This document shows, piece after piece, positions 1 to 64,000 of a DNA stretch of 64,000 nucleotides (position 1 is the first letter of the stretch; the number at the start of each line of letters is the position of its first letter). Made by a program: the position numbers and the translations under genes. Below the pieces are notes generated by a model. The model was not told the origin of the DNA, ran no database searches, and saw only the letters and a program-made list of their open reading frames with translations. The stretch is from a marine gamma proteobacterium HTCC2148. GTDB taxonomy: Bacteria; Pseudomonadota; Gammaproteobacteria; Pseudomonadales; Halieaceae. Location of the stretch: contig DS999228.1 of NCBI GenBank assembly GCA_000156295.1, positions 124,001-188,000 on the forward strand. Direction: 5' to 3'.

Positions 1-923
1 TGGAAGAAAGAACTAGGGCGAACCCGTATAAATTCGGCGTCATCGGTTCCAGTGATACTCATACAGCGGCGGCCTCCCTACAGGAGGACAACTACTTCGG
101 AAAAATTGGCTCCTTTGACAGCACCCCCGAAAAGCGCGGCTCTGTACCGGCGAGCTTTCTCTACGGTACCCTGGTCAAACTCGCCGTAAGTGAGATGGTC
201 GAGGAGGTAGACGGAGAAAAATACCTCGATTTCTCGGGCTACAAGTACTGGGGGGCCTCAGGTATTGCCGGGGTATGGGCAGAAGAAAATACTCGTGAGG
301 CCATTTATGATGCGCTGCGCCGCAAAGAAACCTTTGCCACCAGCGGCACACGGATAAAGCTTAGATTTTTTGCCGGTTACGACCTCGCCGACGCACAACT
401 GGATAGCCCTGGACTGGTTAGCACCGCTTACCAAAACGGCGCCACTATGGGAGGCACCTTGCAAGCAAGCGATGATCGCCAACCCACGTTTATGACCTGG
501 GCCGTGGCCGACCCAAACACTGCCAAATTGCAGCGAGTACAAATCGTCAAAGGTTGGTTGGAAAACGGCGAATACATGGAGCGAGTGTATGACGTGGCAT
601 GCTCCGATGGTTTAAGTGCAGATCCACAAACCCATCGCTGCCCTGATAATGGTGCACGCGTAAATCTGAATGACTGCTCTATCACCGCCGATGCTGGATC
701 AAGCGAACTTAAATCTCTGTGGCAAGACCCCTACTTCACCCTGGGCCAAGAAGCGTTCTACTACGTGCGCGCGCTCGAGAACCCGGTTTGCCGCTGGTCC
801 ACCTGGGATGCACTACGCGCAGGCGTCGCACCCCGGTCAGACTTGCAGGCTACCATTCAGGAACGTGCATGGTCATCGCCTATTTGGTACAGCAAGTTTG
901 GCAACAACAATTTTATAAATTGA
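1..923 (+). CDS. DUF3604 family protein, C-terminal part
   Basis: The reading frame is already open at the window edge (codons start at base 3), so only the last 307 or so residues are present. The visible part contains GSSDTHTA near the start, a PHP-like metal-binding signature typical of DUF3604. It ends with the family's usual tail, including EAFYYVRALENPVCRWS and ATIQERAWSSPIWY. DUF3604 proteins are large (usually over 600 residues), often exported, and of unproven function; a metal-dependent hydrolase role is inferred from the motif. The stop lies 8 bases before the next gene, so the two are probably co-transcribed. The ATG at 195 is internal and not the start. Confidence 0.85.
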   Translation, partial: EERTRANPYKFGVIGSSDTHTAAASLQEDNYFGKIGSFDSTPEKRGSVPASFLYGTLVKLAVSEMVEEVDGEKYLDFSGYKYWGASGIAGVWAEENTREAIYDALRRKETFATSGTRIKLRFFAGYDLADAQLDSPGLVSTAYQNGATMGGTLQASDDRQPTFMTWAVADPNTAKLQRVQIVKGWLENGEYMERVYDVACSDGLSADPQTHRCPDNGARVNLNDCSITADAGSSELKSLWQDPYFTLGQEAFYYVRALENPVCRWSTWDALRAGVAPRSDLQATIQERAWSSPIWYSKFGNNNFIN

Positions 924-931
924 GATAGACA

Positions 932-2386
932 ATGACTAAAGAACTTGAATCGGTCGATGTGCTAATTATCGGCGCCGGCCTGGCCGGTATCGGCGGTGCC
1001 TGTCAGTTGCGCCGCAACTGCCCGAATCACAGTTTTACAATCCTCGAATCACGCGCAACCAGCGGTGGCACCTGGGATTTATTCCGTTATCCCGGCTTTC
1101 GCTCCGACAGCGACATGTACACCTATAGTTATGGTTTCAAGCCCTGGACAGACAAATCTACCATCGCTGACGGCCGCAAAATCCTTAGCTATATTCGTGA
1201 GGCTGCAGCAGAATACGACGTGGAAGAACACATTCGCTATCAACACAAGGTGGTAGCCGCAAACTGGTCCTGCGCTGACAAACTCTGGCTGGTCACTGCC
1301 GCACATGGCGAGACAGGGGAGCAAGTAACAATTAGCTGCAAGTTTCTGTTTAATTGCAGCGGCTACTATGACTATGAGCAAGGTTATACACCGGAGTTTA
1401 CCGGCAGCGACGACTTTAAGGGCGAGGTTATTCACCCGCAGCATTGGCCTGAAGACCTGGATTACAAGGACAAACGAGTTGTGGTGATTGGCAGTGGCGC
1501 TACCGCGGTGACGCTGGTGCCAGCGATGGCCAAAGACACCAGCAGTTTAGTGATGCTACAGCGCACGCCCACCTATATAGCTAGTCTACCCGCTGAAGAC
1601 CCAACAGCCATAAAACTGCGCAAGTTTTTACCGAATAGTTGGGCTTTCCGCCTGACCCGCTGGAAAAAGGTATTATTTCAGATCTATATCTACCAGCTAT
1701 CCCGTCGCAAACCGCAAGCGCTGAAAAAATTCCTGATTGGAGGGGTAAAAAAAGAGCTGGGGCCGGATTATGACGTCGCCACTCACTTTACCCCTGACTA
1801 CAACCCATGGGATCAGCGTTTGTGTGCAGTACCCGATGGTAATTTGTTTACCTCTATCCGAGAGGGGCACGCTGAAGTGGTGACCGATCACATTGATACC
1901 TTCAACGGCGAAGGCATCCAACTCAAGTCCGGCAAGCAACTCGACGCTGATATTGTGATACTTGCGACAGGTCTAAACCTGAAATTCGCTGGCGGTGTTA
2001 AGCACAGCATTGATGGCAAAGAACTCGACTTAACCGAGCACTTTATCTACCGCGGCATGATGTTCTCTGGCATGCCCAATTTAGCATTTACAGTGGGATA
2101 TACCAATTCTTCCTGGACCCTCAAGACTGATTTGACTGGTAAATACGTCTGCCGATTGCTTGATAAAATGGACCGCGGCAACTATTCAACGGTGACTCCA
2201 ACCATGAAAGGGGATATTGAAGAAGTGCCCCTGCTGGATTTCGATGCAGGTTATGTGCTGCGTGCGCGAGAGCTGATGCCGAAAAATGGCAATCGGCTAC
2301 CTTGGAAAAACTACCAGAATTACATCAGAGACTTCATTGGCTTGCGTCTTGGCCGTCTAAATGATGATGAATTAGAGTTCCGCTAA
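932..2386 (+). CDS. Flavin-containing monooxygenase, Baeyer-Villiger type
   Basis: A 484-residue FAD/NADPH monooxygenase. The FAD-binding Rossmann motif IIGAGLAG is at residues 12-19, followed by GGTWDLFRYPG (about 45-55), typical of EthA-like enzymes. The Baeyer-Villiger fingerprint FxGxxxHxxxWP is present as FKGEVIHPQHWP at 162-173. The NADPH-binding motif VVVIGSGATAV follows at about 183-193. Such enzymes insert oxygen next to a ketone carbonyl, giving an ester or lactone, or oxidise heteroatoms. It starts 8 bases after the DUF3604 gene and is followed by a hydrolase gene, which fits a degradative operon. The actual ketone substrate cannot be told from sequence. Confidence 0.92.
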   Translation: MTKELESVDVLIIGAGLAGIGGACQLRRNCPNHSFTILESRATSGGTWDLFRYPGFRSDSDMYTYSYGFKPWTDKSTIADGRKILSYIREAAAEYDVEEHIRYQHKVVAANWSCADKLWLVTAAHGETGEQVTISCKFLFNCSGYYDYEQGYTPEFTGSDDFKGEVIHPQHWPEDLDYKDKRVVVIGSGATAVTLVPAMAKDTSSLVMLQRTPTYIASLPAEDPTAIKLRKFLPNSWAFRLTRWKKVLFQIYIYQLSRRKPQALKKFLIGGVKKELGPDYDVATHFTPDYNPWDQRLCAVPDGNLFTSIREGHAEVVTDHIDTFNGEGIQLKSGKQLDADIVILATGLNLKFAGGVKHSIDGKELDLTEHFIYRGMMFSGMPNLAFTVGYTNSSWTLKTDLTGKYVCRLLDKMDRGNYSTVTPTMKGDIEEVPLLDFDAGYVLRARELMPKNGNRLPWKNYQNYIRDFIGLRLGRLNDDELEFR

Positions 2387-2455
2387 TGACGTGCTGTGTT
2401 TAGCCACTAACACGCTTCTAGACACAACTGACGGAGTTTCAAAGGAGTCGCAACT

Positions 2456-3499
2456 ATGAAGAAAAAAACCCTGATAATACTTATCGGCCTGCTGCTTATT
2501 GCCGGCGCTGGCCGCGCTTTACTCAAAGCGCCCGCAGTACAAGACATGGCACTTGAACGAGGCACGGCAGCTATTGCCAAACGCGGCGCCGTGCCCCTGC
2601 CGGAATCAGAAAGCCTGAGGGTCTATGTCTGTGGTAGTGCATCGCCTCTGGGTATGGGTCAGGCGCAGGCCTGTATAGCGGTTATAACGCCGGAGCACTT
2701 TTACCTGATCGACTCCGGAGCCGGTTCTACCGACAATATCAATCGCCTGGGATTGCCCACGGAACGTCTCCAGGGTCTGTTACTTACGCATTTCCACTCC
2801 GACCACATTGCGGAAATTTACGAGGTGAACCTCGGCTCCTGGGTGCGGGGCAGACCACAGCCTTTGACGATCTATGGCCCGCGGGGAGTTGATGAAGTAA
2901 CGAACGGCGTTAATGCCAGTTACCGGCAGGATCGAATTTACCGAACGGGTCACCACGGAGAAGATTTGCTACCACCGGCGCTCGGGGTATTGCAGCACAA
3001 AACGATTGCCCCTGGCGTTATTTTTGAAGACGGAGACCTCAAGATAACCGCCTATGTTGCTGAGCATCCACCCATTCACCCTGCTGTAGGCTATCGCTTT
3101 GACTACCGCGGCCGTAGCGTTGTCATCTCAGGTGACAGCAACGTGACCGGCGAGACGCTGAAGATAGTCGATGGGGCTGATCTATTGCTGCATGACGCAC
3201 TATCACTGCCGATAGTGTCAGCGCTTTCTAAGGCATTGGCAGCTGCAAATCAGTCACGGCAATCGAGGATTGTTGCTGATGTGATGGACTACCACGCGTC
3301 AGCGGAGTCACTGATCGAACTCGGCGAGAAATCGAATGTAGACATGGTGGCCTTCTACCACCTTGTACCGGTACCGCCAAATCCTCTACTAAAAAATGTC
3401 TTCCTACGTGGGGCACCAGACAACTTCCTTCTCACAGAAGACCTCATGTGGTTTGAGCTGCCGATAGACAGTGACGATATTGTTGTCAATGCCCCATGA
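2456..3499 (+). CDS. MBL-fold metallo-hydrolase, membrane-anchored or secreted
   Basis: A 347-residue protein with a strong ribosome-binding site (AAGGAG, 8 bases before the ATG). Residues 1-22 are a basic start plus hydrophobic segment, a signal peptide or signal anchor, so it probably acts outside the cytoplasm. The metal-binding motif HFHSDH is at 112-117. Further ligands appear in EHPPIHP, the aspartate of SGDSN, and a late histidine in FYHLVP. The layout matches the RNase Z/arylsulfatase-like branch of the family rather than a beta-lactamase. The gene lies between a monooxygenase and a GST-like gene, overlapping the latter by four bases, so hydrolysis of an ester or lactone made upstream is a reasonable guess. 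Confidence 0.88.
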   Translation: MKKKTLIILIGLLLIAGAGRALLKAPAVQDMALERGTAAIAKRGAVPLPESESLRVYVCGSASPLGMGQAQACIAVITPEHFYLIDSGAGSTDNINRLGLPTERLQGLLLTHFHSDHIAEIYEVNLGSWVRGRPQPLTIYGPRGVDEVTNGVNASYRQDRIYRTGHHGEDLLPPALGVLQHKTIAPGVIFEDGDLKITAYVAEHPPIHPAVGYRFDYRGRSVVISGDSNVTGETLKIVDGADLLLHDALSLPIVSALSKALAAANQSRQSRIVADVMDYHASAESLIELGEKSNVDMVAFYHLVPVPPNPLLKNVFLRGAPDNFLLTEDLMWFELPIDSDDIVVNAP

Positions 3500-4536
3500 A
3501 ATACGACGAACCAATTCGACTCGTAGGCGGTACTGGATCGCCCTACACACAAAAGATGGTGGCCCTACTGCGCTACCGGCGGCTGCCGTATGCGGTGAAC
3601 CGGGGTATTCCCGCAGAGGTTTGTGCGGCAATGGGCGTGGAGCCACCAAAGCCCATCTTCGAGCCTACCTTTTTTTTTGAAGATGCTGGAGATACACAGG
3701 CCCATTGCGACTCCACACCGATTATCCGGCGCCTGGAGGATAGCTACGCAGGTCGCTCGGTACTACCCGGTGACCCGGCTCTGGCCTTTATCGACTACCT
3801 GATCGAAGACTTCGCTGACGAGTGGTGCACCAAGTACATGTTCCATTATCGCTGGCACGCAAAGTTGGACGCAGGCAATGCCGGCACCCTGTTACCGCTG
3901 AGCATAGACGTCAGCATGCCAAAGGACACTCATGCAGAGTTCAAGCGCTGGGTCGAGGACCGCCAGATTAGCCGTCTTTACGTGGTGGGCTCCAACGACA
4001 CCACCGCAACGGTGATCGACGCCAGCTACCGGCGCTTTCTTACCGCCATGGAAAATCATCTAGGCAATCAGAAATACATGCTGGGCAACCGCCCCGCTGC
4101 CGGAGACTTCGGCCTCTTCGGGCAGTTGAGCCAATTGGTGGGTTTCGATCCCACGCCCAGGGAGATTGCCCATGAAGTTTCTCCGCGCACAGTCGCCTGG
4201 GTTGACCTCATGCGTGACCAGAGTGGACTAGAGCCAACAGAGCACGATTGGGTTAGCCTGGCGGACCAACCCGAGAGCTTGCGAAGCCTGCTTAAAGAGA
4301 TCGGTCGCATGTATGCCCCAGCGCAACTGGCCAACGCCCGCGCCGTTCAAGCGGGCGACAAGACCTGGGCTGCCGAGATAGATGGCGCACCCTGGGCCCA
4401 GCAGACCTTCCCCTACCAAGCCAAGTGCCTGCGATGGACCAATGAACGTTATCGCGCCCTCAGTAACGCAGATCGCGTTAGTGTCGATGCCCTGATTGAG
4501 GGCACCGGGATCGAGACCATGCTTGTAGTTAAATAA
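3496..4536 (+). CDS. Glutathione S-transferase-like protein
   Basis: A 346-residue protein whose ATG overlaps the upstream stop (ATGA), indicating translational coupling. The N-terminus is a thioredoxin-fold GST domain: RLVGGTGSPYTQKMVALLRY carries SPY where glutaredoxins have CPYC. A second, all-helical GST-C-like region follows (about 190-260, with GNRPAAGDFGLFGQLSQL). At 346 residues it is longer than a classical GST (about 210), with an unusual insert between the domains and a C-terminal extension. It probably conjugates or isomerises an electrophilic product using glutathione, or is a structural relative without that activity. Confidence 0.8.
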   Translation: MKYDEPIRLVGGTGSPYTQKMVALLRYRRLPYAVNRGIPAEVCAAMGVEPPKPIFEPTFFFEDAGDTQAHCDSTPIIRRLEDSYAGRSVLPGDPALAFIDYLIEDFADEWCTKYMFHYRWHAKLDAGNAGTLLPLSIDVSMPKDTHAEFKRWVEDRQISRLYVVGSNDTTATVIDASYRRFLTAMENHLGNQKYMLGNRPAAGDFGLFGQLSQLVGFDPTPREIAHEVSPRTVAWVDLMRDQSGLEPTEHDWVSLADQPESLRSLLKEIGRMYAPAQLANARAVQAGDKTWAAEIDGAPWAQQTFPYQAKCLRWTNERYRALSNADRVSVDALIEGTGIETMLVVK

Positions 4537-4893
4537 AGAACCTTAACGCTGAGCAGGCAATCTATGAACCGAAAAAATATTCAACTGGGAATGATTATTG
4601 TTGGCACACTAGCGCCCCCGATAGCAAGCGCACCTGATGCCTGCTATATGCAGCACATCTGACCAACCCCAGACCGGATTCAGGACTAAAGAGACCGCAA
4701 CATCAATATTGCTTTTTCTGTCTGCGCCGAAAGAGATTGCAGTCTTATCGGCTTACAATTTTATAAACCAGCTTCTTCATAAAAATGAAATCCAGGAGAT
4801 TTTACGCTTGAGCAGCGAATCCTAAGGAAACATTTCCGGACAGCCGCTACCTGTTTTCTTTGCACAACTCGCCCCCGGGAGGAGCGGCTCCAT
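4537..4893. other. Gap with one doubtful 32-codon ORF
   Basis: This stretch separates the GST-like gene from the convergent PF10118-type gene. The only coding-like feature is 4564-4662 (+): a 32-residue peptide that looks like a bare signal peptide (MNRKNIQLGMIIVGTLAPP, then IASAPDACYM) and stops at once. It may be the remnant of an exported protein. No convincing terminator hairpin is visible. Confidence 0.35.
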
Positions 4894-5727
4894 TCACGCG
4901 GCCCGGGCAGCCTTCCAGCTCTCGAGCAGGTGTCGATTGTCATCGTCCCAGGGGTGAAAATCAGGATCGAAATACGTGAGGTAATCGGCGCGGAATTCGC
5001 GCAACACACCACCCTTGGCGAAGAGAAACTTAAATCCACTTTTCAGCGTAGACCACTTCCAGAGTTTTTTGTCCTTGCGCAGCATATAGGCGGTATTGGC
5101 GAGCAGGTTCCATAGGAAATGAATGGTGAACATTCTTAAAGTCAGCTTCCTGACCTTATAGTTGCCGCCGATATCTATGTACACATCAAACGCGACAGAT
5201 TTGTGCTCAAGTTCTTCAGCAGCATGCCATTTCCACAGGCTTCGCATCTGGGAGTCCACCTCGCTGAGCATCCAGCCATTGAGGACTTTGTCTGCAAAAA
5301 TCGCTGTAATATGTTCAACACCACAGGTTGCTGCCAGGTGACCTACAGGCGACATCTTTTTTTGCCCTAAGCGAACCATGTTTTTTGTTCTGCCCTCCAT
5401 TTTTTCTTGGTTGTAACCGCGCAAATCACACAAAGCTTTGTTGTATGTAAGGTGCTCTCGGGAGTGCATACCCTCCTGACCAAAAAAACCGCTCATTTCT
5501 TTTTTGAGCTTCGGGTCTTTCACTTCATCTTTATAATGACGAACACTGTCTATAAAAAAGCGTTCACCGTCGGGGAAAGTCATACTAAGGGCGTTAAAAA
5601 AAGCCGTTTTAAATGGATCGTTATCCAACCAGTCTTTGGACAACTGCTCGCTGAGTTCAAACCTGATATTCCGAACTTCCAGGTTCATACCTTCAGGCAT
5701 ACGTGAAGCGCTGGCGATGACTGTCAT
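4894..5727 (-). CDS. Predicted metal-dependent hydrolase (PF10118 type)
   Basis: A 277-residue protein with a good ribosome-binding site (GAGGGAAC before the ATG). The sequence pattern is that of the PF10118 'metal-dependent hydrolase' family, which has a ferritin-like four-helix layout. Candidate metal ligands are E55 (in DGERFF), E85 and H88/H92 (QEGMHSREH), E138-H139 (GVEHI) and E171/E174/H175 (AAEELEHK). The repeated ExxH pattern resembles di-iron proteins. The catalytic role of the family is not established. The gene stands alone on the minus strand and is common in bacteria that degrade lipids and hydrocarbons. Confidence 0.85.
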   Translation of the reverse strand: MTVIASASRMPEGMNLEVRNIRFELSEQLSKDWLDNDPFKTAFFNALSMTFPDGERFFIDSVRHYKDEVKDPKLKKEMSGFFGQEGMHSREHLTYNKALCDLRGYNQEKMEGRTKNMVRLGQKKMSPVGHLAATCGVEHITAIFADKVLNGWMLSEVDSQMRSLWKWHAAEELEHKSVAFDVYIDIGGNYKVRKLTLRMFTIHFLWNLLANTAYMLRKDKKLWKWSTLKSGFKFLFAKGGVLREFRADYLTYFDPDFHPWDDDNRHLLESWKAARAA

Positions 5728-5822
5728 GTTCCCTCTCTTGAGTCATTAAAAAAGGCACAATACTCTGGAGAAGCGCATAGTTTAGAATCATATTCGGCCA
5801 AGGATGGAATCAAAATATCGGG

Positions 5823-5890
5823 GACAGACCACGATTAAATTGCCCCCGGCGCGCGCCATGAGTCTCGGCCAAAATCAATCGTGGTCTGTC
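5823..5890. repeat. 14-bp perfect inverted repeat, REP-like
   Basis: GACAGACCACGATT at 5823-5836 is followed 40 bases later by its exact reverse complement AATCGTGGTCTGTC at 5877-5890. The element lies between the end of the AraC-family gene and the start of the upstream-facing hydrolase gene. The arms have no poly-T tail, so a simple terminator is less likely than a REP-type palindrome. Similar CGTGGTCTGTC palindromes occur around REP-associated (Y1) transposases in gammaproteobacteria, as far as I recall, but no such transposase is in this window. Confidence 0.7.
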
Positions 5891-5898
5891 GCCATTTA

Positions 5899-6912
5899 TT
5901 AAAACTGCTGCAGACGATACTGGCTGGGCGTTACACCGTTCCAGCGCACAAACGCACGGCGAAAATTTACCGTCTCGGCATAGTCCAGCAGGTGCGCTAT
6001 CTCGGCAACGGTCAACTCGGTTTTGACCAAATATTCCCTGGCGAGCAAATCCTTTATCTCCTCGAAGGTGGCTCTGAAATTGGTGGACTCTGCATCCAGG
6101 CGGCGCCTCAGAGTACGCTCACTGACATGCAGACTCTCGGCTACCTGTGCAATATCAAGGAAGTCGCCTGCGGATTGGATCAGCAACTGCCGCACGGCGG
6201 CGGTGGTTTTCTCGACACTGTTCAGCCCACGCAGGATCTCCTCGCACTGCTGTTGAAAGACCACATGCTCGGAACGGTTCGCCGTTTTTACAGGCGTGTC
6301 GAGAACCTGCGGCGGGAGAAACAGCTGACTGTGTTCACAGTCGTATGTCACAGGCGCACGAAATGCGCTGTTATAGCAAGCCGAGTGCGAAGGTTTGGAA
6401 TAACTCAATTGTATCTCTACGCCTTCTACACTCTCTACCTGGTTTTCATACAGAGATCTCCCCACTGCAGAAAGGTTTGAGAAAATAAGTTCGGTTACTA
6501 ACTGTTGCTGTGCAGCAGTGCCCAGAGTTACATTCGCGCGCAAAAATAAGCCGCCCTCGTGCTCATACGCTGTCCAGCTGGGCTGGAACAATACCTGCCC
6601 ATAGCGAAGCAAAAGCTGAACGCTCTCGCGTAAGCTCGCACAGCTCATCAGGGCAAAACCAAAGCTGCCGTAACTGGCAACGCCAAGCTCTTGTCCCAGA
6701 CCTAACATCAGGCAGTGATCGCGCGAAATGTCCACTGCAGTTTCCACTAAAATGATCGCTTCGGAACCTGCAAATGCAGCCTGAGGCGCACCGGAAGTAG
6801 CGACACCTCGCGCGCGGAGTTCACAAAACAACTGCTCACGGCTCACACCCGCCTCCTCCAGCTGCGATATAAGCTGCCTAAGAAACTCACGTTCCACTTG
6901 ATTTACTTTCAT
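5899..6912 (-). CDS. AraC-family transcriptional regulator
   Basis: A 337-residue regulator from the ATG at 6912, chosen over the in-frame ATG at 6984 because GGAGAG lies just upstream. The N-terminal two thirds match the arabinose-binding-like domain of the OruR/ArgR-type AraC proteins (for example FGFALMSCASLRESVQLLLRY). The C-terminal 100 residues hold two helix-turn-helix motifs: DIAQVAESLHVSERTLRRRL, then TVAEIAHLLDYAETVNFRRA, ending GVTPSQYR. It is divergent from the MFS transporter gene at 7176, its most likely target. No inducer can be named. Confidence 0.92.
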   Translation of the reverse strand: MKVNQVEREFLRQLISQLEEAGVSREQLFCELRARGVATSGAPQAAFAGSEAIILVETAVDISRDHCLMLGLGQELGVASYGSFGFALMSCASLRESVQLLLRYGQVLFQPSWTAYEHEGGLFLRANVTLGTAAQQQLVTELIFSNLSAVGRSLYENQVESVEGVEIQLSYSKPSHSACYNSAFRAPVTYDCEHSQLFLPPQVLDTPVKTANRSEHVVFQQQCEEILRGLNSVEKTTAAVRQLLIQSAGDFLDIAQVAESLHVSERTLRRRLDAESTNFRATFEEIKDLLAREYLVKTELTVAEIAHLLDYAETVNFRRAFVRWNGVTPSQYRLQQF

Positions 6913-7175
6913 CTCACTCTCCGTGTCCCCCTGCCGTAACGAATACGCACCAAAAGACTTACAAGCAAACGACAACCAAAGCACTCATGGCCGAATATGA
7001 TTCCACCCCTATTTCACTGAGCACTATACTTCACCCAAGTGAGAATTAGGAAGGGGGGCCGCTCAATGCAGTCGTTCCGCATCAAAAACCAGAAACTCAA
7101 TGCCCCATTTATTAAAATTATGCGCTGATACGCGGCTGCTTTCGGTTTTCTTTATCCGCTTGAATAGACACGACG

Positions 7176-8453
7176 ATGAATAATCAGACAGCCAGTCAAC
7201 CCCTGGCGGGGCACCGCACTACCCTGACTCTGCTCGTACTGGCTTATACCCTGTCGATGTGCGACAGGATGATTTTATCGATCCTGTTTCCGGATATAAA
7301 AGCAGAGTTTGGTTTAAGCGATACCCAGCTGGGGTTGCTAGGTGGGCTTTCATTCGCCCTGTTTTACGCCACCATGGGACTGCCTATTGCGCGCCTGTCT
7401 GATCAACACAGTCGCAAACGCATCATTATCGTCAGCCTTGTTATCTTCTCTGTGATGACCGCTTTTAGCGGCCTGGCCGCCGGCTTTATCAGCCTTCTGT
7501 TACTGCGCGTCGGTGTGGGAATTGGAGAGGCAGGGGTGAATCCTGCCAGCCACTCGATTATTGCTGATTACTTCCCGCCCAAGCGTCGGGGGTTCGCTAT
7601 GGCTACGTTAATGCTGGGCGGCAGCTTCGGCATGATCCTTGGTTTTGTTGGCGGCGGTATGATTGCCGAAGCTTATAACTGGCGTATTGCACTGGTATCG
7701 GTCGGTGTTCCCGGTTTGTTGTTGGCATTCTTTATGGCCAAATTGCTGCGTGAGCCTGCCAGAGGGACCTTTGAAACAGCAGAGCCTCTGCCTTCGCCCC
7801 CCATTCTCACCACCGCGGCTGCAATGTGGTCCAACCCCGCTATGCGACACATGATGGCCGGGGGCGTAATAGCGGGACTGATGTCCTATGGCCTCACCCA
7901 GTGGTTGCCGACTTTCTTTATCAGAACACACGAGCTCAGCCAATCCGAGGCCGGTATGATGATTGCGGGCGTGTTCGGCATTTCGGGGGCGATTGGCGCG
8001 CTGGTCGTGGGCAAGTTCTTTGATCGCCTTTCCATCCGTGGTTTCCAATATGGCCTGTGGATGCTTGCCATGGTTCCGTTCGTCTCTATCCCATTATTCG
8101 TCATGGGGCTTTTTGCTGACAACCTGACCACGGCAATACTGCTGTTCATTATTCCGGGCTTCTTCGCCAATAGTTTTATGGGGCCATCGCTGGCCATGGT
8201 ACAAACCCTGTCGCCAGTGCACATGCGCGCTGTTTCCTCGGCCATTATGATGCTGTGTCTCAATCTCATCGGCTTAGGCCTCGGTCCACTGCTGGTCGGT
8301 GTGCTAAGCGATATACTCAGCACCGTCTATGGCAAGGGCTCCTTAAGCGTTGCGCTGGCCTGTTTTGGACTCTTCGCCTTCTGGGGCTCCCTGCACTTCT
8401 GGTTCTGTGGCCGGGCTTTGTCGAAACAGAAAACGCAAGGGCGCACGGGATGA
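7176..8453 (+). CDS. MFS transporter, spinster-like
   Basis: A 425-residue inner-membrane carrier with about 12 hydrophobic segments. The N-terminal signature YTLSMCDRMILSILFPDIK and the loop LSDQHSRKRI (the MFS loop 2-3 motif) place it with the spinster/hexuronate-like branch often annotated as 'spinster family MFS'. GVGIGEAGVNPASHSIIADY in helix 4-5 fits too. It is divergent from the AraC gene and upstream of a truncated decarboxylase-like gene. The substrate is unknown; relatives often sit beside genes for aromatic, steroid or lipid breakdown. Confidence 0.9.
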   Translation: MNNQTASQPLAGHRTTLTLLVLAYTLSMCDRMILSILFPDIKAEFGLSDTQLGLLGGLSFALFYATMGLPIARLSDQHSRKRIIIVSLVIFSVMTAFSGLAAGFISLLLLRVGVGIGEAGVNPASHSIIADYFPPKRRGFAMATLMLGGSFGMILGFVGGGMIAEAYNWRIALVSVGVPGLLLAFFMAKLLREPARGTFETAEPLPSPPILTTAAAMWSNPAMRHMMAGGVIAGLMSYGLTQWLPTFFIRTHELSQSEAGMMIAGVFGISGAIGALVVGKFFDRLSIRGFQYGLWMLAMVPFVSIPLFVMGLFADNLTTAILLFIIPGFFANSFMGPSLAMVQTLSPVHMRAVSSAIMMLCLNLIGLGLGPLLVGVLSDILSTVYGKGSLSVALACFGLFAFWGSLHFWFCGRALSKQKTQGRTG

Positions 8454-8624
8454 TCACAATAGCCTCAGCCATCTGCACGCTATTCATCTCATGAACCATT
8501 CCTGGCCACTGGTAATGCGAACATGGCCGAAACTGATTCCATGCTTGTCTACGGCGAGAGCTACAATCGAACACAGTAGAAATTTGAAATCACTAGTTCC
8601 TGAAATTTACAAAAGATATCCATT

Positions 8625-9059
8625 ATGAGTTTCGTTAAAACCTATGAAGAAATTATGGGAAATTCCCCCGCTAGTGGGGATTTCCACGATGCAGAGATGC
8701 TGACGCTTGTCTGGGAAACCACACCTGAAGCCATTGAGAAACTGCTGCCTCCCCCGCTGAAACCAGCTTCGAGGCCTGTGGTACTCGCTTTTGTCGCCAA
8801 TTATCCGTCTACCAACTTTAGTCTTCCGTATTTGGAATCCGCTCTTTTGATAAGGGCGAGTTTTGAGGGTACGGAGGGGTTTTACTGCCTGTCCATGCCG
8901 GTAACCAATGATATGGCCATGGCCGGTGGGCGAGAAATATGGGGCTACCCAAAGAAGCTGGCGAATATTGCCTTGCAGCGTGAGGGCGGCACAGCTTATG
9001 GCTTTATCAACGTAGCATCGACTAGCCAATTGTCTGCATCAATTTTAGTAACGTGGTGA
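8625..9059 (+). pseudogene. Truncated acetoacetate decarboxylase-like gene
   Basis: A 144-residue ORF matching only the first half of the acetoacetate decarboxylase (ADC) family, whose members have about 245 residues. It keeps the Schiff-base lysine region GGREIWGYPKKLA at about 104-116 but loses family similarity after about residue 128 and ends in a serine-rich tail (STSQLSASILVTW). The second half of the barrel is absent, and the next gene begins within a few bases. This looks like a deletion that removed the 3' half. An intact short protein is possible but unlikely to fold as an ADC. Confidence 0.7.
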
Positions 9060-9061
9060 AC

Positions 9062-11041
9062 ATGAAAACAAGCGCCTTGAAAAGGAACACACCTAAAGTT
9101 GTCACTTTGTTATTGATCGCAATAGTTGCCTTCGCAGTGTACAAAATCTTCTTTGACGAAGGTCGGCCCCATAACCCCAAAGTTTTCGGCCCCCCAGAGA
9201 AAACCCAGTGGAAGCCGGTTGGCGCTCGTGACGTTGGACTGCACAGCTACGATGTTATCCCCGAGCCGGATACCTTTAGTGCCATACACGTTAATGTCGC
9301 CAATTCGGATAGTGTTTGGGGCGTCGCCGCTCCGATGTTTGAACTCGACTGGGTGGCAGAGCCTGCATACTTCGTTGGGAATGGCCCCCTCTTTGATAAC
9401 GAAGGCAATCTCTACTTTAGCCCGCAGTTCTACCACGGTGAGCGCGTGGTGCTGGTTTCACTCGATGGCAAAACCGGCGAGCGACGTTGGGCGATACCCG
9501 CCGACAACGATATTCAAGCCAGCAGCGCAGCTTTCATCTTAAACGACCCGGAAAATCCGGGATCCCAGATCATTTATATCGTGGGCTATAACCGCCTTAT
9601 GGCCCTGCGACCAGACGGCTCAACCCTCTGGAGTAAAGACACGGGATTAAGTATTCCTGCTTCCGAGCTCAGCAATCCATCACCCAGCAATAAAGCCAAG
9701 GAAAAATTTCATAGTTTCAATTATCACTCAGCCACAGATTCACTGGTATCGATAACCAAAGCCGGCGCTATGTTTGCGTTCAGCCGCAAGACCGGTGAGT
9801 TGATAGCCCCTATCGGGCAAATACCCGGCGCGCCTGCGATCAGTGGTAACGGCACCAATATACCCGATTTTGTCCTTAACAAGGTCGACCCGCTGATGGA
9901 TAAAGCCTTTGGCAAAACCGATGCAGGCTTAAGCTTGTTCACATCCGCGGTGAATTATATCTATGGTGGCGGCGGTGTGGTGACCAACTTTTTCAGTATC
10001 GATCCTGATAGTAGCCGTATCTATATGGCCGCTACTGCAGCCGATGCAGATGATGGTACCGAAGACGGCAGGTCTGAACTTGGAGCAATTTACGCCCTCG
10101 ACCTGGTTGATGACGGCAACGGGGGCTTGGAATTCCAAGTATTAAACCGCAAGACTTTTCAGGGCGGTACCGGATCAACACCAGCGCTCAGCGCAGACGG
10201 CCACCGCTTGTATGTATCGGATAACGAGGGCCATGTGATCGCGCTCGATAGTGAGTTAAGCGAAGTATGGCGGGTGGATGTGGGCGAGCCGCTGGTGGCT
10301 TCTATCACAGTGGCAGCGGATAACAATGAGCTGTATGCCGTCACCGCCAGCGACGTGATCCAGTTAATTGACAACGGCGACCACGGCAGCAGAACGTGGA
10401 CTGCCGAGCTGACAGGCTTCGATGGTTATGCCAATGTCGATGTGCAAGCCAACGCCTTAACGGCAACGGCAACCGCCAACGGTGTGGTAATTATGATCGG
10501 TGGCGGCAAAAAATTGCTGGGCAGGACGCTGATGTTACATATGGGGATGGGCCTGCTGGATCGGGAAACAGGCAAGCTGCGCTACTTTGCCGAAGGCCGG
10601 GAAGATTCCCTGGCCATGAGCGTCGTGGCAGCCGATGGCAGTATTTATGTCGCCCACTCACCACTGCGGCGCGCCGTAGGTAAGGCCATGTATCCCGAGT
10701 TAACGCAGGATGTTACCGGTGGTATTGCGCGCTTCAAACCGATTCGCCTGGATTTACTGGCACGCGACGCCATCTGCGCCGCCGAGGCGCGTGGCGCCAA
10801 TGCCAGTACTTTGGACCAGGCTACCGAGTTGCCTGCCATCAATACAGATATCAGGCAAATAAAGGTATTGCTTAAGCAGGCCGGTGGCGCCATCACCAAA
10901 GCAGTCAGCGATGGTGACATGACGACTGAGAACGCAGGCACACTGAGTAATTTAACGGAGCAAAGCGCTGCCAATTTGACACCGGCCAAGCTGCAGCACG
11001 CAGTAACGGAATTGACTGCGGCCTGTGGAATTTTTGACTAG
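9062..11041 (+). CDS. PQQ-type beta-propeller protein, membrane-anchored
   Basis: A 659-residue protein from the ATG at 9062 (a GTG nine bases upstream is also possible). A basic start and a hydrophobic segment (about residues 12-30) form a signal anchor. The body consists of beta-propeller blades of the PQQ/quinoprotein type, such as VSLDGKTGERRW, ALRPDGSTLWSKDTG and VIALDSELSEVWRVD. No quinoprotein dehydrogenase catalytic signature is obvious, so it may be a binding or scaffold protein in the periplasm. The C-terminal 90 residues are helical and hold two cysteines (DAICAAE and TAACGIFD). The gene overlaps the edge of the truncated decarboxylase gene. Confidence 0.8.
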   Translation: MKTSALKRNTPKVVTLLLIAIVAFAVYKIFFDEGRPHNPKVFGPPEKTQWKPVGARDVGLHSYDVIPEPDTFSAIHVNVANSDSVWGVAAPMFELDWVAEPAYFVGNGPLFDNEGNLYFSPQFYHGERVVLVSLDGKTGERRWAIPADNDIQASSAAFILNDPENPGSQIIYIVGYNRLMALRPDGSTLWSKDTGLSIPASELSNPSPSNKAKEKFHSFNYHSATDSLVSITKAGAMFAFSRKTGELIAPIGQIPGAPAISGNGTNIPDFVLNKVDPLMDKAFGKTDAGLSLFTSAVNYIYGGGGVVTNFFSIDPDSSRIYMAATAADADDGTEDGRSELGAIYALDLVDDGNGGLEFQVLNRKTFQGGTGSTPALSADGHRLYVSDNEGHVIALDSELSEVWRVDVGEPLVASITVAADNNELYAVTASDVIQLIDNGDHGSRTWTAELTGFDGYANVDVQANALTATATANGVVIMIGGGKKLLGRTLMLHMGMGLLDRETGKLRYFAEGREDSLAMSVVAADGSIYVAHSPLRRAVGKAMYPELTQDVTGGIARFKPIRLDLLARDAICAAEARGANASTLDQATELPAINTDIRQIKVLLKQAGGAITKAVSDGDMTTENAGTLSNLTEQSAANLTPAKLQHAVTELTAACGIFD

Positions 11042-11147
11042 TTCAGGCGCGTGGCCGTAAAAGGTACGCCAGCGATCGCCACTACAGCGTAAACTGACTC
11101 GCGTCAAAAATGCGGGTAGCAATATATTTCCAAAGCAGCGCGAAGAT

Positions 11148-11228
11148 ATGTTGGTACTTCGACTAACACTGCTGCTATTGCTGCCGTTATATGTTGCCTA
11201 TCGCATGAAGAGGGCATCTGATCTATGA
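11148..11228 (+). CDS. Possible 26-residue membrane peptide
   Basis: A short ORF encoding MLVLRLTLLLLLPLYVAYRM and a basic end: one hydrophobic helix. It lies in the 260-base stretch between the propeller gene and the decayed SDR gene. No strong ribosome-binding site is seen, and the neighbourhood is decayed, so it may be the remnant of a longer gene. Reported only because nothing else is visible there. Confidence 0.2.
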   Translation: MLVLRLTLLLLLPLYVAYRMKRASDL

Positions 11229-11304
11229 CTGTTCAACACCGGCTTTTAGGCCTTAATTCCGATTGTACAGCCTATCCTTTGACGAATCTCTGAGTGTCCT
11301 TTAG

Positions 11305-11970
11305 ATGAAACGTATTCTTATTAAAGGAGCCGCAAGTGGCTTGGGCCTGGCACTTGCAAGGAAGTATGCCAATGCAGGCTGGGCTGCTGGCATTACTGAT
11401 ATCTAGGATGAGAAAGGCATCAAGATTGCCTCCGATCTAAGTGGAGAGTATGGCAATGATTGTTTTTTTCACTACCTGGACATCACCAGTGATGCCCAAT
11501 GGCAGGAGCTGGTTGGTATTATTTCCGAGCGCTGGCAAGGGCTGGATACCTTAGTTAGTAACGCAGGTGTGGCGGCGAGCGGAAATGTTGATACGTTTTC
11601 GATGAAAGACTTTAAGTGGGCTGTGGACATCAATTTAATGGGGGCTGTGAAAGGCTGTCATGTCTGCGTGCCCCTCTTGAAAGAAAGTAAAGGGCTCCTT
11701 ATCAATGTAGCGTCTATGGCAGGGCTATTACATATGGATGGCATGTCTGCCTATAACGTGTCAAAGGCGGGCATGGTGGCTTTCTAGAAAGGGTTGCTGA
11801 GTGAACTTGATCCTTATGGGGTAAAAGTGGCTATTGTATGCCCTACGTTCTTTCAAAGTAACCTGGCTAAGAGCATGCGCAGTGACAATCCTGATGCAGC
11901 ACGAATGGCTGCCAAACTCCATGCCGGAACAGGCATTGTATCCCGTCAGCCACGATGGTACCAAATGACT
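11305..11970 (+). pseudogene. Decayed short-chain dehydrogenase, cut by IS3 element
   Basis: A single reading frame encodes a classical SDR: GAASGLGLALARKY (coenzyme motif), SNAGVA, and SAYNVSKAG (YxxxK active site). It is interrupted by in-frame TAG stops at 11404-11406 and 11785-11787. Similarity continues past both stops (for example GVKVAIVCPTFFQSNL). The last 20-40 residues expected of an SDR are missing because the insertion element begins at about 11971. Two point stops plus truncation make it a clear pseudogene. Confidence 0.88.
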
Positions 11971-12025
11971 TGATTTGCTAAGAGAGACTTCTGCTACTTT
12001 TAAACTGAAGTACAGGAGCATCATC

Positions 12026-12388
12026 ATGAGCATGTCAAACACCGAAAAGACGGTCAAGGATATCCGCCGTAACACCCGCCGTAAATTCTCCACCGAGGAG
12101 AAGATTCGTATCGTTCTGGATGGCCTTCGGGGCGAGAGTTCTATTGCAGAGCTATGTCGTCAGGAAGGCATCAATCCCAACTTGTATTACCGCTGGAGCA
12201 AGGACTTCCTAGAAGCAGGTAAGAAGCGCTTGTCAGGCGATACTGCCCGGGAAGCCAACACTGATGAAGTCACCGGCCTCAAGCGTGAGAACAGCGATCT
12301 GAAGCAGGCTGTTGCCGAGCTGTATCTGCGTAACGACTGGCTCAAAAAAAGTCTGACTGGGCAGGGTGTGATATTGGACGAAGACTAA
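12026..12388 (+). CDS. IS3-family transposase OrfA
   Basis: A 120-residue DNA-binding subunit from the ATG at 12026 (AGGAG ribosome-binding site). RRKFSTEEKIRIVLDGLRGE and SIAELCRQEGINPNLYYRW form the IS3 helix-turn-helix. A leucine-zipper-like stretch follows (LKRENSDLKQAVAELYLRND). The stop overlaps the OrfB start (TAATG). A run of seven A at 12344-12350 lies upstream, where the -1 frame is open into OrfB, so a fused OrfAB by slippage is possible, though the run is not a perfect slippery heptamer. Confidence 0.95.
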   Translation: MSMSNTEKTVKDIRRNTRRKFSTEEKIRIVLDGLRGESSIAELCRQEGINPNLYYRWSKDFLEAGKKRLSGDTAREANTDEVTGLKRENSDLKQAVAELYLRNDWLKKSLTGQGVILDED

Positions 12389-13365
12389 TGCGTACTGCAT
12401 CAGAGAAGCTGGCCATCATCCGCTTGGTGGAGGAGTCAGAACTGTCGGTACGCCGGACCCTCAGGGAGATCAAGGTGAGCCGTAGCAGTTTCTATCGCTG
12501 GTATGCGGCCTATGAACACGATGGCCTTGCCGGCCTTGAGAATCAGGGTGGTACATCCCACCGTCACTGGAACCGGATACCGGACTCGGTTCGAGCCAGG
12601 ATCGTAGATATTGCACTGGAACGCCCTGACCTGACGCCCAGAGAGCTGGCCTGGCATATCACCGATACCCATGACTACTTTGTCTCTGAGTCCAGTGTTT
12701 ATCGTATCCTGAAGGCCCACGACTTGATCACCAGTCCACAGTTCACGGTGATGCGTGCTGCTGACAAGTTTCAGCATCCCACCTGCAGGGTCCACGAGAT
12801 GTGGCAGACGGACTTTACGTATTTCAGAGTGGTCGGCTGGGGCTGGTACTTCCTGTCAACGGTGTTGGATGATTATTCGCGTTACATCATCACTTGGCGC
12901 TTGACGACCACCATGGCAGCGGCGGATGTAACCGACACGCTGGAGGATGCCTTGAGGGCAGCAGGGCTATCCGAAGCTAGGGTACGGCATAAACCGAGGC
13001 TTCTGTCAGATAATGGGCCCTGCTACATCAGTGGCGAGCTGAAGAGTTGGCTCAAAGATCGGGATATGGAACACACTCGTGGTGCACCGTATCACCCGCA
13101 GACCCAGGGCAAGATAGAGAGGTATCACCGCTCGATGAAGAACGTCATCAAGCTGGAACATTATTACTTCCCTTGGGAACTGGAGAAGGCGATCAAGGAA
13201 TGGGTTAACCATTACAACCACGAGCGGTATCACGAATCACTGGAAAACGTGACACCAGCTGACGTGTACGAGGGTAGGAGAAACGACATTCTGGAGCAGC
13301 GTGCGATTATCAAATCCCGCACGCTGAACCAGCGAAAATTACACAACCTGCGATTTGCAGGCTAG
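12388..13365 (+). CDS. IS3-family transposase OrfB (DDE integrase)
   Basis: A 325-residue DDE transposase. An N-terminal helix-turn-helix region (SVRRTLREIKVSRSSFYRWY) is followed by the rve-type catalytic core. The three acidic residues are visible in WQTDFTYF (first D), LLSDNGPCY (second D) and GKIERYHRSMK (E). The order and spacing match IS3-family OrfB. It appears full length, so the element may still be functional. Its start overlaps the OrfA stop by one base. Confidence 0.95.
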   Translation: MRTASEKLAIIRLVEESELSVRRTLREIKVSRSSFYRWYAAYEHDGLAGLENQGGTSHRHWNRIPDSVRARIVDIALERPDLTPRELAWHITDTHDYFVSESSVYRILKAHDLITSPQFTVMRAADKFQHPTCRVHEMWQTDFTYFRVVGWGWYFLSTVLDDYSRYIITWRLTTTMAAADVTDTLEDALRAAGLSEARVRHKPRLLSDNGPCYISGELKSWLKDRDMEHTRGAPYHPQTQGKIERYHRSMKNVIKLEHYYFPWELEKAIKEWVNHYNHERYHESLENVTPADVYEGRRNDILEQRAIIKSRTLNQRKLHNLRFAG

Positions 13366-13405
13366 ACTGGAGAAGCAACTGGCAGAAAAGTGTCTCTTAA
13401 AAATC

Positions 13406-13664
13406 GGGCCCATTGGTCCCAAGTTGGCTGACGACGTACATTCCGACTGATTGAGAATGCTCTAGCCAATGGCGTGGCCCCTATCGACGTTGCTGAGACT
13501 CTGGCTGGGCTTCGTTTCTGCACTGCTGGTCAGTCACGGACACGAAGAACTCACTCGGCACTGATGACGGGTAATTCACCATAGGCAAGAGATGCAGAGC
13601 AGCCGAGTAGAAAGGCAGCAGGCAAAGTACGAAACGTAAACTTGCTACCCCTACTGACTGTTCG
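13406..13664. other. Non-coding scar next to the IS
   Basis: There is no supported gene in this stretch. On the + strand, about 13440-13565 can be read as an uninterrupted frame containing RLIENALANGVAPIDVAETLAGL. This looks coding-like, but it has no start and no family I recognise. It may be the broken edge of a gene removed when the IS or the surrounding island was rearranged. Confidence 0.35.
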
Positions 13665-14351
13665 CTAGCGCTTCTCTATATGGAAAGGGCCCTTAATGTC
13701 AGTTAGGCGACCAATATAATGGTCGTACTCTGCGAAGTCGTATGCCATACAGCCACTTTTACCCCATACAGAACGAGGACTGAATGTTACAGTTCTGCTG
13801 GTATCTGCGATGTAGTAACGGTTCCTCGAGGCCCAAGCCACATTATAGGGAATTGATGTGTCGATATATGGGGTTCCTGTGCAATTCTTGCTCCGGTAAA
13901 AAGTGTTTATTAAAACGGCGATGAGGCCACCATCGTATGCGAATTCGTAGGGTGTAGACTCACCCTCGAAGTAGACGCGAGCTGCACTTAGAGTATAGTC
14001 GTCACTTCGTTCAAGGTCCTTCTTCCCGATAACGACGCTCTTAGAATTTACCAGCAGTTGTCCAGTTGTATCGGGAACCCTGACCTCTGCGATAGGCAGC
14101 GTCGATGGATTATCAATAACCAGCTGGTATCTCGCTTTGGCTGCTGTCAGCTTGGCTAATGTGTTGTTCACTTCTTTCAAGTGGGCCTTGGCCTTAGCTG
14201 TTTGGTTGCTACCAATTTTTTTGGCTGATTTTGTATAATAATTTTCGACAGCATCCTGCTTATTAACGATATGGTCTGGCGCATCATTTGAGCCAGCGCT
14301 TACGTTAGCGCACCCGATGATAAGTGCGACTGCGATAGTTGTTTTTTTCAT
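13665..14351 (-). CDS. Hypothetical secreted protein
   Basis: A 228-residue protein from the ATG at 14351 (GAGGAATG just upstream). The start MKKTTIAVALIIGCANVSAG is a signal peptide; IIGC could be a weak lipobox, so a lipoprotein is possible. After a helical lysine- and alanine-rich stretch (about 30-75) the protein is beta-rich, with repeated Tyr/Ser motifs and three cysteines (KNCTG, KSGCMAY). I do not recognise a family. It is the first of several small minus-strand genes in this accessory region. Confidence 0.6.
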   Translation of the reverse strand: MKKTTIAVALIIGCANVSAGSNDAPDHIVNKQDAVENYYTKSAKKIGSNQTAKAKAHLKEVNNTLAKLTAAKARYQLVIDNPSTLPIAEVRVPDTTGQLLVNSKSVVIGKKDLERSDDYTLSAARVYFEGESTPYEFAYDGGLIAVLINTFYRSKNCTGTPYIDTSIPYNVAWASRNRYYIADTSRTVTFSPRSVWGKSGCMAYDFAEYDHYIGRLTDIKGPFHIEKR

Positions 14352-14460
14352 GTTCCATTCCTCGTTATTAGTTCGCTGCACGGAAAAACCTGCAAATTTT
14401 TTTTGCTGATTAGAGCACCAAAGCCTGTGATTAGACGATAAACAAGTGCATCAAGACCTC

Positions 14461-14652
14461 CTATTTCTTTGAGGGGACGCACATCCAGTGAGCCACTGCA
14501 TAGCGAGATGTCTCTTCAGCCATGTTTTTATTCCAGCGTCCCCCCGCTTGTGTGCAGGCTGCTTTGTTCTCAAAATTAATCGAATGGATACTCGCATGGC
14601 CGTTTACCGATTCGCCTGAGTACAGTGTGAGAATTAGAATGAATGTCGTCAT
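14461..14652 (-). CDS. Small hypothetical secreted protein
   Basis: A 63-residue protein preceded by GGGAGG at a good distance from the ATG. It has a short hydrophobic N-terminus (MTTFILILTLYSG) and two cysteines (KAACTQAGGRW, HWMCVP), suggesting an exported peptide with one disulfide. The pattern AACTQAGGRW resembles short cysteine-containing periplasmic proteins of unknown role. It lies in the same direction as its neighbours. Confidence 0.5.
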   Translation of the reverse strand: MTTFILILTLYSGESVNGHASIHSINFENKAACTQAGGRWNKNMAEETSRYAVAHWMCVPSKK

Positions 14653-14940
14653 AACGGTTTCCTCCCTTGTTGCGTCCAGTTTAAGAGGGTGTCTTTACGT
14701 GCGGTATGGCTGAACGCGCCAATAGAGTGACTCTGTGCGCCACTGGCAGTCGATCCACCTATCCAAAGCGTTACATCTGCAGAACTTTCGTCCATGATGT
14801 CCTCATCTAATCCGGGGACGCTATGCGAACCAACTGGCACATACGAATTGATGGAATGCTTCACCAGCTATGGGGCAGGTATGAAGACGGCAGGGTTACT
14901 CGCTATGATGACCTTGGGCGTATGACAAGCCAGACTAGAG

Positions 14941-15216
14941 TCAGGGATGAGGCTGCAGGTATTCGCCGCCTGAAGTCTGAAGGGTTCCGTAAGGTTGAGC
15001 GCCGAGACCGGAAGTTCGTGAGACCCCCAAGATAAAGTCAGTCGCCTGCTCCAGTCTCTGGTTGTCCAGCCGGGCATAACCTGCAGGCAAGTCTCTGTTG
15101 ATCTTCCAGTCTAAAGCCGGGTACTGGCGTGTTGATCTCTGCAATAAATCAAAGGCATGGGCCAAGTTCCGGGCGGGTAGGTATCCCTTTGAATCAAGCT
15201 CGATGACGTAGTGCAT
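14941..15216 (-). CDS. Hypothetical protein, 91 residues
   Basis: The gene begins 17 bases after the Rap1a-type gene, with GGAG and GAGG motifs before the ATG, so the two look like one operon. The N-terminal half (MHYVIELDSKGYLPARNLAH, then AFDLLQRSTRQYPALDW) is plausible protein, while the C-terminus is Gly/Pro/Gln-rich. No family is recognised. Because it follows an immunity-type gene it might be a partner, but that is only positional. Confidence 0.4.
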   Translation of the reverse strand: MHYVIELDSKGYLPARNLAHAFDLLQRSTRQYPALDWKINRDLPAGYARLDNQRLEQATDFILGVSRTSGLGAQPYGTLQTSGGEYLQPHP

Positions 15217-15232
15217 TTAGTCCTCGCTCCAC

Positions 15233-15574
15233 CTATTCGCAGGGATAGTAAGTCGCCAAGGCCCGACCAACGGAGTCGGATGCGGTGGTCTTGAGTTGCT
15301 CAGGGTGCACCCGTGCATAGGCCATGAACTTCTTCGTCAGCTCACTCGGCGTAACGGCATCGGGCTTACAGACTAGATCGCCCCTTGTCTGTATGCTTAG
15401 CGTCTCGTGTGTGTCGGCTACAGCGGCAATGTAGGTATGGCACCACGCGTTGAATTCTGGATCTTTAGATGTGCAATAGTCGTAGAGTTCCTCTCCACTC
15501 CAATAGCCGCTGATTGCCAAGGGTGAGGTGCCAGCACCGCCAGCCAGCAAAATAACTAAAAGTATCTTCCGCAT
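15233..15574 (-). CDS. Rap1a/Tai family immunity-type protein
   Basis: A 113-residue secreted protein from the ATG at 15574, with AAGGAG six bases upstream. After a signal peptide (MRKILLVILLAGGAGTSPLA) the mature part shows the Rap1a/Tai pattern: GEELYDYCTS, CHTYIAAVADTHE, LVCKPDAVTPSEL, then YARVHPEQL and ALATYYPC. These include the cysteines typical of the family. Rap1a and Tai proteins neutralise type VI secretion effectors such as Ssp1/Tae4 in the periplasm. No secretion genes or effector lie nearby, so it may be an orphan immunity gene or a structural relative. Confidence 0.75.
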   Translation of the reverse strand: MRKILLVILLAGGAGTSPLAISGYWSGEELYDYCTSKDPEFNAWCHTYIAAVADTHETLSIQTRGDLVCKPDAVTPSELTKKFMAYARVHPEQLKTTASDSVGRALATYYPCE

Positions 15575-15599
15575 CACAATCTCCTTTTGTTCCCAAGAT

Positions 15600-15805
15600 T
15601 ATCAGCCCGGCTCTAGTGGAAGTGCAAATTTCTTTACCGCGTAAAGGTGAGCGTGTGCGGACGCGACCGGACGTGTGCAACACTACTAGTGTTGAGCCAG
15701 CCCAGTAGCCATAAGGCGCGGAGTTGTACCTCTGCCCTTGGGCAACCCTGAGAGCGGCTAATGTCCGCTATCACCTCTTAGTCGACGTGCTCATAATAGC
15801 TAAAA
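15600..15805. other. Intergenic region with GGACGTGTGC-type repeats
   Basis: No gene is supported here. The sequence contains GTGCGGACGCG, GGACGTGTGCAA (about 15668-15679) and, at about 15756-15772, AATGTCCGCTATCACC. Related words recur at about 16186-16236, 17270-17290 and 18880-18955. This is a dispersed imperfect repeat family bounding the small accessory genes. Confidence 0.5.
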
Positions 15806-16126
15806 TCAGGTTGGCTCATATCCTGATTTCGTAGCGGCCTTAGCCATCTCCGTGGCCTTGTCTGTGTCGATGGTCGCTGGCCCCATGCTCCTATTTTTCG
15901 TTTTTGGAGGCGGAGGACCTTCTTTGAGTTTCCTCTCGGGCTGGCCCCTGTGCTCGCACAAAAGTAACCACCAGTTCTCAGCATCTTCTTTTGTCGCAAA
16001 CTTGTGAATCACCCAAGTCCTCGTCCGAAGTACCCAGTCGCCCGACTTGCCCTGGAACAACCACACTGAAGGCACTCCTTTTCGCACTCCGGGCGGGAGT
16101 GCTACACCCCTGAAATTCTTTTCCAT
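15806..16126 (-). CDS. Hypothetical protein, 106 residues
   Basis: From the ATG at 16126 (a GTG three codons earlier is possible). The start region has only a weak ribosome-binding site. The protein is basic, with a Trp-rich centre (SVWLFQGKSGDWVLRTRTWV, then FATKEDAENWWLLLCEHRG) and a low-complexity Pro/Lys tail. The central part could be a small DNA-binding or integrase-arm-like beta sheet, since 'FATKEDAENW' resembles the arm domain of tyrosine recombinases. This is a resemblance only. Confidence 0.4.
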   Translation of the reverse strand: MEKNFRGVALPPGVRKGVPSVWLFQGKSGDWVLRTRTWVIHKFATKEDAENWWLLLCEHRGQPERKLKEGPPPPKTKNRSMGPATIDTDKATEMAKAATKSGYEPT

Positions 16127-16185
16127 GTGAGTCACTTAAGTAGATTTTTCCGCCCAGAATACACTGAGGTCTGCGTTTGGGCGAA

Positions 16186-16232
16186 AGCGGACGTTAGAGG
16201 GGCTGAATAAGCCTGGGGCTGGAACGTCCGCT
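16186..16232. repeat. Hairpin with 10-bp perfect stem
   Basis: AGCGGACGTT at 16186-16195 pairs exactly with AACGTCCGCT at 16223-16232 across a 27-base loop. The arms carry the same core (GCGGACGTT / AACGTCCGC) as the dispersed repeats at about 15.7, 17.3 and 18.9 kb. It lies in the 350-base gap before the IPTL-type gene. No poly-T tail follows, so it is more likely a repeat element than a terminator. Confidence 0.65.
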
Positions 16233-16487
16233 ATCACCTCAAAACCGCCCCAATTGTTCTTCAAAGTTAGACGCCTACTCTACCCAGTTCCGTAATGCTG
16301 AATAACACAACCAGTGAGACGTCTCCGGCTCCACGCGGTGCGGAAGAACGCTGCCCAGGAACGGAAGCATATAGGCAACTCAGCTATTTAAATCGACCTT
16401 GCTAGGCCTGATAGTTTTTGAAAACGTAATGCGAATTCGGTTTATGTATGCTATAACCCTCAAAAGACGCTTGAAGAGATACTAACC

Positions 16488-17120
16488 ATGCAGCCACTTT
16501 TACTTCTGGTAGTGCTACTTTTAACCCCTGCAATAGCCTGGGCGGCACCCTTTGATATTACCGGCCCTTCTGGATCAGATATAGACACAGAGTCATCCTC
16601 CCCTACCGTACTGTCCTTCACGGTTACTGAAACAGGTAGTATAGAAACACTTAGTTTGCGTCTTAATATTGACGAGGAAGAAGAGGGCCTCACTTACTGG
16701 GATAATTTGTTTGTTTCCCTTTCTCACAACGGCATTGACGTTACCATATTCGATTTTCAAACCGATCTTACGGGCAGCGATGATTCGTTAGACGCGACAT
16801 TTACAGATGGAGAGGCAGCACTCACAAACGCCATTGAAAGTGCACCGACAACAGGCACTTTTGCTCCGCTAGAGGCGCTGTCCGCATTTACTGGGCAAGA
16901 GCTGTCTGGGGAATGGACGTTAACATTCTATGATAATTTCGACGGGGATGACGTTTCGGACGATGGCACCGATTTACTTTCGTCATCTATTTTTGGGACT
17001 ACCTCTGACCCAGCCGTACCGCCAACTCCAGTACCAGCAATGCCCCTTTGGGCGCTTATTCTATTGGTTCCTTTGCTGGGTTTCATTGCGAGGCGCAGAC
17101 TAGCATCTCGTCGCGGCTAG
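16488..17120 (+). CDS. Secreted protein with IPTL/PEP-CTERM-like sorting tail
   Basis: A 210-residue protein. An N-terminal signal peptide (about residues 1-19, ending AWA|AP) leads into an acidic beta-rich domain. The part SGEWTLTFYDNFDGDD resembles the P/homo-B domain of proprotein convertases. The C-terminus is a tripartite sorting signal: a Pro-rich linker, VPAMPLWALILLVPLLGFIA as motif plus membrane helix, and a basic end RRRLASRRG. This matches the IPTL/PEP-CTERM type, processed by an exosortase-like or rhombosortase-like system. No sorting protease gene is in the window. The gene is followed directly by a strong terminator. Confidence 0.75.
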   Translation: MQPLLLLVVLLLTPAIAWAAPFDITGPSGSDIDTESSSPTVLSFTVTETGSIETLSLRLNIDEEEEGLTYWDNLFVSLSHNGIDVTIFDFQTDLTGSDDSLDATFTDGEAALTNAIESAPTTGTFAPLEALSAFTGQELSGEWTLTFYDNFDGDDVSDDGTDLLSSSIFGTTSDPAVPPTPVPAMPLWALILLVPLLGFIARRRLASRRG

Positions 17121-17149
17121 GTGTTCTAAAATTAATCTCGCAAATGAGA

Positions 17150-17174
17150 AGGCCCGTTTCGACGGGCTTTTTTG
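17150..17174 (+). terminator. Rho-independent terminator
   Basis: GCCCGT-TTCG-ACGGGC followed by seven T, about 30 bases after the IPTL-type gene stop. The stem is GC-rich and the loop is a UUCG tetraloop, the most stable type. This is the best terminator in the window. Confidence 0.92.
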
Positions 17175-17426
17175 TGCCTGTCTGTATCGGACTTCACAAT
17201 AAAATAAACCGCTTTACGGTTTGCTTTTGCGACTTTCCTGATGGTTGTGCGCATAGTTGACCTAGCGACCGCTGATAGGCGAAAGCGGACACCAGCGAGA
17301 GATTCTTTACTTACTGTTGCCAGCGTGGCAAGAACCGTGGTTTAAGAAATTCTGGGGGGAGGTAGTGAGAATGCCGGGGTGTTCGATGTATCATTGTAGG
17401 TCTACACTCACCAACATTTATTTTTC
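17175..17426. other. Leader region of the HIT-HNH pair
   Basis: No gene seen. It contains another copy of the dispersed repeat (GCTGATAGGCGAAAGCGGAC, about 17270-17289). Downstream of that is a promoter-like AT-richer stretch leading to the HIT gene at 17427. Confidence 0.4.
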
Positions 17427-17801
17427 ATGACAGATTGCCTTTTTTGCACAATCGATGCGGCTAGGATCATTGCCTCCAATGAATTGGCCTATGCCATTCG
17501 AGACGGTTTTCCCGTCACCGAGGGGCATACCCTGATTATTCCGAAGCGCCATACTGAGAACTATTTTGGTCTCTCCGAGGATGAGGTGCTGGCTTGCGAT
17601 GCATTGATCAGAGAATTGAGAGATGACCTTCGGGAAAGAGATCCCAGCATAGCTGGATTCAATATCGGGATGAACGCCGGTGAAGTTGCAGGACAGACCA
17701 TTTTTCACTGCCATATACATTTGATTCCTCGCCGCGAAGGAGATGTGCAGGAACCCAGAGGGGGGGTTCGCCACCTGATTCCCGGAAAGGGATCATACTA
17801 A
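17427..17801 (+). CDS. HIT-family nucleotide hydrolase/transferase
   Basis: A 124-residue HIT protein. The histidine triad HCHIHLIPR is at 94-102, with the catalytic H96 or H98. An N-terminal CLFC (C4-C7) suggests the zinc-binding subgroup. HIT proteins hydrolyse or transfer nucleotide groups such as dinucleoside polyphosphates or AMP-lysine. The stop is only three bases before the HNH gene, so the two are made together. That pairing points to nucleotide or nucleic-acid processing, possibly in defence, rather than general metabolism. Confidence 0.88.
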   Translation: MTDCLFCTIDAARIIASNELAYAIRDGFPVTEGHTLIIPKRHTENYFGLSEDEVLACDALIRELRDDLRERDPSIAGFNIGMNAGEVAGQTIFHCHIHLIPRREGDVQEPRGGVRHLIPGKGSY

Positions 17802-17804
17802 CCC

Positions 17805-18833
17805 ATGTACCCTTCAGCAGGGGTTCGAGAACCCACCATCGAGGACAACTGGCGAGGGATTGTTCTCTATGGTCGCAATGTCCAGAGTTACAAGTTTGCC
17901 CTAGCTAAATCGTTATTGGATCTTAAGCCTGCTGAAGGAGACTTGATTCGCCTAGAGGATCTTGCCCCAATCTATTCACGTCACCTCACCGAGCACTTAA
18001 AGACTGCAGACAAGCAGGGCACTTCAGGAAGTAGTAAGTTCCTTGACACCTGTCGAGGATTCAATGCTGGAACTGTTAGCCAGACAGAACTAGTGAGCGC
18101 CACGGTGAAACTTGGATTTGCCAACGTCATCGATGCATTTCACCGGGTCCAGCAAGGTGATGTGCCTGCACGGTTCTATATAGATGAGCGCCGTAGCAAT
18201 GGAGGCATACGGATTACAGAAAACTTCTCACTGCTCGCGGAGCAACCTCAATTTTCAGACCTACCCCAAGAGGCCGAAGCACGGTGGCGATTGGTTGAGA
18301 CAGCCTGGGAACTGAAAGTTTCGCGAGCACTGGTGTCCGTAGACCACGACCCGGATGCCGAGGTGTTATTTACCCTTGATGGAAAAAGGCGTCGAAAAAA
18401 TGTGACCAGCAGTCGTGACGCCTTGAATGGTTACCAGAAGGGATATTGTTTTTACTGTTTCGATGGCATACATCTGGAGAAAGGGAAAGACTCCTTTCCC
18501 GAAGTGGATCACTTTTTTCCACATACGCTAAAGCAACAAGGCTTTGGGCCAGTCATTGATGGAGTATGGAATCTGGTTTTGGCCTGCAAGGAATGTAACC
18601 GAGGTGAGGGAGGTAAATTTGCTTCCGTGCCAACAGAGAAGCTTCTTGGCCGACTTAACACTCGAAATGAGTTCCTGATTGGCAGCAACCACCCGCTGAA
18701 AGAAACTCTGATGGCACAAACAGGAGATCAAGAGGCGGGCCGAAAGGGCTTTCTTCGTGATTTTTATAATCGGGCATGGGCATCCCTGCTGCATCGATGG
18801 GAGCCTGAGGCGAAAGGTCCACCAAAATTCTGA
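17805..18833 (+). CDS. HNH endonuclease-like protein
   Basis: A 342-residue protein with a C-terminal HNH nuclease domain. Two zinc-binding pairs, C215xxC218 (YCFYCF) and C261xxC264 (CKECNR), frame the catalytic D235-H236 (EVDHFFP) and N256 (WNLVLA). The N-terminal 200 residues are not recognised and may recognise the substrate or partner. AAGGGA precedes the start inside the end of the HIT gene. The HIT-HNH couple sits in an accessory stretch between the IPTL terminator and a tRNA, consistent with horizontal transfer. A defence role is inference. Confidence 0.85.
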   Translation: MYPSAGVREPTIEDNWRGIVLYGRNVQSYKFALAKSLLDLKPAEGDLIRLEDLAPIYSRHLTEHLKTADKQGTSGSSKFLDTCRGFNAGTVSQTELVSATVKLGFANVIDAFHRVQQGDVPARFYIDERRSNGGIRITENFSLLAEQPQFSDLPQEAEARWRLVETAWELKVSRALVSVDHDPDAEVLFTLDGKRRRKNVTSSRDALNGYQKGYCFYCFDGIHLEKGKDSFPEVDHFFPHTLKQQGFGPVIDGVWNLVLACKECNRGEGGKFASVPTEKLLGRLNTRNEFLIGSNHPLKETLMAQTGDQEAGRKGFLRDFYNRAWASLLHRWEPEAKGPPKF

Positions 18834-19080
18834 AAATCAGCCGCTCCCGTCTACACCAATTCTTCTAATTTCCGCTAGTAGGCGAAAATGGACGTTACGG
18901 ACGTGTGCGCCCGGGTGCGGACGTGTGCAAAGCGGTGATGGACGTGCGCATTATCGCTGATCAAAAATTAACCAATTCTATCCTGACCCAAACCTGCTTC
19001 ATTGCGGGTTTTTTTACGCCCGGGGCCACGGTTGCCCATAGGTTGCCCATAGGTTGCCCAAAGAGCTTTTTGCCTGAAAC
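18834..19080. other. Repeat-rich gap before tRNA-Ala
   Basis: No gene seen. From about 18880 to 18955 there are GGACGTTACGGACGTGTGC, then GTGCGGACGTGTGCAA and GATGGACGTGCGC, in the same family as at 15.65 kb. At 19030-19060 there are three tandem copies of an 11-base unit, GGTTGCCCATA (the last one incomplete). Confidence 0.6.
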
Positions 19081-19084
19081 GAAA

Positions 19085-19108
19085 AAGGGCCACATCTCTG
19101 CGACCCTT
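19085..19108 (-). terminator. Terminator of tRNA-Ala
   Basis: Read on the minus strand: AAGGGTCGC, loop AGAGAT, GTGGCCCTT, then TTTC. The stem has nine pairs including two G-U pairs. It lies about 30 bases past the tRNA 3' end, in the right direction to end its transcript. Confidence 0.75.
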
Positions 19109-19136
19109 CTAAGTGCCTGTTTTTACTAGGCTTTTT

Positions 19137-19212
19137 TGGTGGAGCTAAGCGGGATCGAACCGCTGACCTCAACACTGCCAGTGTTGCGCTCTCCCAGCTG
19201 AGCTATAGCCCC
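19137..19212 (-). tRNA. tRNA-Ala (anticodon GGC)
   Basis: A 76-base tRNA with encoded CCA. On the minus strand it starts GGGGCTATAGCTCAGCTGGG, has the anticodon stem-loop CAACA-CTGGCAG-TGTTG with GGC in the middle, the T arm GGTTCGATCC, and ends CTCCACCA. The acceptor stem pairs GGGGCTA with TAGCTCC. The accessory region lies on its 3' side, the side used by tRNA-targeting integrases, but no copy of the tRNA end was found at the other edge. Confidence 0.97.
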
Positions 19213-19489
19213 AAAATTTGCTAAGTTGTTGATCAATCTGGATTTTTGCCTAAGCAAGACCAACAAAGACGAGCGCATTCTAGTGATCCCCACCGGAGCT
19301 GTCAAGCAGCCCCCTGAGCAACCAACTATTGATCTGCAGCGTACTCTGGAAATCGCTGATAACCGGGGTACAGTTGACAATACCAGCCTTGCAAAACACG
19401 GAGTGTTAAGCCAACTATCACCTTTGATTTGACGTAAACTCTGGTAATAAGCTTGACCACAATAATGAAAACATACGGAGTAGCACGTG

Positions 19490-19861
19490 ATGTTGGGAAA
19501 AATCGTTCTTTGGGCCGCGGGCCTCATCTTCGCCATTTATGGCATATTCTGTTTTCTCTCACCGGAACTACCTGCCAACTATGCGGGACTTAGCATAGGC
19601 AGCGGCGATGCCTATGCCGAGATGGGAGCGATGTACGGAGGACTCCAGTTCGGCTTCGGTTTATTCTGTATTTTGTGCGCGCTAAAACCAGGCTTTTTTC
19701 AGGCAGGACTTACCATGTTGGTTATGGTCATTGGATGCCTCGCCTTTGCTCGGCTTTATTCCTCCTACTCCGCAGACTGGCTGGTCGGTGGTTACACTTG
19801 GGGCGCAATGGCGTTTGAGTTCGCTACAGCCACACTGGCAGCTGTCTCTTTGCGAAAGTAA
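19490..19861 (+). CDS. DUF4345 family membrane protein
   Basis: A 123-residue integral membrane protein with four hydrophobic segments, from the ATG at 19490 (CGGAG upstream; a GTG one codon earlier is possible). Features of DUF4345 include YGGLQFGFGLFCILCALKPG and a late WGAMAFEFATATLAAV. Its function is unknown. It lies just upstream of slyD in the same direction. Confidence 0.8.
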   Translation: MLGKIVLWAAGLIFAIYGIFCFLSPELPANYAGLSIGSGDAYAEMGAMYGGLQFGFGLFCILCALKPGFFQAGLTMLVMVIGCLAFARLYSSYSADWLVGGYTWGAMAFEFATATLAAVSLRK

Positions 19862-19912
19862 AGACAAGCTGTCCAAGACACGATCTGACTAACATTTTAA
19901 GAGATATCAAAC

Positions 19913-20395
19913 GTGATTATAGGCCCAAAAACTGTCACCACTTTTCACTATACCCTTCGTGACGAGTCCGGCTCTGAAGTTGAAAGTTCTCGAGGCTCTG
20001 ACCCCAGCGCTTACCTTCATGGTACAAACAACATCATCGCCGGTCTTGAAAAAGCAATGGGAGGCCACGAAGCGGGAGACGTGTTCAGCACGACGCTTGA
20101 GGCGGAAGATGCCTATGGTCAGCCCGACCCAAAGAGGACGCAGCGAGTTCCCGCCAAACACCTGGTCTATAAGGGCAAGCTGAAGACCGGTATGGTCGTG
20201 CAGCTGAATACCAGCGAGGGTCGAGTACCTGTTACGGTAATTAAAGCAGGCCGACACAGCGCAGATATCGACACTAACCACCCGCTGGCCGGACAGTCGC
20301 TGACCTTCGATGTTGAGATCATGGATGTGCGCGAAGCAACGGAAGAAGAAGTTGCCCATGGTCATGCCCACGGCGTGGGCGGACACCAGCATTAG
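19913..20395 (+). CDS. slyD: FKBP-type peptidyl-prolyl isomerase, SlyD-like
   Basis: A 160-residue cytoplasmic prolyl isomerase and chaperone, starting with GTG (AAGAGA upstream). The FKBP core is split by an insert-in-flap domain (EAEDAYGQPDPKRTQRVP). The pattern GLEKAMGGHEAGD is typical of SlyD. The C-terminal tail is His-rich (EVAHGHAHGVGGHQH), a nickel-binding tail shorter than that of E. coli SlyD. It assists folding and metal delivery. Confidence 0.93.
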   Translation: MIIGPKTVTTFHYTLRDESGSEVESSRGSDPSAYLHGTNNIIAGLEKAMGGHEAGDVFSTTLEAEDAYGQPDPKRTQRVPAKHLVYKGKLKTGMVVQLNTSEGRVPVTVIKAGRHSADIDTNHPLAGQSLTFDVEIMDVREATEEEVAHGHAHGVGGHQH

Positions 20396-20418
20396 GCAAC
20401 AACTTTACCAGCATTGCC

Positions 20419-20820
20419 TTACAGGTGGTCGCCCTCCAGGTAGTACCACCGCCCCTCTATCAATTCAAAGCGACTGCGCTCATGTAGTCGATGCCCTTTA
20501 CCCGCAACCTTAAAACGCGCCACAAACTCTACTATGCCAGCGTCATCGGCGACGCTACCTGCCTCCGTTGACTTAATAGCCAGGCCGATCCATTTCTGCT
20601 TCGGGTCAATCCTCACTCTCGATGGGCGGGTACTGGGATGCCAACTGGCGAGGAGATAGCCTTCCGCGCCCTTTGCAAACGCTGCATAGCGCGAACGCAT
20701 GAGCTTCTCAGCAGTTTGAGCGAACTCTTCTCCTCGCACAAAAGGTGCGCAGCACGCTTCATAAGCCGCACCGGATCCACACGGACACTGCGCAGCCTGA
20801 TCACACTTTTTGCTAGGCAC
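20419..20820 (-). CDS. ychJ: YchJ family SEC-C motif protein
   Basis: A 133-residue protein with an N-terminal SEC-C zinc motif (CPCGSGAAYEACCAPF), followed by an NTF2-like YchJ domain (LMRSRYAAFAKG, WIGLAI, FVARFKVAGKGHRLHERSRF). The family is conserved but its function is not proven. It overlaps the upstream TRIC gene by eight bases, so the two are translationally linked. Confidence 0.92.
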   Translation of the reverse strand: MPSKKCDQAAQCPCGSGAAYEACCAPFVRGEEFAQTAEKLMRSRYAAFAKGAEGYLLASWHPSTRPSRVRIDPKQKWIGLAIKSTEAGSVADDAGIVEFVARFKVAGKGHRLHERSRFELIEGRWYYLEGDHL

Positions 20821-21436
20821 CCTGCCCTCCGTACTTTGGTAACCTCAAGTCGAAAACTATTGCACACGCGCGCAGTACGAATGCCGCAGCAATAGCTACA
20901 GGAAACGCCAGTGATGCCGTAGCCTCGAAGCCGGCCAGCAGGGTATAACTGGACGCGCCAAGCAAAGCCGCAGACACGTATATTTCAGGCTCAAGCAGAA
21001 CAGGTTCCTGATTAAGCAAAGTGTCTCGAATCATTGAGCCGAAGGTAGCCGTCATCACGCCCATACCCACTGCCACAATAGCGGGGGCCCCAAGCTGCGA
21101 CGCTTTGACAGCCCCAAGCACACTGAACAATGCCATGCCCACTGCATCCGCCCAGAGCAGCACTTTTTGAACTGAGTTGAAATATGGAGCTAGAAACCAG
21201 GTAGCCAAAGAGGCGCCAAGGCATGTCCACAGATATTCTGTATTGTGCAGCCAAAACACAGCTTCAGCTCCCAACAGGAGGTCTCGGAGGGTTCCGCCGC
21301 CTATGCCTGTAATGGTTCCAAAGAGCACAAAGGCAAGAATGTCGTTACGTTGCGCTGCCGCGGCCAGCGCGCCGCTAATCGCAAATACTGCAGTCGCCAC
21401 AAGGTCGACTATTGTGATGACATCTCCCGCTAGCAT
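20813..21436 (-). CDS. TRIC-type cation channel family protein (UPF0126)
   Basis: A 207-residue membrane protein with about seven hydrophobic segments and two related UPF0126 halves. The signatures [21 protein letters not shown] and its weaker repeat [15 protein letters not shown] carry the G-rich bends typical of prokaryotic TRIC potassium-permeable channels (YicG type). Its start overlaps the sdaA stop by seven bases. Confidence 0.9.
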
Positions 21437-22830
21437 TCGATAATATTTACTGGCACTTCTAAAACATTAACGGCGAGTCCGCCGCGGGCGGTTTCTTTGT
21501 ACTTATCCTGCATGTCACGACCGGTGTCACGCATAGTGCGTATTACCTGATCCAAAGACACATAGTGTTCGCCGCTGCCGCGTAAGGCCATGCGAGCAGC
21601 ACTTATAGCCTTAATCGCACCCATGGCGTTGCGCTCAATGCACGGCACCTGTACCAGGCCACCAATAGGGTCACAGGTCAGCCCCAAGTTGTGTTCCATA
21701 GCAATTTCAGCAGCGTTTTCAACCTGCTCTGGAGTGCCGCCTAAAGCGTCTGCAAGAGCGCCGGCTGCCATCGAACAGGCTGAGCCGACTTCCCCCTGAC
21801 AACCCACTTCAGCGCCGGAAATAGAAGCATTGGTTTTATAGAGGATACCGATAGCGGCGGCAGTGAGCAGATAACGTTGGATGTCGTCTTCGCAAGAACC
21901 GCGACAGTGATTCAGGTAATACTTAAGGACCGCCGGAACAATGCCCGCGGCGCCATTGGTTGGAGCAGTCACCACCCTACCCCCAGCTGCGTTCTCTTCA
22001 TTCACGGCCAGGGCATAAAGGGTTACCCAGTCCATAGTATTGAGAGACTCATCGCCAAATGAGTTTTGCTCGGTTTTTAGCTGACGATACAATTGCGCGG
22101 CGCGGCGCTTAACCTTAAGGCCACCAGGCATCACGCCCTCGGTCACCACGCCTTTATCAATACACGCACTCATCACCTGCCATATAGCCAGTAGTTCGCT
22201 GCGTATCTCTTCACCACTTCGCCATGCTTTTTCGTTTTCCAGCATCAAAGCGCTAATGGAAAGACCATTGTCCCTACATTTCTGCAACAGTTCGTCAGCC
22301 GTACTGAAGGAGTAAGGCAAGGGCGTGGGGTCCTCGATTATCGCGTCAGCACCGGCCGCCTGCTCGTCAACAACGAATCCACCGCCTACCGAGTAATACA
22401 CGCATTGCACTAGTAAATCGCCATTCGCATCCCAGCTGCTAAAGCGCATTCCATTGGCATGATAAGGCAGCGACTCGTTGCGGTGCATGATCAAATCGTT
22501 ACGGTAGCTAAAGTCGATGCGGTGCTGCCCCAGTAGATGCAGTTCCCCCTGCTCTCGCACCCCGGCCACTCGCGCAGCGATGGTGTCAACATTGACGCCC
22601 TCGGGAGTCTCGCCCGCTAGCCCCATTAAAATTGCTTTGGGTGATCCGTGGCCTGCGCCGGTCGCTCCCAAAGAGCCGTATAGCTCAACACAAACCCTAC
22701 CGCAGGTTTGCAGCAATCCATCTTTTTCAAGGCGCTGGGCGAACAGCCGCGCAGCATGCATCGGCCCCACCGTATGCGAACTGGACGGGCCAATGCCGAT
22801 TTTGAACAAATCGAATGCACTGATAGACAT
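21430..22830 (-). CDS. sdaA: L-serine ammonia-lyase (serine deaminase)
   Basis: A 466-residue iron-sulfur serine deaminase with both domains in one chain. [10 protein letters not shown] near the N-terminus belongs to the beta domain; the alpha domain follows with the catalytic and cluster region ([48 protein letters not shown]), including the cysteines that hold the 4Fe-4S cluster. It converts L-serine to pyruvate and ammonia. It is divergent from the operator-bearing cluster at 23 kb, but no operator placement suggests it belongs there. Confidence 0.96.
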
Positions 22831-22917
22831 GGTTAACTCACACCTTGGTTAATATTTGATTGTAAAGCCCCGGACCGCCTTACAGTAGACGAAACCAAGG
22901 CATTAAAGTACTTTTTT

Positions 22918-22931
22918 TGACTTCGAATGCA
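22918..22931 (+). promoter_or_regulatory. LacI-type operator copy 1
   Basis: TGACTTCGAATGCA, 73 bases before the first NTF2-like gene (23004). It is an imperfect palindrome around a central TTCGAA with a CG centre (TGNNTTCGAANNCA), typical of LacI-family sites. It is preceded by a run of T. Confidence 0.8.
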
Positions 22932-23003
22932 AGGTATTATTCAGCAACATTCGCAACACGACACACTGCGATCTAAACTGCTAGCAGTACAGGGAACACA
23001 TTA

Positions 23004-24065
23004 ATGGAAAACCATTACGACAGCGCTCCTGCAAGCGGCGAACCCGCGGGGCTACCCGGATTCGACTCTGAATTCACAGACATTGTCGACTATATCCTGC
23101 GTATCACCTACCGCATCTGGGAAGGAAAGCAGGTCGGACTTTGTTACGACTACTACTCCGAAGACTGCCCTGTTTACACCCTCGCGGGATACACACAAGG
23201 TGCCGAAGAAGTCACTCAGAACACAATGCGCACATTGGCAGGCTTCCCCGACCGTACCCTGCACGCGGATAATATTGTCTGGGGCGGCGACGCCGAGACC
23301 GGTTACCACAGCTCTCACCTGATCTGTACTAACATGACGAACCTTGGGCCCAGTGAGTTTGGAGATGCTACCGGCGCGCAGGCCCAGATTCAGGTCATTG
23401 CCCATTGCGTATGCAAGGACAACAAAATCATAGAAGAATGGTTGGTCAGGGATAATTACTCGCTAGCCATCCAGCTCGGTGCTGATCCCCTGGAATATGC
23501 CAGAGAGCAGGCAGCCAGACCACTGGAGCCCAGCGGCACCTTCGCCCAGTGGCTCAAAAGCGAACACGAAAGAGTGAGCATGCAGGCGCGCGAAAAAATC
23601 ACCTACCCGCCTGTTGCTGAAGACAATGAAAAATACATCAGCGCTGCGCTTGGCAATATATGGAATGCGCGCATGCTGGGAGATTGCCGCCTTCTTTACA
23701 CTGAGAACGCCCGACTGCATGCCTCTGCCAGGGAAGATTACGATGGTGTGGAACGAATCTCACAGTTCTACATGGAAATGCTTGGCTCAATGCCCGATGC
23801 AAAAATATCTGTTGACTACAGCTGCAGCAATTCGATGCTGGCAGGCGAGTACGTTGCAGTGCGCTGGGTCATTGCGGGCACCCATTCAGGCGGTGCGTTG
23901 TGGGGCGCACCCACCGGCGCGCCGCTGCTTATTCTCGGCGAGAGCCAATATCGTATTGTTGATGGAAAGGTGGTTGAGGAATGGCTGGTGTTTGACGAGT
24001 TGGCCGTGCTCACTCAAATCGAACGCGCAAGGCTCGCTATTGAGCAAGCTACAACTGGAGAATGA
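23004..24065 (+). CDS. Two-domain NTF2/SnoaL-like protein A
   Basis: A 353-residue protein of two consecutive NTF2-like (SnoaL/ketosteroid-isomerase fold) domains, at about 20-165 and 195-345. Domain 1 holds YYSEDCPVYTLAGYTQGAEE and ends IIEEWLVRDN. Domain 2 holds IWNARMLGDCRLLYTENARL and ends VVEEWLVFDE. The repeated EEWLV at the last strand shows the internal duplication. SnoaL-type proteins are cyclases, isomerases, dehydratases or hydrolases acting on small carbonyl compounds. It starts after operator copy 1 and overlaps the next gene. Confidence 0.82.
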   Translation: MENHYDSAPASGEPAGLPGFDSEFTDIVDYILRITYRIWEGKQVGLCYDYYSEDCPVYTLAGYTQGAEEVTQNTMRTLAGFPDRTLHADNIVWGGDAETGYHSSHLICTNMTNLGPSEFGDATGAQAQIQVIAHCVCKDNKIIEEWLVRDNYSLAIQLGADPLEYAREQAARPLEPSGTFAQWLKSEHERVSMQAREKITYPPVAEDNEKYISAALGNIWNARMLGDCRLLYTENARLHASAREDYDGVERISQFYMEMLGSMPDAKISVDYSCSNSMLAGEYVAVRWVIAGTHSGGALWGAPTGAPLLILGESQYRIVDGKVVEEWLVFDELAVLTQIERARLAIEQATTGE

Positions 24066-24067
24066 AA

Positions 24068-24487
24068 ATGAGTGCATTTGAAACAGCAACCGCATTTTTT
24101 CACGCTTGCGAAGGGCTTCAAGGTTGGGAAGGCTGCAAGCAGTACGTGGCAGAGAACGCTGTATTTTCTGCCCAGAGTGAGCCTCTGGTCGACATACAGC
24201 TAGTTGAGGGTTACTGCGAATGGATGGCCGGCCTGGGTAAAGGCCCTCTGGTTGGTTGCGGCTACAGCATCCACAGTTCAGCCTGGGACGAAGCCAATCG
24301 CACTGCCCTCTATTTCGCGACATTTAACGGTGAGCACTCTGGTGAGGGTGGTCCAGTTCCAGCGACCGGTGGCGTCACACATTCACACTACGTGTATGCC
24401 ATTACCATGGACGACGACGACAAGGTTTGCGCAATGACCAAAGTCTGGAACGCACCCTGGGCACTGAAAGAATTGGGTTGGATGTAA
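24068..24487 (+). CDS. Single-domain NTF2/SnoaL-like protein
   Basis: A 139-residue single NTF2-like domain. The ATG at 24068 or 24062 overlaps the stop of the preceding two-domain protein (ATGA), so they are co-translated. The typical early helix (FETATAFFHACEGLQGWEGC), the core strand ENAVFSAQSE and the final strand VCAMTKVWNAPWALKELGW are visible. It is shorter than its neighbours and could be an ancestor-like unit or a small subunit of an oligomer. Confidence 0.75.
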   Translation: MSAFETATAFFHACEGLQGWEGCKQYVAENAVFSAQSEPLVDIQLVEGYCEWMAGLGKGPLVGCGYSIHSSAWDEANRTALYFATFNGEHSGEGGPVPATGGVTHSHYVYAITMDDDDKVCAMTKVWNAPWALKELGWM

Positions 24488-24491
24488 CGCT

Positions 24492-25499
24492 TTAGCGGTG
24501 GCGCCGGAACCATTGAACATCTCGCGCCACTGCTGCTGAAAAGGCCTCGCCGCTAAACAGGTGATCCTCACCTGGAATGACTTTAAGCTGATATTCCCTG
24601 CCGGACAAATACAGGCGAGCAGCCAGCTCAAGTGAGTTTATCACTGGCGTTGCCTGGTCTCCCAAAGAATGCTGAATAGACAAGGGCGCGCTTATTGATG
24701 CCGCCTGGCTAATCGCCGATAGCTGATCAACAGTGGCACTGGGGTCGATATCAACCAACTCCGATTGCAGCGCGTTCAGCAGTACTTTCTTGCTCTCACT
24801 ATTATCTTCTGCGTTTGCAGACTTCAGGGTAATAGCCATCAGTTGAGCGTGTTTATCTGACCCCGCCATGGACCAGACTGAACCAGCCCTGACTCTATCA
24901 CCCAAGGCCTGCATGGCCCTGAGCGTGATGGGGCCTCCCATTGAATGACCCAGCATATAAGCCCTGTCCAAATTCAGGTCAGTCAGGGAACTCAATGCAA
25001 GAAAGCACGCAATAGCGTCACGGCTATACCAGGCATCAGCCAAAGCGCGCTGTGTAAACTCCTCCCCTTCCGAAACATTGTGCCCTCGATAATCTGGCGC
25101 TATTACCGCAAACCCGGCTCTGGCAAATGCCTGCACCGTTTCCCGATAATAGTCGCCAGGGCGGTCACTTTGACCTGCTGTGTTGAAACCATTAAGTGGC
25201 GGATTAGGATGAAAGCCGTGGTTGAACTGAACTACAGGCCAACCGCCTTTTGGCGCTATGCCAGCAGGCCGAAGCAAAAGAGCGTACTGACTAAGACCGT
25301 CGACTTCAAAGCCCAGGACTTCCCTGCGAATCCCCTCAGTCGCGGGATTATTGCGAACATGGTGAAATTCATAGCTTGCATCCAATGCCATTAAACTGAG
25401 GTCTGCAGGCCTTACACCACCCTCTTCTCCCATAACCTGAATTGCGAGGAAATAACTCAGCCAGGTCAGTGCCCAGGTATATTGAAGTCTCTTACACAT
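24492..25499 (-). CDS. Secreted alpha/beta hydrolase
   Basis: A 335-residue alpha/beta hydrolase with an N-terminal signal peptide (basic start, hydrophobic 8-22, MGEEG after it). The nucleophile elbow GHSMGG is at 184-189 (S186). The acid is probably in SLGDQATPV and the histidine in GEDHLF. VQFNHGF and APDYRGHNVSEG fit the dienelactone-hydrolase/prolyl-oligopeptidase group. Being exported, it may release the substrate of this locus from an ester or polymer. It is divergent from NTF2-like protein B and shares operator copy 2 with it. Confidence 0.88.
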   Translation of the reverse strand: MCKRLQYTWALTWLSYFLAIQVMGEEGGVRPADLSLMALDASYEFHHVRNNPATEGIRREVLGFEVDGLSQYALLLRPAGIAPKGGWPVVQFNHGFHPNPPLNGFNTAGQSDRPGDYYRETVQAFARAGFAVIAPDYRGHNVSEGEEFTQRALADAWYSRDAIACFLALSSLTDLNLDRAYMLGHSMGGPITLRAMQALGDRVRAGSVWSMAGSDKHAQLMAITLKSANAEDNSESKKVLLNALQSELVDIDPSATVDQLSAISQAASISAPLSIQHSLGDQATPVINSLELAARLYLSGREYQLKVIPGEDHLFSGEAFSAAVARDVQWFRRHR

Positions 25500-25558
25500 T
25501 TAATTTTCCGCCAGCATGACTGTGCCCTACAGGGGTTCTTTGTTATCCTCCAGTGATA

Positions 25559-25572
25559 TGACTTCGAATGCA
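25559..25572 (+). promoter_or_regulatory. LacI-type operator copy 2
   Basis: TGACTTCGAATGCA, identical over all 14 bases to copies 1 and 5. It lies between the divergent secreted-hydrolase gene (start 25499) and NTF2-like protein B (start 25595). The in-frame ATG at 25568 is part of the operator, which argues for the later start. Confidence 0.82.
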
Positions 25573-25594
25573 AGCGCAGCGAACAAGGACAAAA

Positions 25595-26620
25595 ATGACA
25601 GACATACATAACGCTAACAAGCGGCTCGTTGCGCAATTAACCAGCGCCCTTTACGACTACAGCCCAGACAACGTTTGCAAGACGCTTAACTCGCTGTTTA
25701 GCGAAGATGCACTCATACAACTGTCCTTCCCTTTTGAGAGCCTGAGAGGACCCGATGCTCTTTTCGAAGATGCCTATTGTGGACTGTACAATGCAATTCC
25801 CGATCTGGAGCGCCGCGATCATATCGTGATTGCCGGGCCAACCAATCACGCCGACAACTGGGTGGGCTGCTGTGGTTATTATACCGGGAGTTTCGAAAAG
25901 CCCTGGCTAGACATCCCTCCCACTGGGCATCAGGTGGCTATGCGGTTTCACGAGTTCTTTCGCATAGAGAACGACAAAATCGTAGAGATGCAGGCAATTT
26001 GGGATATACCGGAGGTGATGCTGCAGGCAAATGCCTGGCCCATGGCTCCCAGCCTGGGGCGGGAATGGCAGGTGCCCTCCCCCGCCCTGCAAAACGGGAT
26101 CGTTCAGGGGCCATGGGATCAAGCGCACTCGGCCTCCAGCCAACAGTTGGTCAGCGATATGTGCGATGCATTGGGGAACTTCGCTGATGGCGGTGTGGAG
26201 GCGATGGAACTAGAGAAGTACTGGCATCCTCGCTGCAGCTGGTACGGCCCTGCGGGCATTGGCACTGGCCGTGGTATCGCCGGCTTTCGCAACTGGCACC
26301 AAATACCGTTCTTAAACGGCTTACCCGATCGAGTCGGAGACGCAGCCGCAGGACACTTGTTCTCTGACGGAGATTTTGTTGGTTTTACTGCATGGCCAGG
26401 AATGCACATGAGTGTGGGTGGCGACGGGTGGTTGGGAATAGCGCCTTCGGGCCAGCAGATAACAATGCGCAGCCTGGATTTCTGGCGCTGTGAAAATGGG
26501 CTGATTCGTGAAAACTGGGTACTGGTTGACCTGTTACACGTCTATCATCAGCTGAATGTGGACGTGTTTGCCAGACTGCGAGAGTTCAACAAAGCCAGGC
26601 CGGGCCTGCTCAGGGATTGA
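25595..26620 (+). CDS. Two-domain NTF2/SnoaL-like protein B
   Basis: A 341-residue protein from the ATG at 25595, which has AAGGA seven bases upstream; the earlier ATG at 25568 lies in the operator. Two NTF2-like domains: the first runs to about residue 155 (FHEFFRIENDKIVEMQAIWD). The second contains WYGPAGIGTGRGIAGFRNWH and ends ENGLIRENWVLVDL. The WYGPAGIG and ENWV motifs are shared with proteins C and D. The 3' end overlaps the end of convergent gene C by 11 bases. Confidence 0.84.
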   Translation: MTDIHNANKRLVAQLTSALYDYSPDNVCKTLNSLFSEDALIQLSFPFESLRGPDALFEDAYCGLYNAIPDLERRDHIVIAGPTNHADNWVGCCGYYTGSFEKPWLDIPPTGHQVAMRFHEFFRIENDKIVEMQAIWDIPEVMLQANAWPMAPSLGREWQVPSPALQNGIVQGPWDQAHSASSQQLVSDMCDALGNFADGGVEAMELEKYWHPRCSWYGPAGIGTGRGIAGFRNWHQIPFLNGLPDRVGDAAAGHLFSDGDFVGFTAWPGMHMSVGGDGWLGIAPSGQQITMRSLDFWRCENGLIRENWVLVDLLHVYHQLNVDVFARLREFNKARPGLLRD

Positions 26621-27614
26621 GGATTTTACTAGTGCGCTCTAAAACATCCAAACCCTGCTGCTTAAGCCAGTAAGGTATGTCAATAATTACCCAGTTCTCT
26701 ATCAACTTATCGCCTTCTCGACGATAAACATCTACCACCCGCATATGCGTCTGCTCACCTCCTGGTAAGCCCATAAGACCGCCATTTGGTTTATGGGAGA
26801 GATTGGGCCAGCCGAAAAAACAGGCAAAGTTACCCTCTGCAAAACGACAAACGTGGCCGTTATAGGTTTTGCCGGTGAGCCCTTCCCTGAACGGATATTG
26901 ATGTTGCTCCTGATACCTGGGAATTGTGTAAGAGGCGCCAATTCCTGCGGGGCCGTACCACAGCATATTTTCATCCCAGGTTCTGGCCAGATACTGCGGT
27001 GAGCAATTGTCATCCCCCGCTTTGTTAAGCTCGTCAAGGTCAGCAATCATTGCGTTCAGGACGTTAAGGGTTTTTATGCCCTCTTCCTCAGTTTGTTGCT
27101 CTAAAACAATACCATCATGGTTGCGTGGTCCGGGGCAAACAAAAGAGGCGCCCGTCTGGGGTGGTAAAGGATTACAACCTACCTGCTGCATCAGCCCAAC
27201 AATATCGAGGAACATTCCGGTCCTGACGATTTTACCATCAGCGATACAGTTGAATTCTGCATAGCGCAACATGACCATCTTGCGCGTTGCACGAATTCCC
27301 AGCCAGTCGTCATCAAACAGCCCCATAAAATGGCCCATGCTCATGACCCATTGATCACCGTCAATCTCGCTACTGCCTGCAATAAAAATGTCTTGTCGCC
27401 GCTGAAGTGACTGGAATGCATTGAACAGCGGCTGCCAAAAGCCAGCGGTAATTGCTGCAGGTCCACGCATTTCATTAAACGGGTAGCTACCGAGAAACTC
27501 ACAGTCGTCACTGGCAAATCGACCTAACACCGCGCCGACGGCATCTGCACTGCAGCCTTCCAGAGCGTCAAAATACTCCAGAACAAGGCTCTTGTTCTGC
27601 TGGTAGTCGGCCAT
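26610..27614 (-). CDS. Two-domain NTF2/SnoaL-like protein C
   Basis: A 334-residue paralogue of proteins B and D, with GGGAGA before the start. Domain 2 carries LWYGPAGIGASYTIPRYQEQ and ends DKLIENWVIIDIPYWL. Domain 1 ends at about residue 150 with DGKIVRTGMFLDI. It is last in a minus-strand operon led by the bicupin gene (31350), 18 bases after the symporter. It differs from B and D in the loop after PAGIG (ASYT instead of TTRG/TGRG), so the paralogues may act on different intermediates. Confidence 0.84.
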   Translation of the reverse strand: MADYQQNKSLVLEYFDALEGCSADAVGAVLGRFASDDCEFLGSYPFNEMRGPAAITAGFWQPLFNAFQSLQRRQDIFIAGSSEIDGDQWVMSMGHFMGLFDDDWLGIRATRKMVMLRYAEFNCIADGKIVRTGMFLDIVGLMQQVGCNPLPPQTGASFVCPGPRNHDGIVLEQQTEEEGIKTLNVLNAMIADLDELNKAGDDNCSPQYLARTWDENMLWYGPAGIGASYTIPRYQEQHQYPFREGLTGKTYNGHVCRFAEGNFACFFGWPNLSHKPNGGLMGLPGGEQTHMRVVDVYRREGDKLIENWVIIDIPYWLKQQGLDVLERTSKILNP

Positions 27615-27632
27615 TAAAGAATCTCCCGATAA

Positions 27633-29242
27633 TTAAGGAATTAAGTCGTTAAACAAATACAAGAAGGCTATGGTCGCTGCAAATAAAGCCAGCAAGTAAT
27701 AACTGATCTTATCCACTCGTCCGGGAACAACAAACCAGTTCCCATCTTTTTCTTCCCGCCCCTCTGCCAAATACTGCGCTTTTTGACCCACTACAGTATA
27801 GGGGGAGTAATCTTCCTGCCGCCCATCGATTATAAGGCTGGCCAGCAGAGACACGCTGATATTAACTGCACCGCCGATGGCGCAGAACCAGGGCCAGGCA
27901 ATGTCTGTTCGCGTAGCCACATACCAGACCACAACAAAGCCCACGGCGACTCCGATCAGCAGGCCACGTTCGGTGGTATGTTTTGAAAAGAAGCCCAAAG
28001 CGAACATACTCAGCTTGGCGCCGACAAAATAGGACCCTACTTTACTCAGGGTTTCCAAAATAGAGCCTTCGCTTTCGGCAAACATAAGGGCTGGAACCAC
28101 AATCAGCGCCGCCCAGAACACCGTGAACGCTCGAGAGACTGTTAGATAGTGTGCACCAGATTCATCCGGTCTGAAATAGCGCTGGTAAAAGTCGATGGTG
28201 GAAACTGTGGACATTGAATTGAACGCGGAATCAAGGCTGGACATACTCGCCGCCAACACTGCCGCTGCAATAAGCCCCATAAGTCCAGGCAAACCGTAAT
28301 CGGCGGCAAAGTGGAGGATAATCGTATTGCCGTTTTCGAATTCGCGGCCACCATAGTATGAATAGAACAACACGCCCAACAGAATGAACAAAAAATAAAT
28401 AAAGAATGCGCCAAAGCCCATCATCAAGAATGACTTTTTGGCATCGCCAATATTTTTTGCAGCCAGGGTACGCTGCACCATCATCTGGTTAGCGCCATAG
28501 ACAGTGACATGAAACAATGTCATGGCGATAACGCCAGACCAGACCGTCGTCACTTTAGTAAAATCAAAACTTAAGTCCAACGCGTTAGTGCGTCTTGTGC
28601 CTTTAACTCAGTTAGTGCTTCCACCAGAGGCACCGGCATCTCTGAGAGCAGCGCAAACAAAATAACAAATGCGCCTACAAATAAGATTCCCGCCTGGATA
28701 ACGTCGGTCCATATTACTGCTGCAATGCCGCCCATAGACGTATAGATAAGGGCAATAAGAGTAACGATGACAATACAGTACTCAACCTGCAAGCCAGTAA
28801 TAAACTCCAGTACCAACGAAGTCGCGTAAAGAATCGCCGCCGACGTCAGTCCCTGAGACAGCAGAAACACACCAGACATCACACTCCGGGAGGTGGGCCC
28901 AAAGCGCTTCTCCTGGTACTCGTAAATTGATGCAACACCGCTGTTGAAAAAGAACGGCAAGAAAAACGTCACCACAAAGAAAATAACGAGTGGATAATTC
29001 AAGTGTATGGCTATAACAGAGAGGCCATCGGTGTAAGCCCAGGCAGGGCCGCCAAGAAAAGTCAGTGCACTAACATAAGTACTGACTACTGAAACACCAA
29101 TTGCCCACCAGGGAATACTTCGATCTCCAAGAAAGAAGTCGTTCGCCGACTCGATCTTTTTCCCCAGATAAAAACCAAGGCCAAGGTTGGCGATCACATA
29201 AATCACCAGGATAGACCAGTTTAGCGTGCCAAATTCTGTCAT
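27633..29242 (-). pseudogene. Sodium:solute symporter, broken by a frameshift
   Basis: Two abutting frames together encode one SSS-family transporter of about 535 residues. The first (29242-28571) covers helices 1-7, with YVIANLGLGFYLGKK, ANDFFLGDRSIPWWAIGVS and AVIWTDVIQAG. The second (from about 28580 to 27633) continues with SGVIAMTLFHVTVYGANQMM and AASMSSLDSAFNSMS, the sodium-site region. At 28571-28582 the frame is lost after ...DALT; one missing base there would restore ...DALT-x-LDLSFDF. It is either a recent inactivating mutation or a sequence error. Start chosen at 29242; a GTG at 29248 is also possible. The gene directly follows NTF2-like D. Confidence 0.88.
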
Positions 29243-29247
29243 TGTCA

Positions 29248-30222
29248 CTACCTGTTTGTTATTGCGCTCATTTGGGCAAAGACATCTAAGCCCATCTGGT
29301 CCAGCATGTGTGGTATGTCAATCGCCACCCAATTCTCTTTCAGGAGATCGCCCTCCCGCCGCCAAATATCCATGACGCGCAAACTCAAGTGGCGATTCGA
29401 CGGCGGCAAGCCCAGCCAATCTCCTCCGGTATGGGTACCGTGCATATGTGGCCAACCACCTGTTGCAACGTAGTCGCCGCAAGCAACAGTACAGGCGTGA
29501 TGATCAACGTCTCGGTCCGGAAATGCCTTGAGAAACGGCCCCTGATGATGGCGGCGGAAACCTTCAATACCGCGGGTAGTGCCGATACCCGCTGGGCCAT
29601 ACCACATAAAATCAGGGTGCCAGAAGTTTTTCAGGTCCATGCTTTCGAGGCTTTTCCCGTCGTATTTGCGCAGGCAGTCGAGCATATCCATTATTAGTTG
29701 TGCTGTGCCCATGCTCCGGTCCGGGTCGCTGTCAGCACCGCAAATGCCGTCAAGACTGGTCGGCGGCATCATTAACCCTGAATGCCCCAACGAGGAGCGT
29801 AATGGGTATACCCCGGCCTGCTGCATTGCATCAAGAAAATCAGGGAACAGGTAGCACTGAGTAATACGGTCATTTTCTACACGCACCAGTTCTGAATAGC
29901 GCAGATATAGCGTTTTCCCCGTAGCTGGTATACCAAAAAGTGGTGCACTGAACGTACCTATAAGGTAGCCGGTTCCCGCAATCCATTGTTCACCCTGAAA
30001 GTCCCCAGGGATGTGGATAAACGGCTTGCGTTCAAGGTCAGGCATGGCCTGGATCAGGGGCAATAGAAAGTCATCGACGACGCTGAAAACACCCGCCAGG
30101 TCATTGACCGGGTGGCACGCCGACCATTTAACCTGTTCACTCAGGGTCGCCGCGGCGACTTTTCGAATCTGTGCTTCATTAGCGCCTGAGAGCGCTGCAT
30201 AGAGTTTGTCTATGACACTCAT
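29248..30222 (-). CDS. Two-domain NTF2/SnoaL-like protein D
   Basis: A 324-residue paralogue. Domain 2 contains FMWYGPAGIGTTRGIEGFRR and ends GDLLKENWVAIDIPHML, parallel to proteins B and C. Domain 1 (about 10-145) ends NDRITQCYLFPDFL. The stop TAG overlaps a possible GTG start of the symporter, so the pair is closely coupled. Preceded by the bicupin gene (75 bases) in the same operon. As for the other paralogues, catalytic residues cannot be assigned with certainty. Confidence 0.84.
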   Translation of the reverse strand: MSVIDKLYAALSGANEAQIRKVAAATLSEQVKWSACHPVNDLAGVFSVVDDFLLPLIQAMPDLERKPFIHIPGDFQGEQWIAGTGYLIGTFSAPLFGIPATGKTLYLRYSELVRVENDRITQCYLFPDFLDAMQQAGVYPLRSSLGHSGLMMPPTSLDGICGADSDPDRSMGTAQLIMDMLDCLRKYDGKSLESMDLKNFWHPDFMWYGPAGIGTTRGIEGFRRHHQGPFLKAFPDRDVDHHACTVACGDYVATGGWPHMHGTHTGGDWLGLPPSNRHLSLRVMDIWRREGDLLKENWVAIDIPHMLDQMGLDVFAQMSAITNR

Positions 30223-30297
30223 ACTGAATACTGCTTTCCTTGTTATTAGAATAGAAATCTGGCCAGTTGCGGCCTGCCGATCGAAGAGCGCTTACCG

Positions 30298-31350
30298 CTA
30301 GCGTGATGCAGCGGACTGCACAGAGCTCTCCATCCAGCTTGGTGCAGCGGGTGCGTTCCCGCCTCTAACCACATAGCTTGTCACCAAGCTGCTACCCTTA
30401 TTGGTAAAGCCATGCATGAGATTGCGAGGCACCGTAAGAACATCACCCTCTCTCAACTCCAGTTCACCGCCATCCCATTGATAGATCAGACGACCTTTAT
30501 GCAGGCACACTACCTCTTCTTCTTCACGTGAATGAAAAGGTAGAGTTGCTGCGGGATCAAAGTCCAAACGACGCACCTGAAAACCATGGTCCCAGTTCAT
30601 CTTACCGGCCTGAATACCCTCAGCTGCGCTAGCTGGCCCAATCATTGCGTACTCGGAGACACCGGTAACGCTATCTGTTAACGCAGAGCCAGCGCGTTGT
30701 CGCTGCTCAGTGATGGGCATAACGCAATCAAGCATTTCTGCCACGCTCATCACCCGATGAGAATTTACCTGCTCATCGGTGGTCTTGGGCATAGGTCGCT
30801 CTCCCTGGGGCACTTGCTCGCCGCGGGTAGTATCCACAAGCAAACCGCTCTCCAACAATACCAGACCATATTCACTCGCCTTATCGAACACGTCAGGTGC
30901 CCACATTACATGCCCGGGATCATCACGGCCAAGTACCGCAAACAGGTAACCAACATCGTCACCCACATTTTCAAAACCACGAAATACGTTAACGGGAATA
31001 CTGATGCAGTCGCCAGGGCCTAGTACAACCTCTCCATCCTGGCACTCATCTCCCCAACGGAACGCCCACTGGCCACTATGAACGATAAACACCTCTTCTG
31101 TTTCATGGCTATGCTGGGAGTTCGCACACCGAGGGGGCTGCCGCGCGCCGCCAATATTAAAGCCGTGGGCTTCCTTAATGTGCACGTGTTGATCCGGGTG
31201 TTCTGCAACACCGGGTCCAATAATGGTGAAGTTTTCTTTTTTATCGCTTCCCGGTGTATAGGTATCTACAAAAGCGTTGAGACAGGGACGCAACTCAGTG
31301 TAGCGCACAAGGCGTTGCCTCATTTTTTCGGGAGTCCATTCTTTGGACAT
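30298..31350 (-). CDS. Bicupin protein, possible dioxygenase
   Basis: A 350-residue protein of two cupin domains. Domain 1 has the metal motif HSHETEE (H80, H82, E86) but has R124 (NVFRGF) where the last metal histidine is expected. Domain 2 has H273 and a nearby glutamate (FHSREEEE), and H313 (NLMHGF). Bicupins of this layout include gentisate and quercetin dioxygenases and isomerases. Its start is preceded by GGAG. It leads the operon bicupin - NTF2 D - symporter - NTF2 C and is divergent from the amidohydrolase, with operator copy 3 between them. Confidence 0.82.
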   Translation of the reverse strand: MSKEWTPEKMRQRLVRYTELRPCLNAFVDTYTPGSDKKENFTIIGPGVAEHPDQHVHIKEAHGFNIGGARQPPRCANSQHSHETEEVFIVHSGQWAFRWGDECQDGEVVLGPGDCISIPVNVFRGFENVGDDVGYLFAVLGRDDPGHVMWAPDVFDKASEYGLVLLESGLLVDTTRGEQVPQGERPMPKTTDEQVNSHRVMSVAEMLDCVMPITEQRQRAGSALTDSVTGVSEYAMIGPASAAEGIQAGKMNWDHGFQVRRLDFDPAATLPFHSREEEEVVCLHKGRLIYQWDGGELELREGDVLTVPRNLMHGFTNKGSSLVTSYVVRGGNAPAAPSWMESSVQSAASR

Positions 31351-31422
31351 TCTGTTACTCCAGTAAAATCTCGCTCAATAGCCGCGTGTTTCTCTTGCGC
31401 TGGCTGTCCGATCTGTGAAAAT

Positions 31423-31436
31423 GTACTTCGAATGCA
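31423..31436 (+). promoter_or_regulatory. LacI-type operator copy 3
   Basis: GTACTTCGAATGCA, differing from copies 1, 2 and 5 only in the first two bases and identical to copy 4. It is placed between the divergent bicupin (start 31350) and amidohydrolase (start 31467) genes, where it could control both. Confidence 0.8.
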
Positions 31437-31466
31437 AATATTTAGCAAGCCCGGGAACCAAACATC

Positions 31467-32357
31467 ATGACAAGCACCGATTTACACTTCGTAGACGCCC
31501 ATCATCACCTCTGGGATTTGGGGCACTGCAACTACCCCTGGCTGATGGCAAAGGGCGAAATGCGTTTTTTTGGAGACCCTGGCCCCATCCAAAAAAACTA
31601 CTTTATCGATGATTTTTTGGCGGAGTCAGTTGATTATCGACCAGTGAAGAGTGTTCATATTCAGGTTGGCGTTACACCGACCGATGAAGTCAGAGAAACG
31701 GCTTGGCTACAATCGCAACAGCCCTACCCCCATGCCATTGTTGCGGCAACCGACCTGCGTGCTGACACTCTTCGAGCGAAACTGGAGGCGCACGGGGAGT
31801 CAGACCGCCTCCGAGGCATTCGGCAAATACTGGGCAGGCACGAACTGGAGGACAAGAAGCACGGAAGTGATGCGCTGCTAAAGGATCCCGACTTTTTACG
31901 GGGACTCAGCTTACTCGCCGCCCAGGGTCTGTCGTTCGACCTACAAATGGTGCCACCGCAAATGGATCAGGTAATTGCGCTACTTAAACAGGTGCCAACG
32001 CTGCCCGTCGTGCTCTGTCACGCGGGCTCTCCCTGGGACCAGTCCCGGACTGGACTAGAAAACTGGCGTAACGGTCTGGAGAAGTTCGCAGCTCTGCCTA
32101 ACACCTATTGCAAACTGTCGGGGCTTGGCATGTTCAATCCGCGCTGGGATGAAACTGCTCTGCGACCAATAATACTGCGAGTATTGGAGACGTTTGGGCC
32201 GACCCGGGTGATGTTTGGCTCTAATTTCCCGGTAGACAAGCTCTACAACAATTACGGCTACCTATGGCAGACCTATGATCGGGTGACTGCTGATTTCAGC
32301 ACTACCGAACGCCAGCAGATGTTCTGCACTACAGCTGAAAATTTTTATCGAATCTGA
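31467..32357 (+). CDS. Amidohydrolase, fuconolactonase/PDC-hydrolase type
   Basis: A 296-residue TIM-barrel hydrolase of the COG3618 group. The metal-binding start VDAHHHLWDL gives H12 and H14. Later barrel motifs are VLCHAGSPWD and FGSNFPVDKLY (the family's terminal strand with aspartate). Relatives open sugar-acid lactones or 2-pyrone-4,6-dicarboxylate. In this locus a lactone formed by dehydrogenation is a sensible substrate. It is transcribed alone on the plus strand after operator copy 3 and ends one base before the convergent aldolase gene. Confidence 0.88.
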   Translation: MTSTDLHFVDAHHHLWDLGHCNYPWLMAKGEMRFFGDPGPIQKNYFIDDFLAESVDYRPVKSVHIQVGVTPTDEVRETAWLQSQQPYPHAIVAATDLRADTLRAKLEAHGESDRLRGIRQILGRHELEDKKHGSDALLKDPDFLRGLSLLAAQGLSFDLQMVPPQMDQVIALLKQVPTLPVVLCHAGSPWDQSRTGLENWRNGLEKFAALPNTYCKLSGLGMFNPRWDETALRPIILRVLETFGPTRVMFGSNFPVDKLYNNYGYLWQTYDRVTADFSTTERQQMFCTTAENFYRI

Positions 32358-33113
32358 CTAGCGCGGAAATGCGTTTACCAGGTTAGCAGCGCCCTGCAGT
32401 AGGAAACTGTGATCAGAAGACAGCAGAAACAAGCTGGCACCCGCTTCCTGCCAGCGCGGAATTTCATCGAGGTTACCGACGAACATGCCTACCGGACGTC
32501 CCGCATTGCCAGCGCTCTGGCAAATTTTTTCCACTGCCTGTATCACTGAGGGTTCAGCAGGCGAACTTGCGCCTAGAGCCACGGTTAGATCAATCCGCCC
32601 TATAAACAAACAATCGATACCTTCCACCGTCGCGATTTCGTCAATAGCGTCGAGTGCTTCAAGGTCTTCAATCTGGGCGACAACGACTGACTGCGCAGCA
32701 CTATCATCGAGGTGTCTGGGCATTGCCTTGGTAGTGTAGCCAGCGGCGCGGGTAGAACCGGCATAACCGCGACCACCGGCACCAAACTGTGCTGATGCCG
32801 CGACTTTTTCGGCCATCTCTGGCGAAGTCACATGAGGTACAACCACTCCCGTTGCGCCGCAATCCAGTGCATTAAGAACATGTTCCGGTGCCGCTGTAGG
32901 CACCCTTACCAGAGACGGCATGCCTTCACTGCGCAGGGCGTAAAGGCACTGATCCTGAACCAGTCGATCAAAGGGTGAGTGTTCCGCATCAAGGCACAAC
33001 AAGTCCAGCGCACTCTTGCCCAGTACTTCGCACAGCATCGGCGATGGCGTTTTGACAAAGCTGCCAAGCAACTGCTCCCTGGCGGCTATCCGGTTTTTCA
33101 GTGATTCGGGCAT
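32358..33113 (-). CDS. HpcH/HpaI-type class II aldolase
   Basis: A 251-residue aldolase of the HpcH/HpaI family, which cleave 2-keto-4-hydroxy acids into pyruvate (or a related keto acid) and an aldehyde using a divalent metal. Key residues fall at the HpaI positions: H45 (DAEHSP), R70 (SLVRVP), E149 (AQIEDLEALD) and D175 (GRIDLT). It is last in an operon with the MetE-like gene and an alpha/beta hydrolase. It probably carries out the carbon-carbon cleavage of the pathway. Confidence 0.92.
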   Translation of the reverse strand: MPESLKNRIAAREQLLGSFVKTPSPMLCEVLGKSALDLLCLDAEHSPFDRLVQDQCLYALRSEGMPSLVRVPTAAPEHVLNALDCGATGVVVPHVTSPEMAEKVAASAQFGAGGRGYAGSTRAAGYTTKAMPRHLDDSAAQSVVVAQIEDLEALDAIDEIATVEGIDCLFIGRIDLTVALGASSPAEPSVIQAVEKICQSAGNAGRPVGMFVGNLDEIPRWQEAGASLFLLSSDHSFLLQGAANLVNAFPR

Positions 33114-33117
33114 TAGC

Positions 33118-34263
33118 TCACTTCCACAGGTTTTGACTGGCCAGCGCGGCGCCCTCGACCATGGCTCCTAATTTAGCGTAGACAATATCTTCATCCACCG
33201 CACCAAATCCTGCAAAAGTCGAGAATCCGCAATCGGTACCAGCAATAACACGCTCACGGCCAACGATACTGGCGAACTTTTCAATACGCTGTGCTACCAA
33301 TCTGGGATGCTCAACGAAGTTGGTAGTGGAGTCGATCACCCCGGGCACCAGCACTTTATCTTGCGGAATATCGGCGTCGCGAAAAACTTCCCACTCGTGG
33401 GCGTGCCGAGGGTTAGAGGACTCGAACAACAGCGCCTGTGGCTTAGCCTTCATCGCAATTGGGAGTACCGTCTCCATAGGAGCATCACAGTGATGCGGTC
33501 CCTCGTAGTTGCCCCAACAAACGTGTAGACGCACCTTTGCCGCGGGTATATTACGCAAGGCATCGTTAAGCACCTCCACGTGGAGGTTGGCCATGGCGAT
33601 GTATTCTTCCTCGGGCTTGTCCTTGAACAGCATGTGGCGCCCAAGGCCCAGATCCGGTGAATCCAGCTGAAGAATAAACCCTGCGTTGACAATCGCTTCA
33701 TACTCTGCCCGCATTGCATCGCCCAGCGCCTGCAAATAGTCACTGTGGTTTGAGTAGTGTTTGTTAGGCTGAAACAACGCAATAACGCCGGGGGACGCTG
33801 CGTTCATGAACCCTTCTGCTGCGCCATGCTGCTGAACGGCCGCATTAAAATTGGCTAGGTCTTCCTCAAGTGGTTCCATATCCTTGACAGCAATTTCCCC
33901 GACACAACAGGGCCTCTTGTAACTGGGCGTTCCGCCGGAGCTCGCCTGACGCGCCAAGAAGCCAGGAAACTCCTCCAGATCTGCGGGGGGATTGCGCTCG
34001 CTGTCACCGGCAAAACCAGTAATTCGGTCCTTGATATAGGTAGCGTAACTAATCTTGCTCATCTCACCGTCGCTAACAATATCTACGCCCGTTTCTACCT
34101 GCCTGCGCACGACCTCATCCACTGCGGACTTAATCGTAGCCGCGAGATTATCGACGTCATAGGGCTGTTCATTTTCCTTGGCAAAAACACCATCGGTGAC
34201 AGCCTTGGAGCGGGGCAAACTTCCCACATGAGTTGTTAAAATTTTATCTGTACTTATTTTCAT
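33118..34263 (-). CDS. MetE-like (cobalamin-independent) zinc protein
   Basis: A 381-residue homologue of the C-terminal catalytic domain of MetE, without the N-terminal half. Zinc ligands are in place: H247 and C249 (RLHVCWGN), E281 (LLFESSNP) and C345 (GTDCGF). The start TTHVGSLPRS is the family hallmark. Stand-alone domains of this kind include methyl transferases and epoxyalkane:coenzyme M transferase. In a catabolic locus a thiol or methyl transfer step is more likely than methionine synthesis. The ATG overlaps the stop of the hydrolase gene upstream. Confidence 0.88.
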   Translation of the reverse strand: MKISTDKILTTHVGSLPRSKAVTDGVFAKENEQPYDVDNLAATIKSAVDEVVRRQVETGVDIVSDGEMSKISYATYIKDRITGFAGDSERNPPADLEEFPGFLARQASSGGTPSYKRPCCVGEIAVKDMEPLEEDLANFNAAVQQHGAAEGFMNAASPGVIALFQPNKHYSNHSDYLQALGDAMRAEYEAIVNAGFILQLDSPDLGLGRHMLFKDKPEEEYIAMANLHVEVLNDALRNIPAAKVRLHVCWGNYEGPHHCDAPMETVLPIAMKAKPQALLFESSNPRHAHEWEVFRDADIPQDKVLVPGVIDSTTNFVEHPRLVAQRIEKFASIVGRERVIAGTDCGFSTFAGFGAVDEDIVYAKLGAMVEGAALASQNLWK

Positions 34264-34991
34264 TGGATTTCACTCTCGTTGTCTTTAAACCAATTCAGCA
34301 GCGCGGCATTCACCGCGCTCGGTTGCTCCATAGTAGAAAGGTGCCCACACTCGGGGATAATGCGTAGCCTGGAGGATGTAATCATTGCGGCCATTTCACG
34401 ATGCAAGGCTGGCGAGCAAAGATCATCTTCCTCACCGCACAGCACCAGAGTCGGACAATTAATAGTTGTCAGTGTATCGGCGCTATCGGGTCTATCGCGC
34501 AAAGCCTCAGATTGTCTTACGAAGACGTCATCGCCCAAGCCCATACCCATATAAAGCACATCGTCCAGCAGAGCAGTATTCTCTCGATGGCAGCGGGCAA
34601 GGTAGTTAGGTTTCAACTCGTCGCGCAGAATTGCTCCCAAAGCACCTTGCCTCACCTCGTCCATTTGTCGATTTCGCATTGTGCGCTTTTCATCAGTGTC
34701 GGCATGAAAGTTGGTATCGAGCAATGCTATTCGTTCTATCCTGTGTGGCGCTTGTCGCCACATTTCCATCGCAACGATTCCGCCCATGGATAGGCCCGCT
34801 AGCGCAAACTGCTGTGGGGCCCCATCTAAGACATTCGAGGCAATGGATTGAATACTGTTGTCCCCAGTTATGTCGCCGTGGAAAACTGAACAAATCGGTG
34901 AAATCGCCTGAACCTGCGATGCCCATAGGCCCGCATCGCACATCATGCCCGGCAACAGCAATAAATTTGTACTTCGAATGCATTCAGGCAT
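34260..34991 (-). CDS. Alpha/beta hydrolase, cytoplasmic
   Basis: A 243-residue alpha/beta hydrolase. The first strand and oxyanion region LLLLPGMMCDAGLW is at 10-23; the nucleophile motif GLSMG is at 66-70 (S68). The acid lies in CGEEDDLCSP and the histidine in ECGHLSTMEQP. No signal peptide. From the ATG at 34991, operator copy 4 would encode residues 4-8; no ribosome-binding site precedes this ATG, so the start is uncertain, yet a later start would remove strand 1. It lies 11 bases after lacI and overlaps the MetE-like gene. Confidence 0.87.
   Translation of the reverse strand: MPECIRSTNLLLLPGMMCDAGLWASQVQAISPICSVFHGDITGDNSIQSIASNVLDGAPQQFALAGLSMGGIVAMEMWRQAPHRIERIALLDTNFHADTDEKRTMRNRQMDEVRQGALGAILRDELKPNYLARCHRENTALLDDVLYMGMGLGDDVFVRQSEALRDRPDSADTLTTINCPTLVLCGEEDDLCSPALHREMAAMITSSRLRIIPECGHLSTMEQPSAVNAALLNWFKDNESEIQ
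34969..34982 (+). promoter_or_regulatory. LacI-type operator copy 4
   Basis: GTACTTCGAATGCA, identical to copy 3. It lies at the lacI/hydrolase junction, overlapping the first codons of the hydrolase gene. It could control a separate promoter for the hydrolase - MetE-like - aldolase genes, or act as an internal roadblock within a longer transcript. Confidence 0.75.
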
Positions 34992-35002
34992 AAATAAAAA
35001 GC

Positions 35003-36043
35003 CTAGATGCGCACACTGCTGCCATCACGCAGCACGCCCGAAAAAACGCGCTTTTCTGGCGGTAAATTCTGATCATCAACTCTGTCCATCAACATCGACA
35101 CAGCGGCCTCGGTCATGCTCTCTACCGGCTGCGCGACAGTCGCGAGGTCAAAACTGGACCAGGATGCGGCGCGCACTCCGTCGAAGCCCACGACTGACAC
35201 GTCTCCTGGAACGTCGTACTCGAGGTGAAAGCGCAGTTCGTCCATGGCGCCAAACGCCATCATGTCGTTAGCGCAAATGATGGCATCAGGAGCACTACCC
35301 CGTAGCTCGATAATCTCCTGCACAGCCCTGCGTCCGGACTTATAACCATAATCGCCACTGACCTGTGTTACATCGGTAACACCAGACTCATCCAACCTGT
35401 CGATCGCGCCCCGCGTACGCTGCATACTAACAACCGAGTCGGAGGGTCCAGTAATAATGGCATAGGATTTATGCTGGCCACTTTTTGTCAGACGATTGAT
35501 CAGTGCTCGCTCACCGCCTACCTGGTCGCAACTAACAGAGCTGACAGGTATGTCTTCGTAAGAGCGATTGTAAAAAACCAAAGGAACATTGCGTTCTTCG
35601 AAAGTAACGATTTCATCGGGTGACAAATGTGCTGCGGCAATCACACCATCTACCTGGTATTGCCAAACCCGCTCCAGAGTGCGGCTGACATCACTTTCAT
35701 GATCCAGCGTGAAAAGTAGCACGTGGACACCACGTTCAGTAAAGCGAGCGCTCAATTCAGAGACGACTTCGGGATAAAAATTCAAATTGGACACGATCAC
35801 CGCGACCATGTTCGAACGTCGAGTGATCAAACCACGGGCAATCGCGTTGGGCGTATAGCCCATTTCCTTGACTGCAGTCATTACCCGCTCGCGCATCTTT
35901 TTAGAGACACTTGCACCCGGTTTAAAGCACCGAGAGACTGCCGATTGCGAAACACCGGCATGCAGAGCGACGTCGTAAGACGTCACATGCCTTTTCGTGT
36001 TAGCGAAATTTTCCTTGCGGGTACTACTGCCGGTTTTTGCCAT
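35003..36043 (-). CDS. LacI-family transcriptional regulator
   Basis: A 346-residue repressor. The helix-turn-helix is at about 17-37 ([20 protein letters not shown]), with the hinge region [16 protein letters not shown]. The periplasmic-binding-like sensor domain follows ([46 protein letters not shown]). It starts inside the end of the HpsN-like gene (20-base overlap). Its local regulon is probably marked by the five TTCGAA-centred operators between 22.9 and 37.4 kb. The inducer is probably the substrate or an intermediate of the locus. Confidence 0.95.
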
Positions 36044-37307
36044 ATCGTCTTACGCGAATATCTGCCTGTTCTTTATGACCCGCGAACCCTTCCACGGCAC
36101 ACAGGCGAGAACAGTATTCACCGACCATGGCAGAGGCTTCGGGGGTTACCCGCTGGAAGGTACAGGTCTTGATAAACTTGCCTACCCAGAGCCCGCCAGT
36201 ATAGCGCGCCGCTTTCTTCGTTGGCAAAGTATGGTTGGTACCAATGACCTTGTCACCGTAAGACACATTAGTCTCCTGTCCAAGGAAAAGCGCGCCATAG
36301 TTACTCATATTCTTCAGGAAATAGTCCGGATCGCGAGTCATTACCTGCACGTGCTCAGAGGCAATCGCATCAGCCACCTCAACCATTTCTTCATAGCTAT
36401 CGCATAAGATGACCTGGCCATAGTCTTTCCAGGCAGCGCCAGCAATTTCGGCGGTAGGCAGAACTGTCAGCTGTCGCTCTACTTCAGCCATGGTATCCAG
36501 CGCCAATTGTTCTGAGTTAGTTAACAAGACCGCTGGTGAATTAGGGCCGTGCTCAGCCTGCCCCAATAAGTCTGCAGCACACAGCTCGCCATCGCAGCTG
36601 TCATCGGCAATCACCAGCGTTTCTGTGGGACCAGCAAATAAATCGATACCCACACGTCCGAACAGTTGACGTTTCGCTTCTGCCACGAAGGCGTTACCGG
36701 GACCCACTATCATATCAACGGGTGCGATTGTTTCGGTACCAATCGCCATCGCACCTACGGCCTGTACGCCGCCAAAGCAGTAAATTTCATCGGCTCCCGC
36801 CATATCCATGGCGACTACAATCGCTGGTGATGGCGTTCCATTAAACGGAGGTGCGGCCGCAATGACTCGTTTGACTCCTGCGACCTTGGCGGTCACCACA
36901 GACATGTGCGCAGATGCCACCAGAGGGTACTTACCACCTGGCACGTAGCAACCGACACTATTCATTGGAATATGCTTGTGCCCCAGCACGACACCGGGGA
37001 GTGTCTCCTCCTCCACATCCACCATCGAATTGCGCTGGATCTGCGCGAAGTTACGCACTTGCTCCTGGGCAAAGCGAATATCGTCAATGACTTGTTGATC
37101 TAGCTCTTCATAACACGCAGCGATCTGGTCTTTACTCAGGCGAAAGCTGTCAGGACGCCAGCTATCGAATTTCTCTGAGTAGTCGCGAATGGCAGCGTCG
37201 CCCCGCAATTCGATCTGCCCGAGAATATCCTCCACGATACCTCTAACTTTTGCGTCCTGAGTCTGGACTTCCTCGACGGACATTCCTTCTTTAAGGTATC
37301 TAGCCAT
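36024..37307 (-). CDS. HpsN-type dehydrogenase (histidinol dehydrogenase paralogue)
   Basis: A 427-residue member of the histidinol-dehydrogenase family. Metal ligands are conserved (Q250, H253 in LGQAEHGP; D352 in YGDKV; H411 in AGHKEQ), as is the catalytic pair E318-H319 (SEHVQV). Stretches such as [20 protein letters not shown] and [13 protein letters not shown] are closer, from memory, to HpsN (sulfopropanediol 3-dehydrogenase) than to HisD. No other his genes are present. It would oxidise a primary alcohol by four electrons to a carboxylate. First gene of the lacI operon, behind operator copy 5. Confidence 0.88.
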
Positions 37308-37360
37308 TGCGCTATCTCCGGGGTGCTTTGTGCGTGAACCAAAGGCATGCTAAACATTTT

Positions 37361-37374
37361 TGACTTCGAATGCA
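37361..37374 (+). promoter_or_regulatory. LacI-type operator copy 5
   Basis: TGACTTCGAATGCA, identical to copies 1 and 2. It lies between the HpsN-like gene (start 37307, minus) and the decayed hydrolase (37451, plus). On the plus strand it overlaps a candidate -35 (TTGACT, 37360-37365), with TATAAT at 37385-37390 (spacing 19), so a bound repressor would block that promoter. Confidence 0.8.
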
Positions 37375-37450
37375 ATTTATCCGATATAATCTCTCGCTTT
37401 GTCGCGGCAGCTCAGGAAACATTGGTGAGATGGGAATTGGAACTCGATGT

Positions 37451-37966
37451 ATGACGAACGCAAAAGCGCTGATTTTGATAGGCGGCCTGATACTGACGAC
37501 CGCAACAACAAGTGCCAACCCTGAGCCAGTCAAGCCCGATTGCACGACTGCCCCTTGCGTCTGCCTGAAATCGCTGGCGGAGCTGTCCACCGAAGCGCTG
37601 CGTCAGCGTGAGTATCACAGCACACTCAAGACATTGCACAAAGTAGCACGCAAAGACAAACTCAGAACCTACATGCTCGGCTATTACTCGGACTCGTCAG
37701 CGTTCTAAAGTCGACGGGATCTGCCCTCTTCCGAGCCGCCTGAATACGGCTATCCAGGACTTATACTTGCTCCGAGCTGGATTTCCCGAAAAGACGCATT
37801 AACAAAGTCAGGAGGACAGGCTAAAGTCTATATTTATCCTGGCAATACGCACTCCTTGAAAACCAGCAGACACAGCTGGTTCTCACCGCCCGGAACCATA
37901 GACGGCGCGCCTGTCGCTTTAGACGGTGACCGTAAACTGTTTAAAGGTTACGGTCTCACCGACTGA
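37451..37966 (+). pseudogene. Decayed secreted alpha/beta hydrolase
   Basis: From the ATG at 37451 a signal peptide (MTNAKALILIGGLILTTATT) and a mature part run to an in-frame TAA at 37706-37708. The same frame then stays open for another 86 codons, with hydrolase-like sequence: EYGYPGLILAPSWISR, a typical first core strand, then GGQAKVYIYPGNTHSL, a typical C-terminal strand and histidine loop. The nucleophile region between them, about 150-200 residues, is missing. A stop plus an internal deletion mark it as a pseudogene. It is divergent from the HpsN-like gene at operator copy 5. Confidence 0.65.
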
Positions 37967-38007
37967 CGTTAATTGAGCCTACTCTAACAAATACCTAGGA
38001 ATTGAAC

Positions 38008-38760
38008 ATGAATGACGACACACCATCTTCGCCTTTTCGACTTGATAAAAAACGTGCGCTAGTAACGGGCGCAGGCAAAGGAATCGGCCGTGCCTGTGCT
38101 CAGAGGCTGGCAAAATCTGGAGCTAATGTCATCGCCGTTGCGAGAACAGAAGCCGACCTGGAAACTCTGGCATCCGCGCACCCTGGGCTCATCGAACCAT
38201 GGGTAGCCGATGTGACTGACGAGAAATTCCTGCAGCGCATTGAATCGCTGGAGCGACTGGATATTCTAGTCAACAACGTCGGCACCAACAAACCACAGCC
38301 GTTCACTGAGGTGGAACGTGAAACTCTGGATCTTATTCTCAACTTGAACGTGCGCTCCGCCTTCCTGGTGGCACAGGCAGCCGCTCGAGTAATGGTGAAA
38401 CAAGGTTCTGGATCGATTATTAACATGGGTTCTCAAATGGGGCATGTCGGCGCCAAAAACCGTACGGTCTACTGCATGACTAAACACGCCATCGAAGGAC
38501 TCACCAAAGCAATGGCCGTTGAACTCGCAGTGCTAGACATACGCGTCAATTCAGTCGCTCCCACTTTCATTGAAACCCCGCTTACCAAACCCATGTTCGA
38601 AAAAGCTGAATTCCACCAGGACGTGATCTCTCGTATTCCTATGGGGCACATCGGCCAGGTAGATGACGTAGCCAACGCTGTGTTGTTCTTGGCAAGCCCC
38701 GCGGCCAACATGGTGACAGGAGACAGCCTTAAAGTAGATGGCGGCTGGACAGCGGTTTAA
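38008..38760 (+). CDS. Short-chain dehydrogenase/reductase
   Basis: A 250-residue classical SDR from the ATG at 38008 (AGGA upstream). NAD(P)-binding TGAGKGIG is at 20-27, NNVG at 89-92 (instead of the usual NNAG), S142 and Y155xxxK159 (YCMTK) form the active site. The C-terminus (GDSLKVDGGWTAV) is the usual SDR end. It could supply a dehydrogenase step for the LacI-controlled locus (sugar-, fucose- or diol-dehydrogenase type), but it has no operator copy of its own. Confidence 0.92.
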   Translation: MNDDTPSSPFRLDKKRALVTGAGKGIGRACAQRLAKSGANVIAVARTEADLETLASAHPGLIEPWVADVTDEKFLQRIESLERLDILVNNVGTNKPQPFTEVERETLDLILNLNVRSAFLVAQAAARVMVKQGSGSIINMGSQMGHVGAKNRTVYCMTKHAIEGLTKAMAVELAVLDIRVNSVAPTFIETPLTKPMFEKAEFHQDVISRIPMGHIGQVDDVANAVLFLASPAANMVTGDSLKVDGGWTAV

Positions 38761-38838
38761 CAGCCGATCTATAGGGCGCTGGCGCCACTATGAACACTTT
38801 TTGGGGGAACTGATTAGTGAGCTTCCCCGCGACCACCA

Positions 38839-39591
38839 TCAGTCCGAATAATATCGGTTAAGGTGAGCCAGAATATCACCAGACTCGAACATACCCACAT
38901 CCTGGCCGGGATCATAAAGATAGGGAATCGATACCCTGCCCTCCCGGTGCATAAGGTGACGCCGATTGACCAGGGTGCTTTCAGGGGTGATGTTCAATGC
39001 ATTGCGCACCGGCGGCAACAGCCATTCCTTTAGCTTGGTACGACCACAGTTGCGGACGATATAGGGGATTTCCATTTCACACAGCTTCTCTCGCACAATC
39101 CGGGCGTAGGGGCTGGACTCAAAACTATACAGTTCCAATAACTGCTCTGGCTCTTTGCCGGGATTCGCTTGCATACCCTGCTTCATGCGCGGCGCGCTGG
39201 CCAGCATGGAGCCTGCTGTCTGAAGTCGACCCAGCTTCCACTTGAGTGGTAAGTCACCGTCACCATAAGTGGCGAACAAATAGTCGATGATGTCGAGAGA
39301 CTCGTACATTTCCGCGCCAGTGTTAGGGTCTATCAAATAGGGAAACTGGGCCTTACCGCCCAGCTCTACCAACTCAGGACGAAAACGTTCACCGTTCTTC
39401 GGGCAAGGCAGAATCAATACATCCAGATCCAGTTCGGTAAGGGCTTCGCGAACCAGACGGCAATAGGGACAGTTTTCTATATCGTAAAGTTGCAGAAGCT
39501 CGGCCGGCTTTTCGGCGCCTGGTGTGACCTGAATGCCGCTGGTACCCCGAATCAAGGTCGATACGAATGACGTGGCTACACCTGATGACAT
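38839..39591 (-). CDS. Tandem glutaredoxin/GST-N domain protein
   Basis: A 250-residue protein made of two GST N-terminal (thioredoxin-fold) domains. The first has an intact redox motif C41-P-Y-C44; the second has S160-P-Y-A in the same place. Both share the GST cis-proline and ES-D motifs (FPYLIDPNTGAEMYESLDII, then IPYLYDPGQDVGMFESGDIL). There is no helical GST-C domain. It is a conserved type in proteobacteria and plastids, probably a glutathione-linked redox protein. It ends the gene set downstream of gltX. Confidence 0.85.
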   Translation of the reverse strand: MSSGVATSFVSTLIRGTSGIQVTPGAEKPAELLQLYDIENCPYCRLVREALTELDLDVLILPCPKNGERFRPELVELGGKAQFPYLIDPNTGAEMYESLDIIDYLFATYGDGDLPLKWKLGRLQTAGSMLASAPRMKQGMQANPGKEPEQLLELYSFESSPYARIVREKLCEMEIPYIVRNCGRTKLKEWLLPPVRNALNITPESTLVNRRHLMHREGRVSIPYLYDPGQDVGMFESGDILAHLNRYYSD

Positions 39592-39603
39592 ACAACAACT
39601 CCG

Positions 39604-41085
39604 TTATAGGGTTTGATACTCTTTTTCCAGACGCTTCATGGCTTTTTTCGATACGCCACCCAGGATAGAGATTGCATGGCGCAGTCTTGATCGGCTCATA
39701 TCCGGGCCCAACATCTCCATAGAATCGACGACGGAGAAAGATGCACTGGTGCCGGCTATGGCAACAAATATTGGCGCCAGGAAGTCTTTTACCTTAACCC
39801 CGGAAGCATCAGCCAAAGCCTTTAGCTCATTCCAGATATTGTCCCGGTTCCACTGCTGCAGGGCTTCCATGCGCCAAAGAGCAAACTGCAGCCCTTTGAC
39901 CACGTCTTCCTTCTCACCTTTAACGCCGGCAAAGCTGTCTTCATCAAGCGGCAAAGTTCCTGAGACTAAAAAGCCAGCCAAAGGTGCGAAGTCGCTTAAG
40001 GTTTCCATGCGCTTTTGCGCATGCGGCAGCACTTTCATCAAGTTGGCCTCGTTGTAAGCCCAATCAACCAGACGCTTGGCCAGCTGCTGCTCATCCAGGT
40101 CTTCTCGAATCCACATGCCGTTGAGCCAGGAAAGCTTCTCAACATCGAAGATAGGTCCACCCAAAGAGACACGCTGGATATCAAAGTTGTCCTGCATTTG
40201 CTGCAGGCTGAATTTTTCGCTTTCATCGGGCATGGACCAGCCCATACGACCCAGGTAGTTCAACAGCGCTTCTGGCAAAAAGCCCATGCGCTGGTAGTAC
40301 AAAATACTGGTGGGGTTCTTACGCTTGGAAAGCTTTGACTTATCGGGGTTACGCAATAACGGCAGGTGACAGAGCTTGGGCATATCCCAGCCGAAGTACT
40401 GGTATAGCAATACATGCTTGGGTGCCGAATTAATCCATTCTTCACCGCGTAACACATGGGTAATACCCATCAGGTGATCGTCTACGACATTAGCCAGGTG
40501 ATACGTTGGCATACCATCTGACTTCAGCAGAATTTGCGCATCCACCATACTCCAGTCAAGCTCAATAGTGCCACGCAGCATATCGTCTACTGCACAAGCG
40601 CCCTCCTCTTCAGGCACTATCATTCGAATCACATAGGGCTCGCCCGCGGCCTCACGCTTTGCAACTTCCTCTTCGGGCAATTTAAGATCAGACGGCTTTA
40701 GCGCAGAGCTACTGCCCGCAGCGCGCTGGGCCTCACGTAGCTCATTGAGTTCCTCAGCTGTGCGATAACAAACAAAGGCCTTGCCTTCATCGACCAGCTG
40801 GCGAGCGTAATCGCCGTAGATATCCATGCGTTCACTCTGGCGATAAGGGCCGCAGTCTCCACCCACATCGGGCCCCTCGTCCCAGCTAAGGCCAAGCCAG
40901 TTCAGCGAATCAAGAATAGCCTGCTCAGACTCCGGCGTGCTCCGCGTTTGGTCGGTATCCTCGATGCGCAGCACAAACTGACCACCGTGCGCCCTGGCGA
41001 AGCACATATTGAACAAGGCGATATAAGCGGTGCCGACGTGGGGATCACCGGTAGGTGATGGCGCGACGCGAGTACGAACGGTCAT
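39604..41085 (-). CDS. gltX: Glutamyl-tRNA synthetase
   Basis: A 493-residue class I synthetase that charges tRNA-Glu. The HIGH-like motif is [11 protein letters not shown] (11-21) and the KMSKS-like motif is [11 protein letters not shown] (248-258). The length fits GltX. The zinc-binding cysteine set of the E. coli enzyme (near residues 98-127) is not present, since only C106 falls in that region, so this belongs to the zinc-free form. The two following bases-level neighbours show no operon link beyond proximity. Confidence 0.97.
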
Positions 41086-41190
41086 GACAATCCTGGAGTA
41101 GTTTTCAAGAGCGGCGATTATACGGCCTCTCCCGCCTAAATCCCACTGGCTGTCAGTATCTACAAGTTAGGAATATGCCTTTAATAAGCA

Positions 41191-41922
41191 TTACGGCGAC
41201 GGCTCCTTCCAGCCAAAAGCGCTAAGCACGCGCTGGAATGCAGCGTCCAGTCCAGCTCTTATATGCACCGTGTCGCCATTCACAGGATGGCTAAAGTCCA
41301 TACCGGTACAAGCCAATAACAAACGGCCACAGCCGTATTTTTCGGCAAAAAAACGATTGTGAACGCCTTTTCCATGCTTCGCATCGCCAATAATGGGATA
41401 ACCCAGGTGTTTCATATGCCTGCGAAGCTGATGTTTGCGCCCTTGCTCAGGCTGCAGGGCAACCAGTGAGTAGCGACTCTGGGGATAACGATCTACCGCG
41501 TAAGGGATTTCAACAGTATCCAGACGCTCAAACCGGGTAACAGCATCCCTCGTCGGCCGCGCCTGAGTGCGATTACGATCGGCTATTTTATCTGGCTGAT
41601 CTTGCAGCGCATGATCGATCACTCCATGCAGAGGGCACCATCCCCGGACGACTGCCAGGTATGACTTCAACACACTATGATCAGCGAGTTGCTCAGAAAC
41701 CGCTCTTGCAACCTCAGGTGTGAGCGCGAACAGGAGGACGCCAGAGGTAGGCTTGTCGAGGCGATGCACCGGGTAAACCCGCTGACCAATCTGGTCGCGA
41801 AGCAATTGCAGGGCGAAACGGGTCTCATGCCGATCAATTGGACTACGGTGCACGAGCAGCCCGCTCGGTTTATTGATGGCAACAAGGTACTCATCCCGAT
41901 AAATAATCGGGAGCCGTTCCAT
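41191..41922 (-). CDS. truC: tRNA pseudouridine synthase C
   Basis: A 243-residue RluA-family pseudouridine synthase from the ATG at 41922 (four bases after the asparaginase stop). The catalytic aspartate is in VHRLDKPTSG. The N-terminus MERLPIIYRDEYLVAINKPS and C-terminal KHQLRRHMKHLGYPIIGD are typical of TruC, which modifies U65 of certain tRNAs. A longer start at 41967 would overlap the asparaginase gene and is not needed. Confidence 0.93.
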   Translation of the reverse strand: MERLPIIYRDEYLVAINKPSGLLVHRSPIDRHETRFALQLLRDQIGQRVYPVHRLDKPTSGVLLFALTPEVARAVSEQLADHSVLKSYLAVVRGWCPLHGVIDHALQDQPDKIADRNRTQARPTRDAVTRFERLDTVEIPYAVDRYPQSRYSLVALQPEQGRKHQLRRHMKHLGYPIIGDAKHGKGVHNRFFAEKYGCGRLLLACTGMDFSHPVNGDTVHIRAGLDAAFQRVLSAFGWKEPSP

Positions 41923-41926
41923 CGCT

Positions 41927-42991
41927 TCAGTATTTATTGAAGTAGGCCTGGACCTTGGCTGGATCATCGGTTTTGGTCAGGATCAGCTTGAGCAAGACTC
42001 GAGATTGAGCAGGGTTCAGTTCACCAGAGGCTACAGTGCCCATCGCATCGTCATCGGTTTCCACGTTACGCCCCACAGTGCCGCTGGTCACCCGAGTAGA
42101 TCGAACCACCACAACACCTTCGGCTCGGGCACGCTCTAGCGCCTGGAGCGCATCACCCGTCATATTGCCGTTGCCGACACCGGCGGTCACTATGCCTTTT
42201 GCTCCGTTGTCCACAGCGGCGTCAATTAAATCAGGGGAAACGCCGGCACTGATGTAGATGACATCTACCCGCGGTAGCACCTTAATACCCTCTACCGAAA
42301 ATTCGGAATCGCTGGTGTGCGTTCGGTATGGAGAGCGGTAGTAACGGTTCTCACCGTACAAGGTTGCCCCCATAAGACCGCGTTCCGCAGAAACGAAGGT
42401 CTGCACGTCGGTGGTGCTGGTCTTAGTCATACCGCGAGCACCGTGAATATCATCGTTGATGACAATCAGTACTCCCCTGCCCTTAGCCTCAGCATCAGCA
42501 GCAACTGCAACTGCATTGAAAATATTTAACGGCCCGTCAGCCGACAAAGCGGTAGCAGGTCGCATCGCTGCAGTCATCACCACAGGTTTATCACTATTCA
42601 CAATCAGGTTGAGAAAGTAAGACGTCTCTTCGATGGTATCCGTACCGTGGGTAATCACAATGCCATCTACGTCCTTGGAAGCCAGCAAGGTATTCACGCG
42701 GTCGGCCAGTAGCAGCCACACTTCATCGCTCATATCCTGACTACCCACATTGGCGACTTGTTCACCGCTGATATCGGCCAGCTCACTGAGCTGCGGGACC
42801 GCATCGATCAGCGTTTCAACGCCGACCTCTCCAGAGGTATAGCCTGCCTGAACCCCCGTGGCCGCAGCACCTGCTATGGTACCCCCGGTTGCCAGAATGA
42901 CGATCTTCGCTTTCATGGGTTCTCCCGCCAGAGCGGCGCTGCCGGTCAATATAACGATTGTCAGTACCAATATCTTGCCAAAAACATTCAT
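41927..42991 (-). CDS. ansB: Type II L-asparaginase, periplasmic
   Basis: A 354-residue enzyme from the ATG at 42991. Signal peptide: MNVFGKILVLTIVILTGSAA, cut near ALA|GEP. The catalytic motifs are ILATGGTIAG (first threonine) and GIVITHGTDTIEET (second threonine and aspartate). It hydrolyses asparagine to aspartate and ammonia in the periplasm. The lysine expected in the MTAAMRP region is not distinct. The stop precedes truC by four bases. Confidence 0.93.
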   Translation of the reverse strand: MNVFGKILVLTIVILTGSAALAGEPMKAKIVILATGGTIAGAAATGVQAGYTSGEVGVETLIDAVPQLSELADISGEQVANVGSQDMSDEVWLLLADRVNTLLASKDVDGIVITHGTDTIEETSYFLNLIVNSDKPVVMTAAMRPATALSADGPLNIFNAVAVAADAEAKGRGVLIVINDDIHGARGMTKTSTTDVQTFVSAERGLMGATLYGENRYYRSPYRTHTSDSEFSVEGIKVLPRVDVIYISAGVSPDLIDAAVDNGAKGIVTAGVGNGNMTGDALQALERARAEGVVVVRSTRVTSGTVGRNVETDDDAMGTVASGELNPAQSRVLLKLILTKTDDPAKVQAYFNKY

Positions 42992-43258
42992 AATTAATCT
43001 CTTTGGTAACAACGCAGTAAAGCATAAGTATCGGTGAATTGCTGATCGCGCTCAAGCCAGACGACGTGGCTGATTATGTCCGGTAGAATCTGCGCCGCTT
43101 ATAAGCATTCACCTATCAACTCTAGAAATTTGGGCGAGTTAACTTGGCGATATGACCCCCGCGGCTCGGTGGCGGGCACCCTGGCCTCTGTGTGTGAAGG
43201 AGCTGCTCCGTGATTCCCGGGCACAATCCGCTCCCTGCGTGTTGCCATGCTTACAGGC

Positions 43259-44176
43259 CTACGTCGCTTGAACAACGTCGGGCATTTCATGCAACAGAAA
43301 ATCGACCAGTGCACGTGTCTTTGCCGGTACAAATTCTCTCTCCGGGTAGACCACATAGATCGGCAGGCTGCCGATTGAACAGTACCCTGGCAAAACAGGC
43401 ACCAACTTCCCATCTCGCAGGGTGTCACCCAGCAAACCCTTGTCGATAAGTAAGACACCGACGTGGGCCAGGGCAGCCGATATCAATGCTCCCGGGTCGT
43501 TAATGGATAGCGGTCCGGAGACTGTCACGGTCTCTTCGCCCTCATTGCCGACAAACGACCAAGCCTTCATGGCAAGTTGTGAGTTCTGGTAGAACAAACA
43601 ACGGTGATGTAAAAGGTCCGAGGGCGTTTCCAGCGGCGGCGCGGTGCTCAAGTACTCAGGACTGGCGCACAGCACGCCTGCTAGTTCTCCTATCTTCCGG
43701 GCGACCAATGAGGAATCTGGCAAATAGCCAACACGAATGGAGACATCGACGTTTTCTGCGACCATGTCGACGAAGCGATCTTCCAATTGCAGGTTCACAT
43801 TCACCTGTGGGTACTTCGCGAGAAATCGTGTGATGAGCGGGACCAACTGAATACGCCCCTGGGCACTGGCACATGTCACGTTCAGATTGCCTGCCACTAC
43901 CGACTGGGAATCCTCGCTAATGTGTTCAATGGACTGCAGCGCCAGCTCCACTTTGTGAGCCTCCAGGAGAACCTGCTTGCCGACTTCAGTGAGGGCGATC
44001 CTGCGCGTGGTTCGATTGAACAACCGGGATCCGATTTGCTCCTCCAGGGCTACCAGCTGTTTGCTGACAGATGACCGGCTGATGCCCAGCAGCTGGGCTG
44101 CCGCCGACAAGCTTCCCTGTCTGTTTATATGGGAAAAAAGAATCAATCCCCGTATATTCTGGTTTTTTACCGCCAT
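43259..44176 (-). CDS. LysR-family transcriptional regulator
   Basis: A 305-residue LysR regulator. The helix-turn-helix is at about 18-45 (SLSAAAQLLGISRSSVSKQL, VALEEQIGSRLFNRTTRR). The substrate-binding domain follows (GNLNVTCASAQGRIQLVPLI), of the CrgA/DsdC-like group. It is divergent from hchA, with a 149-base spacer containing the palindrome CAGGTACCTG at 44239-44248. It probably controls hchA and perhaps the MDR gene after it. Confidence 0.93.
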   Translation of the reverse strand: MAVKNQNIRGLILFSHINRQGSLSAAAQLLGISRSSVSKQLVALEEQIGSRLFNRTTRRIALTEVGKQVLLEAHKVELALQSIEHISEDSQSVVAGNLNVTCASAQGRIQLVPLITRFLAKYPQVNVNLQLEDRFVDMVAENVDVSIRVGYLPDSSLVARKIGELAGVLCASPEYLSTAPPLETPSDLLHHRCLFYQNSQLAMKAWSFVGNEGEETVTVSGPLSINDPGALISAALAHVGVLLIDKGLLGDTLRDGKLVPVLPGYCSIGSLPIYVVYPEREFVPAKTRALVDFLLHEMPDVVQAT

Positions 44177-44325
44177 TATTACCTCTGGTGTTTCATTTTT
44201 GGAAACAATGTAGTGATTGTTCTGCGGCTAATCAAGCGCAGGTACCTGGGGTACGATTCGACTGAATAAGCGTTAGCACGCTGAAATGTTGTTCTTTCTC
44301 CGCAGACCATCTGAAGACTTTTAAC

Positions 44326-45180
44326 ATGCTGAAGAAATTGTTGGGCATTGCTCCGGGGCTTGAGTCAGATAATTCTTACTCGCCCTCAAAACTCGCGCTG
44401 AAGTTGGCAACCGTTGATAAGACTGATTTCGACGACACCCGATACACGCAGTATCGGGGCAAGCGGTCGAAGATATTGGTTATCTGCACCGAACAAAAAA
44501 ATATGATGATGCAGAATGGCAAATTGTTCTCCACCGGGAACCACCCCGTAGAGACATTGGTGCCAATGCTGCATCTTAAGAACGCAGGTTATGACTTCGA
44601 AATAGCGACACCAACGGGAAAGCCGGTTGTTTTTGAAACATGGGCGTTTCCCGGTAAAGATGAGCAGATTAAGTCATTGCATGATAAGTATGCGTCGAGT
44701 TTCAGCCAGCCAAAAAACCTGCAGGTACTCGCTGGCGAAATACTGCCAGACCCAGAGTGCTATGCCGCTGTTTTCATTCCGGGAGGCCACGGTGCAATGC
44801 TGGGTATTCCGGAGGATGAAAATGTGCAGAAGATTCTCAACTGGGCGCATGAGAACGAGCTGTTCACCGTTACGCTTTGCCACGGGCCTGCGGCGTTGCT
44901 GGCAACTACACTGGGGGGTCAGGATTTCCTTTACGCAGGATACAACATGGCAGTATTTCCTCATTCGGTCGACAAAATGACTCCGAAAATTGGTTACCTG
45001 CCAGGGCAAGTGCCCTGGGCACTAAGCGAAAAATTGACTGCCCTGGGAGCCAGAATTGCCAATAGCAAGGCAGACGATACCGTGTGCCTGGACAGACAGC
45101 TGATTACAGGTGCCAGTCCTGACGCAGCGAACGAGTTGGGAAAACTGGCCGCCCGGACCTTGTTGAAGGAACTGCAGTAG
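44326..45180 (+). CDS. hchA: Hsp31 chaperone / glyoxalase III
   Basis: A 284-residue DJ-1/PfpI protein of the Hsp31 group. The nucleophile C185 and H186 (LCHGPAALL) have the same numbering as in E. coli Hsp31, and the metal/lid region is GNHPVETLVP (73-80). It converts methylglyoxal to lactate without glutathione and protects proteins from carbonyl damage. Control by the divergent LysR gene and its position before a reductase of reactive carbonyl compounds suggest an electrophile response. Confidence 0.93.
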   Translation: MLKKLLGIAPGLESDNSYSPSKLALKLATVDKTDFDDTRYTQYRGKRSKILVICTEQKNMMMQNGKLFSTGNHPVETLVPMLHLKNAGYDFEIATPTGKPVVFETWAFPGKDEQIKSLHDKYASSFSQPKNLQVLAGEILPDPECYAAVFIPGGHGAMLGIPEDENVQKILNWAHENELFTVTLCHGPAALLATTLGGQDFLYAGYNMAVFPHSVDKMTPKIGYLPGQVPWALSEKLTALGARIANSKADDTVCLDRQLITGASPDAANELGKLAARTLLKELQ

Positions 45181-45210
45181 TGAGAACTGGGACATTCTCA
45201 TTTATAATTT

Positions 45211-45228
45211 GAACCGGCAAACCGGTTC
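45211..45228. promoter_or_regulatory. Palindromic operator candidate
   Basis: GAACCGG-CAAA-CCGGTTC, a perfect 7-bp inverted repeat in the hchA/MDR spacer. No T tract follows, so it is more likely a binding site for a dimeric regulator (TetR- or LysR-type) than a terminator. It is 95 bases upstream of the MDR start. Confidence 0.5.
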
Positions 45229-45322
45229 GCATGACTGTTGCAGTTGATATGCGACAAACAAAAACCAACACGCTATTCGTAAACGATCAGTCATTTGATC
45301 CAACAGCACTCGGGACCTCATT

Positions 45323-46423
45323 ATGAACTACCTTTTCCAACGCGCCATAGTGGCATGTCTTCCATTTTTTATGTCTCTGGCAGTCGCCAGTCATGCAGTT
45401 GCGCAGGACAGTGGTGCGGCAAAACTCAAGTACGTTGAAGTGGATAAGTTGGGCAACCCGGCTGACGTTGTGAAAATAATGACGGAAGCAGCGCGCCCAC
45501 TTCAGAGCGGCGAAGTCAGGATAAAGGTGCTCGCCACACCGATCCATCCATCGGATCTGTTACAGATCAGTGGGAACTATGGGGTTGACCCTGCGCTGCC
45601 TTACACACCAGGCAGCGAGGGGGTTGGCCGCGTGGTGGAGACCTCCGCCGAGGTCGCGTATCTGCAGGTAGGCCAATTGGTGCTGCTGGCCGGTGGAGGC
45701 ACCTGGCGAGAGGAAATCGTTGCCCCCGCGTCTCAGTTCATACCCATTGCGGATAGCGCTTCCATTGAACAGGAAGTAATTGAGCAGCTCGCCATGGCTG
45801 TGGTAAATCCATTGACGGCATTCTTGATGCTGACGACTTTCGCCGAACTTGGAGAGGACGACTGGATCGTACAAAGCGCTTCGAACTCTGCGGTTGGGGG
45901 CTACGTTATCCAGCTTGCGAAACAACGGGGCGTCAAGACCGTAAACGTCGTGCGCCGTGAGGGCCTGGCTGAGGATTTACTTGCCAAGGGTGCGGATGCA
46001 GTTCTGATCGACGGTCCAGATCTCGCGAGCGAGATTGCCACTGCAACCGGCGGTGCGCCGGTTTCGCTGGCGATTGACGCGGTTGGCGGTTCAACTTTCG
46101 CCAGACTGGCAGCCAGCCTGGATTACGGCGCTACCCTGGTTTCATACGGAGTCCTCTCCGGCCAACCCGCGAGCTTTAATCCCGCGATGTCCATTTTCAA
46201 CGACATTCGCATACGCGGCTTCTGGCTGGCCAAGTGGTTCGAAACGGCAACAATGGAACAGCGGCAGGCGGCGTTCGGCCAGATTATTCCCCTGGTTGGG
46301 AGTGGATCACTGAAGGCTGATATCGACTCGCGCTACAGCATCGATGAGATACAGCAGGCGGTATCGCGGGCGGCCCAGCGAGGCCGCAACGGCAAGGTAC
46401 TGATTGTGCCAAACACGCAGTAG
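45323..46423 (+). CDS. MDR-type reductase with a signal peptide
   Basis: A 366-residue medium-chain dehydrogenase/reductase of the zinc-free MECR/quinone-reductase type (TPIHPSDLLQISGNYG, PYTPGSEGVGRVVE, then the nucleotide-binding SNSAVGGYVIQLAKQRG). Unusually, it begins with a cleavable signal peptide (MNYLFQRAIVACLPFFMSLA, ending near AVA|QDSG). Rossmann enzymes are rarely exported because NAD(P)H is not available outside the cytoplasm. It lies downstream of hchA. Confidence 0.85.
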   Translation: MNYLFQRAIVACLPFFMSLAVASHAVAQDSGAAKLKYVEVDKLGNPADVVKIMTEAARPLQSGEVRIKVLATPIHPSDLLQISGNYGVDPALPYTPGSEGVGRVVETSAEVAYLQVGQLVLLAGGGTWREEIVAPASQFIPIADSASIEQEVIEQLAMAVVNPLTAFLMLTTFAELGEDDWIVQSASNSAVGGYVIQLAKQRGVKTVNVVRREGLAEDLLAKGADAVLIDGPDLASEIATATGGAPVSLAIDAVGGSTFARLAASLDYGATLVSYGVLSGQPASFNPAMSIFNDIRIRGFWLAKWFETATMEQRQAAFGQIIPLVGSGSLKADIDSRYSIDEIQQAVSRAAQRGRNGKVLIVPNTQ

Positions 46424-46436
46424 AGCGACGTTGGGG

Positions 46437-46728
46437 TGGCTCGATGAATGAGTTCCATGGTCGGATTGCCAGCATCGATTTCGTATTCCTCGATATAACG
46501 CGATATTAAATCGGCCGGTGTGATTTGCCGCTATGCTGCGCAGATTACCTCGGCTTCCATCAATCGCGCCTCCCGCTTCCTGGCCCATGCCTGGACGTCT
46601 TTTTTGCTATATTTGTCAGCGAGGAATTGCTTTGTCTTTACTCGCCGCACGCCGTTATAGGTGTACTTGATCCGCAGTCGCCATGTGCGGCCTCTGTTTT
46701 TCAAAGGTATTGATTGAATGCTCGCCAT
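46437..46728 (-). pseudogene. Tyrosine integrase, N-terminal remnant
   Basis: From the ATG at 46728 (GGGGAG just upstream) the frame encodes MASIQSIPLKNRGRTWRLRI, then VKTKQFLADKYSKKDVQAWA: an arm-binding domain of a phage-type tyrosine recombinase. After EVICAA there is an in-frame TAG at about 46537-46539; the same frame continues with ITPADLISRYIEEYEIDAGN, the start of the core-binding domain. It breaks off against the end of the MDR gene. Catalytic domain absent. It points away from dusA, as integrases of dusA-inserted islands do. Confidence 0.75.
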
Positions 46729-46796
46729 AAAAACTCCCCTTTCTATGCCCTGTTTCTCCGGTTTTCTAAAGGCTATGAGTGCCAAAAGCGAATTTA

Positions 46797-46849
46797 ATGT
46801 CCCTTTGGGGGACATCGTTCTTTTTGATGTCCCCCAAATGTCCCCCAAA
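46797..46849. promoter_or_regulatory. Three TGTCCCCCAAA sites by integrase/dusA
   Basis: An 11-bp word occurs three times: inverted at 46804-46814 (TTTGGGGGACA) and twice in direct tandem at 46828-46838 and 46839-46849. The first lies in the palindrome ATGTCCCTTTGGGGGACAT (46797-46815). It lies upstream of the integrase remnant and dusA. The arrangement resembles arm-type recombinase or excisionase sites left from an island. Confidence 0.65.
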
Positions 46850-46896
46850 TTTCAAACAATACCGGAAAATGTAGGTTTAACCTGGGTAGAATACAA

Positions 46897-47922
46897 TTGA
46901 AAAAGGACACCGAAAACGCCGAAAACCCAGCATTCACGGGGGTTTCAGGGAATAGACGCCTTTCTGTGGCCCCGATGATGGACTGGTCCGATCATCACTG
47001 CCGCTACTTCTGGCGTCTGTTGAGCAAGCAGGCTCTGCTGTACACCGAGATGGTGACTACGGGGGCGTTAATACACGGTGACAGGGAACGCTTTCTTCGC
47101 TTCAATGCTGAAGAGCATCCGGTCGCCCTGCAACTAGGAGGGTCAAACCCAAACGATTTGGCCCAGTGTGCACGATGGGCACAGGAATGGCATTACGACG
47201 AAGTTAATCTTAACTGCGGCTGTCCCTCTGACCGAGTGCAATCAGGCATGTTCGGCGCCTGTCTGATGGCGCAGCCTGAACTAGTAGCGGACGGCGTCAA
47301 GGCCATGCGAGACGCGACCCTGCTTCCCGTTACCGTCAAACATCGAATCGGTATCGATGACATGGACTCCTATGAGCAGATGCTTGACTTTGTTGGCCCA
47401 GTCGCCGACGCAGGCTGCGAGGTATTTATCGTGCACGCTCGCAAGGCCTGGCTGAAGGGACTGTCACCCAAAGAAAACAGGGAGATACCACCACTGGTCT
47501 ACGACTGGGTCTACCGACTTAAACGTGACCTACCCGACCTTGAGATCGTAATTAACGGCGGCATTCAAACGATTGAAGACTGCGAAGATCATCTTGCGCA
47601 TGTAGACGGCGTAATGATTGGCCGCGAAGCTTATCAAAACCCCTGGATGTTGGCGGAGGTTGACTCTCGCTTGTTCGGGATAGACAAAGTGGCAGAATCC
47701 CGCGATGATGTTCTGCTGGGTCTACTGCCCTATGTGGAGCAGCAACTGGCTCTCGGTACTCACCTGAATCATATTACCCGCCATATTTTAGGCCTCTATC
47801 AGGGCGTTCCGGGCGCACGAAAGTTCAGACGCCACCTTAGCGAAAATGCGTATAAAAAGGACGCGGGATTGAATGTTTTAATCGACGCTTTTGAAAAAGT
47901 GCGTCAGGCAACTCCCGCATGA
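46897..47922 (+). CDS. dusA: tRNA dihydrouridine synthase A
   Basis: A 341-residue flavoenzyme reducing U20/U20a of t[23 protein letters not shown] (23-42), [20 protein letters not shown] with the catalytic cysteine, and [20 protein letters not shown] are the DusA signatures. The start is a TTG at 46897 without a good ribosome-binding site; the first 20 residues are not conserved, so the start is uncertain. The 5' end of dusA is a known insertion site for genomic islands, and an integrase remnant lies immediately upstream. Confidence 0.95.
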
Positions 47923-47959
47923 CTTACATTCACTGACAACCTCGACAGGACTAGCACCC

Positions 47960-48913
47960 GTGACAAGCAAGCTAGAGCAACTCAAGACAATGACTGATGT
48001 AGTGGCCGATACCGGAGACGTTGAAGCTATAGGCCGTTTTCAGCCTCTTGATGCCACTACCAACCCTTCCTTACTGCTGAAGGCCGCGGCCCTACCGCAC
48101 TACGCACAGTTACTGGATAACGCCAAAAGCTGGGCCAGTACTGAAGGAGGCTCGAATAGTGAGCAACTGAGCAATAGCTGCGACCACTTTGCTGTCGACG
48201 TGGGCAAGGAAATCCTTAGAATCATACCGGGACGCATTTCTACCGAGGTTGATGCCCGTCTCTCTTTTGATACCGCTGCAACGATGAAGCGCGCCAGAAA
48301 GCTAATCGATATGTACGAGGAAGCGGGCATCGGCCGCGAGCGCATCCTGATCAAGACTGCCTCTACCTGGGAAGGCATTCGGGCTGCAGCCCAATTGGAA
48401 AAAGAAGGAATTAATTGTAATCTCACCCTGTTGTTTGGGTTCGGCCAGGCAGCCGCTTGCGCAGACGCAGGCGTGTTTTTGATCTCGCCCTTTGTCGGCC
48501 GTATCTTGGATTGGCACAAGGCAAATACTGACTTGCAAATTGTGACTCCCCAGGACGACCCCGGCGTGCAGTCCGTTAGCCGCATTTACAACTATTACAA
48601 ACAGCACGGCTACCAGACCATCGTAATGGGCGCGAGTTTTCGAAACACCGGAGAAATCGAGTCGCTGGCGGGATGCGATCGTTTGACCATCAGCCCCGCT
48701 CTGCTCGAGGAATTAGCCGCCGATGAAGGCGACTTGCCGCGCCAACTGGAGCCCGACGGCGCGACAACAAGCGTTGCAAAACACAGCCCCCAGGAGCATG
48801 ACTTCCGCTACGACCTGAACGCCGACGCAATGACTACTGAAAAGTTAGCTGAAGGCATTCGCAGCTTTATCGGTGACCAGATAAAGCTGGAACAGCTGAT
48901 CAGCGACAGATGA
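47960..48913 (+). CDS. tal: Transaldolase
   Basis: A 317-residue class I transaldolase, from the GTG at 47960, giving exactly the length of E. coli TalB. The N-terminus [20 protein letters not shown], the region [11 protein letters not shown] and the Schiff-base lysine region [13 protein letters not shown] are conserved. [14 protein letters not shown] and [11 protein letters not shown] follow. It belongs to the pentose phosphate pathway. Stop overlaps the TerB gene start (ATGA). Confidence 0.96.
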
Positions 48914-49365
48914 TTAGTGCACTGAAATCACTGTTTGAAACGCCAGTCCGTGAAACGGAAGTGGCACTAAAGCATCGGCTGCAATTGGCCTCTGCGGCCC
49001 TGCTCATTGAGACCGCTCGCGCGGACTTTACCCAGGATAAAGTCGAGGAGGAAGCGATGACGTCCTTGCTCTGCTCTACTCTCGAGCTAGCGCAAGAAGA
49101 AGTTGAAAAACTGCTGCAGCAGGCAGCTGCAAAGGTCGATGAATCTATTTCACTGTACGAGTTTACCCGGCTGATCAACGACCACTTCACCGCAGATCAA
49201 AAACTGCAATTAGTGGATAACATGTGGGTCGTCGCCTGGGCGGACAATAATGTCGACAAGTACGAAGAACACCTGATTCGCCAGGTTGCTGATCTTACCT
49301 ACGTTAGCCATCAGGATTACATCCGCAGCAAGCACACAGCCAGGGACAAAACACTCAGACTGTAA
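48910..49365 (+). CDS. TerB-family protein
   Basis: A 151-residue all-helical protein of the TerB (DUF533/tellurite-resistance B) type: [20 protein letters not shown], then [20 protein letters not shown], with acidic DxxxxxxEE motifs that bind metal in relatives. Its function is unclear. It overlaps the transaldolase stop by four bases, so it is co-translated. The rest of the ter operon is absent. Confidence 0.9.
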
Positions 49366-49368
49366 AGA

Positions 49369-49851
49369 TTAACCTTGCTCGAGTACTGTCATAAGGTCGT
49401 GAAACCTGCTCCTGTTTTCTTCTGACAATCCCATGAGCACCCGGTGTGCCTCTATCACTTTTTCTTTCACTGTTGATTCATTACCCGCTACCTGGGGAAT
49501 TTCATCGGCGCTGTCGGGGTTGGAGCAGGTTTCTTCGCGCAGTTCGAATAAGCGCTGAAAGCCCATGCTTTTGAGTAGACGATTGATTCCGGGGTCGCAG
49601 GAAAAAATGGCCGGCTGAAAGTCGAAGCGCTCTTTCACCTTGATCGCGAGCTTTGCCAGCAATCCGAGGGTGGTCGAGTCAATACCTTCCACATGACAAA
49701 GGTCGACCCAGACACTGGCAAATTCGGGGTCATCAAACATTTTTTGAAAATACTCGTCAATCGTGGTGCAAAGACTTAGGCGCACGTCTCCAAGCATACG
49801 AATGACGTAAGCACCATTGTGACCAGCCGCTAATATTTTGCCTTCGTGCAT
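49369..49851 (-). CDS. STAS-domain anti-anti-sigma-like protein (HsbA-like)
   Basis: A 160-residue protein from the ATG at 49851, one base after the upstream stop. STAS domain at about 5-100, with the phospho-acceptor serine region EGIDSTTLGLLAKL. A C-terminal 50-residue tail is variable. It follows a receiver-PP2C phosphatase gene, as HsbA follows HsbR in Pseudomonas, where the phosphatase sets STAS phosphorylation and thereby sessile or motile behaviour. HptB and FlgM are not in the window. Confidence 0.87.
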   Translation of the reverse strand: MHEGKILAAGHNGAYVIRMLGDVRLSLCTTIDEYFQKMFDDPEFASVWVDLCHVEGIDSTTLGLLAKLAIKVKERFDFQPAIFSCDPGINRLLKSMGFQRLFELREETCSNPDSADEIPQVAGNESTVKEKVIEAHRVLMGLSEENRSRFHDLMTVLEQG

Positions 49852-49852
49852 G

Positions 49853-51034
49853 TCAGTTCCGCTTGCTGATGAACAGCGCGGCAATGTCATCCGGAGCCGT
49901 ATCAGCCTGGTCAAGCCCCAGACGGGTTACCATTTCCTCGGGGGAATTGGCTGTTTCCTCGAACACGTTAAGAAAGTATTTCTCTTTTTCTATGAGATTT
50001 TTTGGCGGCAGAATCTCCAGAATTCCGTCAGAAAACAGGGCGAGCATAAAACTATCGGGCAAATCAATCATGTGCTCTTCGTAGCTGGCATCATCCATTA
50101 TGCCTACGGCAGAACCTTCGCCACGAAGATAACGGGCACCGTCTCCAGACACGAGCACTGGCTGCGGCAGATGTCCCGCCACACTGTAGCGCAAATTGTT
50201 GCTTTTCATATCCAGTACGCCCACGACCATAGTGGCAAACTTACCAACCTCCAGGTCCATAACTTCCTTGTTCGCGCGCTTTAGCAACGCCAGGGGGCTG
50301 AGAATCGTGTCGTCATTCTGGCGCAAGAAGTCCGAGCGCTTGCGAGCAAAAAGGTTCTTCAGCAGCACCGTAGTAAAAGCCGAAGAGCTGCCGTGGCCGG
50401 AAACATCCGCCATGAAAAAAGTTACAAAATGGTCGCCGACGGTAAAATAATCGGTAAAGTCGCCACTTAAATAAAGCGACGGAATCACCGTATGACTGAA
50501 AACATAGTCATTCAATACCAGCGGGGTTGCTGGCAACATGCGCATTTGCACTTGGCGCCCGGCCTGCTGGTCCTGCTCCAGTACGTGGATCGTACCGCGC
50601 AATTCGGTATTGGCAGCCTGCAGTCTTTGTCGAGATTGCTCCAGCTCTCTACGGACCTGCCGTTGGCGCACGCAGCGGTCCAATGAACGCTGAAGGGCCT
50701 CAACATCATCAACAGGGCGGACAAAGAAATCGCTGGCTCCGAACCGCAGGGCTCTCATCATCCGCGAGGCCTGGGCTTCATCACTAAATAAGATAACGGG
50801 AATCTGAACATCCATTTCCTGCAGAGAACGATGCGCAGAGTCCCAGGTGAGGCCCTCCATATCCATTTCGCAAAGAATCACGTCCAGGTCTGGGCGCGTG
50901 CTCAGATACTCCCTCGCAGCATTGGCATCGGTGTAGTTCTCAGGAGTAAACCCCAGGCTCGAAACCAGGGATGCAAGCGCCTCCAGGCGGGCAGTATCGT
51001 GATCGACGACAAGGGCGGTACCGATCGGGTCCAT
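49853..51034 (-). CDS. Receiver-PP2C phosphatase (HsbR-like) with degenerate receiver
   Basis: A 393-residue protein from the ATG at 51034. Residues 1-125: response-regulator receiver; 125-165: coiled coil; 175-390: SpoIIE/PP2C-type phosphatase with metal motifs SGDFTDYF, ADVSGHG, LFSDGI and PDDIAAL intact. In the receiver the acceptor aspartate is replaced by E56 (DVILCEMDMEG), and the conserved lysine before a proline is R106 (VRPVDD). This suggests the receiver is not controlled by phosphorylation, or mimics the phosphorylated form. Followed by the STAS gene, its likely substrate. Confidence 0.88.
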   Translation of the reverse strand: MDPIGTALVVDHDTARLEALASLVSSLGFTPENYTDANAAREYLSTRPDLDVILCEMDMEGLTWDSAHRSLQEMDVQIPVILFSDEAQASRMMRALRFGASDFFVRPVDDVEALQRSLDRCVRQRQVRRELEQSRQRLQAANTELRGTIHVLEQDQQAGRQVQMRMLPATPLVLNDYVFSHTVIPSLYLSGDFTDYFTVGDHFVTFFMADVSGHGSSSAFTTVLLKNLFARKRSDFLRQNDDTILSPLALLKRANKEVMDLEVGKFATMVVGVLDMKSNNLRYSVAGHLPQPVLVSGDGARYLRGEGSAVGIMDDASYEEHMIDLPDSFMLALFSDGILEILPPKNLIEKEKYFLNVFEETANSPEEMVTRLGLDQADTAPDDIAALFISKRN

Positions 51035-51163
51035 TGGTATATTCGTTGACTCTATTGGCCGAGACACTACGCCCAAGAACAGGCACAAGCAACCATCGAA
51101 ACTCGGGTTTGAGCAGGATTTCACACTTTTACGCAGGAATTGATAGCAAGGCCCCGAATACCG

Positions 51164-51904
51164 CTAGAACTCTTCGAAATCCTCGCCTTCTTCAAAATCA
51201 GAGAATGTGTCCGACACTACCCCATCGTTAACAAACGCTTCCCTGTTGGATAGATAGGCGTCACGTACGAAAATGTAACGATCGCCGGTAATGAGGTCAT
51301 CGGCCTGAAGCAAACGAGAGCGTCCATCGACCAGGCCAAGCCCCCACAATGAGTTGCGCACGGCCACGCTAGGCATGTAAGTAGGCACAGAGGTGTATGC
51401 ATCAAAAATGGTTCCAGTGCCACTGCGAATGGTCCTGGGGCCGAAAAATGGCACCATGAGGTAAGGGCCGGACTCAAAGCCCCAGATAGATAGTGTATGG
51501 CCAAAATCCGTACGGTAGGGGCGCACCCCCATGGTCGTGGCCACGTCGAACAAGCCAACCAGTCCCAGCGTGCTGTTAATAACAAAACGACCAGAGCTTT
51601 GCCCGACACCGGCCCAGCGCCACTGTAAGGCCCCATTGAGCGCCGAATTGAAGTCATAGAAATTGGCAAACATATTGCCCACACCGCGCTTGGCAAAACC
51701 CGGCATCACCCAGTCATAGCCAACCGCTACAGGGCGAAGGACATACTGGTCGATATTGTCGTTGGCCACGAACATTGCGCGGTTAAAAGACTCAAACGGA
51801 TCGACATTACGTTCTTTATCCTCAGCGCAGGCCATCGCGGCGGGGAACGCTAGGATCAAAAAAAGTAAAAGTCGGGGAAGGCTCATTCTTGGAGATTTCT
51901 GCAT
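51164..51904 (-). CDS. mlaA: MlaA/VacJ family lipoprotein
   Basis: A 246-residue outer-membrane lipid-asymmetry protein. The N-terminus has a signal (LPRLLLFLILAFPAAMAC), with a weak lipobox ending at cysteine. The body shows the MlaA features: DPFESFNRAMFVANDNIDQY, WRWAGVGQSSGRFVINSTLG, and GFESGPYLMVPFFGPRTIRS. It removes phospholipid from the outer leaflet, working with OmpC-type porins and the MlaFEDBC transporter, which is not in this window. The C-terminus is acidic (FEEGEDFEEF). Confidence 0.94.
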   Translation of the reverse strand: MQKSPRMSLPRLLLFLILAFPAAMACAEDKERNVDPFESFNRAMFVANDNIDQYVLRPVAVGYDWVMPGFAKRGVGNMFANFYDFNSALNGALQWRWAGVGQSSGRFVINSTLGLVGLFDVATTMGVRPYRTDFGHTLSIWGFESGPYLMVPFFGPRTIRSGTGTIFDAYTSVPTYMPSVAVRNSLWGLGLVDGRSRLLQADDLITGDRYIFVRDAYLSNREAFVNDGVVSDTFSDFEEGEDFEEF

Positions 51905-51948
51905 GTCGAATGGGAATGGTACTAGCGGCTTCTGCGGGTAGCAAGTCC

Positions 51949-52707
51949 TCAGCCAAAGCTCCCGGCAGCCTGCACTACGTCCTTGTCGAGCAGTTCCCTC
52001 AATTGAGCAATTCCAAACGCCCGAATCGACTCAAAAGAGAGTTCCAACTCGGCGGCAAGGGTCTTAAGTACGTCCCCAACCGATAACTGCTCGTTTTCGC
52101 GCAACAACTCAAGCAATCGGGCGGTAGCACCATTAAGCTCGATAAAGCCCACTTTGTCCCCGGCGTCACGATAAACCACCAGGAAAGTGGGAACTTCAGG
52201 CATTTCAGGACGATAGCTGGCACCAATTTGATGCACCGGGTATTGGTAACTTAATACCCATGCCAGCGGAGACAGGCACAGTTTAGCCTCTTCCAGGTCC
52301 TCGATAGTCTGCGGAGGAGGCAGTTCGTCTTCTGCCACATCCAGAGCCAATTCCACCCATTCGTAGTGCGCCAGTTCAGCCAAAAAGGGAGGGTCGCAAT
52401 CGCGCGAGGTGTGCTCAGACATCAGGAAATTGATGAACTCCTGGCTAATTTCCAAAAAATACGGTGATTTGCAACGATGACCCTCCATGAACATCCTCAC
52501 CAACTCTTCCCACTGCTCGGCGTTATAAAGGCTGCGTAATACGGGAAAGCCGCCACTTATAAAGCCTTCGATGTTGCTGTAGACCAAATCTCGGTAAATC
52601 TTCAGTCTGCGCTCTTCTACTCCCCGCGGAGCCGAAGCTTTTTCCGGGTTGCGTAAGTAAGCCGCCATCTCCAGCTGGGATGCTTTCAGTTCAGGGGCAC
52701 TCATCAT
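51949..52707 (-). CDS. hvfC: HvfC/BufC-type partner protein (DUF2063)
   Basis: A 252-residue protein with the DUF2063 N-terminal domain (VEERRLKIYRDLVYSNIEGF, ISGGFPVLRSLY, EEWVELALDVA-type helix) and a C-terminal part of winged-helix-like shape (NGATARLLELLRENEQ). It is the third gene of the operon; its ATG overlaps the hvfB stop (ATGA). In related systems it is a partner that presents the precursor peptide to the iron enzyme. Confidence 0.9.
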   Translation of the reverse strand: MMSAPELKASQLEMAAYLRNPEKASAPRGVEERRLKIYRDLVYSNIEGFISGGFPVLRSLYNAEQWEELVRMFMEGHRCKSPYFLEISQEFINFLMSEHTSRDCDPPFLAELAHYEWVELALDVAEDELPPPQTIEDLEEAKLCLSPLAWVLSYQYPVHQIGASYRPEMPEVPTFLVVYRDAGDKVGFIELNGATARLLELLRENEQLSVGDVLKTLAAELELSFESIRAFGIAQLRELLDKDVVQAAGSFG

Positions 52708-53558
52708 TGACCCACCGCTACTTTGTGCCGCTCAGGCGCCTCTCTCTGCAGGCGCCTGACCTGTTCAACTTCAGCCAACAGCTTTGCCAGAGGAGGCAGA
52801 TTAAAATCTCTTTCCAGGAGCGTTGGCAGCACCCCGGTGCGCTGATAGGCCTGCGCGAGAATGTCCCAAACGGGGTCTATAACATCTGCGCCGTGAGTGT
52901 CTACCTTCAAGTCGTCGGCTTCATCATAATGCCCGGCTACATGAATGTAGCGAGCGCGTTCCAATGGCAGGGAATCGAGAAAGGCGATGGGGTCGTAACC
53001 GTGATTAATGCTATTCACATAAATATTGTTCACGTCCAGAAGCAGGTCGCTGCCGCTTTCCGACAACACCGCACTGACGAATTGAGCCTCTGTCATGTCT
53101 TGGTGAGGCTGGGCGTAGTAAGAGGCATTCTCCAGTGCAATTGGCTCCCCTATAATATCCTGAACCTGGCGCACACGAGCGGCGACGTAGTGCACCGCTT
53201 CTTCAGTAAAAGGAATGGGCAGCAGGTCATACAAATGCCCTTGTGCAGCACAGTAAGTCAGATGTTCGCTGTACAGGGGAACCTCAATCTGATTCATCAG
53301 CTCGCGGACTGCGCCTACCAGCTCCTTGTCGAGGGGATCCGGGCCGCCGATGTCTAGCGATAACCCGTGAAGAACAATGGGGTAGCGCTCCGCTAGATTG
53401 CGGAACTTCCGCCCGAAACGGCCTCCAACGCCAATCCAGTTCTCCGGCGCCGCTTCCATAAAGTCTACCGAGCCACTCTCCATAGACGAAAGCGGGCCCA
53501 TCAGGGCCCGCCGTAATCCGAGTCCCGCTCCGCGAAACTCGCTGTGTCGCTCAGACAT
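52704..53558 (-). CDS. hvfB: MNIO iron enzyme HvfB/BufB (DUF692)
   Basis: A 284-residue multinuclear non-heme iron oxidative enzyme from the ATG at 53558, whose TAATG overlap with the precursor stop supports this start over 53570. TIM-barrel metal ligands are visible in LHGLSLDIGG, SEHLTYC, ALENASYY, LLLDVNNIYVNS and HVAGHYDEAD plus THG. Such enzymes convert cysteines of a RiPP precursor into oxazolone/thioamide or thiooxazole groups. The only precursor is the gene directly upstream. Confidence 0.93.
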   Translation of the reverse strand: MSERHSEFRGAGLGLRRALMGPLSSMESGSVDFMEAAPENWIGVGGRFGRKFRNLAERYPIVLHGLSLDIGGPDPLDKELVGAVRELMNQIEVPLYSEHLTYCAAQGHLYDLLPIPFTEEAVHYVAARVRQVQDIIGEPIALENASYYAQPHQDMTEAQFVSAVLSESGSDLLLDVNNIYVNSINHGYDPIAFLDSLPLERARYIHVAGHYDEADDLKVDTHGADVIDPVWDILAQAYQRTGVLPTLLERDFNLPPLAKLLAEVEQVRRLQREAPERHKVAVGQ

Positions 53559-53920
53559 TAGCCGCCGCACTTACCCTCGCCGCACTTGCCTTCGCCTTCA
53601 GCTTTATCGCCGCCACATTTGCCTTCGCCTTCCGCTTTATCGCCGCCGCACTTGCCTTCGCTTTCGGCTTTGTCGTCACCGCACTTGCCTTCACCGCACT
53701 TGCCTTCGTCCTCAGCTTTTTCGCCGTGAGCACTGTCGTCGCCGCATTTGCCTTCGCCACACTTGCCTTCTTCATGCTTACTGAAGCTGACCAGGTCATA
53801 ACCACCGCTGAGCTGTTGCGCTGAGAACGGGTTCATCTCTGCGGAAGCCAGAGGCGCGATAGAAGTTGCGAGAAATGCTGCACCCAGAGCGACAGCAAGA
53901 GGTTTCTTTGATTGAGCCAT
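53558..53920 (-). CDS. hvfA: HvfA-type RiPP precursor with eight EGKCG motifs
   Basis: A 120-residue precursor. The signal peptide (MAQSKKPLAVALGAAFLATS, cut near ASA|EMN) is followed by NPFSAQQLSGGYDL, typical of HvfA-like precursors. The rest is a low-complexity Lys/Glu/Gly region with EGKCG eight times and no other cysteine, so every cysteine lies in a modification motif. Established for the family: EGKCG cysteines are modified by the DUF692 enzyme and the product binds copper. It starts the hvfABC operon; AGGGA precedes the ATG. The DNA is an imperfect tandem repeat. Confidence 0.92.
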   Translation of the reverse strand: MAQSKKPLAVALGAAFLATSIAPLASAEMNPFSAQQLSGGYDLVSFSKHEEGKCGEGKCGDDSAHGEKAEDEGKCGEGKCGDDKAESEGKCGGDKAEGEGKCGGDKAEGEGKCGEGKCGG

Positions 53921-54093
53921 GATAAATTCCCTGTATCTAGTCCGAATAATTTTAGTGTTATACCACGCAAAGGATGCTCTTCATGGCACCGCGTCGTGCA
54001 AGGTAAGACCGAGTGTTTCTAAGTAAGTTTCAATGACCGGGCGAAACGACTGGTAATTTTTCACACTTTTTCAAAAAACGCAATCCGCTGTGG

Positions 54094-57000
54094 CTAATGT
54101 GGGTTTTCATCCAGCCAGCGCTGCACCTCCAGCCACTGCTGTTGCAAGCGTTTCTGGGACACTGCCTGACGCGTGCCCAACTGCTGTGCAAACAGGGAAA
54201 CCCTCAATTCCTCCAGCATCCATCGGTACTGCTTCGCTGCCGGGCATAAATCAATCAGCTTGTCCCTAGTGTGTGCTGCCTGTTTCATGGGTTCGGCCAG
54301 CGACTGCAGCAGCGCCGTATGCTGTTGATCTTTGGGATACTGCCCTGACAGCCGCTCAACCCTTTGCAGCGCCGCCTTCATGTAACGGGGGTACTGGTTT
54401 AGCCAGTCGGCCGGCGCACCGCTTAAAAAGCCGGAGGTCACCAGAGCTGCCAGATGCGCGCCGATATCAGTGACACTGTCATTCCATTTGCCCGCGGGCA
54501 ACGTCGATAATTTATTTCGGACTTGAGCCAACACCCGTAGGCTATTCAAGACAATCGCCTCAACCTCATTGGCGCGGCTGACCACCTCACCTTTGCCCCG
54601 TTTGAGAGTAGACTCAAAATCAGACTGATCCCAGGGTAATTCATGAGCTAGGTCCATCGCCTGAACAAAGGCTGCATCGATAAGGTCCTCAACCAGCATA
54701 GAACGGTCCTGACCTGCGCCCGCCAATACCAGATTGAACTCATTGCCTCTGAGCAATTGTTTGCGCAAGTACTTCACCGATTGAGCACTGTGTAATCGCA
54801 GCAATTTCAGCACTCCATCGCGATGGGCCAAGCGAGCTGGGCCCGGATAATCGACCAGCTCAATCGCTACACTCTCACCATGGTCAACCAGCGCCGGATA
54901 AGACAATATTTCGATGCCAGCCTGACGAAAACGCCATTCGCGGGGCAGTTCTCCAAAGTCCCAGCGAATAATCCCTTCCTGTGCAGGAGAGCTGCCTTTA
55001 TCCACACCAACACTTTGGCGGGTATCGCTGCGAAACTGCTCGATCAACTGGCCCAGGTTCCTGCCCTGTTCCAATAAACGGCCCTCGGCATCCACAACCC
55101 GAATATTCATTCGATAGAAGTCATCCAGCTTGGCGGGACTCCAGTCAGCCGGGCTGAGTTGCAATCCACCCAGACTTCCCAGCACACGGGACAGCGCCAC
55201 CAATAAGTCACTGTCATCAACTTCTAATTGCGCAAGGGCCTGGTCCACATAATTGGGCACCGGTACGAGACGTTTACGTTTGTCCTTGGGTAAGCCTTTT
55301 ACAAGGGCAATGCATTTCTCTCGCAGCAAGCCGGGAACCAACCAGTCGAAACGAAAACGTGGGACCCGGTTAAGTAATGCAACCGGAACAGTTACCGTTA
55401 CGCCATCAGCGGCCTTACCCGGCTCGAACTGGTAACTAAGGCGAAACTCCAAATCCTGCCACTGTAAATTATCGGGAAACTGGTCTTCCACCTCAGCTCC
55501 GGGATCCCTGGCCAACAGCAAGGCCTTATCAAGCCGCAGACTCTTGTCGCTACCTGGGTTCTTCTTCAGCCAGGATTGCAATCGACCTGCGGTGTAGCAG
55601 TCAGTCGGCAGGCGTTCGTTATAAAAGTCGAACAATACCTGCTCATCAACCAACAGATCGCGCCGTCGGACTTTCGATTCCAGTTCTTCAAGCTCTCTTA
55701 CCAAACGCTGGTTATGCTTCAAAAAAGGAGGGTGCTGCCGATACTTGCCGGCTACCAGCCCTTCCCGGATCAGCAGTTCGCGCGCTTCAACAGGTGATAT
55801 CGGTCCATAATGCACCGGACGTTTGTCTGCAATTGTGAGCCCATAGAGTGACAAGCGCTCCCACGCCATGACTCGACCGCTGCGGGATTGCCAGCGCGGC
55901 TGGTAGTAATGTTTTTTCAGTAACCCGGGATTAACGTCTATGACCCACAGCGGATCAATGCTGGCGACCGTGCGGGCAAACACCTTGGAGGTCTCCACAA
56001 TTTCAGCGGCCATTAACCACTTGGGGCGCTTGCGTGACTGCGATGAACCCGGAAAGATTTGCAGCTTTCGATTTCTCGCTCCCAGGTACTCGCGGTCATC
56101 CTGGTGCTGCGCAATATTGCCCAACAGCCCTGCTAGCAACGCCTGATGAACTGGCTGATAATTTTCCGCTTCAGGCGGCAGCGGCTCTGGGCGTAATTTT
56201 TGCTGACGGCACGCAATGGTCAACTGTGAATGTATGTCTCTCCACTCACGCATTCGCATGAACGACAAAAACTCGCGCTTACACAACTTGCGCAACTGGT
56301 TCTGGCTCAGCTCCTGGCGCTGCTCTTCGTAATAACGCCAAAGCTGCAGCCACGCCAGGAAATCTGATTTAGGGTGTTTGAAGCGAGCGTGAGCCTGATC
56401 TGACTGCTGCTGCTTATCGGACGGTCTGTCCCGAGGATCCTGCACTGCCAGGGCGCTGGCGATCACCAGTATTTCCGCCAGGCAGTCTCGTTCGCTTGCG
56501 GCCAGTACCATGCGCCCAAGACGCGGATCGACAGGCAGCCTGGAAAGACGCCGTCCCATCTGAGTCAGCTCACCCTCGGCGGAAACCGCGCCCAATTCCT
56601 CCAACAACTTGTACCCGTCGCGCACCATTCGCGGGTCTGGCGGATTGATGAAAGGAAAATCTTCAATTTCGCCCAGACCCAGATTGAGCATTTGTAAGAC
56701 GACCGCGGCCAAATTGGTGCGCAGTATCTCGGGGTCGGTAAACTCCGGGCGCAGATTAAAGTTTTCCTCAGAGTAAAGCCGCAGGCAAACCCCCGCCTCT
56801 ACTCGCCCACAGCGACCTTGCCGCTGATTGGCGCTGGCCTGCGATATCGGCTCGATAGGCAGACGCTGGACCTTAGTGCGATAGCTATATCGACTAATAC
56901 GCGCTTCACCGGGATCAATCACATAACGAATGCCAGGCACCGTCAGTGAGGTTTCAGCCACATTGGTCGCTAATACGACCCTAAGCCCTCTGCGTTTCGA

Positions 57001-57831
57001 AATATCAAACACACGATTCTGCTCTGCCTGACTGAGACGGGCGTAAAGCGGAAGAATGTCCAGTTCAGTATCATCGCGGAGCTGCTTCGCCACTTCGCGG
57101 ATGTCGCGCTCACCGGGAAGGAAAATGAGTGCATCACCGCGTTTACCGAAAGACCCGGCATCGATGTCCTGCACCAGTGAGGAAATGCGTCTTGCATTAT
57201 CGCCCTCTTCATCTGCACTGGCGTCCAGGTAATGAGTCTCAACCGGAAAGGTTCGGCCAGAGACCTCAATCACCGGGGCGTCGTCGAAGTGGCGGGAGAA
57301 GCTGTCTACATCGATAGTGGCTGAAGTAATAATGACCTTGAGATCAGGGCGCCTGGGCAATAGTCGCTTCAGGTAGCCCAGTAGAAAATCGATGTTGAGG
57401 CTACGTTCATGGGCTTCGTCAATGATAATCGTATCGTAACGCTTGAGCAGTCGATCTCGCTGGATCTCTGCCAGCAGTATGCCGTCGGTCATTAATTTGA
57501 CAGCGGTATGCTCAGACACCTTGTCATTAAAACGAACCTGATAGCCCACCACCGCGCCCAATTCGGTTTTCAGCTCCTGGGCAATGCGCTGCGCCACAGT
57601 TCGAGCCGCAAGGCGTCGGGGCTGGGTGTGGCCTATCAATCCTGATTGACCTCTTCCCAGCTCCAGGCAAATTTTTGGCAGCTGGGTCGTTTTACCCGAT
57701 CCCGTCTCCCCGGCGACAATCACTACCTGGTTTTTGGCGATCGCCGCGGCAATCTCCTCTCTTCGCTGCGAGACAGGAAGTTCTTCGGGATATGTGATTT
57801 TCAGGTTTGAACTGGCGGCGCTATCTGACAT
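54094..57831 (-). CDS. hrpA: ATP-dependent RNA helicase HrpA
   Basis: A 1245-residue DEAH-box helicase. Walker A is VAGETGSGKTTQLPKI (about 41-56), the DEAH motif is IIIDEAHERSLNID, and motif VI lies in NQRQGRCGRVEAG. The helicase-associated and OB domains follow, then the long C-terminal DUF3418 region typical of HrpA. It unwinds or remodels RNA, including mRNA processing and stalled ribosomes. It is preceded by the divergent MaoC gene. Confidence 0.97.
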   Translation of the reverse strand: MSDSAASSNLKITYPEELPVSQRREEIAAAIAKNQVVIVAGETGSGKTTQLPKICLELGRGQSGLIGHTQPRRLAARTVAQRIAQELKTELGAVVGYQVRFNDKVSEHTAVKLMTDGILLAEIQRDRLLKRYDTIIIDEAHERSLNIDFLLGYLKRLLPRRPDLKVIITSATIDVDSFSRHFDDAPVIEVSGRTFPVETHYLDASADEEGDNARRISSLVQDIDAGSFGKRGDALIFLPGERDIREVAKQLRDDTELDILPLYARLSQAEQNRVFDISKRRGLRVVLATNVAETSLTVPGIRYVIDPGEARISRYSYRTKVQRLPIEPISQASANQRQGRCGRVEAGVCLRLYSEENFNLRPEFTDPEILRTNLAAVVLQMLNLGLGEIEDFPFINPPDPRMVRDGYKLLEELGAVSAEGELTQMGRRLSRLPVDPRLGRMVLAASERDCLAEILVIASALAVQDPRDRPSDKQQQSDQAHARFKHPKSDFLAWLQLWRYYEEQRQELSQNQLRKLCKREFLSFMRMREWRDIHSQLTIACRQQKLRPEPLPPEAENYQPVHQALLAGLLGNIAQHQDDREYLGARNRKLQIFPGSSQSRKRPKWLMAAEIVETSKVFARTVASIDPLWVIDVNPGLLKKHYYQPRWQSRSGRVMAWERLSLYGLTIADKRPVHYGPISPVEARELLIREGLVAGKYRQHPPFLKHNQRLVRELEELESKVRRRDLLVDEQVLFDFYNERLPTDCYTAGRLQSWLKKNPGSDKSLRLDKALLLARDPGAEVEDQFPDNLQWQDLEFRLSYQFEPGKAADGVTVTVPVALLNRVPRFRFDWLVPGLLREKCIALVKGLPKDKRKRLVPVPNYVDQALAQLEVDDSDLLVALSRVLGSLGGLQLSPADWSPAKLDDFYRMNIRVVDAEGRLLEQGRNLGQLIEQFRSDTRQSVGVDKGSSPAQEGIIRWDFGELPREWRFRQAGIEILSYPALVDHGESVAIELVDYPGPARLAHRDGVLKLLRLHSAQSVKYLRKQLLRGNEFNLVLAGAGQDRSMLVEDLIDAAFVQAMDLAHELPWDQSDFESTLKRGKGEVVSRANEVEAIVLNSLRVLAQVRNKLSTLPAGKWNDSVTDIGAHLAALVTSGFLSGAPADWLNQYPRYMKAALQRVERLSGQYPKDQQHTALLQSLAEPMKQAAHTRDKLIDLCPAAKQYRWMLEELRVSLFAQQLGTRQAVSQKRLQQQWLEVQRWLDENPH

Positions 57832-57904
57832 TGGGTGGTGTTTTATATTCCGGGGAAAAAATACGTTATGCTTCTCATAGCCAAAACCAGCGAGAAAACA
57901 GCGA

Positions 57905-58381
57905 ATGTCGCAACTCAGTAACTATACCTTCGATGAAATCACCATAGGTCAAAGCGCCGAATATTCCAAGACAGTAACAGAGCAGGACATACAAATGTTC
58001 GCCGCTGTTTCTGGTGATGTAAATCCATTGCACCTGGACGCTGAATTTGCGGCCGGAACTCGCTTCGGCGAACGCATTGCCCACGGCATGCTCACTGCTT
58101 CCTTTGTGTCGGCTGCGCTGGCAATGAAACTGCCCGGCCCTGGCTGCATATTCATGGAACAATCGCTTAAATTTCGCCTACCGGTCAAAATAGGTGATCA
58201 AATAAACGTAATACTGGAAGTCGTAGAGAAGAACGAGCGGAGAAAATCTATTTCTCTGAACTGCAAGGCCTATAACGCTGAACAGAAACTGGTGCTGACC
58301 GGAACCTCTGTGGTCGTTGCACCGGCCGAAAAGCTTTCCATCCCCTGCCCTGCAAGTCCTGTCTTTCAGACTATGGATTGA
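57905..58381 (+). CDS. MaoC-like (R)-specific enoyl-CoA hydratase
   Basis: A 158-residue hot-dog-fold hydratase. The catalytic pattern is in FAAVSGDVNPLHLDAEFA (Asp and His of hydratase 2 type) and GERIAHGMLTASFVSAALA. It hydrates trans-2-enoyl-CoA to (R)-3-hydroxyacyl-CoA, as PhaJ-type enzymes do, linking fatty-acid oxidation to PHA or other pathways. It stands alone, divergent from hrpA. Confidence 0.92.
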   Translation: MSQLSNYTFDEITIGQSAEYSKTVTEQDIQMFAAVSGDVNPLHLDAEFAAGTRFGERIAHGMLTASFVSAALAMKLPGPGCIFMEQSLKFRLPVKIGDQINVILEVVEKNERRKSISLNCKAYNAEQKLVLTGTSVVVAPAEKLSIPCPASPVFQTMD

Positions 58382-58390
58382 ACCCCAGGG

Positions 58391-58891
58391 TCAGGCGGTG
58401 TCGCCGTCACTCTGCTGCGATGCCAGAAACTGCTGATAATCCAGATACATCAGGCGAAGCATGACTGCAGCCTCCTGCCCGCCAGTACTCGTAGACAGCA
58501 CCAATACCGAAGGCACCTCTTTTTCAACGGTCACCCCGGTTACCCCGAATATTATATTCGCAGAATCGCCCTCGGCTCCGAAGGTGGTAATTTCCCTCTG
58601 CTCTTTCACCGCATCCACCAGATTAGACAGCAATGCCGTGAGGCTGCTGCGAAAAGCGCCGAAGTTTAGTGTTCCAGCATACTCAGAGTGGTCCATGGAG
58701 AGATCAAAGCGGACTGAAGACTTGTCCTCCATCTGGAGATTAGTCAGCGCCACGCGCTTTCCTTCGGAAACAGCTTTAAACAAGTTCTTGGCATCGGTCC
58801 GCTTGGCGTCCATAAACGCCCGGTGCAGTAGATTTATAGCGATCGTCAGGAACTGCTCCCTGGGCATGGACTGAGTTTCAATCTTGGACAT
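58391..58891 (-). CDS. Conserved hypothetical protein
   Basis: A 166-residue protein from the ATG at 58891 (GAGGTAAAC upstream), without signal peptide or membrane helices. It has an alternating helix/strand pattern (LLHRAFMDAKRTDAKNLFKA, then RVALTNLQMEDKSSVRFDLS). The composition is that of an ordinary cytoplasmic gene. No function is known to me. It lies convergent to the MaoC gene, 10 bases apart. Confidence 0.7.
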   Translation of the reverse strand: MSKIETQSMPREQFLTIAINLLHRAFMDAKRTDAKNLFKAVSEGKRVALTNLQMEDKSSVRFDLSMDHSEYAGTLNFGAFRSSLTALLSNLVDAVKEQREITTFGAEGDSANIIFGVTGVTVEKEVPSVLVLSTSTGGQEAAVMLRLMYLDYQQFLASQQSDGDTA

Positions 58892-59062
58892 GTTTACCTC
58901 AGTATTCGTTAGAGCGGCAAGTCTACTGTTAGCAGCCTCGACAGGCAATGATTTAGGCTGCCTTCAAGACAAATAGCGTGACTTCCAAGCCACTTTTACA
59001 GTAGCCCCTAGCTAGCTGTTTCTGTTATAGTTTTTGGATCTAATCGTATTGGTATTCAAACC

Positions 59063-59809
59063 GTGAACACTCGCAGGAAGGGACCACACAATATCCCCTT
59101 TACAAAGGCACTGCGCCTGGCACTCCTGCCCGGGCTGATAAGCCTTGCACAGCCTTCCATGTCACAGCCCCCCCAGGGTATTGAGAGCAAACCCCTGAGA
59201 GAAACGGTACCCGACTACAGCGCGGAGGTCGAAGACGCGCAGGTGCGGCGCTTACAGCGTATGTTGCGTGCTTACCACAGTGAAGAGGCCGAAGCGGTCT
59301 TGTCTGATCCAACCAAAAAGGAAGTCGCCGATAGACAGCAGGCTAACGAGGACGCCGAAAGGCTGGCCCGCATACCCTTTAACGACAGTAAAGTGCGTCT
59401 TAATGGCGAAGAAGGTAGCCTGGCATTAGCAGAGATCACCCGCCGCTTGTCCGACCCGGGTATACCCGAGAGCCGACGTGACAATGCACCCATTTGCTCA
59501 TTCCGAACGTACCTGTTTGGCAATCTGATCGCCGGTGAGAGGCGCAGTCTGCGGCCCGTGGGAAAGCACCACTTCATTCTCAAGCAGCACCTACAACCTG
59601 GCAGCACCACTGTTCGCATTTCTGGCCACAGCTGGGAAGTACGTATTCCTGAAGATAGCCACAGCCAGGAATACCTGATTACGCTCTACAAGCCGCCTGG
59701 TGTGAAGCCAGAATTTCATGTTTTCCCTGTTGGCGAACTCATGGCAATTAATAACGCCCATATCCCTGCCTGGCTGCCAGACGAGTTCCAGATTCAAAAC
59801 CCGGGATGA
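59063..59809 (+). CDS. Hypothetical secreted protein before mnmC
   Basis: A 248-residue protein starting with GTG at 59063. An N-terminal signal-like stretch (KALRLALLPGLISLAQPSMS) is followed by a charged helical region (about 50-110) and a beta-rich C-terminal half (HHFILKQHLQPGSTTVRISG, SQEYLITLYKPPGVKPEFHV). The stop overlaps the mnmC start (ATGA), so the two are co-translated. No family recognised. Confidence 0.7.
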   Translation: MNTRRKGPHNIPFTKALRLALLPGLISLAQPSMSQPPQGIESKPLRETVPDYSAEVEDAQVRRLQRMLRAYHSEEAEAVLSDPTKKEVADRQQANEDAERLARIPFNDSKVRLNGEEGSLALAEITRRLSDPGIPESRRDNAPICSFRTYLFGNLIAGERRSLRPVGKHHFILKQHLQPGSTTVRISGHSWEVRIPEDSHSQEYLITLYKPPGVKPEFHVFPVGELMAINNAHIPAWLPDEFQIQNPG

Positions 59810-61815
59810 AACGGGACAATACCCCTTGGGGAGCTGCACCCTGCGCCGATATCAGCTGGTCAGAAAACGGCGTCCCCTTCTCCACCCAGTTCGATGATTT
59901 CTACTATTCCAGTGAAGCCGGCATTGCCGAGAGCGAACACGTTTTTCTGCAGGGCAATAGTTTGCCCGAACGCTGGACTAGTTTTGAAGACGATACCTTC
60001 TGCATTCTCGAAACAGGCTTCGGCACCGGGCTCAACTTCCTGCTGACCTGGCTGGCGTGGCAAAAGCAGACCAACAACCGCCCCAGACTTCATTTTATCT
60101 CGCTCGAAAAATTTCCTCTATCAACGCCAGAGCTTGTCCGAGCGCTGGCCCCTTGGGAATCCCTTAGCTCTCTGGCAAATAAGCTGATCGACGCCTGGCC
60201 AGGGCGACTGCCGGGGCAGCACCGACTGGAACTGGACCAGGGTCGGGTAATACTCGATCTGTGGTGGGATGATTCCCGCCTCGCCCTTGCTGATTTGGCA
60301 ACTCGCGGGCCTGCAATCGACGCTTGGTATCTGGATGGCTTTACACCCTCGCGCAACGATGCAATGTGGCAGCCGGAGCTTTACCAGGCCATGGCTGCGC
60401 TGTCTCGCCCCGGCGCTACTGTGTCCACCTTTACTGCCGCAAGCCATGTTCGTCGGGGCCTGGAGAAGGCAGGTTTTGAGATTTCCAAGGTACCAGGGTT
60501 TGGCCAAAAGCGTGAATCCTTGCGCGGTGTTGCAACGCGGGCCGGACCAACACTGGCAACAATCGATACCCCGTGGGATATGCCATCGCGGCCCGTAACC
60601 AAGCCTCGCCGCGCCCTCATCATCGGTGCAGGATTAGCCGGTTGCACCCTGGCAGCAGCGCTGGCTCAACGCAATATCAGCGTCACTGTGCTGGACCAGG
60701 GAGACCTTGCCGGTGAGGCGTCTGGTAACGAACAGGGAGTGCTTTACACGCGTTTATCAAAGCGTCATTCAGCGCTGACTGATTTTGCACTGCAAAGTTT
60801 CCGCTTTTCAGCCAACCTCTACCGAAATATGTTCACTTCAGGCGCATTAGAGCCAGGCCTGGATGGAGACCTTTGCGGAAGTTTTCACCAAATCACTGAT
60901 GCTCAAGAGGTGGCCCTGCTTAAGAATCAATTGGTTGGCCTAAATGACTTGGCTGAAGCCCTAACGGCGCAAGAGGCTAGCCATTACCTTGGAGAAACTC
61001 CTGTTGAAGGCGGTTATTGGTATCCGGATTCAGGGTGGTTAAGACCACCGGCGGTGTGTTCAGCTATGCTGGAATCGCCGCTGATTAAATTTCAACAAAA
61101 TTGCGGCAAAGTGGTATTAAAGCCATTAGAAGAACAGTGGCAAGCCATCAACAGTGACAACCAGGCGCTGGCCACTGCGGATATTGCGATTATTTGTTCG
61201 GGAGCGAGCAGCGCATCTTTTACCGAAACAGGCTGGCTGCCGCTACAGAGCATACGCGGACAAACCAGCTACTTGCCCGCCAGTGAAGCAACCCAAAGCC
61301 TGAAAGCAGCCTTCTGTCACCGAGGTTACATGTCGCCAGCCAGAGAAAGCCGGCACTGCATAGGCGCCAGCTTCAAGTTACGTGATAACAGCATGGAAGT
61401 ACGACCGGAGGAACATCGAGAAAACCTCGAAAAACTGGCTGCAGCGCTACCTCAATGGTCCTCTGAACTAGAAAAACTTGACCCCGAGAAAATGGAAGGC
61501 AGAGTCGGCTTTCGCTGCGCCAGCCCTGATTACTTGCCGATTGCAGGCCCAGTGCCCGCCAGAGAGGAATTCTTGCAGACCTACGGTGCTTTGCGTAAAA
61601 ATGCGCGGCGGGTTATTCAGCAAAGGGGCAATTACGTGCCCGGACTTTACATTAACACCGCTCACGGTTCTCGAGGCCTCAGTTCGGCTCCACTATGCGC
61701 ACAGCTTCTTGCAAGTCTGATCTGCAATGAACTGCCGCCACTTTCCCGCGAACTGGTCCGCGCATTGTCGCCGTCACGATTTCTTATCAGAGACCTGGCG
61801 CGGGGTTTGATTTAG
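59806..61815 (+). CDS. mnmC: Bifunctional tRNA wobble-uridine enzyme MnmC
   Basis: A 669-residue two-domain enzyme. The N-terminal methyltransferase (about 1-240) has ILETGFGTGLNFLLTWLAWQ and AWYLDGFTPSRNDAMW. The C-terminal FAD-dependent oxidase (about 265-669) starts with ALIIGAGLAGCTLAAAL. The oxidase converts cmnm5s2U to nm5s2U and the methyltransferase then makes mnm5s2U at position 34 of certain tRNAs. It is a typical gammaproteobacterial full-length form. Confidence 0.96.
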   Translation: MKRDNTPWGAAPCADISWSENGVPFSTQFDDFYYSSEAGIAESEHVFLQGNSLPERWTSFEDDTFCILETGFGTGLNFLLTWLAWQKQTNNRPRLHFISLEKFPLSTPELVRALAPWESLSSLANKLIDAWPGRLPGQHRLELDQGRVILDLWWDDSRLALADLATRGPAIDAWYLDGFTPSRNDAMWQPELYQAMAALSRPGATVSTFTAASHVRRGLEKAGFEISKVPGFGQKRESLRGVATRAGPTLATIDTPWDMPSRPVTKPRRALIIGAGLAGCTLAAALAQRNISVTVLDQGDLAGEASGNEQGVLYTRLSKRHSALTDFALQSFRFSANLYRNMFTSGALEPGLDGDLCGSFHQITDAQEVALLKNQLVGLNDLAEALTAQEASHYLGETPVEGGYWYPDSGWLRPPAVCSAMLESPLIKFQQNCGKVVLKPLEEQWQAINSDNQALATADIAIICSGASSASFTETGWLPLQSIRGQTSYLPASEATQSLKAAFCHRGYMSPARESRHCIGASFKLRDNSMEVRPEEHRENLEKLAAALPQWSSELEKLDPEKMEGRVGFRCASPDYLPIAGPVPAREEFLQTYGALRKNARRVIQQRGNYVPGLYINTAHGSRGLSSAPLCAQLLASLICNELPPLSRELVRALSPSRFLIRDLARGLI

Positions 61816-61817
61816 CC

Positions 61818-62576
61818 ATGCCCCGGTTTTTTATACTGTTATGCCTCAGCGTTTTGTGCGCTGCACCTGCCTACAGCGTCGAACAATTCAGCTACAAAAT
61901 TCTCAACAAGAAGCCCCAGGACCGCGCCAACTTTGTCCAGGGTCTGGAAATACTGGAGGGCACGTTATACGTAAGTTGTGGAAATTACGGGCAATCCAGA
62001 CTGATGCGTTATCACTTTGATGACATGCGCCTGAAAGACAGCAAAACATTATCTCCGCGACTATTTGCCGAGGGCGTGAGCGTATTGGGTGAGCACATTT
62101 ACCAGCTAACCTGGCGTGAGCGCATGATGCTGGTTTTCAATAAATCGACGATGGAGCCTGTTGAGTGGTTTCCCATTGTTGGCCAGGGCTGGGGGCTGAC
62201 TAACGACGGCACGCAGCTTATCTATAGTGATGGCAGCGACCAAATTCACTTCCTCTCCAACCAATCTCGCGCCATCAGCCACTCCATATCGGTCACAGAA
62301 AATGGTCGTCCTGTTCGCAAGCTCAACGAGTTAGAATGGATCGATGGCAAAATATGGGCAAACGTTTGGCAAACCGACCGAGTGGTGATCATCAACCCAC
62401 AGTCTGGCGAGGTCGAAGGCAACATAGACCTTTCGGGACTATTACCCGCCAGCGATCGACACGCAACAACCGACGTACTCAATGGAATTGCTCGCAACCC
62501 TGATGATGGCAGTATCTGGGTCACCGGAAAACACTGGCCCTGGCTTTATCAAATAGAACTACTGCCCTTAAACTAG
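61818..62576 (+). CDS. Glutamine cyclotransferase
   Basis: A 252-residue secreted protein of the plant-type glutaminyl-peptide cyclotransferase family (five-bladed propeller). A signal peptide (MPRFFILLCLSVLCAAPAYS) is followed by FVQGLEILEGTLYVSCGNYG, EGVSVLGEHIYQLTWRERM, VEWFPIVGQGWGLTNDG and NELEWIDGKIWANVWQTD, which are its hallmarks. It forms N-terminal pyroglutamate on exported peptides or proteins. It starts two bases after mnmC. Confidence 0.9.
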   Translation: MPRFFILLCLSVLCAAPAYSVEQFSYKILNKKPQDRANFVQGLEILEGTLYVSCGNYGQSRLMRYHFDDMRLKDSKTLSPRLFAEGVSVLGEHIYQLTWRERMMLVFNKSTMEPVEWFPIVGQGWGLTNDGTQLIYSDGSDQIHFLSNQSRAISHSISVTENGRPVRKLNELEWIDGKIWANVWQTDRVVIINPQSGEVEGNIDLSGLLPASDRHATTDVLNGIARNPDDGSIWVTGKHWPWLYQIELLPLN

Positions 62577-62638
62577 ACCCCAAGCAGCAAAATTCGCGTT
62601 AGAATAGCGGCCTCCTCCAATATGACCTGAGACTCTGC

Positions 62639-64000
62639 ATGAGCACATCACTGCCTGCGGCGCACAGCGCCTTTGAACCCGTTCGTCAGCAACGGGTGGA
62701 CTCCCTGAATCTGGATGTACAGGAATTTCGTCACCGAGAGACCGGGGCTGCGCACTACCACCTGGCATCAGATTCCAGCGAGAACGTATTCCTCGTTGCC
62801 CTGCGCACAGTTCCCGAAGATTCAACGGGCGTTGCCCACATCCTGGAACACACTGCTTTATGCGGCAGCGAGCGCTACCCTGTTCGCGACCCCTTCTTCA
62901 TGATGCTACGCCGTTCACTGAACACCTTCATGAATGCGTTTACCAGCTCTGACTGGACTGCCTATCCCTTTGCCAGCCAGAACCGCAAGGACTTTAACAA
63001 CCTGCTGGATGTCTACCTGGACGCAGTATTTTTCTCACGCCTGGACCCTCTAGATTTCGCTCAGGAAGGACACAGGGTCGAATTCGAAGAAGCTAACAAC
63101 CCCGAGAGCGATCTGGTTTTCAAGGGTGTGGTTTTCAACGAAATGAAAGGGGCAATGAGCTCTGTACCCAGCGTGCTATGGGGCAAATTATGCGAGCATC
63201 TGTTTCCGTCTACTACCTATCATTACAACAGTGGTGGTGAGCCAGAAAACATTCCAGACCTGAGCCACGAGGAACTGGTCGCCTTTTATCGGAGTCACTA
63301 CCACCCAAGCAACGCCATTTTCATGACCTTTGGCGACATCAGCGCAGCAGAGCATCAGGCTACCTTCGAGGAAAAAGCCCTGAGTCGCTTCCAACGCCAG
63401 GAACTTCGCATTCAGGTTCCACCGGAAACAAGGCTATCCGCACCGCTAAAAGTTAAAGACAGCTATGCCTTTGACGAAGAGACTGACACCAGCGGTAAAA
63501 CTCACCTGATCGTCGGCTGGATGCTAGGTGAGAGCAGCGATCTGGAGCAAATGCTTGAGGCTCAATTATTGACCAGCGTGCTCCTTGAAAATAGTGCTTC
63601 ACCTTTGCAGCAAGCTCTGGAAACCACATCATTGGGACAGGCTCCTTCTCCCCTGTGTGGACTGGAAGACTCGATGCGCGAGCTGGTATTTGTGTGTGGC
63701 ATTGAAGGCAGTGAAGCAGAGCATGCAGACGCACTGGAGGCATTGGTCCTGGAAGTGATTACCGACGTCGCTAACAACGGTATCAGCCACGAAAGACTGC
63801 AAGCCGTGCTGCATCAATTAGAGCTGCATCAGCGTGAGATCAGCGGCGACAGTTACCCCTATGGTTTGCAACTCATTATGCAAGCCCTGGGTTGCGCCAC
63901 TCACTACAGCGACCCCATCGCAGTCCTTAATCTGGACCCGGTCATCGACTCGTTGCGCCAGCGCATAGAGGACCCTGAATACATTAAGAGCCTCGCCCAG
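62639..64000 (+). CDS. M16-family zinc peptidase (PreP-like), 5' part
   Basis: From the ATG at 62639 the frame stays open to the window edge (about 454 codons seen). The inverted zinc-binding motif HILEH is present, followed by RDPFFMMLRRSLNTFMNAFT and VVFNEMKGAMSSVP, which holds the third ligand glutamate. These features place it in the M16C group, like presequence protease PreP (about 970 residues), so less than half is visible. Such peptidases degrade small or unstructured peptides. Confidence 0.93.
   Translation, partial: MSTSLPAAHSAFEPVRQQRVDSLNLDVQEFRHRETGAAHYHLASDSSENVFLVALRTVPEDSTGVAHILEHTALCGSERYPVRDPFFMMLRRSLNTFMNAFTSSDWTAYPFASQNRKDFNNLLDVYLDAVFFSRLDPLDFAQEGHRVEFEEANNPESDLVFKGVVFNEMKGAMSSVPSVLWGKLCEHLFPSTTYHYNSGGEPENIPDLSHEELVAFYRSHYHPSNAIFMTFGDISAAEHQATFEEKALSRFQRQELRIQVPPETRLSAPLKVKDSYAFDEETDTSGKTHLIVGWMLGESSDLEQMLEAQLLTSVLLENSASPLQQALETTSLGQAPSPLCGLEDSMRELVFVCGIEGSEAEHADALEALVLEVITDVANNGISHERLQAVLHQLELHQREISGDSYPYGLQLIMQALGCATHYSDPIAVLNLDPVIDSLRQRIEDPEYIKSLAQ

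Follow-up and report, generated by a model that had tools for sequence, protein, structure and literature searches.

Non-phosphorylative catabolism of deoxy-sugar acids employs a lactonase and a 2-keto-3-deoxy acid aldolase, and bicupins of the quercetin dioxygenase type bind metal in a cupin through three His and one Glu. In the histidinol-dehydrogenase-fold enzyme CpHpsN, His126 recognises the sulfonate, according to passages of PMC11382572. Sites of LacI-family regulators, as described in passages of PMC4052901, are even palindromes of 16-22 bp, typically with a CG centre. The locus described here was compared with these systems. It lies in a window of 64,000 nucleotides from the marine gamma proteobacterium HTCC2148, and we estimate with a probability of roughly 0.87 that five repeated elements in it are operators of its LacI protein and control a catabolic regulon.

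Probable operators and genes in the window

The sequence-only reading of this DNA had reported five identical cores, and an exact search confirmed them: ACTTCGAATGCA occurs at 22920, 25561, 31425, 34971 and 37363, always on the + strand (the earlier coordinates were starts of a 14-mer, two bases upstream of the core). The two variants that differ in the first two bases were also recovered, TGACTTCGAATGCA in three copies and GTACTTCGAATGCA in two. Base composition predicts 0.007 copies of the core in the window and 0.46 in the genome, and none of 100 shuffles of the window had five matches. The genome-wide scan that had been proposed found the exact core to be rare and concentrated in the locus, not scattered at random: the 4.33 Mb genome holds seven copies, against 0 for a reversed-pattern control; five of these are at the locus, and contigs C15 (at its end) and C28 have one each.

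The core is one version of a longer element than the sequence-only reading had described, a 16-bp palindrome with consensus TTGCATTCGAATGCAA, derived from 51 sites, in which the invariance of TTCGAA is by construction, as this hexamer was in the seed patterns. In this genome the 16-mer is mostly TTGACTTCGAATGCAA or TGTACTTCGAATGCAA. Its even length and CG centre fit the sites of LacI-family regulators (passages of PMC4052901), as the sequence-only reading had proposed. Looser forms of the motif are non-specific: TGCATTCGAANNCA with two mismatches occurs 9 times in the window, where the mean is 7.4 and 30 of 100 shuffles have at least 9, and a 13-mer with one mismatch occurs 39 times in the genome against 11 for its control. 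Our claim therefore depends on exact copies of the core and on the 16-mer. Matches to TGNNTTCGAANNCA elsewhere in the genome, leaving aside the C15 and C28 ones, score at most 12.1 bits. By a simple hexamer rule, no window operator has a sigma-70 promoter pair within 70 bases, and the two papers listed as containing the text of the 12-mer have titles without relevance here.

Table 1. Probable operators and genes of the locus, with positions in the window.
Feature	Position	Strand	Remarks
sdaA, serine dehydratase	21430..22830	-	Pfam SDH_alpha, SDH_beta; divergent from operator 1
Operator 1	22917..22932	.	TTGACTTCGAATGCAA; between sdaA (-) and NTF2A (+)
NTF2A, tandem SnoaL/NTF2 protein	23004..24065	+	Separate subfamily
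Small protein	24062..24487	+	3' of NTF2A; no Pfam match; homologues in L054, L209
ABH1, alpha/beta hydrolase	24492..25499	-	Hydrophobic N-terminus; by eye, possibly secreted
Operator 2	25558..25573	.	ATGACTTCGAATGCAA; between ABH1 (-) and NTF2B (+)
NTF2B, tandem SnoaL/NTF2 protein	25568..26620	+	
NTF2C, tandem SnoaL/NTF2 protein	26610..27614	-	
SSS-family symporter gene	27633..29248	-	Split by a frameshift (28571-29248, 27633-28580); uninterrupted in relatives
NTF2D, tandem SnoaL/NTF2-fold protein	29248..30222	-	Predicted structure, mean pLDDT 93.1
Bicupin	30298..31350	-	Heads minus-strand gene run behind operator 3
Operator 3	31422..31437	.	TGTACTTCGAATGCAA; between bicupin (-) and amidohydrolase (+)
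Amidohydro_2 protein	31467..32357	+	Nearest model L-fucono-1,5-lactonase, below cut-off
HpcH/HpaI aldolase	32358..33113	-	Nearest models 2-dehydro-3-deoxyglucarate aldolase, below cut-offs
MetE-like protein	33118..34263	-	Meth_synt_2
ABH2, alpha/beta hydrolase	34260..34991	-	Nearest models PcaD-type enol-lactonase, below cut-offs
Operator 4	34968..34983	.	TGTACTTCGAATGCAT; lacI-ABH2 junction, in first codons of ABH2 as called
lacI, LacI-family transcription factor	35003..36043	-	Pfam LacI 9.6e-14, Peripla_BP_3 2.9e-22; HTH
hpsN-like, histidinol-dehydrogenase-fold dehydrogenase	36024..37307	-	Pfam Histidinol_dh 3.1e-144; PDB 8v35 1.7e-122
Operator 5	37360..37375	.	TTGACTTCGAATGCAA; between hpsN-like (-) and hydrolase remnant (+)
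Hydrolase-like gene remnant (ABH497)	37347..37963	+	Middle missing, in-frame stop
SDR dehydrogenase	38002..38760	+	Last locus gene; directly behind a site in several relatives

The LacI gene reported inside the locus is the second gene behind operator 5, and Pfam finds in its product both the HTH and a periplasmic-binding-like effector domain. Judged by strand and spacing, the five sites can account for all units that lie from sdaA to the SDR gene, in line with the earlier reading, and it is possible that sdaA belongs to the regulon as well. The earlier statement that each site stands at a promoter position holds in part. In six of nine cases the site lies 37.5-94.5 bp upstream of the called start (an alternative NTF2B start at 29.5 bp is left out of this count), within the 30-140 bp upstream of start codons that we took as the usual placement of LacI-family sites; the operators at 25558 and 37360 have their centres only 2.5 bp upstream of the called + strand starts, and the centre of the one at 34968 falls within the called ABH2 frame, by 15.5 bp. 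At these operators the true starts may lie further downstream than called. The site at the lacI-ABH2 junction is also present in L050, L052, L209 and L210.

The uptake side of the system looks decayed in this genome, given the frameshifted symporter, the hydrolase remnant and the lack of a close TonB receptor in searches of the genome with two TonB queries. The remnant is weakly similar to ABH1; in relatives ABH497 has about 500 aa, with longer ORFs in L162, L208 and L211, and the copies of L162 and L208 have no Pfam match. Relatives of the TonB receptor and of TPR-sulfotransferases were not found in the window by tblastn.

The motif and LacI in related genomes

The suggested comparison with orthologous loci showed that other genera, too, have sites at these gene families. 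These precede tandem-NTF2 (SnoaL) proteins, bicupin, HisD/HpsN-like dehydrogenase, SDR, aldolase, hydrolases, symporter and lacI and, beyond what the sequence-only reading had described, TonB receptors with TPR-sulfotransferases. Sites accompany pathway genes in Kineobactrum (L050), Pseudohalioglobus (L052), Pseudomaricurvus (L054), Exilibacterium (L055), Glaciecola (L057), Alteromonas (L058), Massilia glaciei (L060), SAR92 (L063, L065) and Porticoccaceae (L062, L064, L066, L069); genes of relatives were called by a longest-ORF rule, which is error-prone at high G+C content (L060, L190, L220). Genomes that have this LacI contain 60 exact cores in 17 genomes, with at least three copies in 12 of them, against 21 cores in 144 genomes classed as lacking it, none of which has three or more; because the genomes are kin, P values make this association look stronger than it is. 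The stretch VSQSAVSR of the recognition helix is identical in each of the 23 LacIs of pathway loci whose sequence spans it.

Exact cores beyond the main cluster, viewed one by one except in G260 (outside the LacI contig), G407 and G523, precede TonB and TPR-sulfotransferase genes or the ABH1/NTF2B pair in G196 and G232, and the proposed regulon includes TonB-sulfotransferase genes distant from the cluster. Those outside clusters in G054, G164, G179 and G201 have no regulon family downstream. One genome classed as lacking the LacI, G049, has two cores, next to MetE-like and NTF2 genes. Conservation of the site with the orthologous regulator has exceptions in L051, G256 and the Oxalobacteraceae. 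Three genomes of Halieaceae have the LacI but no exact core: G037, G039 and G041 (by coordinates L049, L056 and L051). Of these, L049 and L056 have near matches and L051 none; G230 has one core, and G256, whose LacI has 38% identity, none.

Alternative explanations

The rare core, its recurrence at particular gene families and a core number that tracks the LacI gene argue for the LacI regulon that the sequence-only reading had proposed. The motif might instead be the site of another regulator in the same genome, with the linked LacI as a regulated passenger: operator 5 precedes lacI itself, a first look found five candidate LacI-like places in the genome, and Oxalobacteraceae LacIs have the same recognition helix without the motif (among seven such genomes tested, one has a single site and the other six none). 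We regard this as improbable, since across genomes the number of cores follows this LacI, relatives often have a site upstream of lacI or its operon, and the palindrome is of the LacI type described in passages of PMC4052901. Almost no credence is due to the idea that the 12-mers are recent duplications of a mobile repeat; the C28 copy does lie in a duplicate of part of the ABH1 5' region, but the flanks differ among the five window copies, and other genera have copies with different half-site variants, yet at the same gene junctions.

The substrate could also be sulfopropanediol (DHPS), given that the best PDB matches of the HpsN-like protein are DHPS-3-dehydrogenases (8v35), ahead of histidinol dehydrogenases. 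Compared with HpsN as described in passages of PMC11382572, the enzyme keeps the zinc ligands Gln248, His251 and His411 and the catalytic Glu318, His319, Asp352 and Lys353. The position of His126, placed by alignment (chain numbers run one ahead of those in the paper), is Leu in eight and Met in two of ten rows, the window protein, with Leu, and nine relatives; DHPS catabolism is therefore very unlikely, and Pfam scans of 17 locus proteins recognised no sulfolyase-like match or other sulfonate pathway gene. Because they lack this signature residue, such HpsN-like genes are likely to be mis-annotated and are better left out of counts of DHPS catabolism.

Proposed pathway and described systems

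A single repressor probably controls the enzyme genes of the locus jointly, by way of the shared palindrome. In what we infer to be the best explanation, a LacI dimer would bind the 16-mer and repress the promoters of NTF2A; of the ABH1 and NTF2B pair; of bicupin-NTF2D-symporter-NTF2C and the amidohydrolase; of ABH2-MetE-aldolase; and of hpsN-lacI, by autoregulation, and hydrolase remnant-SDR. The molecule that releases it would presumably be a small substrate or intermediate resembling a sugar or polyol. An oxygen-rich organic compound would be taken up and its esters cleaved, with oxidation by the SDR and the HisD-fold four-electron dehydrogenase, rearrangement by the tandem NTF2 proteins, bicupin and lactonase-like amidohydrolase, and a final retro-aldol step by HpcH/HpaI giving pyruvate. 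Tentatively, the regulon could represent an undescribed aerobic route, shared by marine Gammaproteobacteria of several families, for a compound that is esterified, oxygen-rich and possibly sulfated, by our guess a polyol, polyether or sugar-polyketide. As many as four tandem-NTF2 proteins would serve as acid-base lyases, dehydratases or epoxide hydrolases that need no cofactor, and the HisD-fold enzyme would make the acid split by the aldolase.

Across many marine bacteria, the shared putative operator joins genes from about 15 families as one defined regulon. It offers a handle, through LacI effector screening, lacI deletion and motif-guided search, on a substrate hidden from sequence alone. 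The sequence-only reading knew of no described pathway with this gene set, and that view stands, as a literature search gave nothing relevant among the matches listed.

Parts of the locus resemble described systems to different degrees. The top Foldseek matches of the predicted NTF2D structure are the polyether epoxide hydrolases Lsd19, which we take to be a tandem protein, and MonBI/MonBII (PDB 3rga, 9kw8; best E 2e-9). In both, NTF2 folds make up most of the protein; the domain arrangement appears to differ (11-13% identity, with a whole-protein TM-score of about 0.33 and an rmsd of 14-17 A), and the locus proteins stand in a catabolic cluster. A quercetinase was considered for the bicupin and rejected: H80, H82 and E86 are kept in the N-cupin, with an invariant R124 at the presumed place of the third His, H273 alone is invariant among the ligands as placed in the C-cupin, the sequence match is weak, and the model has 9-16% identity to oxalate decarboxylases, quercetinases and seed globulins among the matches listed. 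Deoxy-sugar acid catabolism shares with the locus a lactonase-like amidohydrolase, GarL-like aldolase families, an SDR and a LacI regulator. The lactonase and aldolase candidates fall below the curated NCBIfam cut-offs (117 against 400 bits; 141 against 407), and Pfam found no enolase-type dehydratase among the 17 locus proteins scanned; we rejected this pathway as an assignment and retain it as an analogy. The passages of PMC4052901 on local LacI-family regulons do not contain the set of tandem NTF2, HisD-fold dehydrogenase, MetE-like and TPR-sulfotransferase genes. The likeness to these regulons lies in the 16-bp even CG-centred palindrome, the few operons, the predicted autoregulation and the linked catabolic and transport genes.

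The putative operator motif and its conservation at related loci

The sequence-only reading had taken five identical cores as the mark of a LacI-family regulon governing an undescribed catabolic locus. This is well supported, as the sites are conserved and the number of cores follows the LacI gene; judged on the sequence comparisons, we regard this as a real, predicted LacI-family regulon of familiar type. The five cores were borne out: the window has 5 exact matches to ACTTCGAATGCA, each of them on the + strand, and shuffled sequence has none. The genome-wide scan suggested by the same reading gave 7 copies in 31 contigs (4.33 Mb), 5 of them in the window, and 0 for the reversed control; less strict motif patterns were unspecific in window and genome scans against controls. 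One extra core (contig C28:205114) lies within a duplicated piece of the 5' region of ABH1, an alpha/beta hydrolase gene. The other (C15:76149) is at a contig end, with a weaker site nearby and a sulfatase/RraA-like/NTF2 gene group close to it. The gene behind the last operator-like site of C15 is truncated by the contig end (L129).

The operator motif is a 16-bp palindrome, TTGCATTCGAATGCAA. It was derived from 51 sites, which come from the window and from 19 pathway-bearing loci; the invariance of TTCGAA among them is by construction, since TTCGAA was part of the seed patterns. Half-sites occur as TTGCA, TTGAC, TTGAA and TGTAC. With TTGCATTCGAANNNA, a tighter pattern that does not capture the GTACA form, eight pathway-bearing genomes gave 15 matches, spread over five of them, with 0 in the other three (control, 2 matches). 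In excerpts of a LacI-family survey (PMC4052901), even palindromes, mostly CG-centred, make up 1251 of 1303 motifs, and the distance upstream of genes is 30-140 bp for >75% of sites; 6 of the 9 site-gene distances in the window fall within that range. At two window operators the called start codon is immediately adjacent, and a third operator falls within the called start of ABH2, a second alpha/beta hydrolase gene, at a junction that bears a site in relatives too.

For comparison with orthologous loci, the best 80 of 122 loci from a LacI protein search were taken, and 24 of these (L049-L069, L072, L103 and L117) were chosen as pathway-bearing by tblastn and clustering. The remaining 56, almost all lacking pathway genes and motif, were set aside; one of them, L098, has a single TGNNTTCGAANNCA within lacI. 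Sites of at least 14 bits were found in 19 of the 24 loci, the motif model being trained on those 19 and the window, and the background was 7 matches of at least 9 bits in about 0.91 Mb of set-aside loci (L070-L116, mostly Oxalobacteraceae). When the 24 were scanned, TGNNTTCGAANNCA and the exact core were both absent from L049, L051, L056, L103 and L117. Near matches to the 16-mer occur in L049, L056 and L103, and nothing above 7 bits was found in L051 and L117. The L049 and L056 sites, outside the model training, deviate from the palindrome by one base (TTGCATCCGAATGCAA) and lie at the NTF2A/NTF2C junction. In a tabulation of 27 entries, made up of the window, four additional stretches and 22 loci (the 24 less L051 and L117), the genes behind sites encode the bicupin, NTF2A-D, the hpsN-like dehydrogenase, SDR, LacI, TonB receptors, ABH1, ABH2, the hydrolase-like ABH497, aldolase, MetE-like protein, amidohydrolase, symporter and TPR-sulfotransferase.

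Co-occurrence with the LacI gene and predicted control

At E<=1e-60 the LacI gene was matched in 6 of 140 family genomes, which hold 7, 6, 4, 0, 0 and 0 exact cores; the 134 genomes without it have 15 cores altogether, with a maximum of 2 per genome. That maximum belongs to G049, whose cores adjoin MetE-like and NTF2 genes and in whose 87%-complete assembly a LacI match was not found. In the order, 13 of 390 genomes had a match at E<=1e-70. Eleven of these (the other two were counted before) carry 6, 5, 7, 4, 1, 5, 0, 3, 6, 3 and 3 cores, versus 2, 0, 0, 0, 0, 1, 0, 1, 1 and 1 in 10 neighbours by handle number, four shown to be without a match and six inferred to be so from absence in the match list. 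With both sets pooled, at least 3 cores occur in 12 of 17 genomes with LacI and 0 of 144 without, a comparison whose P values ignore relatedness and in which some LacI-bearing genomes are themselves named loci (e.g. G164 is L061 by coordinates) and so not all independent new cases.

Outlying cores in G196 and G232 precede TonB and TPR-sulfotransferase genes (L213, L215, L217) or an ABH1/NTF2B pair (L214, L216). TonB receptor genes adjoin TPR-sulfotransferase genes near the same operator in L208, L211, L213, L215 and L217; a sulfotransferase would be a puzzling member of a catabolic regulon. Four outlying cores do not fit the regulon. Three score as chance would give under the 16-mer model (G054, L163, 4.4 bits; G179 C26, L219, -3.9; G201 C85, L221, 4.4). 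The fourth (L189, position 8448; G164 C1) is a strong operator-like site of 23.1 bits, flanked by the genes for monomeric isocitrate dehydrogenase and for threonyl-tRNA synthetase; it may reflect either chance or an additional target.

The recognition helix VSQSAVSR is identical in 23 of 24 pathway-locus LacI sequences, the 24th (L056) not covering it. The chief difficulty for a simple reading is that Oxalobacteraceae LacIs without pathway genes have the same helix. Homologues in L070-L116 share about 46-53% identity, mostly lack pathway genes and are almost without the motif, and seven Oxalobacteraceae genomes with such LacIs have 0 or 1 sites each; Massilia glaciei has three sites and some pathway genes. 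These regulators may have switched to other targets. In genome G401 a second LacI-family gene (L209 3977-5002; 41% identity) lies close to the first.

LacI-family repression typically proceeds by operator occlusion, followed by release by a pathway metabolite. The window LacI would accordingly occlude its operators until such a metabolite released it, and the position of lacI as second gene behind operator 5 suggests autoregulation. The serine dehydratase gene sdaA (window 21430-22830) is divergent from operator 1 and adjoins a site also in G029 (L161) and in L191, i.e. in three genomes, with gcvH, gcvT and gcvP downstream in L191; it could belong to the regulon or simply be a genomic neighbour.

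Uptake genes, enzymes and possible substrate

Altered genes and outlying operator-associated features of the window genome
Feature	Location	Strand	Remarks
SSS symporter, frameshifted	window 27633-29248	-	one base missing relative to L050 and L052
ABH497 remnant	window 37347-37963	+	about 500 aa in relatives; longer and open in L162, L208, L211
Duplicated ABH1 5' fragment with operator	L130 about 7900-8140 (G000 C28:205114)		now upstream of TetR-family gene
Sulfatase, RraA-like and tandem-NTF2 gene group	L129 3809-8164 (G000 C15 end)		beside two operator-like sites

No other close symporter copy was found in the assembly, the next best match having 28% identity. Two TonB receptors of relatives, from G401 and G029, had best genome matches of just 29-40% identity, and a search of the 64-kb window with three further TonB references and with the L052 TPR-sulfotransferase gave 0 matches. 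Because the symporter is frameshifted, ABH497 is a remnant and the two receptor queries brought up no close TonB gene, the uptake side looks degraded while enzymes and operators persist; assembly gaps, such as that at the C15 end, could be hiding receptor or sulfotransferase genes of this kind.

There are four tandem-NTF2 paralogues in the window locus, and R65, R108, D128, H226, D285, E296 and D302 are invariant in an alignment of 34 sequences. The NTF2D model (mean pLDDT 93.1) best matches the folds of the polyether epoxide hydrolases Lsd19 and MonBI/MonBII, followed by SnoaL-type cyclases; structures matching the bicupin model (pLDDT 88.5) include oxalate decarboxylases and quercetinases, and ABH2 is closest to PcaD-type lactonases. 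Single genomes add a GH1 protein (L190), a Beta-lactamase-family protein (L191) and an MFS_2 sugar transporter (L058). These enzyme families and additions give a weak hint that the compound is sugar-like or polyol-like and bound as glycoside, ester or sulfate.

The pathway is undescribed as far as our literature searches show, and the type of regulon is already known. The Zn and catalytic residues published for the DHPS dehydrogenase HpsN are conserved in the HpsN-like window protein, which differs at His126, the residue that, in excerpts of the published work (PMC11382572), separates DHPS from histidinol dehydrogenases.
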